Assembly (NCBI RefSeq): GCF_035083965.1
Contig: NC_089723.1
Coordinates: 6,595,501 to 6,659,500, forward strand
Length of the DNA stretch: 64,000 bases
Direction: 5' to 3'
Source: Branchiostoma lanceolatum
Taxonomy: Eukaryota > Chordata > Leptocardii > Amphioxiformes > Branchiostomatidae
In this document: piece by piece, positions 1-64,000 of the stretch
Layout of the letters: every line of letters starts with the position of its first letter
How positions within the stretch are numbered: position 1 is the stretch's first letter
Position numbers and translations under genes: made by a program
Notes under the pieces: generated by a model
Database searches by the model: none
What the model was told of the DNA's origin: nothing
The model's input: the letters and a program-made list of their open reading frames with translations, nothing else

Positions 1-213
1 CATCCTTCATGCGATGAACGTGGACTAAAACTCTTCAAGGCTATGCTGTCGCCTGAGCACCATCTCCATGTCCTTGTTCCCCTCCGGCGTTCGACTGCTA
101 CAGGCAGACAGCTGAGAAATAGTAACACTTTCACTCTGCCAACAGCCAGGACTCAGCGACTGAACAAGTCATTCCTTTACTGTGTCATAAGACTCTATAA
201 TGAAAATGCCTGA
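1..213 (+). pseudogene. C-terminal end of a LINE (CR1/L2-like non-LTR retrotransposon) ORF
   Basis: Frame 1 is open from the window edge to a TGA at 211-213, giving 70 residues. It contains the motifs KLFKAMLSPEHHLH, LVPLRRSTATGRQLRN and LPTARTQRLNKSFLYC. The pattern of LPxxRTxRxxxSF followed by a short IRLYN end is what I know from the extreme C terminus, downstream of the reverse transcriptase, of CR1/L2-type LINEs. The rest of the element lies left of the window, so I cannot tell whether it is full length. It is followed directly by a 3' UTR-like stretch to about 405. The family level (CR1, L2 or related) is inference. Confidence 0.6.
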
Positions 214-405
214 CCCACGGCTGTCCCGTTTTGGTCCTGATGTAAATGTGTTAATGTAAATGAAATGGTATATATTATGTGAAACTGTTAGTATTGATTT
301 TAAAATGAACGCTTGTACAAATCGGAACACAATTCAGGGAGGCATTAGCTAATCCCTGCTTTTGTACGATTTGTGTTGAATTGAATAAACAATCAAATAC
401 TAGCC
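214..405 (+). mobile_element. LINE 3' untranslated tail
   Basis: AT-rich noncoding DNA after the LINE stop codon, ending in GAATTGAATAAACAATC. A similar GAATAAACAATAT end occurs near 16107 downstream of another LINE remnant. It contains a self-complementary pair around TTGTACAAATCG and CGATTTGTG (about 313-385) that could form a 3' stem-loop. The right border is estimated. Confidence 0.45.
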
Positions 406-659
406 AGCGAAGTCTGCGCTGCCTGAGCAGGGTGAACATGGTAGGTAGGCCGGTGTTCAGGAATTATCGGTCCCCCAGGAAAATCGGTCCCCAATCCATG
501 GTGGGCGTGGCCTAAAAAGTACGAAGGCCCACAGGGCCAAAGACATAGATATCATCCACAAACACTGTATTTGAATTGAATACTTAATGCCAAATGTATG
601 AATTGTAAGAAGGTGGGACGGACATTGTCCACAAACACAAATATGAACGTTTCATCAAC

Positions 660-1800
660 AAAAAGTATCAGTTTTTGGCCATTGCAGGGACACATTTTCC
701 CGGGGTAGCCAGGATTTCCGGTCCCCTCATAGGAAAGTCAACAACTCTTCTCCTAGTAGTGATGCATTTGGAAAAATACTTTATTCTTAAATTACTTTAA
801 CTTGAGTTGATGCTCTTAACACAAAAATATAAACGTTTCAGGGACGTCGGACAACAGTCTCTGCATTTGTCCATTGAGGGAATTCAGGGGAAGGGGACTC
901 ATTTTCCCGGGGTAGATCTAGCCGGGATTTTCGGTCCCCTCATAGAAAAGTCAACAACGCTTCTTCTGATGAACTTGGAAGCTTCTTTATCAACTTCAAG
1001 GCGCTTATCGGAAGATTTAACACAACTATAAAGGTTTCAAAAGCAAAAAAATCTCAGGATTTGGCCATTGAGGGATTTCAGGGGAAGGGGACACATTTTC
1101 CCGGGGTAGATCTAGCCAGGATTTTCGGTCCCCTCATAGCAAAGTCAACAACGATGGACTTGGAAATTGTTTGTCAACTTAAGGGACGCTTCTCTGAAGA
1201 ATTAGCACAACTATAAATTTAAACGTTTCAAAAGCAAAAAAATCTCAGGATTTGGCCATTGAGGGATTTCAGGGGAAGGGGACACATTTTCCCGGGGTAG
1301 ATCTAGCCGGGATTTTCGGTCCCCTCATAGCAAAGTCAACAACGCTTCTTATGATGGACTTGGAAATTGTTTGTCAACTTAAGGGACGCTTCTCTGAAGA
1401 ATTAGCACAACTATAATCGTTTCAAAAGCAAAAAAATCTCAGGATTTGGCCATTGAGGGGATTTCAGGGGAAGGGGACACATTTTCCCGGGGTAGATCTA
1501 GCCGGGATTTTCGGTCCCCTCATAGGAAAGTCAACAACGCTTCTTATGATGGACATGGAAATTGTTTTTCAACTTGAAGACGCTTCCCCGAAGACTAAAC
1601 ACAACTATAAACGTTTCAAAAGCAAAATGTCTTAGGATTTGGCCATTGAGGGGATTTCAAGGGAAGGGGACACATTTTCCCGGGGTACCCGGGATTTTCG
1701 GTCCCCTCATAGGAAAGTCAACAACGCTTCTCCTGATCCATTTGGAAACCTGTTTTTAGACTTAAAGACGCTTCTCTGAAGACTTAACACAACTATAAAC
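660..1800 (+). repeat. ~190-bp tandem units, forward arm of the foldback element
   Basis: About six units share a core GGATTTCAGGGGAAGGGGAC, then TTTTCCCGGGGTAGATCTAG, then TTTTCGGTCCCCTCATAG and GTCAACAACGCTTCT. Starts lie near 680, 880, 1075, 1255, 1450 and 1645. The GGTCCCC motif repeats the terminal motif, so the units look like amplified terminal sequence. Confidence 0.8.
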
Positions 1801-2480
1801 GTTCAATCTCCTCAATGGCCAAATACTGAGACTTTTTGCTTTTGAAATGTTTATAGTTGTGTCAGGTCTTCAGAGAAGCGTCTTCAAGTTGAAAAACAAG
1901 CGCCTAGGGTCAAGATAAGACAAAATGTTGACTTTCCTATGAGGGGACCGAAAATCCCGGCTTAACCCCGGCCCGGGAAAATGTGTCCCCTTTACCTAAA
2001 GTCCCCTCAATGGCCAAATGCTGAGACTTTTTGCTTCTGAAACGTTTATAGTTGTGTTAGGTCTTCAGAGAAGCGTCTTCAAGTTGAAAAACAGGTTTCC
2101 AAGTGCATCAGAAGAGACGTTGTTGACTTTCCTATGAGGGGACCGAAAATCCCGGTTTTACCCCGGCCCGGGAAAATGCTGAGACTTTTTGCTTTTGAAA
2201 TGTTTATAGTTGTGTTATGTCTTCAGAGAAGCGTCTTCAAGTTGAAAAACAGGTTATCAAGTGCATCAGAAGAGACGCTGTTGACTTTCGAATTAGGGGA
2301 CCGAAAATCCTGGCTACCCTGGCCCGGGAAAATGTGTCCCCTTGAGATGAAATAGCACAATGGCCAAAACCCTTTGAAAAGTTCATATCAATTTTCATAG
2401 AATCGTCTTTAAGTTGAAAATTAGGGTCCGAAGTAGACCAGAGGACGACTGTTTCAACTTTACTATGAGGGGACATTATT
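1801..2480 (-). repeat. ~175-190-bp tandem units, reverse arm of the foldback element
   Basis: About four units in the opposite orientation to the preceding array, marked by CTATGAGGGGACCGAAAATC followed by CGGCCCGGGAAAATG. They lie near 1940, 2130, 2300 and 2470. The turning point of the palindrome is close to 1800, where the forward unit ends in AACTATAAACG and the reverse unit begins with CTCAATGGCCAAAT. Confidence 0.8.
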
Positions 2481-2635
2481 TGTCGACAATGTCGGCAGTG
2501 TAGAATTGTTATGTTACAACCTATGTTGTTGTGGGCCTTCGTACTTTTAGGCCACGCCCACCAGTCTCAAATGTGGACCAATGGCAGGAGGGGGACCGAT
2601 TTTCCCGGGGGGACCGATAATTCCTGAACACCGGC

Positions 2636-3749
2636 ACCGGACAGCACTTTGGTGTTGGTCACTTTTTCCTTCCATGATGGTTAGTAGGTCACCAAGAATT
2701 AACTGTGGTTTTATCACCAGCATGTTTGTTTTGCTTGTTACAGGCAGTTTGCGTAGCAAAACCTTTGTTGGATGCCGTTGGCATGTGTGGTGGCCGCCAT
2801 GTTGATTTGGTAACGTCGCAGGGTAGCCATACCATTTCATTGGGAGGGGTGTGTTTTTTTGGAGTCACTAGCGTTCTCTCTATTTTCAACAAATCGGCAC
2901 ACAACTATCACACATTCAGCTCAAATAAAAAGAAAAATTCAATATCAATTCATATTCATAAAAAGAGCCCGTAACCTAACATAGCAAACCTGAAGTATAT
3001 GTAGCACAAATACTTAACTCTAGTTTTTTTATTGCTTTTCGCTCGGTCACTTCATTCCCTTCCTCGTTGAGTTCAAACAATCATGCGCACGTTTATAACA
3101 TTGTTTCCACGCGATCGACTCTTTATGGATGACTCATTTCGTGCAACCTACAGGGTCCCTTGGCGCTGTTTCACAATTTGGACCTAGGCCAGCCCAATTG
3201 AGCAGCCGATCGCCAAAACAGAATATTTTAAACCTCTTTGTGTAGTTATGGCTGCATTCAATTGGCAAATGTCCTGAATCGATTTGTGGAGCACATTTTC
3301 TGCCCAGGAAATTGAGCAATACGGAAAGAAATAATGACACAGTCAGATGATGACAATTATGTTGTGAACTTGGTAATATCAGCTTTAAATACTGTTGGGC
3401 AAGTTTTAACAATGATAGATTTCCCTCTAGATTGCGATCAGTAAAACAGTACTGACTTTTAAGTTCTTCCATTCATTTTAAGTGTTGCTTTATGACTTAC
3501 GTTACGTTGCATTACGTCACTATACGTTTTCGTGGTAACACTGGCAATCAGCCGATGTCTTCACTCTTGCAATATACATGTATTTATTTCACACATGGCT
3601 CCAATCTACTAGATTCATTATTGAAAGCACACTGACGTATACTACGATGCAGTATTAACAATCACATGAATTCTTAATACGTTCAGGAGGCTTAGGATTC
3701 AACCGTTACACTTTGTACTTGACATAGCTATAGCAATAGTTGCCGACTC
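2636..3749. other. No gene recognised
   Basis: Unique-looking AT-rich sequence. A 112-codon minus-strand open frame lies at 3134-3472, but its predicted product matches no family I know, has no domain signature and has no visible splice context, so I do not call it a gene. Confidence 0.5.
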
Positions 3750-3752
3750 TTA

Positions 3753-3998
3753 AGCCCCCCTCTCACTGGACCCGCGGCACGCTGGCGGCGTTGCTGCGGC
3801 TGATCGAATTGACAAAGCACTCAACGAATTTCATCGACAAAAAACGAATCAATTTAAGCTTTGTGTTTTGTTGTCTTTTTGGTCATACTTGTACGTTTTG
3901 AATGATATTCCCATTATAAATTCAAGGTTAACGCAAATCCAGTTTAGGACGCAGCGATGACGCCAGCGTGCCGCGGGTCCAGTGAGAGGGGGGGGGCT
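3753..3998 (+). mobile_element. Harbinger-like MITE, family A, copy 1
   Basis: A 246-bp element with inverted ends AGCCCCCCTCTCACTGGACC and its complement, followed inward by a GC-rich stretch (CGCGGCACGCTGGCGGCG against CGCCAGCGTGCCGCG). It is flanked by the 3-bp duplication TTA (3750-3752 and 3999-4001). Related copies lie at 45887 and 52507. Three-base TTA/TNA duplications are typical of PIF/Harbinger elements; the assignment rests on that and not on a transposase. Confidence 0.85.
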
Positions 3999-4882
3999 TT
4001 ACGAACAGCTTCTATTTTAGTTTTAAGCATGAAAAACATTGGGTTTGCCGTACGGAAAGTTTATAATACAAACTTACTAAGTAGGCAATATTGACATGAC
4101 CTACTTTTCGCAATCAAACGTCTTTTATTGCATCTTTGCTGATGGAGGTTTCTTGTTCCAACCTCATAGCACGAAGTTTAATTCAATAGCCCTGCTATAC
4201 GTGATTTGCGAACAGGTAGACCAAATTACATTCCTTTGAAAATCAATGATAAGTAGATGTATAAGTGGGTTTACCATGGAGACGCCGTGTCCAAGGATCT
4301 TGATGTTTAAGAAATTTGCTTTTTCGACGTTACTTTTCATTAGGAAAGTGGAGTAAAAACCAGGTCAATCGTTATGGGACTGTAACGAGAGACGCTTTGG
4401 TAGAGTGATGGATTAAGACTCAAGAGCCAATCACCCGTAGGGCAAGCGCGGCATATTTTACTCGATTGAGTAAATGCATGTTGTTGCAGGCACACCATAT
4501 GTCAGGGTGTGCTCCAAAAGCCGGAAATGTTTTCCAGAAAAGAAATGGTAGTCACATAACAGTATATTATTCTCCGTCAATGCGTTAAAGAGGTGTTGTT
4601 TCACATTTATGGTCCTTTTTTGACAGGTGAAGTAGACACTGACTTATAATGTTGTAGTTAACGCTTGACTAATGCGGCGCGACCTTGCTCGGACTTAATT
4701 TGCATTTAATTGATATTCACAATACCGCCAAAGACTACTCTATCATTATTCTACGTTTCTGTAATCTGCAACATGTTTTATTGCTTCCAGCAAAAATGGA
4801 GGGCTTTGTTTTTGGGAGCGTTCGTGTGTGTGTGTCCGTCTGTGTGTCTGTGAACACGATAACTCGAGAATGCCTCGGTGAA

Positions 4883-5257
4883 TTGTTTTGATATGTGTTA
4901 TGCGGATAGGACCTCAAAATGATTGGATTTGGGGCCTCCTAGCGGCTATCATGGAACTACAGGGGCGTTTTTGTTAAAATCTTTTAAAGAGAATAACGAA
5001 CGGATTATCATGATTTGGTGTCTGCTTTACTGATTATCTTTTACTTGTCATGGTTTAATTTACACATTGTTTTGATATGTGTTGTGCGGATAGGATCTCA
5101 AAATGATTGGATTTGGGGCCTCCTAGCGGCTTAATTATGGAAGTGCAGGGGTTTTTCTGTTTAAATCTTTTAAAGAAGATAACTAAAACAACTTTTTTTT
5201 CATGATTTGGTGTCTGCTTCACTGATCGTCTTTTGCTTGATATGGTTTGATTTACAC
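4883..5257 (+). repeat. Two tandem ~184-bp copies of a dispersed repeat
   Basis: The segment beginning TTGTTTTGATATGTGTTATG recurs at 5067. Both contain CTCAAAATGATTGGATTTGG and GGGGCCTCCTAGCGGCT and end in GGTTTAATTTACACA or close variants. The GGGCCTCCTAGCGGCT part relates it to a family also seen near 36075, 44315 and 55065. Confidence 0.7.
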
Positions 5258-5810
5258 AATCTATGTAGGCAAACTTTGCAATCTAATTATGTTATAATAG
5301 TTGATAGATATCAAACTTATCTATGAAAATGAATAACTGAGATGTTAATCTTTCATTCGATCCGATAAAGTTTCCATCCGTGATTTGATATATGCAATTG
5401 AGATAATACAGATATAATACAATGCAGACGCTGACATTTTACAAAACAACTCATAGGTTATGACGAATGATTTTATTATTTCATGGTCGTTCGTTTTCCC
5501 GGGGGCACATTTACCGTTCTCCCCACAACCTCTCATTCTCATTCATCGCACTTTTGGCAATAAAACATTCTAACTACCAGTGACATGAATGACGGGATAA
5601 AAACTATTTGTCATCGGGAATGTTAGACTACGGTAATGTAGGTTTTGTGTGGGTGGTACTAGTGTGAATGATTATGTTACACTAGGCGCACTTTTCTTTG
5701 ATTCAATCATAATACGGTGAGTAGTTTCAGAGCAGGGTTTTCACATATGACAAGTATTGTTACCATACCTTTGTATAGTATGCCAGGCTCTATAGCCATG
5801 AAAACTAAGT

Positions 5811-5890
5811 TACTGTAAATGCAGAAATGTTCGCGGTCTTCGCGGTATGCTCTACGAGGTGAACTTAAAACCACCTCGAAATGAATAAAA
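5811..5890 (+). mobile_element. TACTGTAAATGCAG MITE, truncated copy
   Basis: It begins TACTGTAAATGCAGAAATG followed by TTCGCGG, as in the complete copy at 10878-11054. An internal AAAACCACCTCG follows, but no matching right end is present. Confidence 0.6.
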
Positions 5891-6850
5891 CAAGAGCTTT
5901 TAAAAAAAGCTGGCGTTTCGGCTACGTTTATAAGTGTGAATTGTCTTTTCCCTTTACTTGAAGTAAAATCTGCCAGAGGAAGTCACTCAAGGGCTGTTCA
6001 GTCTATAAGAAAAATTGTCATTTTGGGAAATGAGTACTGTTTTAATAGAGAAAGGCAGATTGGGGAAAGCAATTTTGAAGTTACGTCACTTAACTTAAGT
6101 GCTTTTGAAAAAGCTGGTCTTGGCCTACAACTTGTGCTTATTTGTAAAATGTATAATAGGCTCATTATAAAAGCTATCAATGTAATTATGTACATGGCAC
6201 GCAATAAAACATAAAATTTGAAAAAGCACCATTGAATCATCAGCACTATGGTAATTAAGTGAAATAGAAGTTCATAACAGCTAAGGTTCTATCTAAAATG
6301 ACTACCAAATGTCAAACAAATCAACAGCTACCTCATCCGTATTATTCTGGTTTCCGCATTTACAACATTTCTTCCTTATTTTCCTGGGTAATTTTGCTAA
6401 AATTCATGAAAATTCCCATAGTTTTGTGCCGAGGGGCGCCACTTTCCACGTCCGTGTTGTCTGAATGAAGTCGATACTGAACAATGGAGCATTTGCTACT
6501 GTAACAAAGAATCGCTGTTTTGCAAACAACATCAAGAGCCTCTGTTTACATCGGGGATAGAAGTTTAGTGGCGAGTGTTTTGCAAGAATCATCTTACCGC
6601 GCATAGGAGCCGCTGCACGGTATTTTCCATTACAATGAACAAAAAATTCGAATGCCGGGTTTGGAATCTATGAAGTCCTGTTCATAAGACAAAGGCCTTG
6701 TATATATTAAATGAATATTTAAAAATAACAAATATAAAATATTTCTTTATTTATTAATGAAAAAAATGATATTCATAAATATGATATTGATAGATTAATA
6801 TAATATCAATATATATTTTTGATATTCAATATCTAAAAAGAAAAAAAAAA
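5891..6850. other. Gene-free, AT-rich stretch
   Basis: No coding signal stands out. 6700-6850 is dominated by A/T runs, with several near-repeats of GATATTCAATATC-type palindromes. Confidence 0.5.
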
Positions 6851-6852
6851 TT

Positions 6853-6925
6853 CATGCACGGACACGAACCCGAATCTTCTGGGTCCGAAGTGCTTCGCGT
6901 TGCCAGATCGGCCAAGCTGCGGTAC
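6853..6925 (-). pseudogene. tRNA-Arg(TCG)-like pseudogene or SINE head
   Basis: On the minus strand the order is a D-arm-like TTGGCCGATCTGGCAACGC, an anticodon loop CTTCGGA (anticodon TCG), AGAAGATT, then a T-arm-like GGGTTCGTGTCC, and shortly after a run of ten T on that strand that would stop Pol III. The anticodon loop, AGAAGATT and T-loop order are those of eukaryotic tRNA-Arg(TCG). The acceptor and anticodon stems pair poorly, so I call it a pseudogene. Confidence 0.4.
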
Positions 6926-7314
6926 GTATTTATTCACTTTGGACGTAATGCTATAACCTCACTATATGGTATCATTTATGCCGATTTTTGCTCGTTTTCT
7001 TGACGAAATCATTTTTTTTCTTCTGCAATCTTGTGGAATAGATGTAATATGGTCATTTTTCAGGATATCAAAGTCTGAAACCACAATGCAATGATATTTC
7101 CGAACAGTTGTAGCAGTTACATGCGGTCGCCGTCCTGTGTCACATGCAAATCTAGCGTGCCTGCCTTTTCGTGCTCTCTTGCCATATAAGGCAACGGCTA
7201 TACAAGGATTTGAGAACGTATTGCCATATAAGGTCTTATTGTGGGCGACACAGTGTTGAACCAAGCTTCCCTGGTCCTTGCTTGAAGGTAAAAGCCAGGA
7301 CAATGCGTTCCGGC

Positions 7315-7646
7315 GCGCATGCGCCGAAACGCAAAAACTATTTTTACACAACCAAGAGATTTATTCCACCGACGTTTCGGTGACCATCTGTCGCCTTCTT
7401 TAAGGCAATTCTGACTAGTTCACATTGTAATGCAGCACAGGTGTTGCTGCTTGTACATAATGAGATGCATTCCCGAACGCAAAATATTTACATATGTACA
7501 ATCACAGGAGATGACATCACTATGCGGTCCCAAACGTACAGAAGTGTAACACATACACAACTATCGATCAAAAAACAATGCAACGATTATTATCTATTTC
7601 TTAAGGATTCGGTCCCAAACGTTCCTATATCCCCCCTCATCACTGT
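7315..7646 (-). mobile_element. 3' tail of a Penelope-like element
   Basis: Read on the minus strand, this follows the stop of the Penelope-like ORF fragment. It includes GAAGGCGACAGATGGTCACC, GAAACGTCGGTGGAATAAAT and CTCTTGGTTGTG. Tails of the form 'GACAGATGG…GAAACGTCGG' are familiar downstream of Penelope-like ORFs in invertebrates. A related ACAACCAAGAGATTTATTC occurs at about 29634. Confidence 0.5.
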
Positions 7647-7805
7647 TCATGACTGGAGTGGATTTCCCGATCCATACAGCCTCTTAATCCAACGTGTTAG
7701 TCTATTGTCCTCCCTGTCTATCACTTTGGCTCCATCCCAGTCTATTGCACGGTTGTTTCTCATGATTTGGTCTGTCACTGCTGATTTGTTGAATTGTTTT
7801 TTGCC
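7647..7805 (-). pseudogene. Penelope-like element ORF, C-terminal fragment
   Basis: The minus strand encodes 52 residues plus a stop (TGA at 7649-7647), including KKQFNKSAVTDQIMRNN, AIDWDGAKVIDRED and RLTRWIK. The spacing of KSAVxDHxxxxxHxIDWxxxKVIDRE followed by RxxxIKE is the conserved stretch near the C-terminal GIY-YIG endonuclease region of Penelope-like retroelements; the assignment is by memory of the family. Upstream in its reading direction it is cut by sequence with the TTCGCGG MITE signature (about 7820-7920). It is a decayed fragment: RT and catalytic endonuclease parts are missing. Confidence 0.6.
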
Positions 7806-7819
7806 CTCCTAACCACTCG

Positions 7820-7920
7820 TCTACTATTGTCTCAAACGCGAACTTAAAATCACCGCGAACACGCCATTTTCTCCCAACCGCGAAATTAAAACCACGCGAA
7901 TTTAAATGCATGCAGTATAT
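7820..7920. mobile_element. Fragment of the TACTGTAAATGCAG MITE
   Basis: Contains CTACTATTGTCTCAAACGCG, AAAATCACCGCGAAC and AAAACCACGCGAA, matching the right half of the complete copy at 10878-11054, with a degraded terminus. Confidence 0.5.
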
Positions 7921-8625
7921 TACTTTTATATCGACACAACATCTGCGTTACATTAGTTTAGATTTATGCAAACGTTATTTTGATATTTGGCCTTTAGTTG
8001 GCTCAATCAATCATCACTACGCTGCATCAGAGAAGCAGAGAGATTGAACAGTTTCGCTCTCATGGCAGCCGGGAACCTTATCCACCTTTGAAACCTAGGT
8101 GTTAACTAACTTCTCACGTCATTTTCCGGTCCTCCCACGGCTACGCACTTCAAATTATGCTGCGTAAAAGTAGCCTCCACCAGGCCCTCTTACGGGCGTA
8201 TGGATCGTAAAATTTGGCAGAAAATGGAATAATTAGCCAGTAGAGTCAGTCCATGGTGAAGATCACATTTCGCCCGCGAAACCCTGGCAAATGTTCTTCC
8301 AACAGCTGGCGTAGTTAGTCTGGTAGAGACTAGCGTAAAATACGTTTTAACAAATAGGCGACAGTCTTGGAGGCCCGGAAATTTCAATTCTGGACATGCA
8401 CACCGGGAACTAAGTTTATGTCTCTATCTTACCATTAGCATGCGGCGCTGCAGTAGGTATTATTCGCCTTTGTCATCAGACACTGAATTGATGCAGGCAC
8501 TGAAGCCAGCTAAGCAGGGACGATTCATCACCGAAGATCCGAGCCTTGATGGTCTAATCAGCAGATTTCCTTCAAACGACCACATCGCTATGCGCTTACC
8601 GACATTTTTGGAACGTTTGACGTGG

Positions 8626-8994
8626 TACAGTGAATGCAGAAATGTTCGCGGGGATTTGATTTCGCGGTAGGGAGAAAATGGAGTGTTCGCGGCGGTTTTG
8701 AGTTCATGTTTGAAACAATGATCGCGCTTCTGTCACACAATGGAACGGCTTTTCGCGGTGATTTCAATTTCAATTTATTTATTTAACCAGGGTACATCTC
8801 AGACCTACAGATTTACTTTTCAGATAACCCTGGGCACAAACATTGAAAAATACCATCAGGGAAAGACAAACACAGGTATATAACGTTAATCTACAGACGT
8901 ATAGAACCGTGATCACAGTATCAAGTTCGCGGTAAAGCGTTCACCGCGAAACCCGCGAACATAAAACCACCGCGAACCTTTCTGCATTACAATA
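8626..8994. mobile_element. TACTGTAAATGCAG MITE, copy with a nested insertion
   Basis: The left end is TACAGTGAATGCAGAAATG plus TTCGCGG; the right end is CCACCGCGAACC plus TTTCTGCATTACA. Between about 8765 and 8890 it contains a different repeat beginning TTTATTTATTTAACCAGGG, with an inverted ACCCTGGGCAC partner, which looks like a nested insertion. Confidence 0.6.
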
Positions 8995-9910
8995 TTTCCT
9001 ATCTGTAAAAAATCACTGGTTTGTAGGGTTACGTATTTGGTAAAAACGTAATACAAAGTCATAGCTACCAAACTAACTGTACTACGTGAGCCTTTTCTGG
9101 AATGCCAATGGAATGAGCTATCTTCACCTCTCGTGAAAAAATGTACCGACAGAGCCGGATTCGAGTGTACTCGTCAAAACCTGCCGAGGGCATGCTACAT
9201 AGTCACGCACAGTGAGTTCATAATAGGAAAGCTGTCAGTAATTTATCACCAGATCAAGTACTGAATAAGATATCTCTACCAACAGGAGGGAGATCAGGAA
9301 AGACCTTGCCATACACAGAGAACATCCAGGATATTACGTGAACTCGCTTGCCACAACCATATAGCACAAAACGGATGTTACTCAGTAAAAGCTTTGTATG
9401 CGCAGAGCACACGTGAACCAAATTTGCCGGTTACGTCAGCGGTTGGAGTTAAGGGAAGGGCATGGTCCGTATTATCACGCTGGCTTAAACAAAGTAATCG
9501 ATTGATGCTGCCTCTACGTTTACATACGTGTTATAGCTTACACTAGCTGTGCCTAAAGCAAGTCTCAATATCCATTTTATTAGGCAAGGCTATCGCCGGT
9601 CGTTCGAAACAGATATGCAGCAAAACGTTGTATTGCCAATGTGAAGTCACCAATTTGTGATAGAGAGGCAACGTTAAAAATTATTAGCATGAAATATTTC
9701 TAGAAGATAATACCTGGAAGTGCTACTGAGTCGTGAAATATTTCTAACATTTTGAATATGTGCACGTTTTTGTTTCTCTCATAAAAACTTTATCTTTAAC
9801 ACAACGTTTCCAACAATATGTCAGTCTATAATAACCATATAATACACATACGACTGTAACACCAAATGACCAACGAGGTGGTATAAAGCTTATGCTGTAC
9901 CTTCAGTCGT
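8995..9910. other. No gene recognised
   Basis: Sequence without long open frames, splice-bounded coding segments or recognisable repeats. Confidence 0.5.
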
Positions 9911-9939
9911 ATTTTGCTGAAAGCTAGACCAATCAATAC

Positions 9940-10430
9940 GAAGTGTTATAGATTATCCTCCCCCAAAATTAAAGATGAAAATGCCCACTGCAGTTCCAAA
10001 CAAGCTGCTAGGGGGACCAAATTCACACATCTTCCTTCCTGCTTCAAGAGCTATCTACTACTTAAAAATCAAAAGTCCCTCTGCAGTACCGTAGGTAGTT
10101 ACTAGGAGGCTCATTATCAAACTTGACCTTTTTTTTAACCCCCATCAACCCATCAAATTTTATTGCGATCCACCAAATGCTTCGTGAGTTACACCGCGAA
10201 CAAACCAACCAACAAGTACAAAATGTCCACTGCATTACGGATTGCACCCGCCAGATGGCCCATTTTCGAAAATGACCTTCATCTTTACAACATAAACTTA
10301 CTTACCAAAAATCATAAACATCCGTTCATGGCATCAAGGGTTATACCGCGCACATCGGTCACTCCACAATTTCGATCAAACATATACTCTTCTGCCTACG
10401 GCGAAGGCAATGACAGGTATTATATCAGGA
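9940..10430 (-). repeat. Degenerate copies of the GGGGCCC dispersed repeat family
   Basis: Contains CACTGCAGTTCCAAACAAGC with TGCTAGGGGGACCAAATT and further GCAGTAC and GGAGGCTCATTATC blocks. These resemble, in reverse orientation, the GGGCCCCCTAGCGGCTT part of copies at 36070 and 44440. Confidence 0.4.
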
Positions 10431-10557
10431 ACGACACTATATTCAGAATTACCCATGTAATATTATTATCAAGCCTGTGTGTTACGCCGGGTATACAGAT
10501 ACAGACCAGAAGTAAATAACATATGTACACCGTTTCCCGCTTAAAGATGTCGTGTGT

Positions 10558-10650
10558 TCAATTAGGTTTGCTAATCAAATAGGTTTGCTAATCAATTAGC
10601 TTTGCTAATTAATCAAGATTGCTAGTCAATTAAGTTTGTAACCAATTAGC
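10558..10650 (+). repeat. Short degenerate tandem repeat
   Basis: Four to five units of about 20 bp containing (G)GTTTGCTAATCAA(A/T)TAG. Confidence 0.7.
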
Positions 10651-10877
10651 ATTTTGTTAAAACATTTCCGAGCAGGACAAGGCCTTTTAGAAATGCAAGT
10701 TATCGCCCTAACATTCAATTTGGTAAAGACGTCAAAGCAAAGGTTGCCGCACTTTCTTTGCGCCTACGCATTGCCTACGTTTAGCATGGAAAATTCCAGA
10801 CTTCTAAACAATCCAAAGGGCCTGGATTCAATTATAATGAGTGTCACGAACGTTAATGGTCTTCACTCTTAAAGTAT

Positions 10878-11054
10878 TACTGTAAATGCAGAAATGTTCG
10901 CCGTGGTTTTAGTTCGCGGATTTCGCGGTGCACTCTATATATATACCGCAAACTCAAAACCACCGCGAAAATCCGTTCCATTGTGTGACTGTGGTGCTAC
11001 TATTGTCTCAAACGCGAAATCAAAACCACCGCAAACATTTCTGCATTTACAGTA
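10878..11054. mobile_element. TACTGTAAATGCAG MITE, complete copy
   Basis: A 177-bp element with inverted ends TACTGTAAATGCAGAAATG and CATTTCTGCATTTACAGTA. The interior is rich in TTCGCGG and CCACCGCGAA. Ends starting TA are consistent with Tc1/mariner-type insertion at TA, but a TA duplication cannot be separated from the terminus itself. Confidence 0.75.
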
Positions 11055-14000
11055 ACCTTATCAACAGTTTATCACATAAAGACAGAAGTAAGAGGATATT
11101 TGTGTGTGCGACAGTGTTTAAATCTGCCCATTGATTCGTAGAGAATAGGCCATTAGGGGCTGTTTTCCCCCTACAGTTACTCGAAATTAAATACATTGAC
11201 ATTACATCAAAGAAATGACATCATTTTTAACTTCAATGTAGCCCAAGCTTAAGATGATAAAACAAAAGCCACACAATCTTCCAATGACATATAATTGAAA
11301 AAGTATTGTTGGTGGCATCTTACCAAAATTGCCTGCGCCCCAAGTTTGAAGACAATCAGCCAAAGAAAATACGGATGACATTTTATTGATTCTGGGCGAT
11401 GGAAAAGAGACAAAAATACATTAAACCGTGTCCCCACTGCGGTGGAAGTCATGATAAGATTGGTGGTGTCTGAGTATCATGGTTTTGTGTAACGTTTGAC
11501 GTTGGCAACATCTAGCCGATCGTCTTTAGAAAACAACCTTATTGCCTCATTGGAGTTGGTGGACCGACATCTTCCGTTTGGAAGATGAGAAAATTACTGC
11601 CTCATAAAGGACCATATCCAACCCTGGCGGTCGAAAATAGTTCGTGAACAAGGTAGACCTGACAAAAAGCTATCATAACACAGGATAGTCAACGGTTGCG
11701 TGCCAGAAAGAACTTGCATCTTCTTGTACGTACAGGCAGATGAACGTACTCCTTGAACATGCACCATCTTGGAAATTGTTATATTTGGTATCCTTGACAC
11801 TTTGATTATTGTAAGAGGGCTAGCGGCTACTACTTAAAGGCATGGCCTGTAGGTACCATTTGTTATTGGTATCGTAGCAAGGCCATAGTGCCCGGGTCAA
11901 CCGAGCTACATGAGATAGACTTCTCAGCCTACTATCACATCATTCTCCTACCGTGTTGTTGAGGTGAATAAACGTGCTTGTGCATTACGGGTTATGGCTT
12001 ATGGGCTCATATCAATCCAGGTACTAATTTCGACGTGGCTTATATGTGTATAGCACAATTTATGTTCCTTGAAGGTACAAGATTATTCTCTTGCAAATTA
12101 GAAATTTCAGGTATTACTGATAAAATTGATTGACGTTGCGGTTTCAGGTATCGCAGTCTCACATTTTGGAGACGTTCGTTGGATTTTACGTGTGCTGTAT
12201 GATAAATAGCAAATCTGTAACGTACAAAGTTGATATTTGTTTCGTATCATCAGTAGGAAATTTATTGTAAAACAGACATACTCATCCCTGTTATGTTATT
12301 ACAGTCATATAGCAACTTTTCATCAACGTACACTTCGTTCGCGTTTAGTTCAGCTTCTGTTGAATGGCTGAAAGGTAGATTAGGTTTTCTTTGAGGAGAT
12401 CTAGTTCTGCCCCTTGAGGTGAAGATGTATTAATCAGTTGTTTGGTAGTTATGGCCTGGATCAATGATAGGACGTCACTGCCATACAAAGCTTTGGTGAT
12501 GTAGAAAGGGTGAGTGTAAGTAGCTTTGGCGGAAACACTCCTAGTCCTACCCTTTCCATCATTGGACTATTTGTCTTATTCCGTCCTATTTCTGTCTACA
12601 ATAATTTAGGAGGCCATTTTGTGTAATCAGCGTGATTACACGGTCCTGTAGACGTGATAAATCATCGGATTCCATCAATTAGAATCTGTTGATTGTAGTA
12701 CGACGCCGGGTGATATGTTATTGTCATGAGACTTCTACGATGCAATTTATACCTCCGGCAGCGGCGACTATCGACATCTCATAGACAAGCTCTGTTATGC
12801 TGCACTGATGCATGACAACTTTTAGATTATATATGCCTAATTTAATTTCTAGCATCCAAAATGCGCGTAGCAGAAATGTCAATTCCGTGTGACCTTTTAC
12901 TAACGAGATACAGATGATGTATAACGGCAATATTCCTCGTCACTGAGACACGGGAAGAGAAATAGTGCTTATCACATTTAAGAAACGTTGATAAATTCCC
13001 CGCAAGGAGGAACAGCTTGTCTCTGTCGGCAGATCCAGCACTGATAAAGATGCATGAGATTTTCTTCCGCGTCCTCAAGCTCTGATTACACCATAGAGAA
13101 TGACGGATTACTTTCTGAAGGCAAGCAGATCTTGAACCCAACACCCTCCCCGTGCATTGAAAGGTAACCTCATTGAAATGACGGCCCTCTACCGTAATTT
13201 GCCTATAGATTATCCCCAAGCTCGGGCCTTCTGCAATTTACCTTGACTCTGTTGATTACAGACATTTATTTCTGAAGGCACCTTTACTTCGATATTAATA
13301 AAAAATGGGGGGAACCCGCCACGATGTCTGTACATTGCTATCTTCAGGTCTAATGCGTAATCAGATACTGCCCGCTGTAACCGGAATAGCGTGGATGTAA
13401 TCACAGCTGAAAAGTTTGTCTGGTATCAGCCGACAAACTGACGACATCTTCCGTGAAAATATCACCCTTATTGAACAGTCAAGGACATGTTGTTTATACT
13501 TTAGCTCTATTTGATGAAATATCTAAGAATGAAAAGTTCAAATTTGACGTATTTTGTATTACCAACCAAATTGAAGATTCCATACACCGAGTTTCTTTTA
13601 TCAATGTAACACATACACATGTATATTCAGAGCATGCACCATAATCCAAGCAACGTATTCAGTCCCGTTCAACGAAAACCGTATCTATGCATATAGGACA
13701 TTAGCGTAACTTTGTTTTGACATTGCCGGGGGCTTGAAAAGTCAATCCGTAAGAAATGAAGAGGAAAAATCTTTCATACCTACCTTGGGCCGATCAAGCT
13801 GCTGGATTTGATCGCGGATCTCAAACGCTTCAATTGAGTAGACCAGGATAAGCGCTGGCGAAACCTGTATGAGGCGAGGATCCCGCGGATGAGAATCGCT
13901 CTCGAAGATCTCCCCGCTGCTGCAAACTACCACCTATTCCCAGATTCCACCCGCTCATCGCCTATTCCGCCAGCTATTCCGCAATTGATTTTATGCCCCA

Positions 14001-14590
14001 ATTTGGTGCGTCCGAAAATTAGGAGGTTTTCCTCCTGACCTATCCGTGCTCGTCACCAATAAGGCCTCGCGTACATCACTGCCCCAGCCAATCAACACAC
14101 TGCGGGGCAGATCAAAGTCCAGCCACATCATCGAGGAACGTGAGGAAACTCCACGATCGGGGCTGCCAGGGGAGCAAATCAGCACGTTATAGTTCAATCA
14201 TTTATACGTCTGGATAATATCATACCATGGAGATTATTTTCCTCCGATAGGATGACATGCTTAGTTTGTTCATAAATGCAACCAAGGGAACGAATAAAAC
14301 AAGGGAACAATGGACCATTCACTGTGTGTAATGAGTATATGTTGACTAATGGCAGGTCGGATGAAAGTACATTTCTTCACGATTTCTTAAAATGATTCAT
14401 ATCAGAGTTATCATTTTCACAGTGGGTGTATGGTTCAGGGAAGAATGCATTTATCACAAACTTTACAATTTTGTAAGATATCGAAAATATATCCAGACGG
14501 ATTCATCATGACAGCTGACAGAGAGCGTCTTTAAGTAGACTTACCACGCCCAGTTGGAATTAAGACGCGTTCCCTGCTAAAGTAGTCCAA
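11055..14590. other. Gene-poor stretch, nothing firmly recognised
   Basis: No conserved exon could be assembled. One minus-strand segment at 13790-13860 reads ALILVYSIEAFEIRDQIQQL and ends at a good donor (GTAGGT); it is reported as a finding, not as a gene. The rest is ordinary unique sequence. Confidence 0.45.
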
Positions 14591-15764
14591 ATGAATTAAT
14601 AATTGTCAAGGAATGCCTTAAAAGATCTTAATCTAGACAGCACAGCATTGACCCGAATCGACCTAAGACTTGAATCTTCAGCAAGACAGATTGGGGATGG
14701 TCTGGGATCTTCAATCATGGCAAAACCAACTCTAACACCAACCAAACTTGTGAGAAGACTCCACAGAAAGAAAATCAGCCGCCCCAACCTTAGCACGTCC
14801 GTGGGTGGGTTTGGAGAATGTCCAAGAAGAAGAAGGCAAGAAACAAATTGGTTGAGACAAGACGGGAACCACCAACGTTCTGGAAGAAGGTATTTCTGCA
14901 AGAGTGCGGGCTCAATCCACGAACTACACCCTCTTTATTTTCTAGGTTACCGTTGTGAATGAAATGAACAGGAAAGAAATAACTAGTTCAACAAAAGGTC
15001 ATGTCAGAAAGGCACAACAATGAGGTTTAGTTTTCAACAAGGTAAAATTGGTCACTCGTTTAATACTGGGAGGATACTATACAAGGATGAAAATAATCAA
15101 CAATATTTATGAATAAACTTGATAAATGTAATAACTTGACGTGTTAGAAAAAATGAATACTCATGTTCCATGTTTTGGTCCGTGAGGCATATACATGTGC
15201 AGGTAATGGTTCATATACTTCTGGCTATATCCATTTCCGTCGTTATGGATATGCTTTTATCATTGGATTTTGCGGAGGATATTCGGGGGGGGGGGTTATA
15301 AAAGGATTAGATTGATAGTGGCTTACGGGTGGATTTAGATTCAAGGAGCTTTTCAGAAAGTATTTCCTGTGAGAGTGTGGCAAATGACACCTGGTTCCAA
15401 TTAAGCCACCTTCCCTCGCAGCGAGGAACTAATCACACATGCAAACTACGCTGTCATGGGTCGGCTCTGTTCGCTGCATTCAATTTCCCACAGGTCTGAC
15501 ACTGTTGGAGCGATGTGGTGAACTCAGCCCTAAAGGAGCGTTAACAAGCTGTGAGACCCTCATTTACCAGTCATTATCCCCATGAAGAAGGTTACGCTAT
15601 TGCTGAGGTTGCTGTGTTGTGCGTTGTAAAGCTGAACCGAGGGGAAAAGATCATGTTGGTGTTGATTATACTCCCCTAGCTGGAGATGTGAACTTTCTAG
15701 GACACTCGTGCAGTCTTGTGGACTAGTACGAATAAACTTTACTTTTGCTACACAACTACAGTAA
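14591..15764. other. No gene recognised
   Basis: Overlapping open frames on both strands at 14596-14962 give low-complexity, unfamiliar translations and look like chance. A run of ten G lies near 15286. Confidence 0.45.
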
Positions 15765-15971
15765 CAATACCTCGGACTCAATCCCGCAAATAACTTCACA
15801 AAACTTGGTTTTGGAAAATCTCTATTACGATGGATAGACATTCTGTACACAAATATTACTAACTTCACAAACCACACATTCTTCCCAAATGAAATTGAAG
15901 ACGAACGTCACTTTATCATAGATTGTTCAAGATATGAGGATAAACTCTCAAAGCTATTCACCTTTAATTGA
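15765..15971 (+). pseudogene. Chimeric LINE remnant: RT piece joined to ORF end
   Basis: Open frame ending at TGA 15969-15971. The first part reads FTKLGFGKSLLRWIDILYTN, the F-GFG-xxxxWIxxLYxN block of LINE reverse transcriptases. The second part reads EIEDERHFIIDCSRYEDKLS, the (V)EDExHFxxxCxxYxxxR block found near the C terminus of the same class of ORF. In intact elements these blocks are hundreds of residues apart, so an internal deletion joined them. The sequence downstream ends in GAATAAACAATAT, like the LINE tail at the left end of the window. Confidence 0.55.
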
Positions 15972-16125
15972 TATCATGATGTAATTGATATATGGTAAGT
16001 TAAGGGGAAACCCTAGCTGGATAAACCTTGGAGGTTTCTGGTTTCCCTGCATGTTTCTCTTTAAATTTAGGTTCATTTGCTGTTCATTCATGTTATATTT
16101 TACGTGCGAATAAACAATATTTTTA
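15972..16125 (+). mobile_element. LINE 3' untranslated tail
   Basis: Noncoding DNA after the chimeric LINE frame, with an imperfect hairpin around GGGAAACCCTAGCTGG and CTGGTTTCCC, ending at GAATAAACAATATTTTTAAG. Confidence 0.4.
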
Positions 16126-16339
16126 AGCTTTCATTTGTTAGTCATTCCTTGCTCTCACGGAAAGTAAGAATGCTGCACATGTTCTCAAGTCCGATCCGTA
16201 ATCCCCCCGCATGCATGAATGCGCCAGTTCACGACAGTGCTGTCCATATCAAGCAGATTCCATTATTCATGGCATTTTCAAACGGGATGTTACTGAGATA
16301 CCACGAAAAGAGCCTTGGCCTTGCTCCAGGGGCCAGGTA

Positions 16340-16809
16340 CACTACCAAAAATGGCTTTTCTTTTTCTTGTTTCTCCTTATTCACAGAAAAAAATCCTTAA
16401 AATAAGATAACTTTCTAAGTTAAAAAAATCGTTTTGTCCACGAGATAAGAATTTTTTTCTTGAATATTTTTTCTTACAAAATATTTCTTTAAGTAAGATT
16501 TTTCAAGAAAAAGAAGAGAAAAATTGTAATATTTTCTAAGATATAAGAAAATTAATCTTGAAGTCAATATAAACAAGAAATATAAACTTGAATTTCTTGA
16601 AATTTTTGAGGGAGAAAATATTTTGAGAAATAGTTTCTTAACTTAAGAGATTTAGGAAAATGTTCCTCGTTTTGGGAATTTCCGTGGAAAGAATCAGACT
16701 GATTCTTCAAATTTTCATTCTTATTCATTCTTGAAATTCTTGATATGAGAAAATTTGTCCATGAGTTAAGAAAAACGAGAAAAACTAGAAAAGCAATTAT
16801 TTTTGGTAT
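16340..16809. mobile_element. CACTACCAAAAAT element, short copy
   Basis: The left end is CACTACCAAAAATGGCTTTT; the right end is AGCAATTATTTTTGGTATT, its imperfect complement. The interior is A/T-rich with many AAGAAAAATC / TTTTTCTTG motifs, so the whole can form a long imperfect hairpin. Part is duplicated in reverse at 18617-18785, and a larger relative spans 57082-59968. Confidence 0.6.
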
Positions 16810-16979
16810 TCAGCAAAGGTCACTCCAACTCTTCGTCAAAATTGAATTAAACATTGCCGCACGCCATTCGTCAATTGTAAGTGAAGAGCTAGCATTAATC
16901 CATAGATCTGCTTATGGCCTTTGCCAGACAAGTGGTCGTTGTCAAGTACCCTGCGGCCATTACCGTTACAGATTGTAGA

Positions 16980-18610
16980 AAAGCAGTAATTTCTAGTCTA
17001 ACAGATTAGATCACGTATAAGGTACTTGAACAATACTAGCAATAAATCTTGTCAGAAAAACCGTTGAAGTTGCTAGGTAATTATGAATTACCCTACGGTC
17101 ATCGCTGTTATATATTATAAAGAAATAGTCTTTGTATGATCAGGTCAAGTATGTAAAGTTCGTAATTAAGTCCAGCAATCAATTTTGTAATACAGTTAAA
17201 ACGTTTATGCTTGTAACCAGTCCAGAACAACAAGTTGTTATCTACCAATGATGTTCTTTCTTTCATAAACAGATTAGATACGATGTCGGATTAAAAGCTC
17301 GATGAAAGGCTTAGTTGATATTACAAAGAGTAAATCCCGGCTGAATGGCACGTATCAAGTCATTAATAATATTCATATTGATATATGTATATACATCTTT
17401 TATGAAAGGAATAAAAGAGTTTGTTTTGCATCGAAGTAGTCATATAGATACATAGATCTTTGTGGTAGATTAATCTTTGATATAAGCAACAGCATGATAT
17501 TTGCTTTGATGAAATGTACGAGTTAGGCACATCTCATATTCAATACAATACACTTGCACGAGAAGGTCATACCACAGGGAGTGATAAATTAGTAAAGGAT
17601 TGCTTTCAATATACAATGATTCTAAAAATGTATGTTTTAGAATTCCTTTACAGAGAACTAAGCCAATAACACAGGCGATGATATACCAGACCTGACCAAT
17701 GCGAAACGTGGATACAAATGGAAAAAAATTAAGATTCTGTTTCAACCATTTTGCAATTCTTTATATACCCGGGGAAAATGTTTAAGGAAGTTGCAATATT
17801 GAGAGCACAGATATATGTTCGCCATATGCACTGAGAAATAATTCATGCCTTACTCTGCAAATCCGTAAACATAACTGCCGATGTACCACAATATTGCTCA
17901 CATAATTTTACGGTGGCTTATACCCTAATCCCATAAGCACGTCTTGAAAATTAAAGAAAAGGTAAGCGTGTCGCCAGCCTGACTGTCGCCTTCCGATATC
18001 CTGAGGTAATGTTACGGACGAGTTTGCTATTATATACTTCTATTACAAACGTCAACAAGATTAAAGCCTTACAGGATAACAGTCCCGGGCAATAGACATT
18101 TTCCAGAAATACACTATAATATGGGGAAACAATTTTGAACTAAAATGTCCCGAGAGAACAACGTTAACCATGACCTTTACGTGACACCAATAAATATGGT
18201 CAGCCTTGATATGGTGGAAATATACTCTTGGGACAAGATGTACACGCAGAAGACGTAGTATTGGCGCTGGCATTATGGTTTCTATTAGACGATGAATAGT
18301 AATGGCAATCACTCACCCAGTGGCTTTTTAGTTAACATGTGGATGTCTTTATCATTGCCATACACCGCTGGCACCTTAAACCTATTTGGAGGACACTAAA
18401 CTGACAAGGAAAACATCCTGTAGTAAAATTTGGTACGTACGTTTTTTAGTTAGCTTTGAGATTCTAGGACGAGAGAAAATGTGTTCATTGTAGGTTTACC
18501 AATCGAATGTCTATGTAGTGCACCACCTACATTGTTACTCAGCGAGGTCGGTTGTAAGAACGTCCTGACTACATCGACAGCACGGTGCAGCTATAGAAGT
18601 GGTGCTTCTC
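16980..18610. other. No gene recognised
   Basis: A/T-rich unique-looking DNA. Minus-strand open frames near 17470-17745 and 18061-18312 have no recognisable product. Confidence 0.45.
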
Positions 18611-18616
18611 TGGATA

Positions 18617-18785
18617 CAATACTACCAAAAATAACTTTTCTTGCTTTTCTCATTTTTTTTTTAACTCGTGGACAATTTTTTTTTCATATTAAGAATTTCA
18701 AGAATGAATAAGAATGAAAAATTGAAGAATTAGTCTGAATCTTTCCATGGAAATTTTCAGAACAAGGAACATTTTCCTAAGTCTT
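18617..18785 (-). mobile_element. CACTACCAAAAAT element, truncated copy
   Basis: Begins ATACTACCAAAAATAACTTT and continues as the reverse complement of about 16640-16809 (shared AAGAATGAATAAGAATGAAA and CAAGGAACATTTTCCTAA blocks), then stops abruptly. Confidence 0.6.
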
Positions 18786-19141
18786 TCCATCCAGCCTTTT
18801 TTATTCACTACCAACACGAAGTAATTGAAATCAAGCCCGTAAAAATTCCTCGGCGTGTGCCAATAAACTGGGCGGACGGGCAACACTCCCGGCACCGTAG
18901 AGATACCCGGGAGCACCCGATGGCACAGTTACCAGGCTATGTTTGATATGTTGTCCTCACAAAATCCTTCATGTACATTTGTAAATTCGCGCACGTGTAT
19001 ACAGATATGTTTGGGTAAATCTCCAGAAAGTCAATAAAAGCACAACAGCAGCAAATCTTCTTGATAGTAAACAAAGATTAAACTCGACAATCATGATATG
19101 GATGAAGAACAAAGCTCGCATCTATATTAATAACAATAACA

Positions 19142-19375
19142 TCCGACGTCATGAGTATTGTTTGCTCATCCCATCTGTCATCTCCATTGAGCAATAATGA
19201 CTTGACAGATCGATTTGAAATGTGTGTTTCCAATGGAAAATTGCATTCATTCGTGCTACATGATTAATTAAGATGCCTCTTTTAATAACCAGCATACCAG
19301 CATATTCCTAATGGTAGTAAATTGGAGATGAGTTACTGCGTCAATCACAATATGATGTAGATATAATACTGGGAT
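19142..19375 (+). repeat. Repeat R1, copy a
   Basis: GACGTCATGAGTATTG, then CATCTGTCATCTCCATTGAG and ATAATGACTTGACAGATCG. The reverse complement of this ~230-bp block is found at about 29345-29577. Confidence 0.75.
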
Positions 19376-21125
19376 CATAGTGAATAGATGAACTGCGTAT
19401 ATAAAATATTCCTACATATGATCTCATACCACGTAGGTGAATTTTGTAAAACCATGAGACTTTTACAATACAATATATATAACGGTAAATAAACCAGTGT
19501 TATGCTTATCAATTTCAATATATTGTATGGTAATATAAATACGTTTTAATTAGCTCGTGAAATTAATCACATTTCATAGGCTTTGAAAACATCAACCCAC
19601 TACATATACCCTCTTGCAATCTACCAAAATCTCTACTCAAATCTTTGTAAAGCGAAGAATAAGGTCAAACAAAACGTTCTAAATCAAGGTATATCTTGCA
19701 CTGCATTCTATACCTTCCATTTTAGGCATACTGTCAGCTACTGTTATGAGGTTTCCTTTCCCTTAGTTTCGCGAGCCTACAAAAACCCCGGCGACGATTT
19801 TCAGTGAGTTCCCACATTACAACGAAGTCCTATTTTTTCATCATGGACATCACTATACATTGTGATAGTGTTGTTTGAACTTATTATGTATAGAAATGAC
19901 TAAACAAATTGAGTTTCGAACTCCCATTTCCGCGCCCTGATATTGTTTTAAAATCTTGTTTTAAAATCTTCCAACCCACTCATCATTGAAAGTGTGGGAC
20001 TTTTTATTTTGCACTGCTTTCAGAAAAGAAATCAAACCCCGCATTAGTACCGTAGATATAGAACCTTACTTTAGAACAGCAATATAGTATGATCTTGTAT
20101 TGCATGTATACCTTTTGTTTTACCTTACATTTGTATTTCGACACTGTTGTCAACATGCAATTAGCCTACGGGCATGAATTTGCAATAAACTATTATTGTT
20201 TTGGTAGCCTTTTACTAGTCACCTGCAAAAAATAGGTACCTTATAGTACAGGGAATGCTCAACGAAGATTGAATGAGACAGGGCAGTGTTACCCAGTCTT
20301 TCCTTTCCTCATGAAACTTGAAGCAAAGCCTCGGGCCAGCTTTGCTCCGGTTAACCTTCGCGCCCTGGTAATCCATTCATCCTGTAAAAGGCTGCCCACG
20401 GTTTCACTAGAACCCAAGCCTCGGGAACAAACTGCGATGTAATTACAAAATCCGTTGCGCTATCACTTACCTTTAGTGCAGAACGCCTGCGGTCATTGCC
20501 AATTACACTAAGTGGCTTTGACGATAGACAAGCTGTCGAAGATTTTCTTGATCTTCCTGGTTCGCTTCTGCGTGCACTCTCGCTCTACCATAACCAGGCG
20601 ATGGAGCTAGCTTTTTTTTATGGAATCGTGGCGTAATAACTTACAAACCCGTGAACAATGGAAGCTCAAGGGAAACAAAGAATGACGGCTATCCTCCGTG
20701 ACAGCTTTGTGGATGCCCCTCTTCGGCATGCAAAGGAATTTACGACATTAGAACATTTTCCGGCCATTTCCTCAAATTGGCCCATCAATTCAATTTGCGG
20801 AATCGTCATGTAATAGGCCACCGTTTGTTGATTGATTATGTTCAGTTGAGAAGGTCTCTCCAAGGATTTAAACCATACAGATTTCTTTAAGAACTCCTCG
20901 CATTTAATCAGTAGACCAACGAAAATTCCGAAGTCATGAATGATGACAAAAAAGCGTTTGCGTCCTCTTTTTTTACATTATTGATGCACATATCTCCCTA
21001 TGGGGCTACGTGACAGCAATAAGAGGAACAATTACGACGATTGCTCATTGACAAACTGCGCCCATTTGTATTCAGAGAGGTAATTTGCTCACGGAAGCGT
21101 GTGGATATGCCGGTGACAGGCAGAC
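19376..21125. other. No gene recognised
   Basis: Unique-looking DNA. A 65-codon minus-strand frame at 20666-20863 is not recognised. Confidence 0.45.
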
Positions 21126-21267
21126 ACGACGTCACGCTGTGATAACACGACCAGCAACCCGAACCACCATCATCAACCCCGCGCTGCCACCACTGACAGA
21201 ACGCACGGTTCTGGAGAGAAAGTTGTACTAACAACGACAAGCTAGTTCCGCAATATTGCACGGTACC

Positions 21268-21518
21268 CGCTCGTTCTCATTGAAATGTAGCCTACATATT
21301 TTGTAACTTCCGTTACCGTTTGAAGTAAGACGTTTCTGACATTAAGATTTGCCACATATAAGGTGCCAAACTGTCGTTTGTATGACGACTTAAAACCTTT
21401 CTGGCTTTTAAAAACGACAGTTTGGCACCTTATATGTGGCATATGTTAATGTCAGGAATGTCTTACTTCAAACGGTAACGGAAGTTACAAAATGTGTACA
21501 TTTAAATGAGAACGAGCG
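21268..21518. mobile_element. Long-TIR element with TACC target duplication
   Basis: A 251-bp element with about 110-bp inverted arms around a ~30-bp loop. The ends are CGCTCGTTCTCAT and ATGAGAACGAGCG; the arms share TTGTAACTTCCGTTACCGTT and ATAAGGTGCCAAACTGTCGT. TACC flanks both sides (21264-21267 and 21519-21522), and the host sequence is a unit of repeat R2. No coding capacity. Confidence 0.8.
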
Positions 21519-21739
21519 TACCCTGAAGTTGTACTAACAACGACAAGCTAGTTCCGCAATAGTGCACGGTACCGTGAATCATATTAAACTGTAGTAACTG
21601 TTACTATACCAACAGCAGCCGGAACCATCAGTATTAACCCTGCCGACACCGCTGACAGAGCGCAAGGTCCTGGAGAGGAAGTTGTACTAACAACGACAAG
21701 CTAGTTCCGCAATGATACACACTACCTTAGAAACTGTAG

Positions 21740-21990
21740 AAACTATAAAAATTTTGTAAAAAACTCTGGAAAACGCAAACGTTATGGTTAACAGTTAAAA
21801 CATAGTTTTAAAAGATGCTGGTTCTCTCTACTTGGACTATCCGCACTCTGCAGCTAATGGTTTTTTAGCGTCATGTGGTAACTTTGAAAATATAAAAAAA
21901 ACTGTTCCTCATATTATCATTACCATTCCTTCAATTATTACCTATTTCTGCAGAGTAAAATAATCTGCATTTCATGGACGTTTTTATACA
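21740..21990 (+). repeat. Repeat R3, copy a
   Basis: AACTGTTCCTCATATTATCA, then TTACCATTCC and ATAATCTGCATTTCATGGAC. A direct copy occurs at about 30245-30490, beyond the CACTG-ended element. Confidence 0.65.
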
Positions 21991-22207
21991 TATATAGTTA
22001 ATATCTTACAGCAGCCCAAACCATCATCGTTAACCCTGCCGCCACTGCTGACAGAGCGTACGGTCCTGGAGAGAAAGTTGTGCTAACAACGACAAGCTAG
22101 TTCCGCAATGATGCACGGTACCGTGAATCATTTCCAACTGTAGCAACTGTAGCAACTATACTTACAGCAGCCCAAACCATCATTATTAACCCTGCCGACA
22201 CCGCTGA

Positions 22208-22210
22208 CAG
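22208..22210. repeat. Target-site duplication CAG, left
   Basis: CAG next to the CACTG terminus. The identical CAG at 29202-29204 follows the other terminus. Removing the element and one CAG restores CCGCTGACAGAGCGCA as in the uninterrupted R2 units (for example near 21650). Confidence 0.8.
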
Positions 22211-22235
22211 CACTGCACGAAAAGTGGGATTTACC

Positions 22236-22355
22236 AAATTTACCTGGAAGGAGTAAATTGTTGGTAAATATGGTGTATGACATTTACCCACCTTTACCAT
22301 ACATTTACCAAGTAAATACCGGTAAATCCCTGTTAAATGTGTGTAAACCCTTGCA
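22236..22355. repeat. Left subterminal ATTTACC repeats
   Basis: Many copies of ATTTACC, CTTTACC or GGTAAAT in 120 bp, mirrored in the opposite orientation at the right end (28750-29190). Such motifs next to CACTA termini usually bind the element's own DNA-binding protein. Confidence 0.6.
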
Positions 22356-22374
22356 AAACTGTATCTCAAGTGCA

Positions 22375-25065
22375 GTTACTTGGAGTGCATATAACATCCC
22401 TCCCCGCCCTTCGATAACAGATATCACAGGGCGGGGGACTTGGAGTGCATATAACATCCCTCCCTACCCTTCGATAACAGATATCACAGGGCGGGGGACT
22501 TGGAGTGCATACAACATCCCTCCCTACCCTTAGATAACAGATATCACAGGGCGGGGGATTTGGAGTGCATATAACATCCCTCCCCGCCCTTCGATAACAG
22601 ATATCACAGGGCGGGGGATTTGGAGTGCATATAACATCCCTCCCCGCCCTTCGATAACAGATATCAGAGGGCGGGGGACTTGGAGTGCATATAACATCCC
22701 TCTCCGCCCTTCGATAACAGATATCACAGGGCGGGGGACTTGGAGTGCATATAACATCCCTCCCCGCCCTTCGATAACAGATATCACAGGGCGGGGGAAT
22801 TGGAGTGCATATAACATCCCTCCCCGCCCTTCGATAACAGATATCACAGGGCGGGGGAATTGGAGTGCATATAACATCCCTCCCCGCCCTTCGATAACAG
22901 ATATCAGAGGGCGGGGGACTTGGACTGCATATAACATCCCTCCCCGCCCTTCGATAACAGATATCACAGGGCGGGGGACTTGGAGTGCATATAACATCCT
23001 CCCCTGCCCTTCGATAACAGATATCAGAGGGCGGGGGTCTTGGACTGCATATAACATCCCTCCCCGCCCTTCGATAACAGATATCACAGGGCGGGGGACT
23101 TGGAGTGCATATAACATCCCTCCCCGCCCTTCGATAACAGATATCACAGGGCGGGGGACTTGGAGTCCATATAACATCCTCCCCGCCCTTCGATAACAGA
23201 TATCACAGGGCGGGGGACTTGGAGTGCATATAACATCCCTCCCCGCCCTTCGATAACAGATATCAGAGGGCGGGGGACTTGGAGTGCATATAACATCCCT
23301 TCCCGACCTTCGATAACAGATATCACAGGGCGGGGGACTTGGAGTGCATATAACATCCCTCGCCGCCCTTCGATAACAGATATCACAGGGCAGGGGACTT
23401 GGAGTGCATATAACGTCCTCCCCTGCCCTTCGATAACAGATATCAGAGGGCGGGGGACTTGGAGTGCATATAACATCCCTCCCCGCCCTTCGATAACAGA
23501 TATCACAGGGCGGGGGACTTGGACTGCATATAACATCCCTCCCCGCCCTTCGATAACAGATATCACAGGGCGGGGGACTTGGAGTGCATATAACATCCTC
23601 CCCGCCCTTCGATAACAGATATCACAGGGCGGGGGACTTGGAGTGCATATAACATCCCTCCCTGTCCTTCGATAACAGATATCACAGGGCGGGGGACTTG
23701 GAGTGCATATAACATCCCTCCCCGCCCTTCGATAACAGATATCACAGGGCGGGGGACTTGGAGTGCATATAACATCCCTCCCCGCCCTTCGATAACAGAT
23801 ATCACAGGGCGGGGGACTTGGAGTGCATATAACATCCCTCCCCGCCCTTCGATAACAGATATCACAGGGCGGGGGACTTGGAGTGCATATAACATCCCTC
23901 CCCGCCCTTCGATAACAGATATCAGAGGGCGGGGGACTTGGACTGCATATAACATCCCTCCCCGCCCTTCGATAACAGATATCACAGGGCGGGGGACTTG
24001 GAGTGCATATAACATCCCTCCCCGCCCTTCGATAACAGATATCACAGGGCGGGGGACTTGGAGTGCATATAACGTCCTCCCCTGCCCTTCGATAACAGAT
24101 ATCAGAGGGCGGGGGACTTGGAGTGCATATAACATCCCTCCCCGCCCTTCGATAACAGATATCACAGGGCGGGGGACTTGGAGTGCATATAACATCCCTC
24201 CCCGCCCTTCGATAACAGATATCACAGGGCGGGGGACTTGGAGTGCATATAACATCCCTCCCCGCCCTTCGATAACAGATATCAGAGGGCGGGGGACTTG
24301 GAGTGCATATAACATCCCTCCCCGTCCTTCGATAACAGATATCACAGGGCGGGGGACTTGGAGTGCATATAACATCCCTCGCCGCCCTTCGATAACAGAT
24401 ATCACAGGGCGGGGGACTTGGAGTGCATATAACGTCCTCCCCTGCCCTTCGATAACAGATATCAGAGGGCGGGGGACTTGGAGTGCATATAACATCCCTC
24501 CCCACCCTTCGACAACAGATATCACAGCGCGGGGGACTTGGAGTGCATATAACATCCCTCCCCGCCCTTCGATAACAGATATCACAGGGCGGGGGACTTG
24601 GAGTGCATATAACATCCCTCCCCGCCCTTCGATAACAGATATCACAGGGCGGGGGACTTGGAGTGCATTTAACATCCATCCCCGCCCTTCGATAACAGAT
24701 ATCACAGGGCGGGGGAATTGGAGTGCATATAACATCCCTCCCCGCCCTTCGATAACAGATATCAGAGGGCGGGGGACTTGGACTGTATATAACATCCCTC
24801 CCCGCCCTTTGATAACAGATATCACAGGGCGGGGGACTTGGAGTGCGTATAACATCCCTTCCCACCCTTAGATAACAGATATCACAGGGCGGGGGACTTG
24901 GAGTGCATATAACATCCCTCCCCGCCCTTCGATAACAGATATCACAGGGCGGGGGACTTGGAGTGCATATAACATCCCTCCCCGCCCTTCGATAACAGAT
25001 ATCACAGGGCGGGGGACTTGGAGTGCATATAACATCCCTCCCCGCCCTTCGATAACAGATATCAC
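22375..25065. repeat. 60-bp satellite, about 45 units
   Basis: The unit reads GGAGTGCATATAACATCCCT, CCCCGCCCTTCGATAACAGA, TATCACAGGGCGGGGGACTT. Most units are exactly 60 bp; 59-bp variants lie near 23161 and 23581. Inside each unit CCCCGCCC and GGGCGGGG pair around a loop of about 19 bases holding GATAACAGATATC. Two diagnostic changes (CAGAGGG for CACAGGG; AACGTCCTCCCCTGCCC for AACATCCCTCCCCGCCC) recur together at multiples of 60 (22981, 23401, 24061, 24421), showing duplication of blocks of units. Long minus-strand open frames result from the period being divisible by three and are not read as genes. Confidence 0.95.
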
Positions 25066-25740
25066 CCCACCACTCTTAGATAACAGAGATAACTCAGGGC
25101 GGGGGAATCACTTTGCATATAAACCCAAATAAGCTAGAATAGTCACATGGTATATTGTGGTACCAATTGTCTGTCAGTCCTTTCCTGCAGTTAGTTACAT
25201 GTGCCTATGGGCAACAACTTACAATTGACTCATTATAACACACACACACAAGATAAGAAGCTATACAAGTGTACTCACAGTGTATACAGCCCACCCCAAC
25301 CCCCACCACCTACTGAGATCATGAGTTACAACTATGAATTTGTTTGTTAATACATGTCTGTTCATGGATTTACTATGAGGCAAATGGTTTTCCTCTATCT
25401 CATTTAATGTTAAATATTCTCATTAAGTCTTAGACCCTACTTTGATGAACTTTATATCTACAAAGAATAATCAAAAATAAAGAAAGTCTCCAAATCCATG
25501 TAGTATACACAAATGTTATGATCTAAATGTAACTGTTACCAAGCTGTTACTTATAACAAAGTTAATAGTTTCTGATCACAATAACTCATAAATACACAAT
25601 GTAAGACAAGCAAGAAAAAGGGGGACCAAGATGAAAACAGAAACTTTGAGGAAAACGTGAATCGAACCCAGGAGGAAGGTCCTGATCTTTAGTTTGACTG
25701 TCACAGTACAGATAAAGTTTCTTAAAAACCAGAAAGGTCA
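25066..25740. other. Spacer between satellite and promoter-like segment
   Basis: A/T-rich DNA without recognised coding sequence. Near 25650-25710 the minus strand has a tRNA 3'-half-like stretch (AAAGATC, then GGGTTCGATTC), too incomplete to call. Confidence 0.45.
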
Positions 25741-25744
25741 ATTT

Positions 25745-26129
25745 CTGACCTGCAGGTCAACATCCTATAGGTCATTACAATACTGTCCTATGATTGGTCT
25801 GTTGGATTACGCATGCGCATTGAGTGGGCGGCATTATTCAGAAAACCGTTGGTCCGGGCAGGTCCGGGGTCCACAGTAGAGATGAATACAGGGCGTTACG
25901 CGCCTCTCGGCGCTATAAATGGGTCCACCACAGTCTACATTGGTGGACCATCGATCTGGGAGAGGCTTATGAGTCGAGGAGGAATCTGGCTTAAACTCAA
26001 ACGTTCGGAAAACTATGGTGACTGACGTATCAGCGATGTGAGTTTGGTCGCCCCCCTCCCTCCTTGCACCGGACACGGCTGGCTGTGCATTTTATTTTGG
26101 ACTGCTCTAAGGCTCGCTGAGTACAAACA
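25745..26129 (+). promoter_or_regulatory. CpG-rich promoter-like region of the small spliced gene
   Basis: Base composition changes abruptly to CpG-rich. An inverted CCAAT box (ATTGG, 25793-25797), an NRF1-type core GCATGCGC (25811-25818) and a GC box GGGCGG (25826-25831) occur within 40 bp, followed by a GC-rich stretch leading to the start codon at 26130. These are typical of TATA-less housekeeping promoters. The start site is not determined. Confidence 0.5.
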
Positions 26130-27518
26130 ATGAGGTGAGAAAATAGACCTTGGTACACTTAAGAATGTTTTAGATAAAAAAATATGTTCAGTTACCTTGT
26201 CTTAGTTTTATTTATTGACATGTTATCGCCAGAAACACATGTCTTCAACTAACCTGCCCCCCTCCCCATGAGAAAATTTGTAAATTATTTTCAACTTGTT
26301 CATAATCAAATAGTACTTGGCATTAAACCTGGCACGAATGTCAGTTGACTTACTTGTTTGTACTTGTCAGTTGTGAACAGGTATTCGTGTCGGGTTTAAG
26401 ATACGAAACAGCAAACACTCGAGATATAGACTGATCATGAGATCTCCCCTAGCCTCAAATTTGCCCCTGATTGGGTCATATGGGGACAATATCTATGGGA
26501 TGAGATGAAAAAGAAATCACAAGACACAACAGAAGCAATAGTGTGACGTGATAGTTAGAAATTTCGAATGGTTATGTTTTCACTTCAGTTGAAGCTTTGG
26601 TCACCATATTATATTTCAAGTAGAACATTTACGCTACATGTACAAAATTTGAGGATGCTCAGGTTTTTTAAAAATCTATTTCATGGTTTCCTATTCTATA
26701 TACCAGTACAGCAGCAGTGGGTTCACCGTTATGAGGAGGATGGTTGGGAACAAAGCAAACAACTGCCAGAAGTTCAGCCGCTGAGTACCTCAAGTGCTGC
26801 GACAGGCTCCAAAGGTAAGACTACAGTCCTGCACGCTCATCAACATCATCATATTTGTCACACTTGAGTATATTGGGAGTCATGATTCTCCATAATCCAT
26901 TGTCCCTTGTTTGTTGCTAGCAGTTGTGATAGGATAAGATCGAGGCACAAATTTCATCCGTGAATATCTTAGTGTTGGAAGAAAGTTAAGCACTGTATAA
27001 CGAGGCACAATAGTTACGGTATACCTTTATACCATCTTCGGGATGAGGAGGCTCAGCCTGTGGTAACCCCGTCTCGAACGATACTCATGTGTTGTACTTC
27101 AGACTCTCCCAATGTTTATCCAGCCGTGTTTTGAACTCGTTGACTCTCTTAGAATCCACCACAGATTGTGGTAGTGCATTCCAGTCACTAACTACTCTAA
27201 CACTGAAGGACTGGCTCCTGAGCCTACTCCTGGCTAGGGGAACCTCGAGCTTATGACAAAATCATTTGACTTGTTTCTTAATCATGCATGTATTTTTTGT
27301 CACTTTCAACCATATACTAGTACAGGACGGATTTCCATGTAAATTGCTGTTCAATGATTTTTTTATTTTGTAGGAACCGGCTCATCACAAGAGGGACTCC
27401 AACCTCACCCAGGAAGTACATGTACAACATGCAGACACAGAAGAAGGCAGCGATGGACTCTGATGTAGATGAGAATGGGGAGAGGAAGGTTATACACGAG
27501 CAGTTCTACAGCACATAA
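26130..27518 (+). CDS. Small three-exon gene, 64-residue protein of unknown family
   Basis: Coding exons 26130-26134 (ATGAG, donor GTGAGA), 26770-26814 (acceptor CTGCCAG, donor GTAAGA) and 27374-27518 (acceptor TTTTGTAG, stop TAA). Phases agree across both introns and total 195 bases. The product begins MRSSAAEYLKCCDRLQRNRL, continues with TSPRKYMYNMQTQKKAAM and ends in an acidic stretch and HEQFYST. It is basic in the middle, with no signal peptide or membrane segment. A CpG-rich promoter-like region precedes it and AATAAA follows at 27596. Intron 2 holds a reverse CR1-like fragment. I do not recognise the protein. It lies wholly inside the CACTG-ended element, so it may be a captured host gene or an element gene. 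The exon model is mine; another acceptor (after TATACCAG, 26706) would give a different frame and an early stop. Confidence 0.5.
27000..27252 (-). pseudogene. CR1-like LINE, 3' end fragment
   Basis: The minus strand from 27252 to the TGA at 27087-27085 reads LARSRLRSQSFSVRVVSDWN, LPQSVVDSKRVNEFKTRLDK and HWESLKYNT. The (R)xxxFxxRxVxxWNxLPxxVVxxxxxxxFKxxLD pattern is the terminal block of CR1/L2-class LINE ORFs. About 85 bp of probable 3' UTR follows. It lies within intron 2 of the small spliced gene. Confidence 0.7.
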
Positions 27519-27595
27519 AACCAACCTGTGTTCAGAGTTTGGCCAGACCTCATATGTTTCCTTGCCTGAAACTCAATGTCTGTTTTTTTACCAAA

Positions 27596-27601
27596 AATAA
27601 A
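27596..27601 (+). promoter_or_regulatory. Polyadenylation signal AATAAA
   Basis: Canonical hexamer 78 bases after the stop codon of the 64-residue gene. Confidence 0.5.
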
Positions 27602-27999
27602 TTTCTATATCTGATGGATTAGGCTGCTTGACTCAGGGTGACTATCGCCTTCATAACCTCTGTAGAATATACAGCAACTTGTATGTCAGTCCAATTGCTC
27701 TATACAGCAGTGAATATACCCTGTCTGGCTGTGATTATGATGGTGATGATACATTATGTCCTCCACCCTGCCCCAAATGGATTACTTGTATCAAGGAGGT
27801 TGCTTGTATACATGTATCACTCCAATCTTGTTGTGAATACAGAAATGTTAAAATTTGAATGGCTGAATTTCCCAAACCTTTCTTTTATTATGAATGATGA
27901 TGAAGTATTGCTTGTATAAACATGTAACTAGTAGTACATGAGTCATGACACTGATACTGTTGGCAAAGTGAAGAACAGTGCAGACCCCACTGAATGTAA

Positions 28000-28260
28000 A
28001 AAAGGTAAAGCAGTCATCCTTGATTGATTGAGGTGAAGTATGATGCTATCTCAAGTAGTTAAAAAGTGGAAGTGCAATTCGGATTTGCTACACTCACATG
28101 TTTTGTCGACCACTACTCTTCTCGATAAGTGTGTTGAGTTCTTTTACGTGCAAAGGTTTGAGGCTTATTTCTGAGGCTCCTTCATACAGGGGGCCGCTGA
28201 CTTAACATCGCCATCCGAATTGACAAATACTATCCCTTTCAACACGTCCGATCTGGGTTT
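28000..28260 (+). repeat. Dispersed repeat D1 (GTAAAGCAGTCATCC), copy 1
   Basis: Contains GTAAAGCAGTCATCCTTGAT, GGTGAAGTATGATGC, ACTCTTCTCGATAAGTGTG and TTCTTTTACGTGCA. Copies occur at 43785-43990 (same strand) and 37840-38110 (reverse). It is probably a SINE-like or MITE-like dispersed family. Confidence 0.6.
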
Positions 28261-28749
28261 GACCCATTCAATTCTTTTACTTGTGTCATCGCGACTTCCT
28301 TGCAATGTTACTGTTTTCTTTGCATAGCTTTGCTAACTTTATCATACTGGCACATTTGTATTCCATAGATGACGTCATGTTAATATTGTAAACAACTACA
28401 ACAGTGATAACATTGTAAAAAATGTGCACAAAACCTATGATACATGTACATGTATCTATAGTTAAACCATTCTCGTATATAGTTTCCCAAAGGGTATGTT
28501 TGTCAGTGCAGAATGATAGAGACTGATATGTTAAGATTGTGTCTGATGATAAACCGAATAATGTATTGAGTGATAAATGTTGTTTGTAAGCATGTATCAC
28601 TATATATATATATGGTTTATGTGTGTTGTTGATACAAGCCAGTTAATCAGTGTATCTGTATAAACTGTCAATGTTGCTATGTTTATCCAATAAATATTGC
28701 TGAGTTTTGCCCCAAACCATGCGTTTGTGCGTCATACTCAATCATAATC

Positions 28750-29190
28750 CATGGTAAATGTGGGTAAAGGAGGGTAAATATCTCTTTTAGTAAAGGCATG
28801 TATACATCCTCTGTAAATATGGGTAAATTTAGCTATGAGAATATTTGGTAAGGTAAATCTCGGTAAATGCGCTTGATAAATGTGAGAAATGCTACGTACG
28901 GTAAATCTGGGTAAATGCACCGAATATATGCGAGAAATACTCCCTACGGTAAATCTCGGTAAATGCCCTGAATATATGAGAAATACTCGCTACGGTAAAT
29001 TTCGGTAAATGCATGATTTACACGACCTCGGTAAATGTGGGTAAATAAGGCAAACATTACCAGCTATACCTTGCGGGTAAATGCGGGGTATATTCGCACA
29101 TTTACCGATAGATAAATGCTGATAAATCTCTGGTAAATGTAACCTTTACACGGCTTTACATTACATTTACCATTGTGGTAAATTCCACTT
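28750..29190. repeat. Right subterminal GGTAAAT repeats
   Basis: About twenty copies of GGTAAAT or GGTAAA, often paired 10-12 bp apart (GGTAAATGTGGGTAAA). The left end carries the complement, as expected for the inverted ends of one element. Confidence 0.75.
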
Positions 29191-29201
29191 TTCGTGCAGT
29201 G

Positions 29202-29280
29202 CAGAGCGCACGGTCCTTGAGAGAAAGTTGTACTAACTACGACAAGCTAGTTACGCAATGATGTACCATACCATGAATCA
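29202..29280. repeat. Remainder of R2 unit and right CAG duplication
   Basis: CAG (29202-29204), then AGCGCACGGTCC, GTTGTACTAACTACGACAAG and CTAGTTACGCAATGATG. This is the second half of the unit broken by the transposon. Confidence 0.8.
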
Positions 29281-29344
29281 TTTCTACATCTGAAAAGCAG
29301 ACAAAACTGAAAGAAACTCTGTAAGTGTTATAAGTAACGGTAAG

Positions 29345-29577
29345 AATATAACTATGGTGGCATTATTATCTACATCATATTGTGATTGACGCCGTAACTC
29401 ATCGCCAATTTACTACCATTAGGAATATGCTGGTATGTTGATTTTCAAAATAGGCCTCTTCATTAATCATGTAGCACAAATAGATCGTGGGAAACACACA
29501 TTTCAAATCGATTTGTCAAGTCATTATTGCTCAATGGAGATGACAGATGGGATGAGGAAACAATGCTCATGACGTCC
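29345..29577 (-). repeat. Repeat R1, copy b (inverted relative to 19142-19375)
   Basis: CGATTTGTCAAGTCATTATT, GCTCAATGGAGATGACAGAT, GGGATGAG and AATGCTCATGACGTC, the reverse complement of copy a with scattered differences. Confidence 0.75.
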
Positions 29578-29629
29578 GTGAATAGTTTTACCAGGTTGGT
29601 AAGTCACTGAATAAAAAGACTCTTTTTTT

Positions 29630-30160
29630 TTATACAACCAAGAGATTTATTCAACGTCTGCGTCTATAAAAATTAGACAAAATTCAAAGGAAAATCTGGG
29701 AAACGCTAAGACCGTGAAATAATCAACATGTCTAGATATAGCCAACATTGTATTTTGAGTAGTCTCCTGTTACAAAAATTAAGTTCCAATTTGCATAATT
29801 TGCACTTCATTGTGCACATCTCTGCCCAAGCTACCTGCATATTAAATAACACAGAAATCTGTCGCTCCTTTGTTCAGTTATTCTCCTTGGAAGATTTTGA
29901 CAAAAACGCCAATGCAGTTCCAGTCTCACATACCAGGGGGGGCCAAAATCGACCTTGACCTTTGTTCTCCCAACACCTACCTACATACCAAATATCTTTA
30001 CAATCCATCCAGACATTCTTGAGTTATGCTGACTTCAAGAATACGGACAAACACACAAACACACACGCAAACACACACGCAAACACACACACAAACACGT
30101 TCAAAACAATATCTCCATGAAAAAGTCTCTATTTTTCATGGAGATATAAATCTCAGTCAA
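29630..30160 (-). repeat. GGTCAAGGTCGATTTTGG dispersed repeat, reverse copy
   Basis: Contains CAGGGGGGGCCAAAATCGAC with CTTGACC, an A/C-rich run of ACACACGCAAACACAC, then an inverted terminus ATCTCCATGAAAAAGTC and ATTTTTCATGGAGAT. The same ordered parts are found at 37190-37515 (reverse) and 44135-44500 and 54885-55500 (forward). Confidence 0.65.
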
Positions 30161-30244
30161 TGTCATTTGCCACATGTATGCCTCCTATAAACGCTTCTAC
30201 CATGTACTAACCGTGTAAATTATGTCTACGCCTGAAAAGAAGAC

Positions 30245-30490
30245 AAGATACAACGGAAACTCTGGGAAACGCCAAGTGATTCATATATGTATAATGTAAT
30301 GATTAAAACATAATTTCAAGGGTGGCTGATTTTCCCGTAATTGGAAAAACCGCATGACCATTGTAGCCAACGAATTTGTGGCAACTTTGCAAAAATCAAA
30401 AACTGTTCCTCATATTATCCTTACCATTCCCTCAATTATTGTCTAATTATGCATAGAAAAATAATCTGCATTTCATAAACGTTTTTATCT
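30245..30490 (+). repeat. Repeat R3, copy b
   Basis: AACTGTTCCTCATATTATCC, then TTACCATTCCCTCAATTATT and ATAATCTGCATTTCATAAAC, matching 21740-21990 in the same orientation. Confidence 0.65.
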
Positions 30491-30679
30491 ATGATTCTTA
30501 CCTTAATTGTGAATGGCCGTAATATGTACAGTATTGAATACATGTACACTATGGATTTTGAGTATGGATTATGACTAAGGTTTGTGTATATATTTGTATG
30601 TATGGTTTTGTGGAAAAGTTTTGTGTATGTATTTGCGTATATGTTATTTTACATGTATGTATTGATATTACGTATTATA

Positions 30680-30785
30680 TAATATGTGTTCAATGGCCCC
30701 GGCCCCACTGGAAAGTAGTGTCAAATACTACACTGAGGTGGGCCACCCTGGCTAAAGAAAACAGAATTAATTAAATAAATAGTAT
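30680..30785 (+). mobile_element. Possible LINE 3' tail
   Basis: CCCCGGCCCCACTGGAAAGT, then TACACTGAGGTGGGCCACCC and TGGCTAAAGAAAA, ending in ATTAATTAAATAAATAG. The 'ACTGxxAAGTG…GxxACCCTGGCTAAA' arrangement with an AATAAATA end resembles CR1/L2-type 3' tails. Weak. Confidence 0.35.
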
Positions 30786-31490
30786 CTGGTATTATGTAAA
30801 TTTCAGACTGATAAAGTGTGAGAGTTTTGTTTACCCTATTGGCAATTCAACTTGTTTTAATGCCTGTGGTTTTTCTGTGGTGGCATTGTGATTGAACACA
30901 GAATACAGGCCCCATTACGCCCCATTTTTCCACCATTACTAATTGAGTATCGTAGTCAAGAAATGGTTTATACTAAATAGAACACTGACAGCAAAGTTTC
31001 TTATGGGTGACCAAGATAGCTCCACGAGATCGTTTTATATTCATTGCTTTTGAAGGATTTATCATTGATTCTGTGGTTATAATTTTTGCCAAATAATTAA
31101 CATTTGACACGAAGAGCTTCCATTTCGTGCCGATTTGCTTGATAAAGGGTGCACATCTGTCGCTGTACCGACGGAGATATGAGCCGGGTGAACCAATCGT
31201 GACCTCTGTTGCTTTATGGGCCGTGAAGGGCATGGACGCTGCTGTTGTTTGAATAGAGGTTCTGCTAAAATCTCTTTCACCACATCCATGCACTGATAGT
31301 CCTGCAAAGGAAACGTGTCTTCGTGCCTCATAAACTCAACAAAACTGGAACACATTACAAGATTTGTGGGACATTAAAAACTATATCAAAATGAAGAATT
31401 ATCGACAAAACGTGGGAGAATGATAGAAATAAATGCTTTGTCAACGCAATTTAATTTAAAATATTGGTGGTAAATTTTTCTCCTCATAAT
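30786..31490. other. No gene firmly recognised
   Basis: A 92-codon minus-strand frame (31077-31355, with DYQCMDVVKEILAEPLF) has a coding-like composition but no family that I recognise and no supporting neighbours. Confidence 0.4.
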
Positions 31491-31494
31491 TGCT

Positions 31495-32215
31495 TACGTT
31501 GGTCTAAAGAAAAGCAGAGCAAATTAGGCTTTTGCAAATCCACGCCGTACCTTATTGTTTATCGATAAGCTTTTTCTGAATGGGACAAATACGATATCTA
31601 TACGGTTATGCTTTATAAGAAAATCTGTTATGACGTTAATCATCGACATCAATCGGAGTATAGAAAGAAATGGTTCAGCATCGCAATCTACGAAAAACAT
31701 TGGTGAAAATTTATTCATATTGCTATACTAATAAAAAGCAGAGAAAATACACACCGTTCCTTTTTGCTATTGATAAGATGGCATTTATCTGAAATGGGAC
31801 AGATACAATATATATACGGTTATGCTTTAGAAGAAATTCGTATAATTTGATGTTAATTAGACTGGCTTAATGTTCACGTTATTGGTCGAATGAAAAGCAG
31901 AGCAAATGAAGGTTTTGAAAATCCACACCGTTTTTTATTGCCTATTGATAAGATGGTATTTATCTGAAATGGGACAGATATGATATCTCTACGGTTATGG
32001 TTTTTAAGAAATTCGTATAATTTGATGTTAACAATACTGGTTTAATGTTTCCGTTGGTCTAATGAAAAGCAGAGCAAAATAGGGTTTTGCAAATCCGCAC
32101 CGTCCTTATTGCCTATTGATAAGATGACATTTATCTGGAATGTGATAGATACGATATCTCTACGGTTACGCTTTATAAGAAATTCGTATAATTTGATGTT
32201 AATAACACTGGCTTC
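31495..32215 (+). repeat. Tandem repeat, about four ~170-bp units
   Basis: Units share AATGAAAAGCAGAGCAAA (or close), TATTGATAAGATGGCATTTA, TCTGAAATGGGACAGATA, ATCTCTACGGTTATG and AAGAAATTCGTATAATTTG. They become more similar toward the right. Confidence 0.8.
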
Positions 32216-32539
32216 ATACGATCATGTCGTAAAATTAATGACCCCTACTCACCTTTCTCTCGTGTGCCCTTGAAACATGTGGAAAGGCGCAACAAGCCCA
32301 ATGGGGATTCTTTGCTAATGGGGAAGGGAGCAGTGGGGAATATGTGAAGGACAGCAATAAAACTAGCCAATTATGAGATAACGAGACGTTATAAAGGATG
32401 GGACAACTTGATATATAGCGAAACTTATTTGATTATTCTATTTAGTGTCAAGCATGTCTGGCTGCATCCGTACGATTCCACTTTCTGATAGGAGTATATG
32501 ACATACGTATAGTGTTGGAAAACGCCGAACAGATAGTAG

Positions 32540-32645
32540 CATTACGCCAAAAATAGTCACTCAAGCAACTGGATAAAATTTTGAAACAGACGTTTCAGAC
32601 AGCATCCGCTATCTTTCGTCAGTGACTAAGAAAAGATTTGGCAGA
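32540..32645 (-). mobile_element. Penelope-like element tail fragment
   Basis: The minus strand reads TCACTGACGAAAGATAGCGG, ATGCTGTCTGAAACGTCTG and CCAGTTGCTTGAGTGAC. A related tail (GACAGCGGGTGCTGTCAG, AGTTGCTTGAG) is at 63045-63135. GACGAAAGA…GAAACGTCT tails are common downstream of Penelope-like ORFs. Confidence 0.4.
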
Positions 32646-32649
32646 ACCA

Positions 32650-33715
32650 GGTTTTATACCAAAACTCTGAATAGATATGTTAATGAGGTGAAGACAATTT
32701 CAGATGGTTCAATAGAATAGATGGTTCAATTGAATAGATAATAGCATTGTCTATATGGACAATGGAAAAGAAATAAAGAGGTAGGAAGCAAATATTAGGT
32801 AAAATGGACGTTAAACGCCCTAGCTATGTGCTATGTTGAAATACCTTGAAATCCTTACATAATCAAAAATGTGGACAAAGAAAGCATATAAAAGCAAAAA
32901 ATGATGAGTTATGTATTTCTGAATAATATACAGAAGGCCACTGAAAGAGAAAAAAAACTAACTTAACAAGGCTATTTAACGACATAACTTTCTAATTGAA
33001 AGTCATAGTGGGTTTCTATGGTGTTTTAAGCCTGACTACATAATACTTGTCACAATTAATGATCATCCATAGAAGACCTACGATACAGCCATTGATATGG
33101 GCCATTCTACCGGCGCCCTCACGCAATAACACTGGGTGACCTTTTATGTCAACCCGATGACCCGAAGCTAACTCTCTGCGTCAGGATTCCCCATTTATAA
33201 TTGCAGGGCTGTTGTTGTCTGACCTTTGTGTAGGGAAAAAGCGCGCCAATGACGAAAGGTCATCTGTTCGGATCTGAAATGTCCAAATGAGAGGGGTGAG
33301 GAGAGGGAAAGGGTGATTTCCATGGCCACACAAAATATGCTAATTTTATTTTGACGTGTCTTAATTATCCACCTTAATGACTCCACAAGTTGTTTGTTTT
33401 ATTCAGCTCTCCATTAGTGTAATTTTTTACAAATTTTACACTACTCTTCCTGGAGTCCGCCGAGATTAAATCAAATACAGGAACAAAACTTAAACAATGG
33501 TTAGACAGTAAATCACAATCACATGATGAACTTGAAAAGTGAGCGGGACACTTTGTTGATCAGAAGAGAAACACTGTTTGCACTTTATGTATGATATTCT
33601 GTTGTTATTCTAAACATCACTGTAATTTAGTTCAAAGCCAGCATAATTAGAATAATGACAAAGCACACTACCCATGGGGTCCTAAACGGAGTAGGAGCGT
33701 GTGATCTGTCAGTGG
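32650..33715. other. No gene recognised
   Basis: Unique-looking sequence with no supported exon. Confidence 0.45.
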
Positions 33716-33727
33716 ATGCATCAGAAA

Positions 33728-33812
33728 TTGCGTGTGTGCGTGTATGTACGCGTATGTGTGTGCGCGCGTATATGTGTGAGTGTGTTTGTTTGTGCGTGCG
33801 CGCGTATGTGGT
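33728..33812 (+). repeat. GT-rich microsatellite
   Basis: Imperfect alternating GT/GC run, for example GCGTGTATGTACGCGTATGT. It is capable of Z-DNA but otherwise an ordinary simple repeat. Confidence 0.85.
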
Positions 33813-34139
33813 TTGACACATGGCAATGCTTTTTCACAAGGCTCCTAGAAACATTGATGTTGTTTCGTGTAGCGTGGTGTCCCCGCCAGTATTGATAGAG
33901 TTGCGACCTCTTACGACTCAACATGGTACTGCACTGCGGGAGCAACTTTTGGATCGACGTGACTTCTATATTGTTACAAGACTTCAGCAACACTTTATCT
34001 CGGACGTAACATCAACTTTAATTTTGCATCATTATGTTTGTCCTAACCTAAATGATAAACATAATTCCCATACACATGTAGTTCTGATTTCACATTCAGT
34101 GTTAATGAAAGTGAAATAATTATATTTGCAGTCATAACA

Positions 34140-34535
34140 AATTCTTTTCATCCTCAAGCACAGTGTCTTCTAAAGGATGCCAGTCAGTTCACTGTGTTGC
34201 CCTCTCAACAGAGGTGCAAGATCGGTAATGAAAGTCGTGGTATTTTACTGGCCTTCATTACCAGTAACATATTGATACAGATCCAATAGAGGGCCCTTTC
34301 GTGGTGATATACAACTTTTTTTTTTCATGTACACGGTGCGGTATAACTGAACCGTGGCTTTGTTCATCGGTAGACCGCTAATAGTTCAGCTCTTCCTCTG
34401 TGACATTCAGATCTTGGAATGCCCCCACTAAACAGAGCTTCAGGATCAGCAATAGAAAAGTCGTAGTATTTCACTGTCCTTCATTACCAGTAACATGTTC
34501 AGGCAACTTCAATAGAGGGCCATTATACTGCATAG
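34140..34535. repeat. Two ~210-bp degenerate units carrying ZSWIM7 3'-end sequence
   Basis: The units share GTCGT(G/A)GTATTT(T/C)ACTG, TTCATTACCAGTAACAT and CAATAGAGGGCC. The part at about 34345-34425 matches the last ~25 codons of ZSWIM7 (34555-34635). On the minus strand it reads VGAFQDLNVTEEEL against MGALQELSVSDEEL in the gene, then is broken by a stop. It is a decayed partial duplication. Confidence 0.7.
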
Positions 34536-34554
34536 TAACGTTACATTGTACTCA

Positions 34555-34977
34555 TCACTGAGCCGTGTCTTTGTTCATCAGTAGACCGATAAGTTCTTCA
34601 TCTGAGACGCTCAGCTCTTGTAACGCACCCATGGCCTGTGCCAGTTGCACAGCTAAGACATGTTTACACACCAATGACTCTCCTCTTATCAGTGTAGCAT
34701 AGGTGAAGAACGAACAAGGACAGTACAGTCCCGATGGTAGACAGGTGTAGAGCTTTCCTGAGCTTCCCACCACCAGGTATAGGTGTCGTCCGCTTGGAGA
34801 GGTGACGTGAGTGACCCCTTTCCTGTCCACTATGTCCAGCGAGGCCAACAGAGAGCTTCCAAAGACATCCTGCAAAGCTGAGAGAAGGTCATCTGACATG
34901 TAACGGTTGCTGCTGTACAAATGTTTGACCTCAACCAGGAGTTGAGTAGCCACTGTCCCCAACTGACTACACGCCAT
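34555..34977 (-). CDS. ZSWIM7: ZSWIM7, SWIM-domain recombination factor (Shu complex)
   Basis: A single uninterrupted frame of 140 residues, the same length I recall for the vertebrate protein. The SWIM zinc-binding motif is complete: C86-x-C88, then C104-x-H106. It is preceded by the family's VDRxxVTxxxSPSGRxxYxVxGSS stretch (residues 50-73) and an FGSS motif at 39-42. The C-terminal LSVSDEELxxLL also agrees. ZSWIM7 pairs with SWSAP1 to support RAD51 filaments in homologous recombination, mainly in the nucleus. The vertebrate gene has several exons and here there are none, so this is either an intron-poor locus or an old retrocopy with an intact frame. It is divergently arranged with PUSL1, start codons 779 bp apart. 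Degenerate copies of its own ends flank it on both sides. Confidence 0.9.
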   Translation of the reverse strand: MACSQLGTVATQLLVEVKHLYSSNRYMSDDLLSALQDVFGSSLLASLDIVDRKGVTHVTSPSGRHLYLVVGSSGKLYTCLPSGLYCPCSFFTYATLIRGESLVCKHVLAVQLAQAMGALQELSVSDEELIGLLMNKDTAQ

Positions 34978-35545
34978 TCTGACTGATTTCTGAGTCAGTA
35001 GAGGTCCAACGGGAACTGTAGAGGACCAGTATAGGTCCTATGGGAACTGTAGAAATCTCAATTCAGATGTTTGACCTCAAGAAGAAGTTGAAGAGTTCAG
35101 TCACTGTCCTAACTGACAACACGCCATCTGAAGTCGGTAGAGGTCCTATGGGAACTGTACAGGTCCAGTAGAGGCAGCTCGTAGAGGTCCTAAAGGAACA
35201 GTAGAGATCTTCATTCGGCCACAACTGAACTCGGCTCCTGCTGTACAGATGTTTGACCTCAAGAAGAAGTTGAGTTCAGCCACTGTCCTTAACACGCAAT
35301 CTAAAGTCGGTAGAGGTCCCACGAGAACAGTAGAGGTCCAGTTGAGGTCCTGAAGGAACAGTAGAAATCTTCATTCAGACACAACAGCTCCTGCTGTAGA
35401 GATGTTTGACCTCAAGAAGAAGTTGAGTTCAGCCACTGTCCTAACTGCCAACAAGCCATATAAAGTCGGTAGAGGTCCTACGGGAACAGTAGAGGCCCAG
35501 TAGAGGTCATGAAGGAACAGTAGAAATCTTCATTCAGCCACAAGT
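34978..35545. repeat. Degenerate tandem array containing copies of the ZSWIM7 5' end
   Basis: GATGTTTGACCTCAAGAAGA (35066, 35248, 35401) repeats the genuine coding segment at about 34920. Each copy is followed by a complement of the ZSWIM7 start region (CACTGTCCTAACTG…CACGCCAT) and then GTCGGTAGAGGTCC(C/T)A(C/T)G and GGAACAGTAGA. Indels destroy the frame, so these are not alternative first exons. The array fills most of the ZSWIM7-PUSL1 intergenic space. Confidence 0.75.
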
Positions 35546-35755
35546 TTGTTTGATTGTCAAATGGCTGTTGTATTATCGTTCCAAACACCCGCTTTCAGAG
35601 ACGAGGAGCACGCGATGATACTTCCTGTGAATCGAAGGCATGCGAACTTTCACCTTTGCCCTCTGACCTCTATGCCGACTGTCTCGTGGTCGCGTGTTGT
35701 TTTGGTTCTCTGAAGTTTCATCCAAGGTTTCTGTCCTCTCGGTTATTATCTGAAT

Positions 35756-38700
35756 ATGGTTCGGTACCTATTGCAATTCCAGTACTTGGGAACACATTTC
35801 AGGTAAATATAGTAATCATTTTTTTGCGTTTGATGATGATAATCCCATATGAAGTCTTGGGGGAGGGGGGCAGCATGCCAGCAGTATGTTGTGCAGTCTG
35901 TATGATCAAGGCCATTATCACCTTCGGCAAGAAGGTTATGCAGAGGGTAGCGTTTGTCTGTTTGTCTGTTTGTTTGTTTGTAGTGGCACAGGATAACTCG
36001 AGAATGCCTTGATGGATTATCTTGGTATTTGGTATGTTGGTAGGTTTTGATGAGACCTAAAAACGATGAGATTTTGGGCCCCCTAGCGGCTTCTTACGGT
36101 ACTGCAGCGGAACTTCCTGTTTTGATATCTCGTGTTCTGGACATGCTATGGAACTTATTTTTGAGTGGTAGATAGATCTTTGGACAGAGAGTAAGTGGTG
36201 TGGGTTTGGGCCCCCTAGCGTTTTTTTTGGAACTGCAGGAGCAGGTTTTGCATCTGACTTTGAAAGGGAATAACTCAAGAAGGGCTTGATGGATGGTAAT
36301 GATTTTTGGTAGGTAGATAGCTTGAGTGATGATGTACATGATTAGACACGTCTTATGCAAATCAGTATCTAATTTGCATAATTAATGAGGAAAGTTTATA
36401 CATCCGCCAAATTCCATGATAGGACTCTGAAACATGTGACATATGTAACTGAGGAAGAGAGAAATATTAATTGATATGAACTATGTAAACGAAGACCTCA
36501 TTTGCATAATTGATGCAAAAATACTATAACATGATGGCCTTGATGGATGGTCATGATTTTTGGTATGTGGATAGTTTTTGTGATGCTTAGTATGATTGGA
36601 CGATAATTATGCAAATCAGATTCTAATTTGCATAATTAATAAGGCAACTTTAAAAATCCGCTTTGTTCCATGATATGACAATTCAAATTGTTACTGAGGA
36701 AGAGAGGACTGTTGATAGATAGAAAATATGCAAATGTGGGCCTTATTTGCATTCTTAATGAGTAACTTCTATTATTCCACACTGGCAAAAGACGGCAATT
36801 TCATACATTTAATCCTTTTTTGTGGCATCGGGACGTTATGTGAATGTGAACATCGTTGAATCAAATTATGATAATAAGGGCCTCCTTTGCATAATTGATG
36901 ATAAATTTGTTAAGCTCATACTTTGGACATGTTATATTTTAAGACAATCAACTGGTATGATTTATGATTGATGAGAAACACTCCTAATACGTCAGTCATA
37001 AAGGTTAAAATCATTTGGCGAAGGTATGAGGTCGTGGAACTCTAGTATAAGAATGTCCTTGGTATGATCAGTTAACTTAACTTACCTTGCAGTTGGTGAT
37101 GTAAATCCAGGCAACCTCCTTGATCCCATACAGCTGTGACACACCAGTAACAAAAGTCTGAAGACCCAAAATCTCCCATGAAATTTGGTTCTATACATGA
37201 TGTGTTTTATTATCGAGGTAAAGATTTTCCTCATTACCAGCTGTTGGGACCTGGGGAATTCTTGTCCATAGATTTGAGACTAACAGTTCCAGTGACACAT
37301 ATCACAGGGCCCAAAATCAACCTTGACCTTTCTCCTCCCAACAACTACCCACATACCAAATACCATTACAATCCATCCACATGTTCTACAGTTATGCTCA
37401 CTTTAAGCATACAGTGACACAAACATACACACACGTGCATGCAAACACACACGCAAACGCACGCAAACGCACGCAAAACAATATCTCCATGAAAAAGTCT
37501 TTTTTCATTGAGATAATTAACCAAACATTAATTCTGTATGTTCCAGAGGAGTCCCAAGAGTCACGCCGGTGGAGAGAGCCGCAGGGTACAGCGGAGTAGA
37601 AGATGCACTAAGTGTACGTATGTATAGGGGCCTGATGCACACTTTTGTCATCACCTGACATCTTCTTAAGGGCATTGATAACAGCCAATGTTTCTACGAC
37701 TGTCATCTTCTTGTCCTGCTGGCATGTTTTACACAAGTTATTTCGTCCCCGTTAGCGGTAACGCAACCCCGCTGCATGCTTCGCCATCTGCATCAAATTC
37801 CGTGGATCCTGGGGCCGAGTTCGATCCTAGGGTGGGCTCAGCTCGGACATGTTGTAAGGGATTGCATTCGTCATTTTGGATGGTGACGTAAAGCCGGCGG
37901 CCCCGTGTATGAGGGAGCTTCAGGCATAAGCCTCAAGCAACAAACTTCTGCACGTAAAAGAACCCAACACACTTATCAAGAAGAGTAGGGGTGGCTCGGT
38001 GTGCTTGGCCAAAAACGCAGACCGTGGCGAGGCTGCATTGCACTACCACTAGCTACTTGAAAAAGCATCATGCTTCACCTCAATTGAGGATGCCTAGCTT
38101 TAACTTTTTTTATTTCCTTAATTTGATTTCTTAATCAAGTCATTGTCCCTTGACTTTTTCTGCGCTGCCGTGGCATTATTGCTTCCGCATTCAGTGCATT
38201 TCGCTGCTGTATGATGCATTCGGTTGAGAAACACCAACCGTACATATAAGGGTCCCACATACTGACATACAGGCTCTGTAATGTGCAACCCATATATATG
38301 TATACTAGTATGGGTCCTGCATAACAAGGGTTAAGGACAATGATGAAGATGACAAACTATCATAGCAGTGATGGTCGGACATTGGCTGTTACCCATGATT
38401 TCCTTGGTTGTGAATAATGAAATTTGTTATTCAATCATTCACCAGCCTGATGAAACTATTGAACTACATTCTAGGGGGAGATAACTCTTATTACGGTTAA
38501 ACGCTCCAAATAGGTCAATATATCAAAGAATGTCTAGATCTTAGAACCGATTGTGTATATGACAGTCATATCTATTCATATACATTTATGTATAGGTTGA
38601 TTCATTTGTATCCACTTGTTTGTTTGTATGTATAGATGTGTGTAAGTAGATCTTAGGAAATTTACTATACTTAATTTGTGTCAATAAAGATTTCCCGTAT

Positions 38701-41700
38701 TGACGAATGCTTCTATTATTGTTTACAGGATGCATTTTCCTGCCTTAATTATAAGTTAGCAGAGCCTCCTAACATCCACGTGTCCAGTAGGACTGACTCG
38801 GGAGTCCATGCCCTGTGTAACACTGCACATGCTGATCTCATCTATGGGGAGAACCAGGAAGAACTAGACCCTGACGCAATTGTGCACGCAGTCAACCGCA
38901 ATATTACACAAATGGGCAGAGCCGACATTAGGTTAGTATACTCTTTGTTTTGGTCAGTGACCATCTAAAGTTTGAGGCTACCTTGTAACTGTTGGAAAAG
39001 TAGCTTTCATCCAATACCACAGTCATGCTCAAGTTTTATAAGAGCCAAGATGTATCTCTTGAATGTTTATCATCATCGATAGAGAATATGTAACCTATCC
39101 TAAAATCATGTTGCAATGGTGTGCTAAAGTGTAACAATGAAAACTTATTTTCATTATCTACATGTAAGGCCACACCAATTCAATTTCAGGGCTAGCCTTC
39201 TGTTTTCATGAATTTTTTTTTTCTAACATTTTTTTTGGGGGAAAATAAAAATCCGTTAACCAAGACATTAAATTGGTGTGGCCTAAGAATGATAAATGCA
39301 GTAGACTTTGCAAAGAAGACAAAAAATCCTACATGTCAACTACTGATATTTTCCAATGTGCTTTCAAACACTAGAATGTTCGTTCAAAAACTACACTGTG
39401 CTTTCAAACACATTTGATGGACTGAAATAAGATAAAAGACTTTTTCATTCCCAGGCTGATGAACTGTTGTCCAGTGCCTCCCACCTTTAACTCACGGCAC
39501 CAAGCACTAGGAAGAACATACCTGTACAGGGTAGTGTCAGGCTGCTATCACTCCAGACTGCCCATCGTTGAGTTTGATAGGAGCTGGGGTGTTATGGAGA
39601 GGTAAGAAACATGTTATTTACATGTAGTTAAAGATACATGTATGTAAGGCAGCACCCATCTATGTTTCAATAGACCCTGGGCCACACAACTTGGTGCAAT
39701 CACTACAGCAGGGGACTGGTCTACTGGTAGTGATGTGTGTTCATCTACCATACTAGTACTCTTTCAAAGCAGAGAAAGTAGTATGTGCCATTTTTAAAGT
39801 CATGATACGAGTCATTTGGTATGACTTGGCCAGCGAGAATCCAAGGCAAACACTCTACTCACTTGGCCGTTGCATCGGTAAGAAATATGTACCTTACTAC
39901 GTAGTGTGCAAAATAACTGCAGGAAAATTGCAGGGATTTTTTGCACATAACATGCTCATTACTTGCATGCTAAAATGTATTTGACTGTCCTTTATGCCTT
40001 GCTTTCAGTCCATGGACATTCATATGTAAGGGGGTGATATGCTTAAAGTTTGTCATTAATGTTTTGTCATTTGTTCAGATTTGAATATTAAGTATTCATA
40101 CAATGTTGCTAGTATAATTTTATGAAGTTTTCAATGGTGATGCTCTTTCCCATTCCTTTATCTTCATCCAGATTAGATATTGAGGCCATGCAAGAGGCAG
40201 CAAAACATTTCCTAGGAACACACGATTTCACCACTTTCAGAAATAAGAGTCCAGACACATGGACCAAAGATCCCATCAAGACTATGAAAGCGGTTGAAGT
40301 CAGGAGAGCGTCATGCTTTTTAAAAGAACATGATCCTTTTTGCAGGTATGAAAATCTTCATAATGTTTACATTAATACAGCAAACTTGGTTTTCATTGAA
40401 TGTCAAGACTTAATAATACCATCTGTATGGTGGCTTTCATTTGCACATGTAACTTATTCTGTATGTAAATTTTAAAATGGTTTAATTTTTTAAGTTGTAT
40501 TTTTTTCAAGAGTTTACTCAATGCCAATGTGAAATCTCTGAAGATAATGTTTAATTATTTCTCTACTTCTTGTCTAATTTCTACAGAGATTTGGAGGTGC
40601 TGGAATTGATTTTTAAAAGCAGATCTTTTCTATACAGACAGGCAAGTACACATCTTCAAAAACATTTGCTAGTTATGACAAGAGCAAGTTAACTCTTATT
40701 AGCACTTTCATCATCGTTCCACTTTACTTCCTTACTTTTCCCAGGAAATGATCGGTTTTGGACACTTTTGATCATAGTACTAGAACTACAGTAACTGTAG
40801 AGTGGAAATCGTTGTCACCAAACACAGTTGAGCCATTGTCACATGAATTTAAAGAACGCTTTCAGTTAGGTGTGCAAAGGTTATGTGTGACAGGTCGTTC
40901 AGTGTAATGTAATCTGCTGCTGATTGTGTTACTGTAAAATGCATTAAGTTCGCGTGCCTATATTTTGGCGCTAAGGCGAATATGGGGTGTTCGCTGAGGT
41001 TTTACGTTCTCGGCAGCGCTGTAGCTGCAGTGGCTTTAAGTTTGCGGTGAAACAGTCGCTGCAAAAACCGTGAACATAAAACCACCGCAAACATGTTTGC
41101 ATTTACAGTAGGCTGAAGGGCAGTTGTACCAGCTATACAGATACAGATACAAATAGTTGGTACATGTAGATCGCAGCAAGAAACATTCTCCATCCTTGAC
41201 CATCAGCAAGCTACTTAAGTATCTAAGTCTGTTTTTCCTATTTCAGATCAGAAGAATGACAGGACTCTTGGTTGCCATTGGAAGAGGGAAGCTAGAACCC
41301 AAAGAAGTCTGCACCTTACTGGCTGCTAGAAAAATAACAGCTTTCCCTAAAAATGCACAAGTAGCTCCTGCACATGGGCTCTATTTATGCAATATTGAAT
41401 ATAACGAAAAAGGTGAGCTGTGATATCAATAGAGCTGGATATTGTTTTAGTTGAAATGTGTTATAAGTTTGGAAATCAACTTAGTATGTTGAAAGGGGCA
41501 ACCCAGTTTTCTGGATTTATAATGAGACGAAATAGATATCCGATAAATAAACATGTAGTATTTTCAGTAATTTTCATGGATGAAAAAATAGCTTGCAACA
41601 TATCACATTTTCCAGTTAAACAATAGATAGAAGACACCAATATAGTTTTGTATGTTTATGGTACATGTAAGTTACTATGTAGCATATAACGTTACTGGTC

Positions 41701-41795
41701 AGAAGCAGAATACTCACTCGGATTTTGTGTTACATAATACTAACAATAAGTAACATATTCCCCACTCTTGATTTGCAGATCTTCTGTATGACTGA
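35756..41795 (+). CDS. PUSL1: PUSL1, TruA-family tRNA pseudouridine synthase-like protein
   Basis: Eight coding exons: 35756-35802, 37547-37613, 38729-38931, 39455-39601, 40172-40345, 40587-40641, 41247-41412 and 41779-41795. They total 876 bases, 291 residues, with phases consistent throughout; the human protein is about 300. The start MVRYLLQFQYLGTHF opens the first TruA half. Exon 3 carries the catalytic SSRTDSGVHALCNTAHADL with Asp61 as nucleophile. Exon 4 has ALGRTYLYRV, exon 5 AAKHFLGTHDFTTFR, and exons 6-7 join as SFLYRQ-IRRMTGLLVAIG, all family blocks. The last exon holds only LLYD. The enzyme isomerises uridine to pseudouridine; PUSL1 is thought to act on mitochondrial RNA. No clear presequence is visible with this start. 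Intron 6 uses a GC donor (CAG-GCAAGT). Intron 3 holds a MITE (39168-39283), intron 6 another (40930-41110), and intron 1 two repeats. Confidence 0.9.
35925..36800 (+). repeat. GGGCCCCCTAGCGGC dispersed repeat, several tandem parts
   Basis: In PUSL1 intron 1. It starts with a GTTTGTCTGTTTGTTTG run, then ATAACTCGAGAATGCCTTGA and TTTTGGGCCCCCTAGCGGCT, a second GGGCCCCCTAGCG at about 36210, and later TTTGCATAATTAATGA-type motifs repeated three to four times. The same order is found at 4830-5260 and 44135-44560. Confidence 0.6.
37190..37515 (-). repeat. GGTCAAGGTCGATTTTGG dispersed repeat, reverse copy
   Basis: In PUSL1 intron 1, ending 32 bp before exon 2. AGGGCCCAAAATCAACCTTG is the complement of the core, with an ACACACGCAAACGCACGCAA run and an ATCTCCATGAAAAAGTC/TTTTTTCATTGAGAT hairpin terminus. 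Confidence 0.65.
37840..38110 (-). repeat. Dispersed repeat D1, copy 2 (reverse)
   Basis: In PUSL1 intron 2. GCACGTAAAAGAACCCAACA, CACTTATCAAGAAGAGT and AAAAAGCATCATGCTTCACC with TCAATTGAGGATG are the complement of copies at 28000 and 43785. Confidence 0.65.
39168..39283. mobile_element. GGCCACACCAATT MITE, family B, copy 1
   Basis: A 116-bp element in PUSL1 intron 3. GGCCACACCAATTCAATTT opposes AAATTGGTGTGGCC; target duplication TAA (39165-39167 and 39284-39286). Confidence 0.85.
40930..41110. mobile_element. TACTGTAAATGCAG MITE, diverged copy
   Basis: In PUSL1 intron 6. The left end is TACTGTAAAATGCATTAAGT, the right end AACATGTTTGCATTTACAGT plus A, with CCACCGCAAAC and TTTGCGGTGAAAC inside. 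Confidence 0.7.
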
Positions 41796-42007
41796 TGAAA
41801 GGAAATTCTGGAAACAAGACTTTCAATGTTCCAACAGCAACAGCAATGACGTAACTGTACAAGTCATCTCAGGGCATCATTTACTAACAAACAAATATTT
41901 TACAATGAACACAAATGTTGCATTAAAAGTTTTAATGACATTTTCTGGACTTGGTGTTACTTTTCAGTGATAGAAATTGCAAGTATATGCTATATAATGT
42001 ATCCTAA

Positions 42008-42013
42008 AATAAA
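42008..42013 (+). promoter_or_regulatory. Likely PUSL1 polyadenylation signal
   Basis: AATAAA 213 bases after the PUSL1 stop codon, the first canonical hexamer downstream. Confidence 0.4.
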
Positions 42014-42019
42014 CGTATG

Positions 42020-43780
42020 CACATATCAATTAAGATAGATTTCTTAAAGGAAAGTTTGCTTATGAAGTCAGAGATGCATTTGCTTTACCTCTCTGTGCGG
42101 TGTACACAATGTCTTAACAAGCATGATTTAATGCATGTGCCATAAACTGCAATTAAGTTATCAATGATCAAACATGGCATTGTCAGTAGCAATCTTACTA
42201 CATGTACCTTTTTACACCAAGCATGTTATTGATGTTGACAGTCCCAAGGCGATGCTCAAACCTCAGTGTTCTCATATAGCTTGCCTACAAGTAAACAATG
42301 GAGTGATCAAAATTTTCCTCATGGTTACCATTTTTAGCAGCATTCGCATTCCCGAAGCAGTTGTTTTGCCCCTGTAATTTGATTACATTGGCCGTCTAGT
42401 GGATTTCACATGCAATGCCATTGCAATGGGCTTTTTTAAAACAAAGATACCATTTGCCAAATATGGAGAAAAGAAATGCTTAAAACATCTGACGGTTTCT
42501 CTTGAAATGCAGCATAACTGATGTTGACGTTATACAAATAGAATTTGGAATTTTAGCTTTTGTTAAAAATCTGGAATTCAAACATTTTCTCCAGTTACTT
42601 AATGAGTAACCATTAAAATACCCATGGCCAGTCCAAAATGGTACCGTCCTCTTGGCCCGCTGAGATCGTTAGGCGGTTATACCGCACAAACTGGGTCATC
42701 AGGTTCAAGCCGGAAGTGACATTCAGACAAGGCTTTGATATTGCGCCTGAGGAAGAGAAACTAGAACCCAGAGGCCTCACGAATCATCGTAAAAATGTGG
42801 CAATAAAGACACAAGTGGGCCCAGGATTGATGGAGGTATGTGTGGTCATGTGATTCTAGACTAGTTCAAGCTCGTGTCTGTTTATAATATGACGTCGCTT
42901 TACGTCATTCAGTTGTTGAATGTGGGTGGGCTGATGACAGAGACGATTTCTAACGTACGTTTCTCAGATCATATTCATAAGCTGGGCGCTTCTCTCATGT
43001 CTCAATTTTAATGTTTATGATTAGAAGCAAAATAAATGCTCTGTGTGGTTTTAAACAGGAAGTATTTTTATTTAGGTTCAACCTATTAAAGACCCTTATT
43101 GATTGGATGCTGTTATAACTCGATTAGCAGTCGGACCAAATTAGATCATAATATCGTTATCTGTAAATTTTTCCCAGCAACAATTTATTAAACCTATGTT
43201 TAACATATCTGTGTCATAATTTAGACATATTCAATGTAAATGAACAAGAACAGTTTGCATAGATCTACAACTCAGTGCTATCTGACCTGTTTGAATTTTG
43301 ATTCAGTTTTTTAGCTAGCTGAAATGTTTCAATTTTTCATGAAGAAAATAGTCACCCACTGATATTCAGCTGTTCACACCTACAGTTTGTTTATTTATTA
43401 AGTTCTACAAAAATAAGGAAAATTCAAATCCCACATCAGCTGAATATCTAAAGTTTGTTGACCCCTTCAGCCAGGTGCAGAATTTGTAACAGTGAAGAAT
43501 TGTCACAAGCACAAACAAAAGGCGGAACAATAGAGCAGACATCCAGCAATTTACATGATAGATTGCCTCAGGACAATTTGCAGCCAAGTAGAAAATTGTC
43601 TGAGAAAACAGTATGAACTGTTTAGTCTGAATACAGTTCATATGCAGTGCAGTGAAAATTCTTAGTCTACACAAGATCACTTTGTACTGTGGGAATTAAA
43701 ACATCTTTCACAGATTATGCCAACTCGACTACTCAATAACATCCCTCACTTAAGGATCACAAAGTATGTTTTCTACCATA
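42020..43780. other. PUSL1-Rab spacer, no gene recognised
   Basis: Mostly unique A/T-rich DNA. Around 42735-42840 TTGCGCCTGAGGAAGAG followed by AATGTGGCAATAAAGAC resembles a retroelement tail, but no ORF supports it. Confidence 0.4.
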
Positions 43781-43784
43781 AAAA

Positions 43785-43990
43785 AGGCAAAGCAGTCATC
43801 CTCAATTGAGCCTCAATTTGAGGTGAAGCATGATGCTTTTTCAAGTAGTGCAATGCTGCTCAAGTTTTTGGCCAAGCACACCGGGTCACCCCAGCACTCT
43901 TCTCGATAAGTGTGATGGGTTCTTTTACATTCAGGGGTTTGATGCTTGAGGCTTACGCCCGAGAGGCTTACGCCCGAAGCTACCACATAC
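43785..43990 (+). repeat. Dispersed repeat D1, copy 3
   Basis: GGCAAAGCAGTCATCCTCAA, GGTGAAGCATGATGC, CACTCTTCTCGATAAGTGTG and TTCTTTTACATTCA. Confidence 0.7.
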
Positions 43991-44134
43991 ACGAGGCTGC
44001 TGGCTTTTACTAGTATACACTTACTAGTATAAGTACATTGTATACAATAAGATGACACATGATATACAATGTATGCAGAAGCTACAAGGCTACAACCACT
44101 AATAAATCTATACATTATCTGTCAGATATTTATC

Positions 44135-44560
44135 TCCATGAAAAATGGAGATATTGTTTTGGGTGTGTCTGTTTGTTTGTTTGTCTGTTTGTCTGTTTGT
44201 GTTTCCGGACTACTGTAGTCAGCATAACTCAAGAACTTCTTGATGGATTGCGATGATATTTGGTATGTGGGCAGGTGTTGTGAAGCCGAAATTCAAGGTC
44301 GATTTTTGGCCCCCTGGTATGTGACCTTGGTACTGCAGCAGAAATTCCATTTTTGTATCTCTTGACCTGAACGTGCTATGGTATTAATTTTTTGGTGGCA
44401 GATAGCTTGTGGTGTAATGAAGGCGTGGTGTGGGTTTGGCCCCCCTAGCAGCTTGCTCTGGAACTGCAGGGGTGTTATCATGAAAATCTTCTAAGGAGAA
44501 TAACTGAACAAAGGAACGACGGATTTCCATGATATTTAGCGTTCAGGTAGCTTGTTACTT
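44135..44560 (+). repeat. Dispersed repeat with CTCCATGAAAAATGGAG terminus
   Basis: Begins TATCTCCATGAAAAATGGAG, then a GTTTGTTTGTCTGTTTG run, CAGCATAACTCAAGAAC, TTCAAGGTCGATTTTTGGCC with CCCTGGTATGTGA, and a second block GGCCCCCCTAGCAGCTTG. It combines both core motifs of the family and so defines their order. Confidence 0.7.
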
Positions 44561-44644
44561 TTGTAATCACATCAGACAGTGATTGAATAACCTGATCCTA
44601 TGCGACTATGAAACTCAAGCTGATGTTTCATTTAGAATTTTGAA

Positions 44645-44890
44645 TACTGCAATTCACTTTATCTTCACGGTTGCAAAATTTCACGGTGTAAGGCAAATGG
44701 ACATTTTCACTTAAATTTAACTTCACGGTGACAGCAAGTGATTTACAGAATGGATGTGTTCATCAGGAATCATAGATAATTAAAACAGTTTTTTTTCATG
44801 GTGATGATACATGTAAGTTCACGGTACAGAGGGGACCATGAAAACAGTGAACATAATTAAGTTACAGTGAAAGAAACAAGAATTACAGTA
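44645..44890 (+). mobile_element. TACTGTAATTC MITE, family C, copy 1
   Basis: 246 bp. The left end is TACTGCAATTCACTTTATCT with TCACGG; the right end is AAACAAGAATTACAGTA. The interior TTCACGGTG motifs alternate in both orientations. An inverted copy lies at 56629-56866. Confidence 0.75.
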
Positions 44891-45277
44891 TTGGTTGTCA
44901 CAAACCATGAAAGTATCAAAAGTATAACAGTCACAGAAGTTATACATATACTTTAAATCCTTATCCAATCACACATGGCCCGTGTTTGAGGAGACCCACA
45001 CCTGTCCAGAGCACATTAAAGAACCCACCACACTTAAGCTTATCAGAAAGAGTGTGCGTGGATCAAACTTTACGGTCTGGTCTTGCACAGCTTGTTTCTA
45101 CAGTACAAAACAGTTGTGTTACATGTACACCTAAAGGCAGTTTAGTAGAAGTTATGCGAAACAAAGAAACAAATATCAATTTACAGGTAACTACAATAAA
45201 ACTAGTCAAGAGAAATTTTGCAGTTGGCAACAGCATATTTTTACTCCAATTTTCCCTTCATTGTTATTACCTGTAGT

Positions 45278-48200
45278 ATGTCGCGGCCACAACTAGCAGT
45301 TCCGAGGGGCCCTGCCCCGCCCTATGACTTCCAGCTCCAGGTCGTGATGGTTGGGGAGTCCAGTGTGGGGAAGACCTGCATCATCAACAGGTTCACTGAG
45401 GACAAATATGAAGACCCCATCTCTACTGTAGGTAAGGATGAACTGATGGCCACATTCAAGCAATGCACTGTCCGATGACAAGTGAATACTAGTAATTGTC
45501 ACTGGCTAACTTTAAGGTACAGTGCAGCTTTCGGTGTGATACCTGTCCTTTAGTCTACTATAGATAATAGATCGATCCTGGCTGTCAATCAAAATTAGCG
45601 ATTCAGCCAATAGAGAACAGGATTTGATCACGTGATCATGAGCCATTTTGACTGACGTGGCTGATTTTGATGGAGGTGTTCGAGTTGCTAGGGCCTTGCT
45701 AAGGGGGGCGTGGCTTCGAGATCAGTCTATTAAGTATGCTGGCTATGGGTAAAATGATTTGTCAGAAGTTTGACCACCATAGGGCTTCTTCTACCTGCGG
45801 AAATGTTTAACTCCTTGCTGCAGGTTCTCTCTCATGGATAATCATTCACCCAAGTTTTGTAGAATTCTATTATCCTTAACTCCTTAAGCCCCCCTCTCAC
45901 TGGACCCATGGCATGCTGGTGGCGTCACTGCGGCCGATTGAATTGACCAAGCACTCAACGAATTTCATCGACAAAAAACGAATCTTTTTATAAGCTTTGT
46001 GTGTTTTGTTCTATTTTTTGTCATACGTGTACATTTTGAATGATATTCCCATTATAAAGTCAAGGGTAACACAAATCCAGTTTAGGACGCAGCAACAACG
46101 CCAGCGTGCCGCGGGTCCAGTGAGGGGGGGGCTTTAGGAAGGCCTGGTGGAGGCTGCATGGCCATGGCCATAATCTAGATTTGGTTTCTTCTTCCATTCA
46201 AAATCAAATATTATTCAGTCCAATTTAAATGAAAATGAATCGTGAAAATTACATTACAACTGTACATGTACCATTTTTTACTCTGTAATACCCCTGAATC
46301 TACCTACATGTACATCGTATTGTAAGTCAATCATTTTGTACGGTTGCTCTTCATATTGCACCTGGTGTGTTTCAGGCATTGACTTCAAAATTAGAATATT
46401 TGAGATGTTTGGCAAGAGAATACGACTTCAAATATGGTAAGTGCTGCATGCAGTTTCTAACATTTCGGGTAGTGTCTATGCTGATGTTGTGCATGTAACA
46501 TTATATAACACTTGTTAACATTTAACTTAAGGCTTTTAACTGTTAAATGATGCTTATATTGTGAGGATGAAAACTTCTTTCATGGAATGCCTGCTTTACT
46601 CTACAACTTCATCACTCTCATAATCAAAAAAGAATGTTTCACAATTGACTAAACTACCATTTTGTATATTAAATGTATCAATGTGCAGATAAATAAAAAG
46701 GAATAAAAGAATAAGGGGTCCTACTGTGCCATGTAAAATGTAATATGTAACTAAAACATAGTACTAGCTACTAGTAATGGTTGAATTGAACTTCTACCTC
46801 CTAGTTCCTACATACATATTTATTATTAAATATACAGTAACTGTACTTAGTATCAGTAAGCTTGACTGTAAGTAAGACATGGCTCGAAATTTTTTTTGGT
46901 GATAGGTGCACCGGTGCACCCATCCTAAAAATTTAGGTGCACAGAACGAATTTTGGGTGTACAAATTTTACTGAAATAAAGTAGTGTCAGCAGAACATGA
47001 TTACAAAGTTTAACCCTACTGCCTCTCTTAAGAACCTCAATCTGTAATTCTATAGCTATCTTCAAAATTTTAAACAAGTAATACATCAAATAAAGTACAA
47101 CAAATGCTTTTTCTGATACTCAGATTTCAAGAATATCCTGTATGCTACTAGCTAGTGTACAATAGTTCCTTCATATACATGTAGCCTTTAAAAATATCTA
47201 GGTGCACCCACAGTTAAAAAATTAGGTGCATAGCTCCAATTTTGGGTGCACTCAGTTGCACATGCACCCAGTATTTCGAACCCTGTAAGAGAAAGTGAAC
47301 TCTATACACACAAGGGGTTTGATAAGATTGTGGATGATATTTCAGGGACACAGCCGGCCATGAGAAGTTCAACACCATCACCACGCAGTACTACCACCGT
47401 GCAGACGGGGTCCTGCTGGTGTATGACATCACCAGGGAACACACCTTTGTCAGCATTCCCAAGTGGCTCAACCAAGTAGATGTGGTGAGCAATTAGTCAT
47501 TTCAGTGTCATGCAATGAACACGCACAAATGATGTACATTTAGCCTGGTTTCAACCAAGCCCCGTGTCCGCCCGCCGCCTGTAACGGCTATCCACTCCGC
47601 GGGGAGGGGAGAGAAACCCCCGGACAGCTGGAGTTTGCGTTATACAGACTAATGTACATTGTATAGTGCAAAAACAGCTTACTGCTTACCTGTGTGCCAC
47701 AATTTATTGTACTTTTTTTGCGACTCAAATAAAGAAATAAAATAATGATAAGTGATTTTCCCATACATGTATAACTAGCAAATTTAATCTTTATTGCATG
47801 TTCATTCCCCAGGGGGATAAATGCACTGGAGGCCACAGGGGGTGTTATTTTCAGTCAATATCTTTGTGCCTGAGTTTTGGATGCAATTAACAACTCAAAA
47901 CGACCATTATAGTGTATACAAAGAGAAAGTCTTATAATCAGGCCCAAAGCCAAGACCAAGATGGCGGACTAACTGCTTTTCGACCATGTGACCTGTTCTA
48001 AATATAACCCGAATCCTAGGTGCCACTCTGAAAATACACTACCATTTTGATAGTGTTTTTTTAATAGATTATAAGATAGATCAGGGGATAAGACTTTGGG
48101 ATATTAGGGTTCTTGAGTTTTACCATCAACAATGCTTTTTTTGCCTCAGTACGCCTCCCATGATGTGGAAAGATACCTGCTGGGAAACAAGTGTGATCAG

Positions 48201-50155
48201 GAGGTGCTTAGAGAAGTTCCAAGGGAAAGAGCAGAAAAGGTATGTGAAAATCTGAAGGTTCTGGGTTCAAATCCCAGTGTTGTGCCCTAAGAGGAAAGGT
48301 ATTCTACACCTAGTTCCTCACTCGACTCAATGAAATGAGTGCCTATACTTTCAGTTAGGTGTGGCCTCTTGGATGTCCCGAACCAGTATTTGAGGAGAGC
48401 CACACCTCGAGCACATTAAAGAGCCAGTTCACTTATTGTCAGTCAGAAGATTAGAGGTCCATCCTGGTGTTGTTGAAACCTACAGTCATTGTTGACATCT
48501 TGAAAGGGTGATGATGACCTGTTACATGTACATGTCAATCCTTCCACAAGACAGTGTGCTAAATCTCAGTCTACTAGCTTTTTGTCTAATACTTTCAAAA
48601 TTGTATAATTATGTGAGAAGAAAAATGAAATAAAAACTTTTTATCTTGTTGCATGATTTTTTGTGTTGTACTCACAGCTGGAGTAAAAGGATAATGACAA
48701 GTTTGAACAATGTTTTTTATTCTCCCGACAGTTTGCTGTTGAGTACAACATCAACTTTGTGGAGGTCAGTGCAAAGACCAACACAGGCATCGAGCATGCC
48801 TTCAGGGACCTAGTGGAAAGTATCCTACGTAAGGTAAGTTATTATTAGATAATGGTTTATTGGTCAGAAATTACCTGTGCAATGGCAGCCAGTGCTGAAT
48901 TGCTGCAGGGTTTACAATCACATAATACACAACAGATACATACATTTGTAATTGCTCCACACTTACACTTTGTGGAACTGTTGCAAGGGTCTGGGCGGCT
49001 GCCATTCGGCGCCAGCAGGTGACCTCAATACGACCATCCCCAACCAAAGTCAGGTACCCATTCACACCTGGGTGGAGTGAGGAAAGTCGTGTAAAGTGCC
49101 TTTCCCAAGTACATGAATATATTGCAAAATGAGTTCTTTTCAACATCAAAATAAAAGGTCATTTGTATCATGGTACTTGACATTCTGATAATAGATTTTA
49201 CACACTATTTCTGTGTTACACAAAGTAACAAACAAACAAAGTAAATAGCTTACCAAGAAACTTTCAATCACTTTAATCTCTGACCCCTCCCAAGTTGATT
49301 TGACCAATGTCACATGACCTGAACAGAAGTGTGCCATCAGCAATGGGTCAAAGGTGACTGGTAGTTGGTAATGGCCCCCGTCTCGGTTAAGGGTCTCATG
49401 AAATACTAGTACATGTAGGCTTTGTTTCATTTAAACTTGAAAAGGGTCAGTCAGAGTACTGACCGAAAGCTCGTTGTTATTATGATAAGTTCTTTACTTT
49501 GAAATTCATAGTGTACTGAAATAGCATAATAAAATAATGTGAACAAGGTTAACAACTGCAAAATATACAGAAATGTACACATGTACACGTAGGCATATCA
49601 GAGTCACAGACAATTGTTGTAACCAGATTTATGTCAATTTTACCTTGGCCGCAAAATGTTCGATATGGGTGTTCCAGACCGTGTGATATTTTCTTTATCA
49701 CATGGGGTTCTAAGTTGTATCACACAGGCTTCCATAGAATATTTAGAATGCATTTCAAGTGCACCGGTTGTGCCGCTGTCGAAAATTCGAATGCCGGAGT
49801 CGGAGGTTGGAATCGATGTTGTTACGAATTCTTTGTTCGAGGACACAAAACTCTCTCAACTTCAGAGGCATTTCGCATTGAAATGTGTGTTTTTCCGGGT
49901 TGGTATGACATAGATAAAATACAACACGGTGTTTTCCGCATCACCCTCGGTCCCGGCCCTCCCGCGGGTCCCATCGCCCTCCGGGTTTCGGCCACCATGT
50001 TGTATTCTATATTTATCTTTATATGTATGTGTGATGATTCTTTCCAGAGGCCGGACGCCCCCGCCATGATGGACGAGAGAATCCAGCTGAACAGAGGCGA
50101 CTACGAACGGTCCCCACAATCCGCCACCAAGTCATGCAGCGGGAGGTGTGTGTAG
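45278..50155 (+). CDS. Rab-family small GTPase, Rab12/Rab8-like group
   Basis: Six coding exons (45278-45431, 46376-46436, 47346-47484, 48150-48239, 48732-48833, 50048-50155), 217 residues, all phases consistent. A 3' splice site (TTATTACCTGTAG) just before the ATG suggests an upstream noncoding exon. G1 is GESSVGKT (26-33), G2 Thr50 in STVGIDFK, G3 DTAGHEKF (73-80), G4 NKCD (131-134), G5 SAK (161-163). The Rab family stretches VGIDFKI, KRIRLQIWDTAG and LLVYDIT are present. Two things are odd. His77 replaces the catalytic Gln, and the tail ends C-S-G-R-C-V, not one of the usual CC, CXC, CCX or CXXX prenylation ends. Rabs direct vesicle traffic as membrane-bound switches. The subfamily is unresolved: strand beta2 and switch II look most like Rab12 to me. 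Introns 1 and 2 hold MITEs; intron 5 holds two repeats. Confidence 0.88.
45887..46133 (+). mobile_element. Harbinger-like MITE, family A, copy 2
   Basis: 247 bp in intron 1 of the Rab gene. Ends AGCCCCCCTCTCACTGGACC and GGTCCAGTGAGGGGGGGCT; target duplication TTA (45884-45886 and 46134-46136). Same orientation as copy 1. Confidence 0.88.
46878..47285. mobile_element. GGTGCACC-rich inverted-repeat element
   Basis: In Rab intron 2, ending 60 bp before exon 3. ACATGGCTCGAAATTTTTT opposes ATTTCGAACCCTGT. Just inside each end are repeated (T)AGGTGCAC / GTGCACCC motifs. About 408 bp, no coding capacity. Confidence 0.65.
48255..48480 (+). mobile_element. Possible tRNA-derived SINE fragment
   Basis: In Rab intron 4. 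A B-box-like GGTTCTGGGTTCAAATCCCA is followed by GTGCCCTAAGAGGAAAGGTA and TTCCTCACTCGACTCAATG, a layout typical of SINEs; the A box is missing. It ends with GAGAGCCACACC…GAGCACATTAAAGAGCC, also found near 44992. Confidence 0.45.
48880..49130 (-). mobile_element. SINE core-like repeat (CTTGGGAAAGGCACTTTACA)
   Basis: In Rab intron 5. The minus strand reads ACTTGGGAAAGGCACTTTAC, ACGACTTTCCTCACTCCACC, CAGGTGTGAATGGGTACCTG and GGTTGGGGATGGTCGTATTG. This block is familiar to me from SINE bodies of marine invertebrates. No tRNA head is visible. Confidence 0.5.
49670..49945 (+). mobile_element. GTGTGATGCGGAAA inverted-end element, copy 1
   Basis: In Rab intron 5. Internal GCTTCCATAGAATAT, GGTTGGAATCGATGTTGTTA and TTTCGCATTGAAATGTGTGT recur inverted at 61995-62260 in a GMPPA intron. 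The right end is GGTGTTTTCCGCATCAC and the left end GTGTGATATTTTC. The 174-codon open frame across it and into exon 6 is fortuitous apart from exon 6. Confidence 0.65.
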
Positions 50156-50250
50156 CAGTCCCAACAGAAGTGCAGTCTAATGGAGTAAAGTACTTTTGTA
50201 CTGAAACATTCATGTACATTGTATATTGTGTACTGTATACAGAGGATGTT

Positions 50251-50455
50251 GATATACATGTAGTCAAACCTGTACAAGACAAAGTGACATTCTCTACATG
50301 AGGACTATCTATCCAATGTGACCACTTTTTGGTGGTCCCTTAGATAATTTAGACACAAGCATTAAGACTCCTGTCTACAGTGACCACCTGTCCACATAGA
50401 CCAGATTTTATCGGTCCCCTGAGTAGTTTTCTTCGGTAGTTTTGACTGTACATGT
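50251..50455. mobile_element. AGTCAAACCTG MITE, short diverged copy
   Basis: GTAGTCAAACCTGTACAAG opposes AGTTTTGACTGTACATG, with GTGACCAC and GACCACCTGTCC inside. Related to the larger copy at 55503-56323. Confidence 0.55.
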
Positions 50456-50661
50456 ATTATCTTACTTGATACTGTAGGTTAAACCCTCTCTTTTAGCATA
50501 CACTTAGTAGTGAAACCTTAATTTCTAATCTTAGATTTACATTAATTTTAATATATCTTAGATTTACATTAATTTTAATATACTGTTGCGGAAGGGAAAC
50601 CTTTTTTCCATCCCCTTTCATGCCCAAAAACCCTCATAAGCACCTGTCCCTGACCCTATAC

Positions 50662-50815
50662 GGCCACACCAATTTTTGTGTGTGTTTCTCGGAATCGTCT
50701 CTCGTGTTTTTCCATTTTTGAAAATTTTTCCCATTTTTGATTTCTTTTTTCTCCCTGTTGTTCCAATTTTTTTCTCAAAAAAATCAGAGAATCAAGAAAT
50801 AAAATTGGTGTGGCC
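50662..50815. mobile_element. GGCCACACCAATT MITE, family B, copy 2
   Basis: 154 bp, ends GGCCACACCAATTTTTG and AAAATTGGTGTGGCC, target duplication TAC (50659-50661 and 50816-50818). Confidence 0.85.
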
Positions 50816-51515
50816 TACCATTTTTCAAAAATTACCTCACTGCCCAAATCCTGTCCCAATCATTGAATCCTATCCCCGAATTACACAATCACCTGAACCT
50901 ATACATGTACAGGACCTAGTGGATTAGATCGCTCCTACATTGCTAGGAAAGTCTCTAGAAAAATTTCTAGAAAAGTTGATGTGTGTTTCAGTACAGAAGT
51001 TACTGTTCAAGCCCCACTATAGGACTGCTACACAGCACCTCCCCAAATGTCATGTGCAGTTTTTGTCTTATCACTGTTTCAACTTTTTTTACATCCAAAT
51101 ACAACCCATCAATTCATATACATCATGTAAGGTTTCTTAACTGTTATGGTGGTTTCAAGTGTTACGCAAACAAAAATGTCAACTGTCATTGACAAGTATT
51201 AACTGCTTGATCTATTAGGTAGAATCAAACAGAAGGGCCTTTTTATCCATTTTTAAAACACTTTTTATTGTTGCATCATCTTTATACAAGCATTTGTATT
51301 GTTTTCCACATCATTTATTTTTACTTAGGTGAGGATTTTTTTTTTTAATCAAGTACAGTCATATTATCAAGAAATGCAGAGGGAATTTTATGCATCATTC
51401 TGTTTCCAAAGTTGTCTTCCTAGTTATGGCTAGCTTATAAGACAGTAACATAATTTTATGTGCAATGTTATTGTATATCTTTGGAGTCTTCTTGCAACTT
51501 TCCTGCTAATGACTA
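50816..51515. other. Rab-GMPPA spacer, no gene recognised
   Basis: A/T-rich DNA with no supported exon; some may be the Rab 3' UTR. Confidence 0.4.
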
Positions 51516-51770
51516 GACCACACCAATTCAATTTGTTGTTTCTGAGATTTAATGAAAAAAAAGAAAAGAAAATGCTGAGCTCAAAGATCAACATGAAAAA
51601 GTCTTTATGAAAAAGTCTGTACCCTGGTATTCACAGTTTTAGGGAGTGAATATACAAATTTAATGTAGTCAGATGCAAGTTTTTCTCACATCCCTCAGTT
51701 TTCATATTGGCCTCTTGGTAAAGTTTTACTTTGAAATTTTAAAAGAACAAGGAAATTAATTGGTGTGGAT
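51516..51770. mobile_element. GGCCACACCAATT MITE, family B, copy 3 (diverged)
   Basis: GACCACACCAATTCAATTTG opposes AAATTAATTGGTGTGG. The termini have point changes and the flanks no longer form a perfect 3-bp duplication (CTA against ATA). Confidence 0.7.
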
Positions 51771-52506
51771 ATAAATTAGGGTATTTTTGTATGTGTAGCT
51801 TTTGTACCTACACTAGATCTTTTGCTTTAGGTCTGTGTATAAAGTAGACAAAAATGTAAATACTATTAGGTAGATAATTGAATTTAGATTATTAAAGGAT
51901 GCAGAAACTAACCGTTTTGTTATTGTCAGTACAATTATTATTATGTGAACAGTGGTTGTAAGCTGGAATAAGGATGCTTGATTTTGATATTTTGTACTTT
52001 TTTATTTCAAATTCTTAATAACATTTTTTTATTTTGCTGTATGTCCAAATATGATATAAAGCTGAGTCATAAAGTAACTTTTTGTAAAACCCAGTGAAAC
52101 GTGTTTTCTGTGAAATTATTGAACACAATCCCTAGCTATGTACCTTATATCCTAATGATTGAATCATGGAAAAGCCTAGTCTGATATCCAAACCTATTGT
52201 AGTTGTCGAATCTCTTTTTCTCGCATATAGCAAAGAGGACGGAAGAGACTCGGCAACTATGATAGGTTTGGATACAAGGCTGGGGAAAGCCCTTCAAGAT
52301 AGAATATGATTAATGTAGATACCATCTTTATATGCTAAGTTTTGACATACATGTACAACATTGTACAATGATGTAAATAGATAGTAAGCCTGTAGGTTAT
52401 TGAAATTATGCAAGTCAAGAGTTTTCTCTACAAGTCAGACCATAGCAGTTGCTTAGATGTGATTGAAAGATTTTTAACAGTTGGGATTAACCATTTTTCT
52501 AACTCA

Positions 52507-52754
52507 AGCCCCCCTCTCACTGGATACGCGGCACGCTGGCTGGGTCGCTGCATCCTAAACTGGATTTGTGTTACCCTTGACTTTATAATTGGAATATCAT
52601 TCAAAATGTACAAGTATGACCAAAAAGACAACAAAACACAAAACGCTTATTAAAAAGTTTCGTTTTTTGTCGATGAAAGTGGTTGAGTGCTTTGTCAATT
52701 CGATTGGCCGCAGCGACAATGTCAGCGTGCCGCGGGTCCAGTGATAGGGGGGCT
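52507..52754 (-). mobile_element. Harbinger-like MITE, family A, copy 3
   Basis: 248 bp in reverse orientation relative to copies 1 and 2: the internal CTAAACTGGATTTGTGTTAC is the complement of their right halves. Target duplication TCA (52504-52506 and 52755-52757). Confidence 0.85.
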
Positions 52755-53216
52755 TCAGATCTGTAATACCTCCTTATGGTACAAACACTGAATACATTTG
52801 TGGACTTTTGGCCTGGAAAGAGGGTCCTGTCTCTGTACAGTAATTCTATGTCACAAACTAACGCTTCCAGTTTAGAAGGCTTTTAAGCAGTCAGAGTTAC
52901 TGTTCAAGGCAAATTTGTACCTTTTGTGCAATGCAATGGTGAGCCAAAATCTAAGGCCACACAGTAGTGTTAAGACTTACAGTGCATTGTTATACTTTTC
53001 CCCAGTATGATCCAAATCACCCACCATACTGGTAGGCAATGTCAGTCTATTTTACTGTGCACAAGTATGACGCACTTCTTTTGTAGGAAAATGGACCTGG
53101 AAGCTTACCACCAAATGTTTAGTCAGCTAAATGTGTAGATTTGTCTTAGAAATCAGGTAACATACAATTATGAGCTTAATCATTTTAAAGATCAAATTTG
53201 CTCTTAGGCCACACAA

Positions 53217-53434
53217 ATTTGATTTCTTGGTTAACGGATTTTTAATTTTAGAGAGAAAAAATCATGAAAACAGAAGTCTGGGGTGAAAACTTGCACCTGA
53301 CCCTGTTCACTCCCTGATACTGTGTGCACCAAAGTAAAAACATTCCTCTGAGATTCTGTTTTCATGTTGATTTTCCAATCTTTTTTTTTACATCTTTTTT
53401 ATTCCGTTAACCAAGAAAATAAATTGGTGTGGCC
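53217..53434. mobile_element. GGCCACACCAATT MITE, family B, copy 4
   Basis: 218 bp, ends GGCCACACAAATTTGATTTC and AAATAAATTGGTGTGGCC, inner TTGGTTAACGGATTTTTAAT against CCGTTAACCAAG, target duplication TTA (53214-53216 and 53435-53437). Confidence 0.88.
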
Positions 53435-53573
53435 TTAACTCCTAACAGAAGCAAGAACACTTAGGGCAAAACAGGGTTAAGGTTATACATATGCATGTAC
53501 ATGTACATGTACATGAGGACAGAAAATGACATATGTAATGTATTTTGTAATGCAGTAGTTTGGATAAAAAAAC

Positions 53574-53787
53574 TACTCTCCAAGCAGAGGATGGGTTCCG
53601 GCAGGTTTTTGACATGTTTTTAGGCGATTTTGTCGGGCTTTTTAATCTTTCATTTTTTTTGTCTAGACAAAAAAAAAAGAAATCTAGACAAAGAAATGAA
53701 ATATTTTCATCTTTTTTTGTTTAGACAAAAAAAAATGAAAAAGTAGAAAGCCTGACAAAAACGCCTAAAAACATGTCTTGGAGAGTA
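53574..53787. mobile_element. TACTCTCCAAG palindromic element
   Basis: TACTCTCCAAG opposes CTTGGAGAGTA. Inner arms include GACATGTTTTTAGGCGATTT with GTCGGGC, and GCCTGACAAAAACGCC with TAAAAACATGTC. The centre is runs of T and A with GTCTAGACAAA palindromes. About 214 bp, no coding capacity. Confidence 0.7.
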
Positions 53788-54225
53788 TTAAAAAATGTGA
53801 CTGGTTAAATTGCACAGGCCTTGGAGACTATTTGTACATCACATGTACACAAACTGTTATATGCTCTACATAACAATACTGTCTATGGGAAAGACAGATC
53901 AAAAGTTTAAAAATTTTGACTCATCATGGAACCTGCTATGATTATAAATTAACATGGCTAGTATTAAGTAATGTTTCATTTTTACTAAATTACAGATTAG
54001 ATTTGTCATGTTAACAGTCTAGCAAATGTGAGTAGGGATATATAATGCATAGGGCCATTAACTTGACAAAAATCATGTATTCTATTTCATGTACTCCGAT
54101 GAAATGTTATGTAATCATGTACAGAATTTGTGCTATAAAGATGGAAACTAAGACATGGCAGGGCTGTCTCTTTCCTTTCTCAGTAAATGAGTGGCACAAC
54201 AGACATAGTCTCTAGACCTGTATCA

Positions 54226-54576
54226 AGCCCGTCACACATTCAGGGCCTAAAATTCCCACGACTTTGCTCCTGACCAATCCCCAACCAAGGTCGGTGCTGG
54301 GTTGGGAGTAGCCTGGAATCTATCCTAATTCTAGCTCCAGTAAGTTCTTCTGACCACATCCAAAGTCCAAACTGAATAATTATTTTACTTTATTATACTT
54401 TCCCAAATTTTGTTTTTTCAAAAAGTGTAGTCGGCTGGAACAGACAACTTTTTAGTTGGCAACTTCACCGAACAACTCTCGACCACAGATGACCTTGCTT
54501 ACCACTAACTCCAAACCATGTTCTAAATGAGGTGGAAAGCTTAAGGCCAAGGTCGACTATGCATGTGATGGTGATT
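54226..54576. mobile_element. AGCCCCTGTCACAC element, family E, diverged copy
   Basis: AGCCCGTCACACATTCAGG, GCTCCTGACCAATCCCCAAC, CAAGGTCGGTGCTGGG and ATTCTAGCTCCAGT match the copy at 61293-61642. Right terminus decayed. Confidence 0.6.
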
Positions 54577-54884
54577 TTAAGCCATCAGTTCAACAGTCAT
54601 TACCATGTTCAAGGAGATTGATATACTGATTACTGTGTGACACCACATATTTCTGGCTTTTGGAAACTTGAGACTCAGACCATTATTCACATGGGATAAT
54701 TCCTCTCCTGATTGTTAAATCCTTCTTCCACATCCATTATAATGAGCCAATTCCATCTAATTGTAACATCAGTTACCAGTGCTCAGGTACACTGGATAGA
54801 CTTGTAATACACTGCTCCCATCTTCCTGAAAATTCAACTCTAACCCATGCAACAGTTTATGTGTGTAAGTTTTACTGTATTTTG

Positions 54885-55502
54885 TTATCTCCATGAAAAA
54901 AGGCTTTTTCATGGATATACTGTTTTGCGTGTGTTTGGTGTTTGTGTGTATGTATGTGTCACCGGATGCTTAAAGTCACCATAACTGTAGAACCTGTACA
55001 TGGATTGTAATGATTTTTGGTATGTGGGTGGGTGTTAAGAGGAGGAAGCTAAGGTCAAGGTCGATTTTGGGCCCCCTGGCATGTGTGACTGGAACTGCAA
55101 TGGCATGTTTGTAAAAATCTTCAATGTAGAAGAACTGAAGAGAGGATCGACAGATCGTCATGTTATTTGGTACGCAGGTAGGTTGGACAGAGATGTACAC
55201 ACTGAAGTGCAAATCATACAAAGTTAGTGTGTTTGCATGTGTGTGAGCGTGTGTGTATGTTTGTGTCACCGTGTGTGTATGTATGTGTCACCGGATGCGT
55301 AAAATCAGCATAACTATAGAACATGTAGATGAATTGTAATGATATTTGGTATGTGGGTAGGTGTCGAGATGAAAAAGGTCAAGGTCGATTTTGGGCCCCC
55401 TGGTATGTGTCACAGGAACTGTAATGGCGTATTTGTCAAAATCTTCATAGGAGAATAACTGAAGAAAGGAGCGACAGATTTTCATGTTATTTACTATGCA
55501 GG
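54885..55502 (+). repeat. GGTCAAGGTCGATTTTGG dispersed repeat, two tandem copies
   Basis: TATCTCCATGAAAAAAGGCT hairpin terminus, GTGTGTTTG run, then AAGGTCAAGGTCGATTTTGG with GCCCCCTGGCATGTG at about 55050; a second unit with the same core at about 55378. The repeat is interrupted by the element at 55503 and resumes at 56324. Confidence 0.7.
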
Positions 55503-56323
55503 TACAGTCAAACCTGTCCAAGGCGACCACCCGGAGGACCGAGCAAAAATGGTCGCGATGAACAGGTGGTCGCCATGAAGAGGATTCCAATCATAACATG
55601 TTTCCAGGTCGAGGTGTTCAAATACAGTGTACTACGTAGATGGATGGAAAATCATATGATTTTAGACAGCATGACCCCCACCAGGTTCAATTCTCATTGA
55701 CAGAAAGATCCTACAGAAATTATATTTTCTGTTATCTTTGTATTATTTGTATACTACATCGTGTTGTGTACACATTTTTGTCATACTTTTGACTAAAAAA
55801 AATGTCTGCCTCTATGATCTCGCAGCGCCCTCCCGTATTCACACGTTACGTTTGAGTACACACACGCACATAAAAAATCTGTAATCTGACTTTTTGACAC
55901 CATGCACTACATGATCGTATTGAAAATTGAGTTCAAACCGAAACGAGCTTGCGGTAAACTATAAGATTGCGATGGGCACAACAACAATGTTTATAGTGGG
56001 AACGTTTTATTAAAACATTTAATGGAGGAATCGATGCTATTCATATATTTTTGTCCGTCAAGGTCTTTTAAAAAAACATTTCCGCGAAATCCGACAGCAA
56101 AATCCGATGTCACCACACGCTGGAAAACGGTTGCCATGGGTAGGGATTTTGCTCTGTGCGGTCCCAATTCGTGGTGGTCGCGGTCGCGTTGGACGGGTGG
56201 TCGCCTTGCGCAGGCCACTTAATACTTGTGCCTATCGGGAAAATATTCGGGACCGAGAAAAAGCGGTCGCCATGGCCAGGTGGTCGCGTTGAAAAGGTGG
56301 TCGCCTAGGCAGGTTTGACTGTA
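55503..56323. mobile_element. TACAGTCAAACCTG inverted-repeat element, nested
   Basis: 821 bp. TACAGTCAAACCTGTCCAAG opposes GGCAGGTTTGACTGTA. GGTGGTCGC / GCGACCACC motifs fill both arms. TA at each end suggests Tc1/mariner-type insertion. It splits the dispersed repeat on either side. The ORFs at 55991-56292 are translations of the arms. Confidence 0.75.
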
Positions 56324-56628
56324 GCTTAGAGAGGGTTGTATAAAATGAAGTGCAAATTATGCAAATTGGACTTAATTTGCATAAGTAATGAGGAAAATCT
56401 TGTGGCACTACTAACAGCTGTTAGTAGCTATTAATAGCGAAAGTGGGTCACTTCTCCTAAGCCCCCCCCCCGACAGGTGGCCGAGGGTCATACCATTGAG
56501 CGATATAGAATGGGGGGAACTGGTTTAATAAAAAAAAGTTTCATGGAGATTTTGGGTCCTAAGACTCTTGTTGTACATGTAGTGAGTTTGGATAAACTGC
56601 GCTACATGTATGCTGATGACAGCCAGCT

Positions 56629-56866
56629 TACTGTAATTCTTGTTTCTTTCACAGTTACAGTGACTGTAACTTTATGTTCACTGTTTTCACGGTCACCCCT
56701 GTACCATGAACTTATCATCACCGTGAAAAAAACTTATCATTTGATTCCTTCACACATCAGTTCTTTAAATCACTTGCTACCACCACAAAGTTGAAGTTCT
56801 GGGAAAATATCCATTTTCCTTACACCTTGTAATTTTACTACCGTGAAGATAAAGTGAATTACAGTA
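56629..56866 (-). mobile_element. TACTGTAATTC MITE, family C, copy 2
   Basis: 238 bp, TACTGTAATTCTTGTTTC opposes AAGTGAATTACAGTA. Read on the minus strand it aligns with 44645-44890 end to end. Confidence 0.75.
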
Positions 56867-57409
56867 TTTGACTAGGCTGCATTAGGGTCTGGAGTTAACT
56901 TGTGGTTTGTTTCTGGGAACATGTGAAAAACTCAGGCAACAGAAAGGGATGAAAGAATTTAAAAGTACTTTTATTTCAATTTCATATTGTCTCCACCCTT
57001 TTCCACAATTTTACACATTGAGCCAACATTTTACATGATCATAGCAGTTTTCTTCACTGTCTACTAGCCAGATGGTACCTGCACTACAAAAAAAGGCATT
57101 CTTGTTTTTTCTTGTTTTTTCTTTGTTGAAGAAAAATTATCTTCCAGAAAGAAAATTATTCTGTGTGCAAGAATAAGAACGAATAAGGAAATGTCAGTGA
57201 GGACGTAACAAATATAAACTTTTTCTTAGAATATTTTTCTCTGACCAAGTTGTTTTTTCTCACACATATCGACTAGAAACCTCGAAATAAATTTTCTTGT
57301 TGTTATGATTCTTCTATGGCACAGAATTTTTATCTAAGATATACTAAATTCAGAGAAAAATATTCTAAGAAAAAGTTTATATTTGTTACGTCCTCACTGA
57401 CATTTCCTT

Positions 57410-57965
57410 ATTTTTTCTGTCCTCAAGAATAAATTTCTTACACTTAGAATGAGTTTCTTGCACTTAGAGTGAGGTTCTTGAAATAGGAATACCTTTCTGT
57501 CCTCAAGAATGAATTTCTTACATCTAGAATGAGTTTCTTCCACTGAGAGCGAGGTTCTTGAAATAGGAATACCTTTCTGACCTCAAGAATGAATTTCTTA
57601 CACCTAGAATGAGTTTCTTGCACTTAGAGTGAGGTTCTTGAAATAGGAATACCTTTCTGTCCTCAAGAATGAATTTCTTACATCTACAATGAGTTTCTTC
57701 CACTGAGAGCGAGGTTCTTGAAATAGGAATACCTTTCTGACCTCAAAAATGAATTTCTTACACCTAGAATGAGTTTCTTCCACTGAGAGTGAGGTTCTTG
57801 TAATAGGAATACCTTTCTGTCCTCAAGAGTGAATTTCTTACACCTAGAATGAGTTTCTTGCACTTAGAGTGAGGTTCTTGTTGTAGGAATACCTTTCTGT
57901 CCTCAAGAATAAATTCCTTAAACCTAGAAACAGTTTCTTGAACTAAGATGGGGGTCTTGAATCAA
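57410..57965 (+). repeat. 80-bp tandem repeat, seven units
   Basis: CCTCAAGAAT recurs at 57421, 57501, 57581, 57661, 57741 (variant), 57821 and 57901. Units contain GAATTTCTTACA, AGAATGAGTTTCTT, GAGGTTCTTGAAATAGGAAT and ACCTTTCTG. Alternate units share TTCCACTGAGAGC against TTGCACTTAGAGT, hinting at a two-unit (160-bp) higher order. Confidence 0.92.
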
Positions 57966-58254
57966 GAATACCATTTAATAAACCAATGATAATATAATGT
58001 AAACATGTTCCAATCATATTTATTATTATTGATCTAATTGTTTAATACACAGTTTTGGATTTTTCTTTCTAACGCCCATTCTTAACCAAGGATTGCAAAG
58101 ATTAACCAGTTTGCAATACAATTGTTTCGATAAATGTTTCACATTTGATGCTGTGTCATAAAAGCACATTTTCTCTGTGCTCATACAAATATAAATTGTC
58201 CTTCTAAAATTGTCAGTTCTGCAGTGTTGTAGCTGTCCTTCTTATAATCAATGA

Positions 58255-58935
58255 CTTGTTATTGTTGAAAGATTTTCCAAACTTGAGACTGGGGCATCTT
58301 CTTTGGTCCAACAGGTTTCCAAGTCTAGAAAAACACACAAAAACAGATGACGATGACTGTCATTTTCCTACATCGCCCCCCTCCCCCTTATACATGCATG
58401 GGGATGGGGGCTTGTGCATTTGCTTGAAAATGTTATACTTATACTTTTTTAATACCTTGTAGGTATACGTATTACTGCACTTAACGTATATGTTCTGCAA
58501 TTACTGGTTGGCATGCAACCACAAACACAACAAAGGTTTCTAAGCCTAGAAAAATACACAAAGACTTTAAGTGACTGTCATTTTCCTATATCGCCCCCCT
58601 CCCCCATATACATGCATGGGGATGGGGGCTTGTGCATTTGCTTGAAAATGTTGTACTTATACTTTTTAGTACCTTGTAGGTATTACTGCACTTAACGTAC
58701 ATGTTCTGTAATTACTGGTTGGCATGCAACCACAAACACAACAAAGGTTTCTAAGCCTAGAAAAACACACAAAGACTTAGTGACTGTCATTTCTTATATC
58801 GCCCCCCTCCCCCGTATACATGTAGGGGGAGGGGGGCTTGTGCATTTGCTTGAAAATGATATACTTTAATTTTTTTAGTACCTTTTAGGTATAACTGCAC
58901 TAAACGTACATGTTCTGCAATTACTGGTTGGCTGT
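58255..58935 (+). repeat. ~215-bp tandem repeat, three units
   Basis: Shared AAAGGTTTCTAAGCCTAG, GTGACTGTCATTTTCCTA, TCGCCCCCCTCCCCC, GGGGATGGGGGCTTGTGCAT and TTGCTTGAAAATG. Within each unit CCCCCTCCCCC and GGGGATGGGGG face each other around ATACATGCAT and can pair. Confidence 0.9.
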
Positions 58936-59968
58936 ATCATGCAACCACAAACACAAAACTTAGAGTATCTACTTGGGAAATAAGTTATTTTCATGCAAGA
59001 CAGGCTATAACATACCTGGAGCATATCTGTTGATGGCGTTGGCCTGAGGAAGCATTTTGGAACTTAAAACAAGTCATCTACGTTGTGTAGTGAGTCCCAC
59101 ATGATACCAAAAAGTGTCCTCATGAAACTAGCCGCATCTTTCCCTAGTATTGTAAGATCTAAAGCGCACATCAAGCAAATGCAGCCGGAGCCCAAACTCA
59201 ACGGTCCACATTCAAACATTACAGCAAAGGATGATGGGAGTATTGAATTAGCATAATTTATTTTCTTATTACAAGAAAAACAATAATTATCTTCTTGAAC
59301 TTTACAATGTTAAGAAAATAAAGGAAATCATGCAAATTCGAACTTTCATTTCACTTTCCATCTTTAGATAACACAGAAAAGCAGGAATCATCTTTCTTTA
59401 ACTTTGTGGAAAAGGAATTCGAACAGAAAAACACTTGGGAATTACTTGTTTTACAGTTTCTTGATTTTCTCATTTTTCTTAACTGTATTTGGTCAAGAAA
59501 ATACTTGTATTTGGTCAAGAAAATCCTTACATCTTCTTAGATATTACTTAGAATTGCAAGAATCATATTTCTCAGACTTCCTAAATTAAGAAAACAAGAT
59601 ATGTCAAGAATTTTTTCCTAGTGAAATGAAAGTCTAAAGAAAAATTCATGTATGGCAAGAATAAAAATCTTAAGAGTAGATTCTGTAAAATCCTCCATTT
59701 GACCAAACAAGAAGCAAATATTGTGTGAAGAATAAGGAAGAAAGATTGACTAGCATTTCTAGAATATTCTTGCTGATAAAAAAACATACTAGAAATCCTA
59801 TCTTCACCTAAGAAAAACAAGAATAAAACTCTTAATGTAAGATCTAACATTCAAAGGTTTTGCGTAAGGTTTCTTGATTTTCTTGAAATTCTTTATGGAA
59901 GAAAATCTTTCTCTCAATAAGAAAAATCAAGAAAACAAGAAAAATAAGAAAAAGCATTTTTGGTAGTG

Positions 59969-61080
59969 TGTATGCTTGACATAATCTAAAAGAAACACAG
60001 ACTTCTGGAAAATGTCAGCATTTCTAATCTTTCTACAATTATAGCAGATACCTTGATTTATCACAAGATATGGAAGCCATAGATGCCAAGCTTATCATAC
60101 AGTCTTTTCATATATCATGGAACCATACAAAACGATAATCATTGCAGAGCTATATTGTAAATGTATTACAAAATGTAATCTTACAAAGCTAAGGTTAGAA
60201 AATTATATACATTAATTTAAATACTGATATTTTAGACAGGAATTAAAGCAATTTTATTTGGTAATAGTGCAACCTTAAAACGGCATCATGACTCCATCAT
60301 AATTATACTAACATTTAACGCACATTGTAATCATGATCAAGACATTACAAACCGATAGCAAACCGTTATATATTTCATGTATCTGATATTCTTTTCACCA
60401 TACAAAATTGACTAAAAAATAATTTTCTTCTTTTAAAGGCTTCTTGGTAAAATCTCAGAATCTTGTCCCCATTGCAAGACAAGTCAGTCCTACATGTGGT
60501 ATTGAATGTCAAGTAATTTGACTCATGTAGATAACCTTACTACATGTAACTGTCAAAGTTAGACGGAGGGATATATTATCATTATGACCTAACAGATTTT
60601 TGTGGTCAGGACTGTAGCCCGGCGTTCTAGCCAGCGCCTGTCTTTCCGATGAATTTTGTCACTTATGACGGACAAAACTTTTGCCCAACCTGTCATTTTT
60701 TACGGACAAAAATTGGCGTGAAAATATTTAGAAAGCCGAAACCTTAAAGTTTATGTAATTTTTCACTAAAAGAGTTTTCATCAAACTAGTAAGCTTAATC
60801 TACCAGCAAAATTTGCCCTTCAAAATGCAGGAAATAGCATTTCAGAGGGAGATTTCAAAATTAACCCGGAGGCATGCCCCAGACTCCTCTAGGATTGTCG
60901 TGCCTTCGGTGAAATGCCTCACGTTGTCCACGCTCGACAGGATGTTTCATCAACCAAAATTCGGATGACAGTTAAAAATTTTAGGCTGGCTAGAACACTG
61001 CTGTAGCCTGAAATAAATTATGTGCCAGATTTTGTTGCTTTTGTTATCGATATCTATTCAAAAACATATGGCTGTAGCGA
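59969..61080. other. No gene recognised
   Basis: A/T-rich DNA downstream of GMPPA in its reading direction. It probably includes the GMPPA 3' UTR near 61000-61100; the rest shows nothing. Confidence 0.45.
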
Positions 61081-61103
61081 GAGCACTGGCTGTGGTGCGA
61101 GCC

Positions 61104-64000
61104 TTACAGGATGATCTGGTTCTTGTAGCTGTGAGGGAGATCTTTGTGCGGCAGGACGATGGAGTTCAGCACGATCACTTCTGATGGGATGGTCACATTA
61201 CGTCCTGGGGGAACAAGGGTATCAATCATGATTCCTGAAGGGTATAAATATCATCTGTGTAGACACGTCATGTACAGGGATGGATTCCTTTAAACCCCAG
61301 TCACACATTCAGAGACTTCCTATGAATTTGCTCCTGACCACTCCCCACCCAAGGTCATCACTGGGTTAGGACTTAGGAGTAACCCGGGATCCATCCAATT
61401 CTAGCTCCAGTTCGCTCCCCTGATTGCAGAGCTGAGAATAATATTGGCCTTAACAAGTTTGTTTTGTCAAAATTCATAGATGGCTGGTGCAGACAAGTTT
61501 TAAAGACTAGTACATTGTATATAGGCAACCTTCCCCACCAACTCCCAACCACAGATGACTCTAAGTTCCTGACTAACTCTCAAAAATGGTCTGGAGAAGG
61601 TCGGGAGGCCATGGTCAGCTACATGTATGTGTGACAGGGGCTTTACTCATGGAACTCAGGACAACTCAAAATGACAAGTGTAAAATACAAACATCAAAAA
61701 GCATCATTTGCAACAAACTATTTCCACACAAGTTCACTTTATGAATCGTCAGCCTACCCAGGATTGTGATGGAGGGGTTGAGTCTGCCATCCTCACTGAA
61801 CAGTTCTCCCGAGTCCAGCTTCGCAAAGGGGATGTTGGGATTGGGGTCGGAGGGCGTCCCCTCCACCCGGGTCCACGCTCCGACTGTGCTGTTCCATCCC
61901 ACAATGCTGTGCAGGATGCAGCTGTGATCCTACAGACATCATAGAGGAAGAGAGTATTATAAGCAACCATGTACATACAGTCATATAGAATTTATTCATG
62001 TCATACCCACCCGAAAAAAACACACATTTCAATGCGAAATGCGCATGAAGTTGAGAGAGTTTTGTGTCCTCTAAAAAGAAAAATCGTAACAACATCGATT
62101 CCAACCTCCGAATCCAGTATTAGCGTTTTCGACAGCGGTGCAACCGGCGCACTTGAAATACATTCTATATATTCTATGGAAGCCTGTGTGATAAAAGTAG
62201 AACCCCGTGTGATGCGGAAAATTATCACAGTCACGATGAGGAACAGCTGTATCGAACGTTTTTGCAGTCCAGGTATGACAAAAAAAACTATGTACACCAA
62301 GTACAGTAGGGTCATCCTCATTAGATACCTTTAAACATTGCTTGAAGACAGATGTGTAAAGGTTAGATGTGACAGGTCGTTCAGTGTTGCCATGCCCTTG
62401 CCTGGGAAGCTGGTATGTGTTATACTGAAGGTCAGTTATACAGGTGCAGATACAGAACTTCATGTACATGTAAGCTTAAGTATCATTATGTATGTATGTA
62501 TGTAAGGAAGGTCTACAGTCTGGCTTTTGTAACTAAATTTTATGACACTTTCCATTTGCCACTTGTTATGGTACAATGTACATGAATTTGTATTGAAAAT
62601 CCATTACTCTTAGACTAGTAGCCTGTGATTTGTATGTTCAACCTGTTACATGAAGACACTGAATTACAAAACACTGGTTAAACTTTACCTCTCATTACGG
62701 TACAACAGATTTGTTTTAAAGATCTATCATTTGAGTCTAGCCTCTGTTATGTGTATTGAGAACATCTAAAATCAAAGAGACAGTTACTGTGGTGCTACAT
62801 GTTGTGTGCTCACCTGGATTGTAGCTCCATCCAGAATGATGGACTCCCGTATCCTTGTTCCAGGGCCAATGGTTACATTTGCACCCACTGTCACATTAGG
62901 TCCCAGCTACAGAATAATGGTACAAGGGTTAGTTGCAGCCAAGATGAAACTACACATTGTTAAATTAAAAAATAATCTTACATGCACAATTGACACTGCA
63001 TGCATGAAAAAAAAACTATCTCAGAAAACAAGTTACTCAACTCAAGCAACTACAATGTAGTCTAGGTAAGTTTTGTAAACAGTCAGACATTTCTGACAGC
63101 ACCCGCTGTCATTCGTCAGTGACTGAGTAACTTTTAAATGAAATTTGAACTGCAATTGCCAAATTTTTGACTGATCAGCTCCAGTCTTTGTCCAGGAATG
63201 AGCAATCCACTGCTCACCAAGCCTAATTCTGCATAACTTGACGTCACAGAAGTAGTGGATTGCCTTATTCTGTGACAAAGACTGGAGGTGATCAGTGGAA
63301 AATTTGGGTAAGTCCAATTTTTGTGTTGGCTATTGCAGTTAGTAGAAGTAGTAGAAAGGTTTCTTGCTAAAACAACATAGCAGTTAGTACATTGCGTACT
63401 TGCTGTACAGGTCTTATTGAACTATGTACCGCTTATACAAATAATACTTTCAATTGGCAGAGACAGAAACATTATGATTCTAAAAGGCAATTATGCAGTT
63501 AAAACAACTGTGGTCGGATCAGTAACAGTCTGCATTAATGTGTAAAGGCAAGACTTATTCGCAACAATGAACATATGCCTAAGTTTGGATGTCACTGTTC
63601 ATTCAAAAGACGGGTCATATAAAGGATTGGACGGTTCTTGCATCTATTTATTCTTGTTCTGGTGGTTGTCAATAAGTGTTTCTGTCTAGTGTCTCTGGTG
63701 CTGATGTCACCACGAGAAGGGGGCAACCAGTTCCTGAAGACAGGGGACTATAGCATATTAAGCAGTGCAAAGTTTCGGCAGAGTTCACGTCGTCGTTGAG
63801 ATACATATAGTTCAACTTTGATTCAGAATGACTTCTACCAAGTGAACACAGAATGATTAACTTTCCAGTGAGTAACTTTTGTATTGCGTATCACAGTTAC
63901 TTGGATTTCTAACCTTCATCAGCATAAGAACAGAGTTTGTATCGCAGTAACAGCCAGAACACCATCTATACTTACCACAGCTGAGGAGTCCACATTGGCC
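61104..64000 (-). CDS. GMPPA: GMPPA, GDP-mannose pyrophosphorylase A, C-terminal part
   Basis: Partial: the 5' end lies beyond 64000. Exons in reading order: 63976-64000 (...ANVDSSAV), 62814-62906 ([20 protein letters not shown]...), 61758-61929 ([20 protein letters not shown]...) and 61104-61204 (...[25 protein letters not shown], stop TAA). Phases agree and all borders are GT-AG. The repeated hexapeptides belong to the left-handed beta-helix domain. The [12 protein letters not shown] loop and the NSIVLPHK…NQIIL end are specific to GMPPA as opposed to GMPPB. The protein lacks transferase activity of its own and acts as the GDP-mannose-sensing inhibitory partner of GMPPB in the cytosol. It is convergent with the Rab gene. 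Introns hold a family E element, the GTGTGATGCGG element and a Penelope-like tail. Confidence 0.93.
61293..61642. mobile_element. AGCCCCTGTCACAC element, family E, complete copy
   Basis: 350 bp in the last GMPPA intron. AACCCCAGTCACACATTC opposes ATGTGTGACAGGGGCT; target duplication TTA (61290-61292 and 61643-61645). Like family A it starts AGCCCC and inserts at TTA, so both may be moved by the same Harbinger-type enzyme. Confidence 0.8.
61995..62265 (-). mobile_element. GTGTGATGCGGAAA inverted-end element, copy 2
   Basis: In a GMPPA intron, reverse complement of 49670-49945: CACACATTTCAATGCGAAAT, GTAACAACATCGATTCCAAC and ATATTCTATGGAAGC, ending GTGTGATGCGGAAAATTATC. Confidence 0.65.
63045..63320 (-). 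mobile_element. Penelope-like element tail fragment with internal hairpin
   Basis: In a GMPPA intron. The minus strand reads CACTGACGAATGACAGCGGG, TGCTGTCAGAAATGTCTGAC and TAGTTGCTTGAG, related to 32540-32645. It also contains an imperfect hairpin: CTCCAGTCTTTGTC with GCAATCCACT (about 63179-63211) against AGTGGATTGC with GACAAAGACTGGAG (about 63253-63287). Confidence 0.45.
63325..63975. other. GMPPA intron, nothing further recognised
   Basis: Unique-looking intronic DNA between the partial exon at the right edge and the preceding retroelement tail. Confidence 0.5.

Follow-up and report, generated by a model that had tools for sequence, protein, structure and literature searches.

A CACTG-ended DNA transposon of about 7 kb in Branchiostoma lanceolatum with a 60-bp satellite and a CpG-depleted, probably captured cargo

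The window analyzed here, a 64-kb stretch of the Branchiostoma lanceolatum genome, contains a single, genuine DNA-transposon insertion at 22211..29201, a non-autonomous element of 6991 bp (~7 kb). Its terminal inverted repeats lie at 22211..22236 (plus strand, starting CACTG) and 29176..29201 (minus strand, ending CAGTG), match each other at 25 of 26 positions, and include the end sequence CACTGCACGAAAAGTGG, which has its inverted partner at the other end. A CAG target-site duplication flanks the element (left copy 22208..22210, right copy 29202..29204); both copies are assigned from alignments in which sibling units of the local repeat match the flank-joined sequence across the junction. A first-pass annotation had described these termini and flanks, and exact ends were indeed found at 22211 and 29201. 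It had also claimed that in-silico excision restores the sequence of sibling R2 units, which is borne out by alignment of the joined flanks to three siblings at 84–92%: 91.2% over 114 columns for the unit at 21603–21716, 91.7% over 109 columns for 22005–22113, and 84.5% over 103 columns for 21152–21254, the last having a 2-base gap on the left side of the junction.

The occurrence of inverted pairs was assessed in first-order Markov shuffles, using a 12-base exact seed and arms 60 to 20000 apart. None of ten shuffles yielded a pair matching at 23/26 or better, and 79 diagonals in the real window, arising from other repeats, pass the same test, so the inverted repeat by itself is not rare in this window. 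Among seven CACTG/CAGTG pairs (arms matching at least 15/20), only 22211–29201 is flanked by a 3-bp direct repeat. An earlier automatic test for 3-bp duplications, which looked at the outermost arms of inverted pairs, listed 3752/3996 and 37293/55412 and missed 22211–29201 because its arms extended into the flanking sequence. With the satellite masked, BLAST of the element body revealed no second copy in the 64-kb window; the matches comprised the element's own sequence and ends, short end-repeat matches, a dispersed repeat, and a border unit against the satellite. The exact 17-base element end had no occurrence in viral_contigs.

Both subterminal regions carry GGTAAAT motifs. The left end (22211..22377, plus strand) has them in mixed orientation, with six in 22211–22370 (two forward, four reverse), and the right end (28740..29201, minus strand; CpG o/e 1.21) holds an array of 18, in which 8/18 GTAAA intervals are exactly 10 bp. 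Together, the 629 bp of ends contain 24 GGTAAAT motifs versus 7 in the remaining window outside the satellite, and at most 3 were seen in 500 shuffles of the ends. Adjoining the left end is the 60-bp satellite (22378..25065), for which about 45 copies had been proposed and 44.8 were found, at 95% match. Its consensus unit contains the inverted repeat CCCCGCCC...GGGCGGGG, with a predicted hairpin, and units 18, 29, and 35 have a set of four variants in common. A degenerate satellite-like unit lies at the border between satellite and cargo (25070..25122), with 77–79% matches to satellite units. Outside the cargo the element is not uniformly CpG-rich: the left end has two CpG only (o/e 0.35), and the satellite has an o/e of 0.66.

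The cargo (25066..28739, plus strand; its limits, from the satellite end to the start of the right-end motifs, are our choice) is CpG-depleted and was probably captured. Its CpG o/e of 0.48 compares with a minimum of 0.70 among 198 windows of equal size from the surrounding CpG-high domain (0/198 as low), and it equals the CpG-poor part of the window at 34–64 kb (median 0.47, 264 windows); windows in this comparison overlap. Similarly, 500-bp stretches with a CpG o/e of 0.2 or less make up 6/32 in the cargo, 0/218 left of the element, 0/43 in 29202–34000, and 39/296 in 34001–64000. TpG o/e is 1.32 across the cargo, reaching 1.61 in parts of it. Two repeats were identified within the cargo. A 58-aa frame in putative intron 2 (27088..27261, minus strand) is presumably the 3' coding tail of a non-LTR retrotransposon, judging from its C-terminal signature; Pfam gave only chance-level matches for it (Phenyl_P_gamma, E 0.017 and 0.18). 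An old dispersed repeat (27998..28255, plus strand) matches elsewhere in the window, at 73% over 280 columns to 37839–38110 (minus strand) and at 71% over 181 columns to 43779–43947. From its CpG alone we read 34–64 kb as a putative gene domain, where one ORF has a weak SWIM match, and the cargo can be read as DNA of a methylated domain brought into an unmethylated one. The CpG contrast independently favors a carried-in origin for the cargo.

Within the cargo, the CpG promoter suggested by the first-pass annotation corresponds to a promoter-like local CpG peak (25750..26150, plus strand; o/e 0.82), flanked by stretches with values of 0.14 and 0.52 and containing TATAAA at 25914–25919. Splice sites were ranked among the GT or AG sites of the window. 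Putative exon 1 ends in ATGAG (26130..26134) before a donor at 26135 that is in the top 0.32% of GT sites; putative exon 2 (26707..26814) has an acceptor at 26707 in the top 1.5% and a donor at 26815 in the top 0.13%; and putative exon 3 (27374..27620, its 3' limit approximate) has an acceptor at 27374 in the top 0.58%, all on the plus strand. In putative exon 3 the frame ends at TAA 27516–27518, with AATAAA at 27596; there are two AATAAA sites, and the right end begins some 45 bp past the second. Weaker alternative splice sites also occur in the region. The spliced frame from the ATG at 26130 reads MSTAAVGSPL*, codon 11 being an in-frame TGA at 26732–26734 in putative exon 2. In codon scoring, frame 0 of the spliced sequence reaches 21.5 bits, a score equaled by 1 of 2214 window segments and by none that has at most one stop. 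The spliced sequence reaches 21.3 bits in frame 2 as well, so the score is not evidence for a reading frame.

Searches for relatives of this frame gave no convincing family match. For the frame through putative exon 2, Pfam returned chance-level matches only (Card1 CARF, E 0.22), and the best PDB matches, an Erh1-Mmi1 fusion (E 0.049) followed by Kelch domain protein 2 (E 0.6), were taken as chance. NCBIfam gave no match for four proteins, and the peptide of putative exons 2–3 had 27 pattern stretches in viral_contigs, none confirmed by tblastn. The three-exon gene proposed in the first pass thus holds only in part: it has good splice signals, yet over the best sites its ATG frame stops at codon 11, and an intact spliced gene is not supported. 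If a gene was captured, this copy has probably ceased to work as one. Rfam gave no match at the gathering threshold. No tRNA was found, and a tRNA-like B-box noted by eye near 25.66 kb was not supported.

As the first pass had indicated, the interior lacks a recognizable transposase: none was found in a six-frame Pfam scan of 25066–29201, which covers the cargo and the right end. A missing CMC transposase is as expected for a non-autonomous copy. The earlier naming of a CACTA-type element holds in its ends, duplication, and subterminal repeats, but with no transposase found, filing it under EnSpm/CACTA is structural. Transib/ProtoRAG target-site duplications are 5 bp, and this group was rejected on the 3-bp duplication seen here. 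Some Harbinger elements have CWG duplications, a pattern that CAG also fits. Canonical Harbinger elements likewise make 3-bp duplications (PMC12730594), and the scanned 25066–29201 holds no transposase to decide the matter, so PIF/Harbinger or another group with 3-bp duplications might have moved an element of the same anatomy. We regard this as unlikely, since CAC..GTG ends with 3-bp duplications are described as the mark of EnSpm (PMC12730594) and subterminal repeats at close spacing, both direct and inverted, as a feature of CACTA (PMC8978399). The element has CACTG...CAGTG ends, a CAG duplication backed by insert-free sibling units, and dense GGTAAAT repeats in its ends, and in each of these respects, the duplication being judged by its length, it fits the EnSpm/CACTA (CMC) branch. 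Chapaev3 is contradicted by the TWA duplications of the elements examined in PMC4079192, although these are also animal elements with CAC..GTG ends and 3-bp duplications.

The reading we favor, with somewhat better than even confidence, is that 22211–29201 is a non-autonomous cut-and-paste EnSpm/CACTA (CMC group) transposon acting like a Pack-TIR. Its alternatives are not all mutually exclusive, and their likelihoods need not sum to one. The lack of a convincing host-protein match and the broken putative reading frame would suit a large non-autonomous EnSpm/CACTA family of the ordinary kind, its interior of satellite and filler being common to all copies, with no host capture and with splice-like signals arising by chance or as relics of the element's own genes. 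This is a lesser but real possibility; the CpG-depleted cargo with its promoter-like peak differs from the flanks and right end, and the LINE tail and old dispersed repeat resemble ordinary genomic DNA. The CpG loss could instead have arisen in place, and be uninformative on origin, if the insertion is old and its gene transcribed and methylated here. In most invertebrates, transcribed gene bodies are where 5mC concentrates, and promoters are hypomethylated in annelids (PMC11292947), which agrees with a CpG peak at a promoter-like site. However, 25066–25749, upstream of that peak, is also depleted (o/e 0.14), the right end just past the second AATAAA is undepleted, and the duplication and ends are nearly perfect, making this explanation unlikely. 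Short ends and a host-like interior might also suggest a chance composite of two separate small insertions bracketing host DNA. Because the joined outer flanks align to three sibling units across the junction, the whole block entered as one net event, and a composite, extremely improbable, was ruled out.

Under the favored capture by an EnSpm/CACTA element, a transposase encoded elsewhere would bind the GGTAAAT arrays and terminal inverted repeats, and would have inserted the entire block into a single unit of the local repeat. Before this insertion, a germline-methylated domain would have supplied the element with ~3.7 kb of genomic DNA. The cargo still holds putative introns, an old repeat, and a LINE tail, which points to acquisition at the DNA level, possibly through template switching during gap repair or through mobilization of intervening DNA by two ends lying close together. 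The satellite may have expanded from the unit at the cargo border. With no transposase found and no second copy within the window, neither superfamily nor capture is proved. A bolder version, in which the host transcription unit moved by an animal CACTA-type transposon is complete, from its promoter through to its polyA site, and is still transcribed, a GC-box satellite possibly serves as a promoter-proximal array, and a gene-domain CpG landscape is transplanted into an unmethylated domain, appears very doubtful.

Several known systems share parts of this anatomy. Animal Pack-TIRs, of which 370 cases in 100 genomes were reported by Tan et al. (2021, PMC8277862), hold host DNA between TIR transposon ends, as is proposed for this element, but those cases have an identified parent copy. 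There, 323/370 are hAT or TcMariner; the main text of that article has the word CACTA a single time, among its references, and EnSpm nowhere. Jozin, a CACTA-like element of Chenopodium (PMC8978399), is described with TIRs, subterminal repeats, a 3-bp duplication, captured gene pieces, and an internal satellite array. In contrast to 22211–29201, the plant elements were found via their transposase; their satellite is near the 3' end, and their AP2 fragment is 80 bp versus a 3.7-kb cargo here. CNIRT6, a Cryptococcus CMC element (PMC12810828), also has CACTG-starting TIRs (24 bp) and a similar length (~7.5 kb), but is fungal and encodes its own transposase, with no cargo mentioned in the portion of the article at hand. 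SmTRC1 (PMC1636069) represents the CACTA superfamily in an animal, likewise with an empty-site analysis, although its TIRs start CCC and its duplications are 2 bp.

The first-pass annotation had considered a gene-carrying CACTA element in an invertebrate chordate noteworthy. CACTA elements with gene pieces are known in plants, as it had stated, and satellite arrays are documented in them too (PMC8978399). The surprise is smaller than it had supposed, because events of this kind have precedents: capture by TIR transposons is documented in animals (PMC8277862). Should the parent locus be found, EnSpm/CACTA would join those transposons for which transport of large host-gene pieces around animal genomes has been demonstrated. 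In addition, the difference in CpG between the cargo and its flanks points to a cheap, alignment-free means of detecting gene-domain DNA that has been captured, for invertebrates whose methylation is mosaic.

The CACTG-ended element spans 6991 bp (22211–29201). Once reverse-complemented, its right end matches its left end at 25 of 26 positions from CACTG, diverging beyond, and CAG is present on either side. When the flanks are fused with one CAG, they align through the junction to two sibling units, which are insert-free copies of the local repeat (91.2% over 114 columns to 21603–21716 and 91.7% over 109 columns to 22005–22113), and to a third at 21152–21254 (84.5% over 103 columns, where a 2-base gap lies to the left of the junction). 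The whole block thus entered one local-repeat unit in a single net event, and the real insertion with CACTG ends and CAG duplication proposed by the first-pass annotation is borne out. Inverted pairs were searched for with a 12-base exact seed and arms 60 to 20000 apart, using first-order Markov shuffles of the window as control. No pair of at least 23/26 was found in 10 shuffles, and 79 such diagonals occur in the real window owing to other repeats, so the inverted repeat by itself is not the argument. Seven CACTG/CAGTG pairs whose arms match at 15/20 or better occur in the window, and only the 22211/29201 pair has a 3-bp flank repeat.

Several other repeats were seen. Inverted arms of ~230 bp (19145–19381 and 29351–29576; 86% identity; outer ends GACGTCATGAG) bracket the element together with the local repeat units, and may represent the termini of an older transposon hosting the insertion; no clear duplication was seen at these arms. 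Three MITE-like copies of 245–257 bp (3752–3996, 45882–46138 and 52503–52758) are 87–89% identical and have inverted ends of ~45 bp, AAGCCCCCCTCTCACTGGACC. At 57414–57972, an 80-bp unit with an inner period of 20 bp is repeated in tandem in 7 copies.

The two ends of the element (22211–22377 and 28740–29201, 629 bp together) contain 24 GGTAAAT motifs, versus 7 in the remaining window outside the satellite and a maximum of 3 in 500 shuffles of the ends. Orientation is mixed in the left end (2 and 4) and mainly one way in the right end (16 and 2), where 8 of 18 spacings from one GTAAA to the next equal exactly 10 bp, roughly a single helical turn. These arrays resemble, and may serve as, a binding-site array for transposase or an accessory protein. 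Subterminal repeats are described as a CACTA feature (PMC8978399), and CAC..GTG ends with 3-bp duplications are described as consistent with EnSpm (PMC12730594). CACTG is also reported at the ends of CNIRT6 of Cryptococcus (PMC12810828), whereas the animal SmTRC elements differ in their reported CCC ends and 2-bp duplications (PMC1636069). Chapaev3 is contradicted by its reported TWA duplications (PMC4079192), against CAG here. Because no transposase was found in 25066–29201, the EnSpm/CACTA assignment is structural, and Harbinger is a possible family for the element.

Between the left end and the cargo lies the predicted satellite of about 45 copies, which proved to be a 60-bp unit in 44.8 copies with 95% match (22378–25065). 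Its consensus unit contains a GC-rich inverted repeat that forms a hairpin in silico. Units 18, 29 and 35 have four linked variants in common, and unit 11 has three of the four, a pattern suggestive of block duplication; where satellite and cargo meet there is a degenerate unit (about 25070–25122).

We set the cargo limits at the satellite end (25066) and at the start of the right-end motifs (28739). A six-frame Pfam scan of the cargo and right end (25066–29201) returned no family and one chance-level match, in agreement with the noted absence of a recognisable transposase. The cargo contains an old dispersed repeat with two further copies in the window, and a 58-aa minus-strand frame ending ...DWNALPQSVVDSKRVNEFKTRLDKHWESLKYNT, which we take to be the C-terminal tail of a non-LTR retrotransposon. 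Directly downstream of the cargo TATAAA is a perfect 8-bp inverted repeat, GGTCCACC...GGTGGACC (25922–25949). The splice signals of the three-exon gene described previously are good, as scored by a simple weighting scheme: among 3757 GT sites its donors (26135 and 26815) fall within the top 0.32% and the top 0.13%, and among 3622 AG sites its acceptors (26707 and 27374) fall within the top 1.5% and the top 0.58%. However, the spliced frame from the ATG at 26130 reads MSTAAVGSPL and then meets a stop at 26732, and codon scoring favors no single frame. With stops written as X, the spliced frame-0 and frame-2 peptides matched no Pfam family at E up to 10, nor did a hand-made splice covering frame 1 at E up to 1. 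A PDB search at E 10 was likewise empty for the frame-0 spliced peptide. For the unspliced frame that runs through putative exon 2, PDB gave 9 matches at E up to 5, of which the strongest (0.049) was judged chance. Given the early stop, the database nulls and the undecided codon score, we call this a gene-like transcription unit rather than a gene, and it is probably broken. A second AATAAA occurs at 28689, with the cargo end ~45 bp beyond; as a guess, the element may have taken the whole unit, from promoter to polyA.

Pack-TIRs, TIR transposons carrying host DNA, are known in animals, where 323 of 370 are reported as hAT or TcMariner (PMC8277862), and plant CACTA elements with gene pieces and satellites inside are also known (PMC8978399). 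No animal EnSpm/CACTA element carrying a gene was recognised among the literature matches listed (titles and abstract starts, with subscription journals and Repbase Reports outside). Here, one insertion with a 3-bp duplication combines matching ends, subterminal arrays and a cargo with genomic repeats. Such an element would have been moved by an enzyme encoded elsewhere. Gap filling or template switching, which have been proposed for animal Pack-TIRs (PMC8277862), could account for capture of its cargo, or DNA between two nearby ends could have been moved along with them.

The chief new evidence is a contrast in CpG. The window has two CpG domains, with a change near 34 kb that suggests a methylation domain border. 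In 2-kb bins, CpG o/e is 0.65–1.05 across 1–34 kb, where the element lies, except in the two cargo-holding bins (0.60 at 24001–26000 and 0.45 at 26001–28000), and 0.33–0.59 across the CpG-poor 34–64 kb, which from CpG alone would be a gene domain. Within the latter, a 140-aa frame (34555–34977, minus strand) matches the SWIM zinc finger weakly in Pfam (E 0.022, below cut-off) and resembles ZSWIM7; its single PDB match (E 0.28) was judged chance. The cargo has a CpG o/e of 0.48, a value as low as which is seen in 0 of 198 equal-length windows of the CpG-rich flanks (minimum 0.70); 264 such windows from the CpG-poor part have a median of 0.47. Among 500-bp stretches, which overlap (step 100) and are thus not independent, an o/e of at most 0.2 was found in 6/32 in the cargo, 0/218 left of the element, 0/43 in 29202–34000 and 39/296 in 34001–64000. 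TpG is raised in the CpG-depleted stretches (o/e 1.27–1.61), as expected from deamination. The right end (1.21) and satellite (0.66) were also measured, as was the left end (0.35), which with 2 CpG is too short to judge. Inside the cargo, the dispersed repeat is at 0.80 and the promoter-like segment at 0.82, upholding the reported CpG promoter as a promoter-like CpG peak. In most invertebrates, methylation is described as concentrated on transcribed gene bodies (PMC11292947). CpG loss could have arisen in place, at the present site, but this explanation is weakened by depletion that also lies upstream of the promoter-like peak (o/e 0.14). On the simplest reading of these CpG patterns, the cargo aged within a methylated domain before being brought into an unmethylated one.
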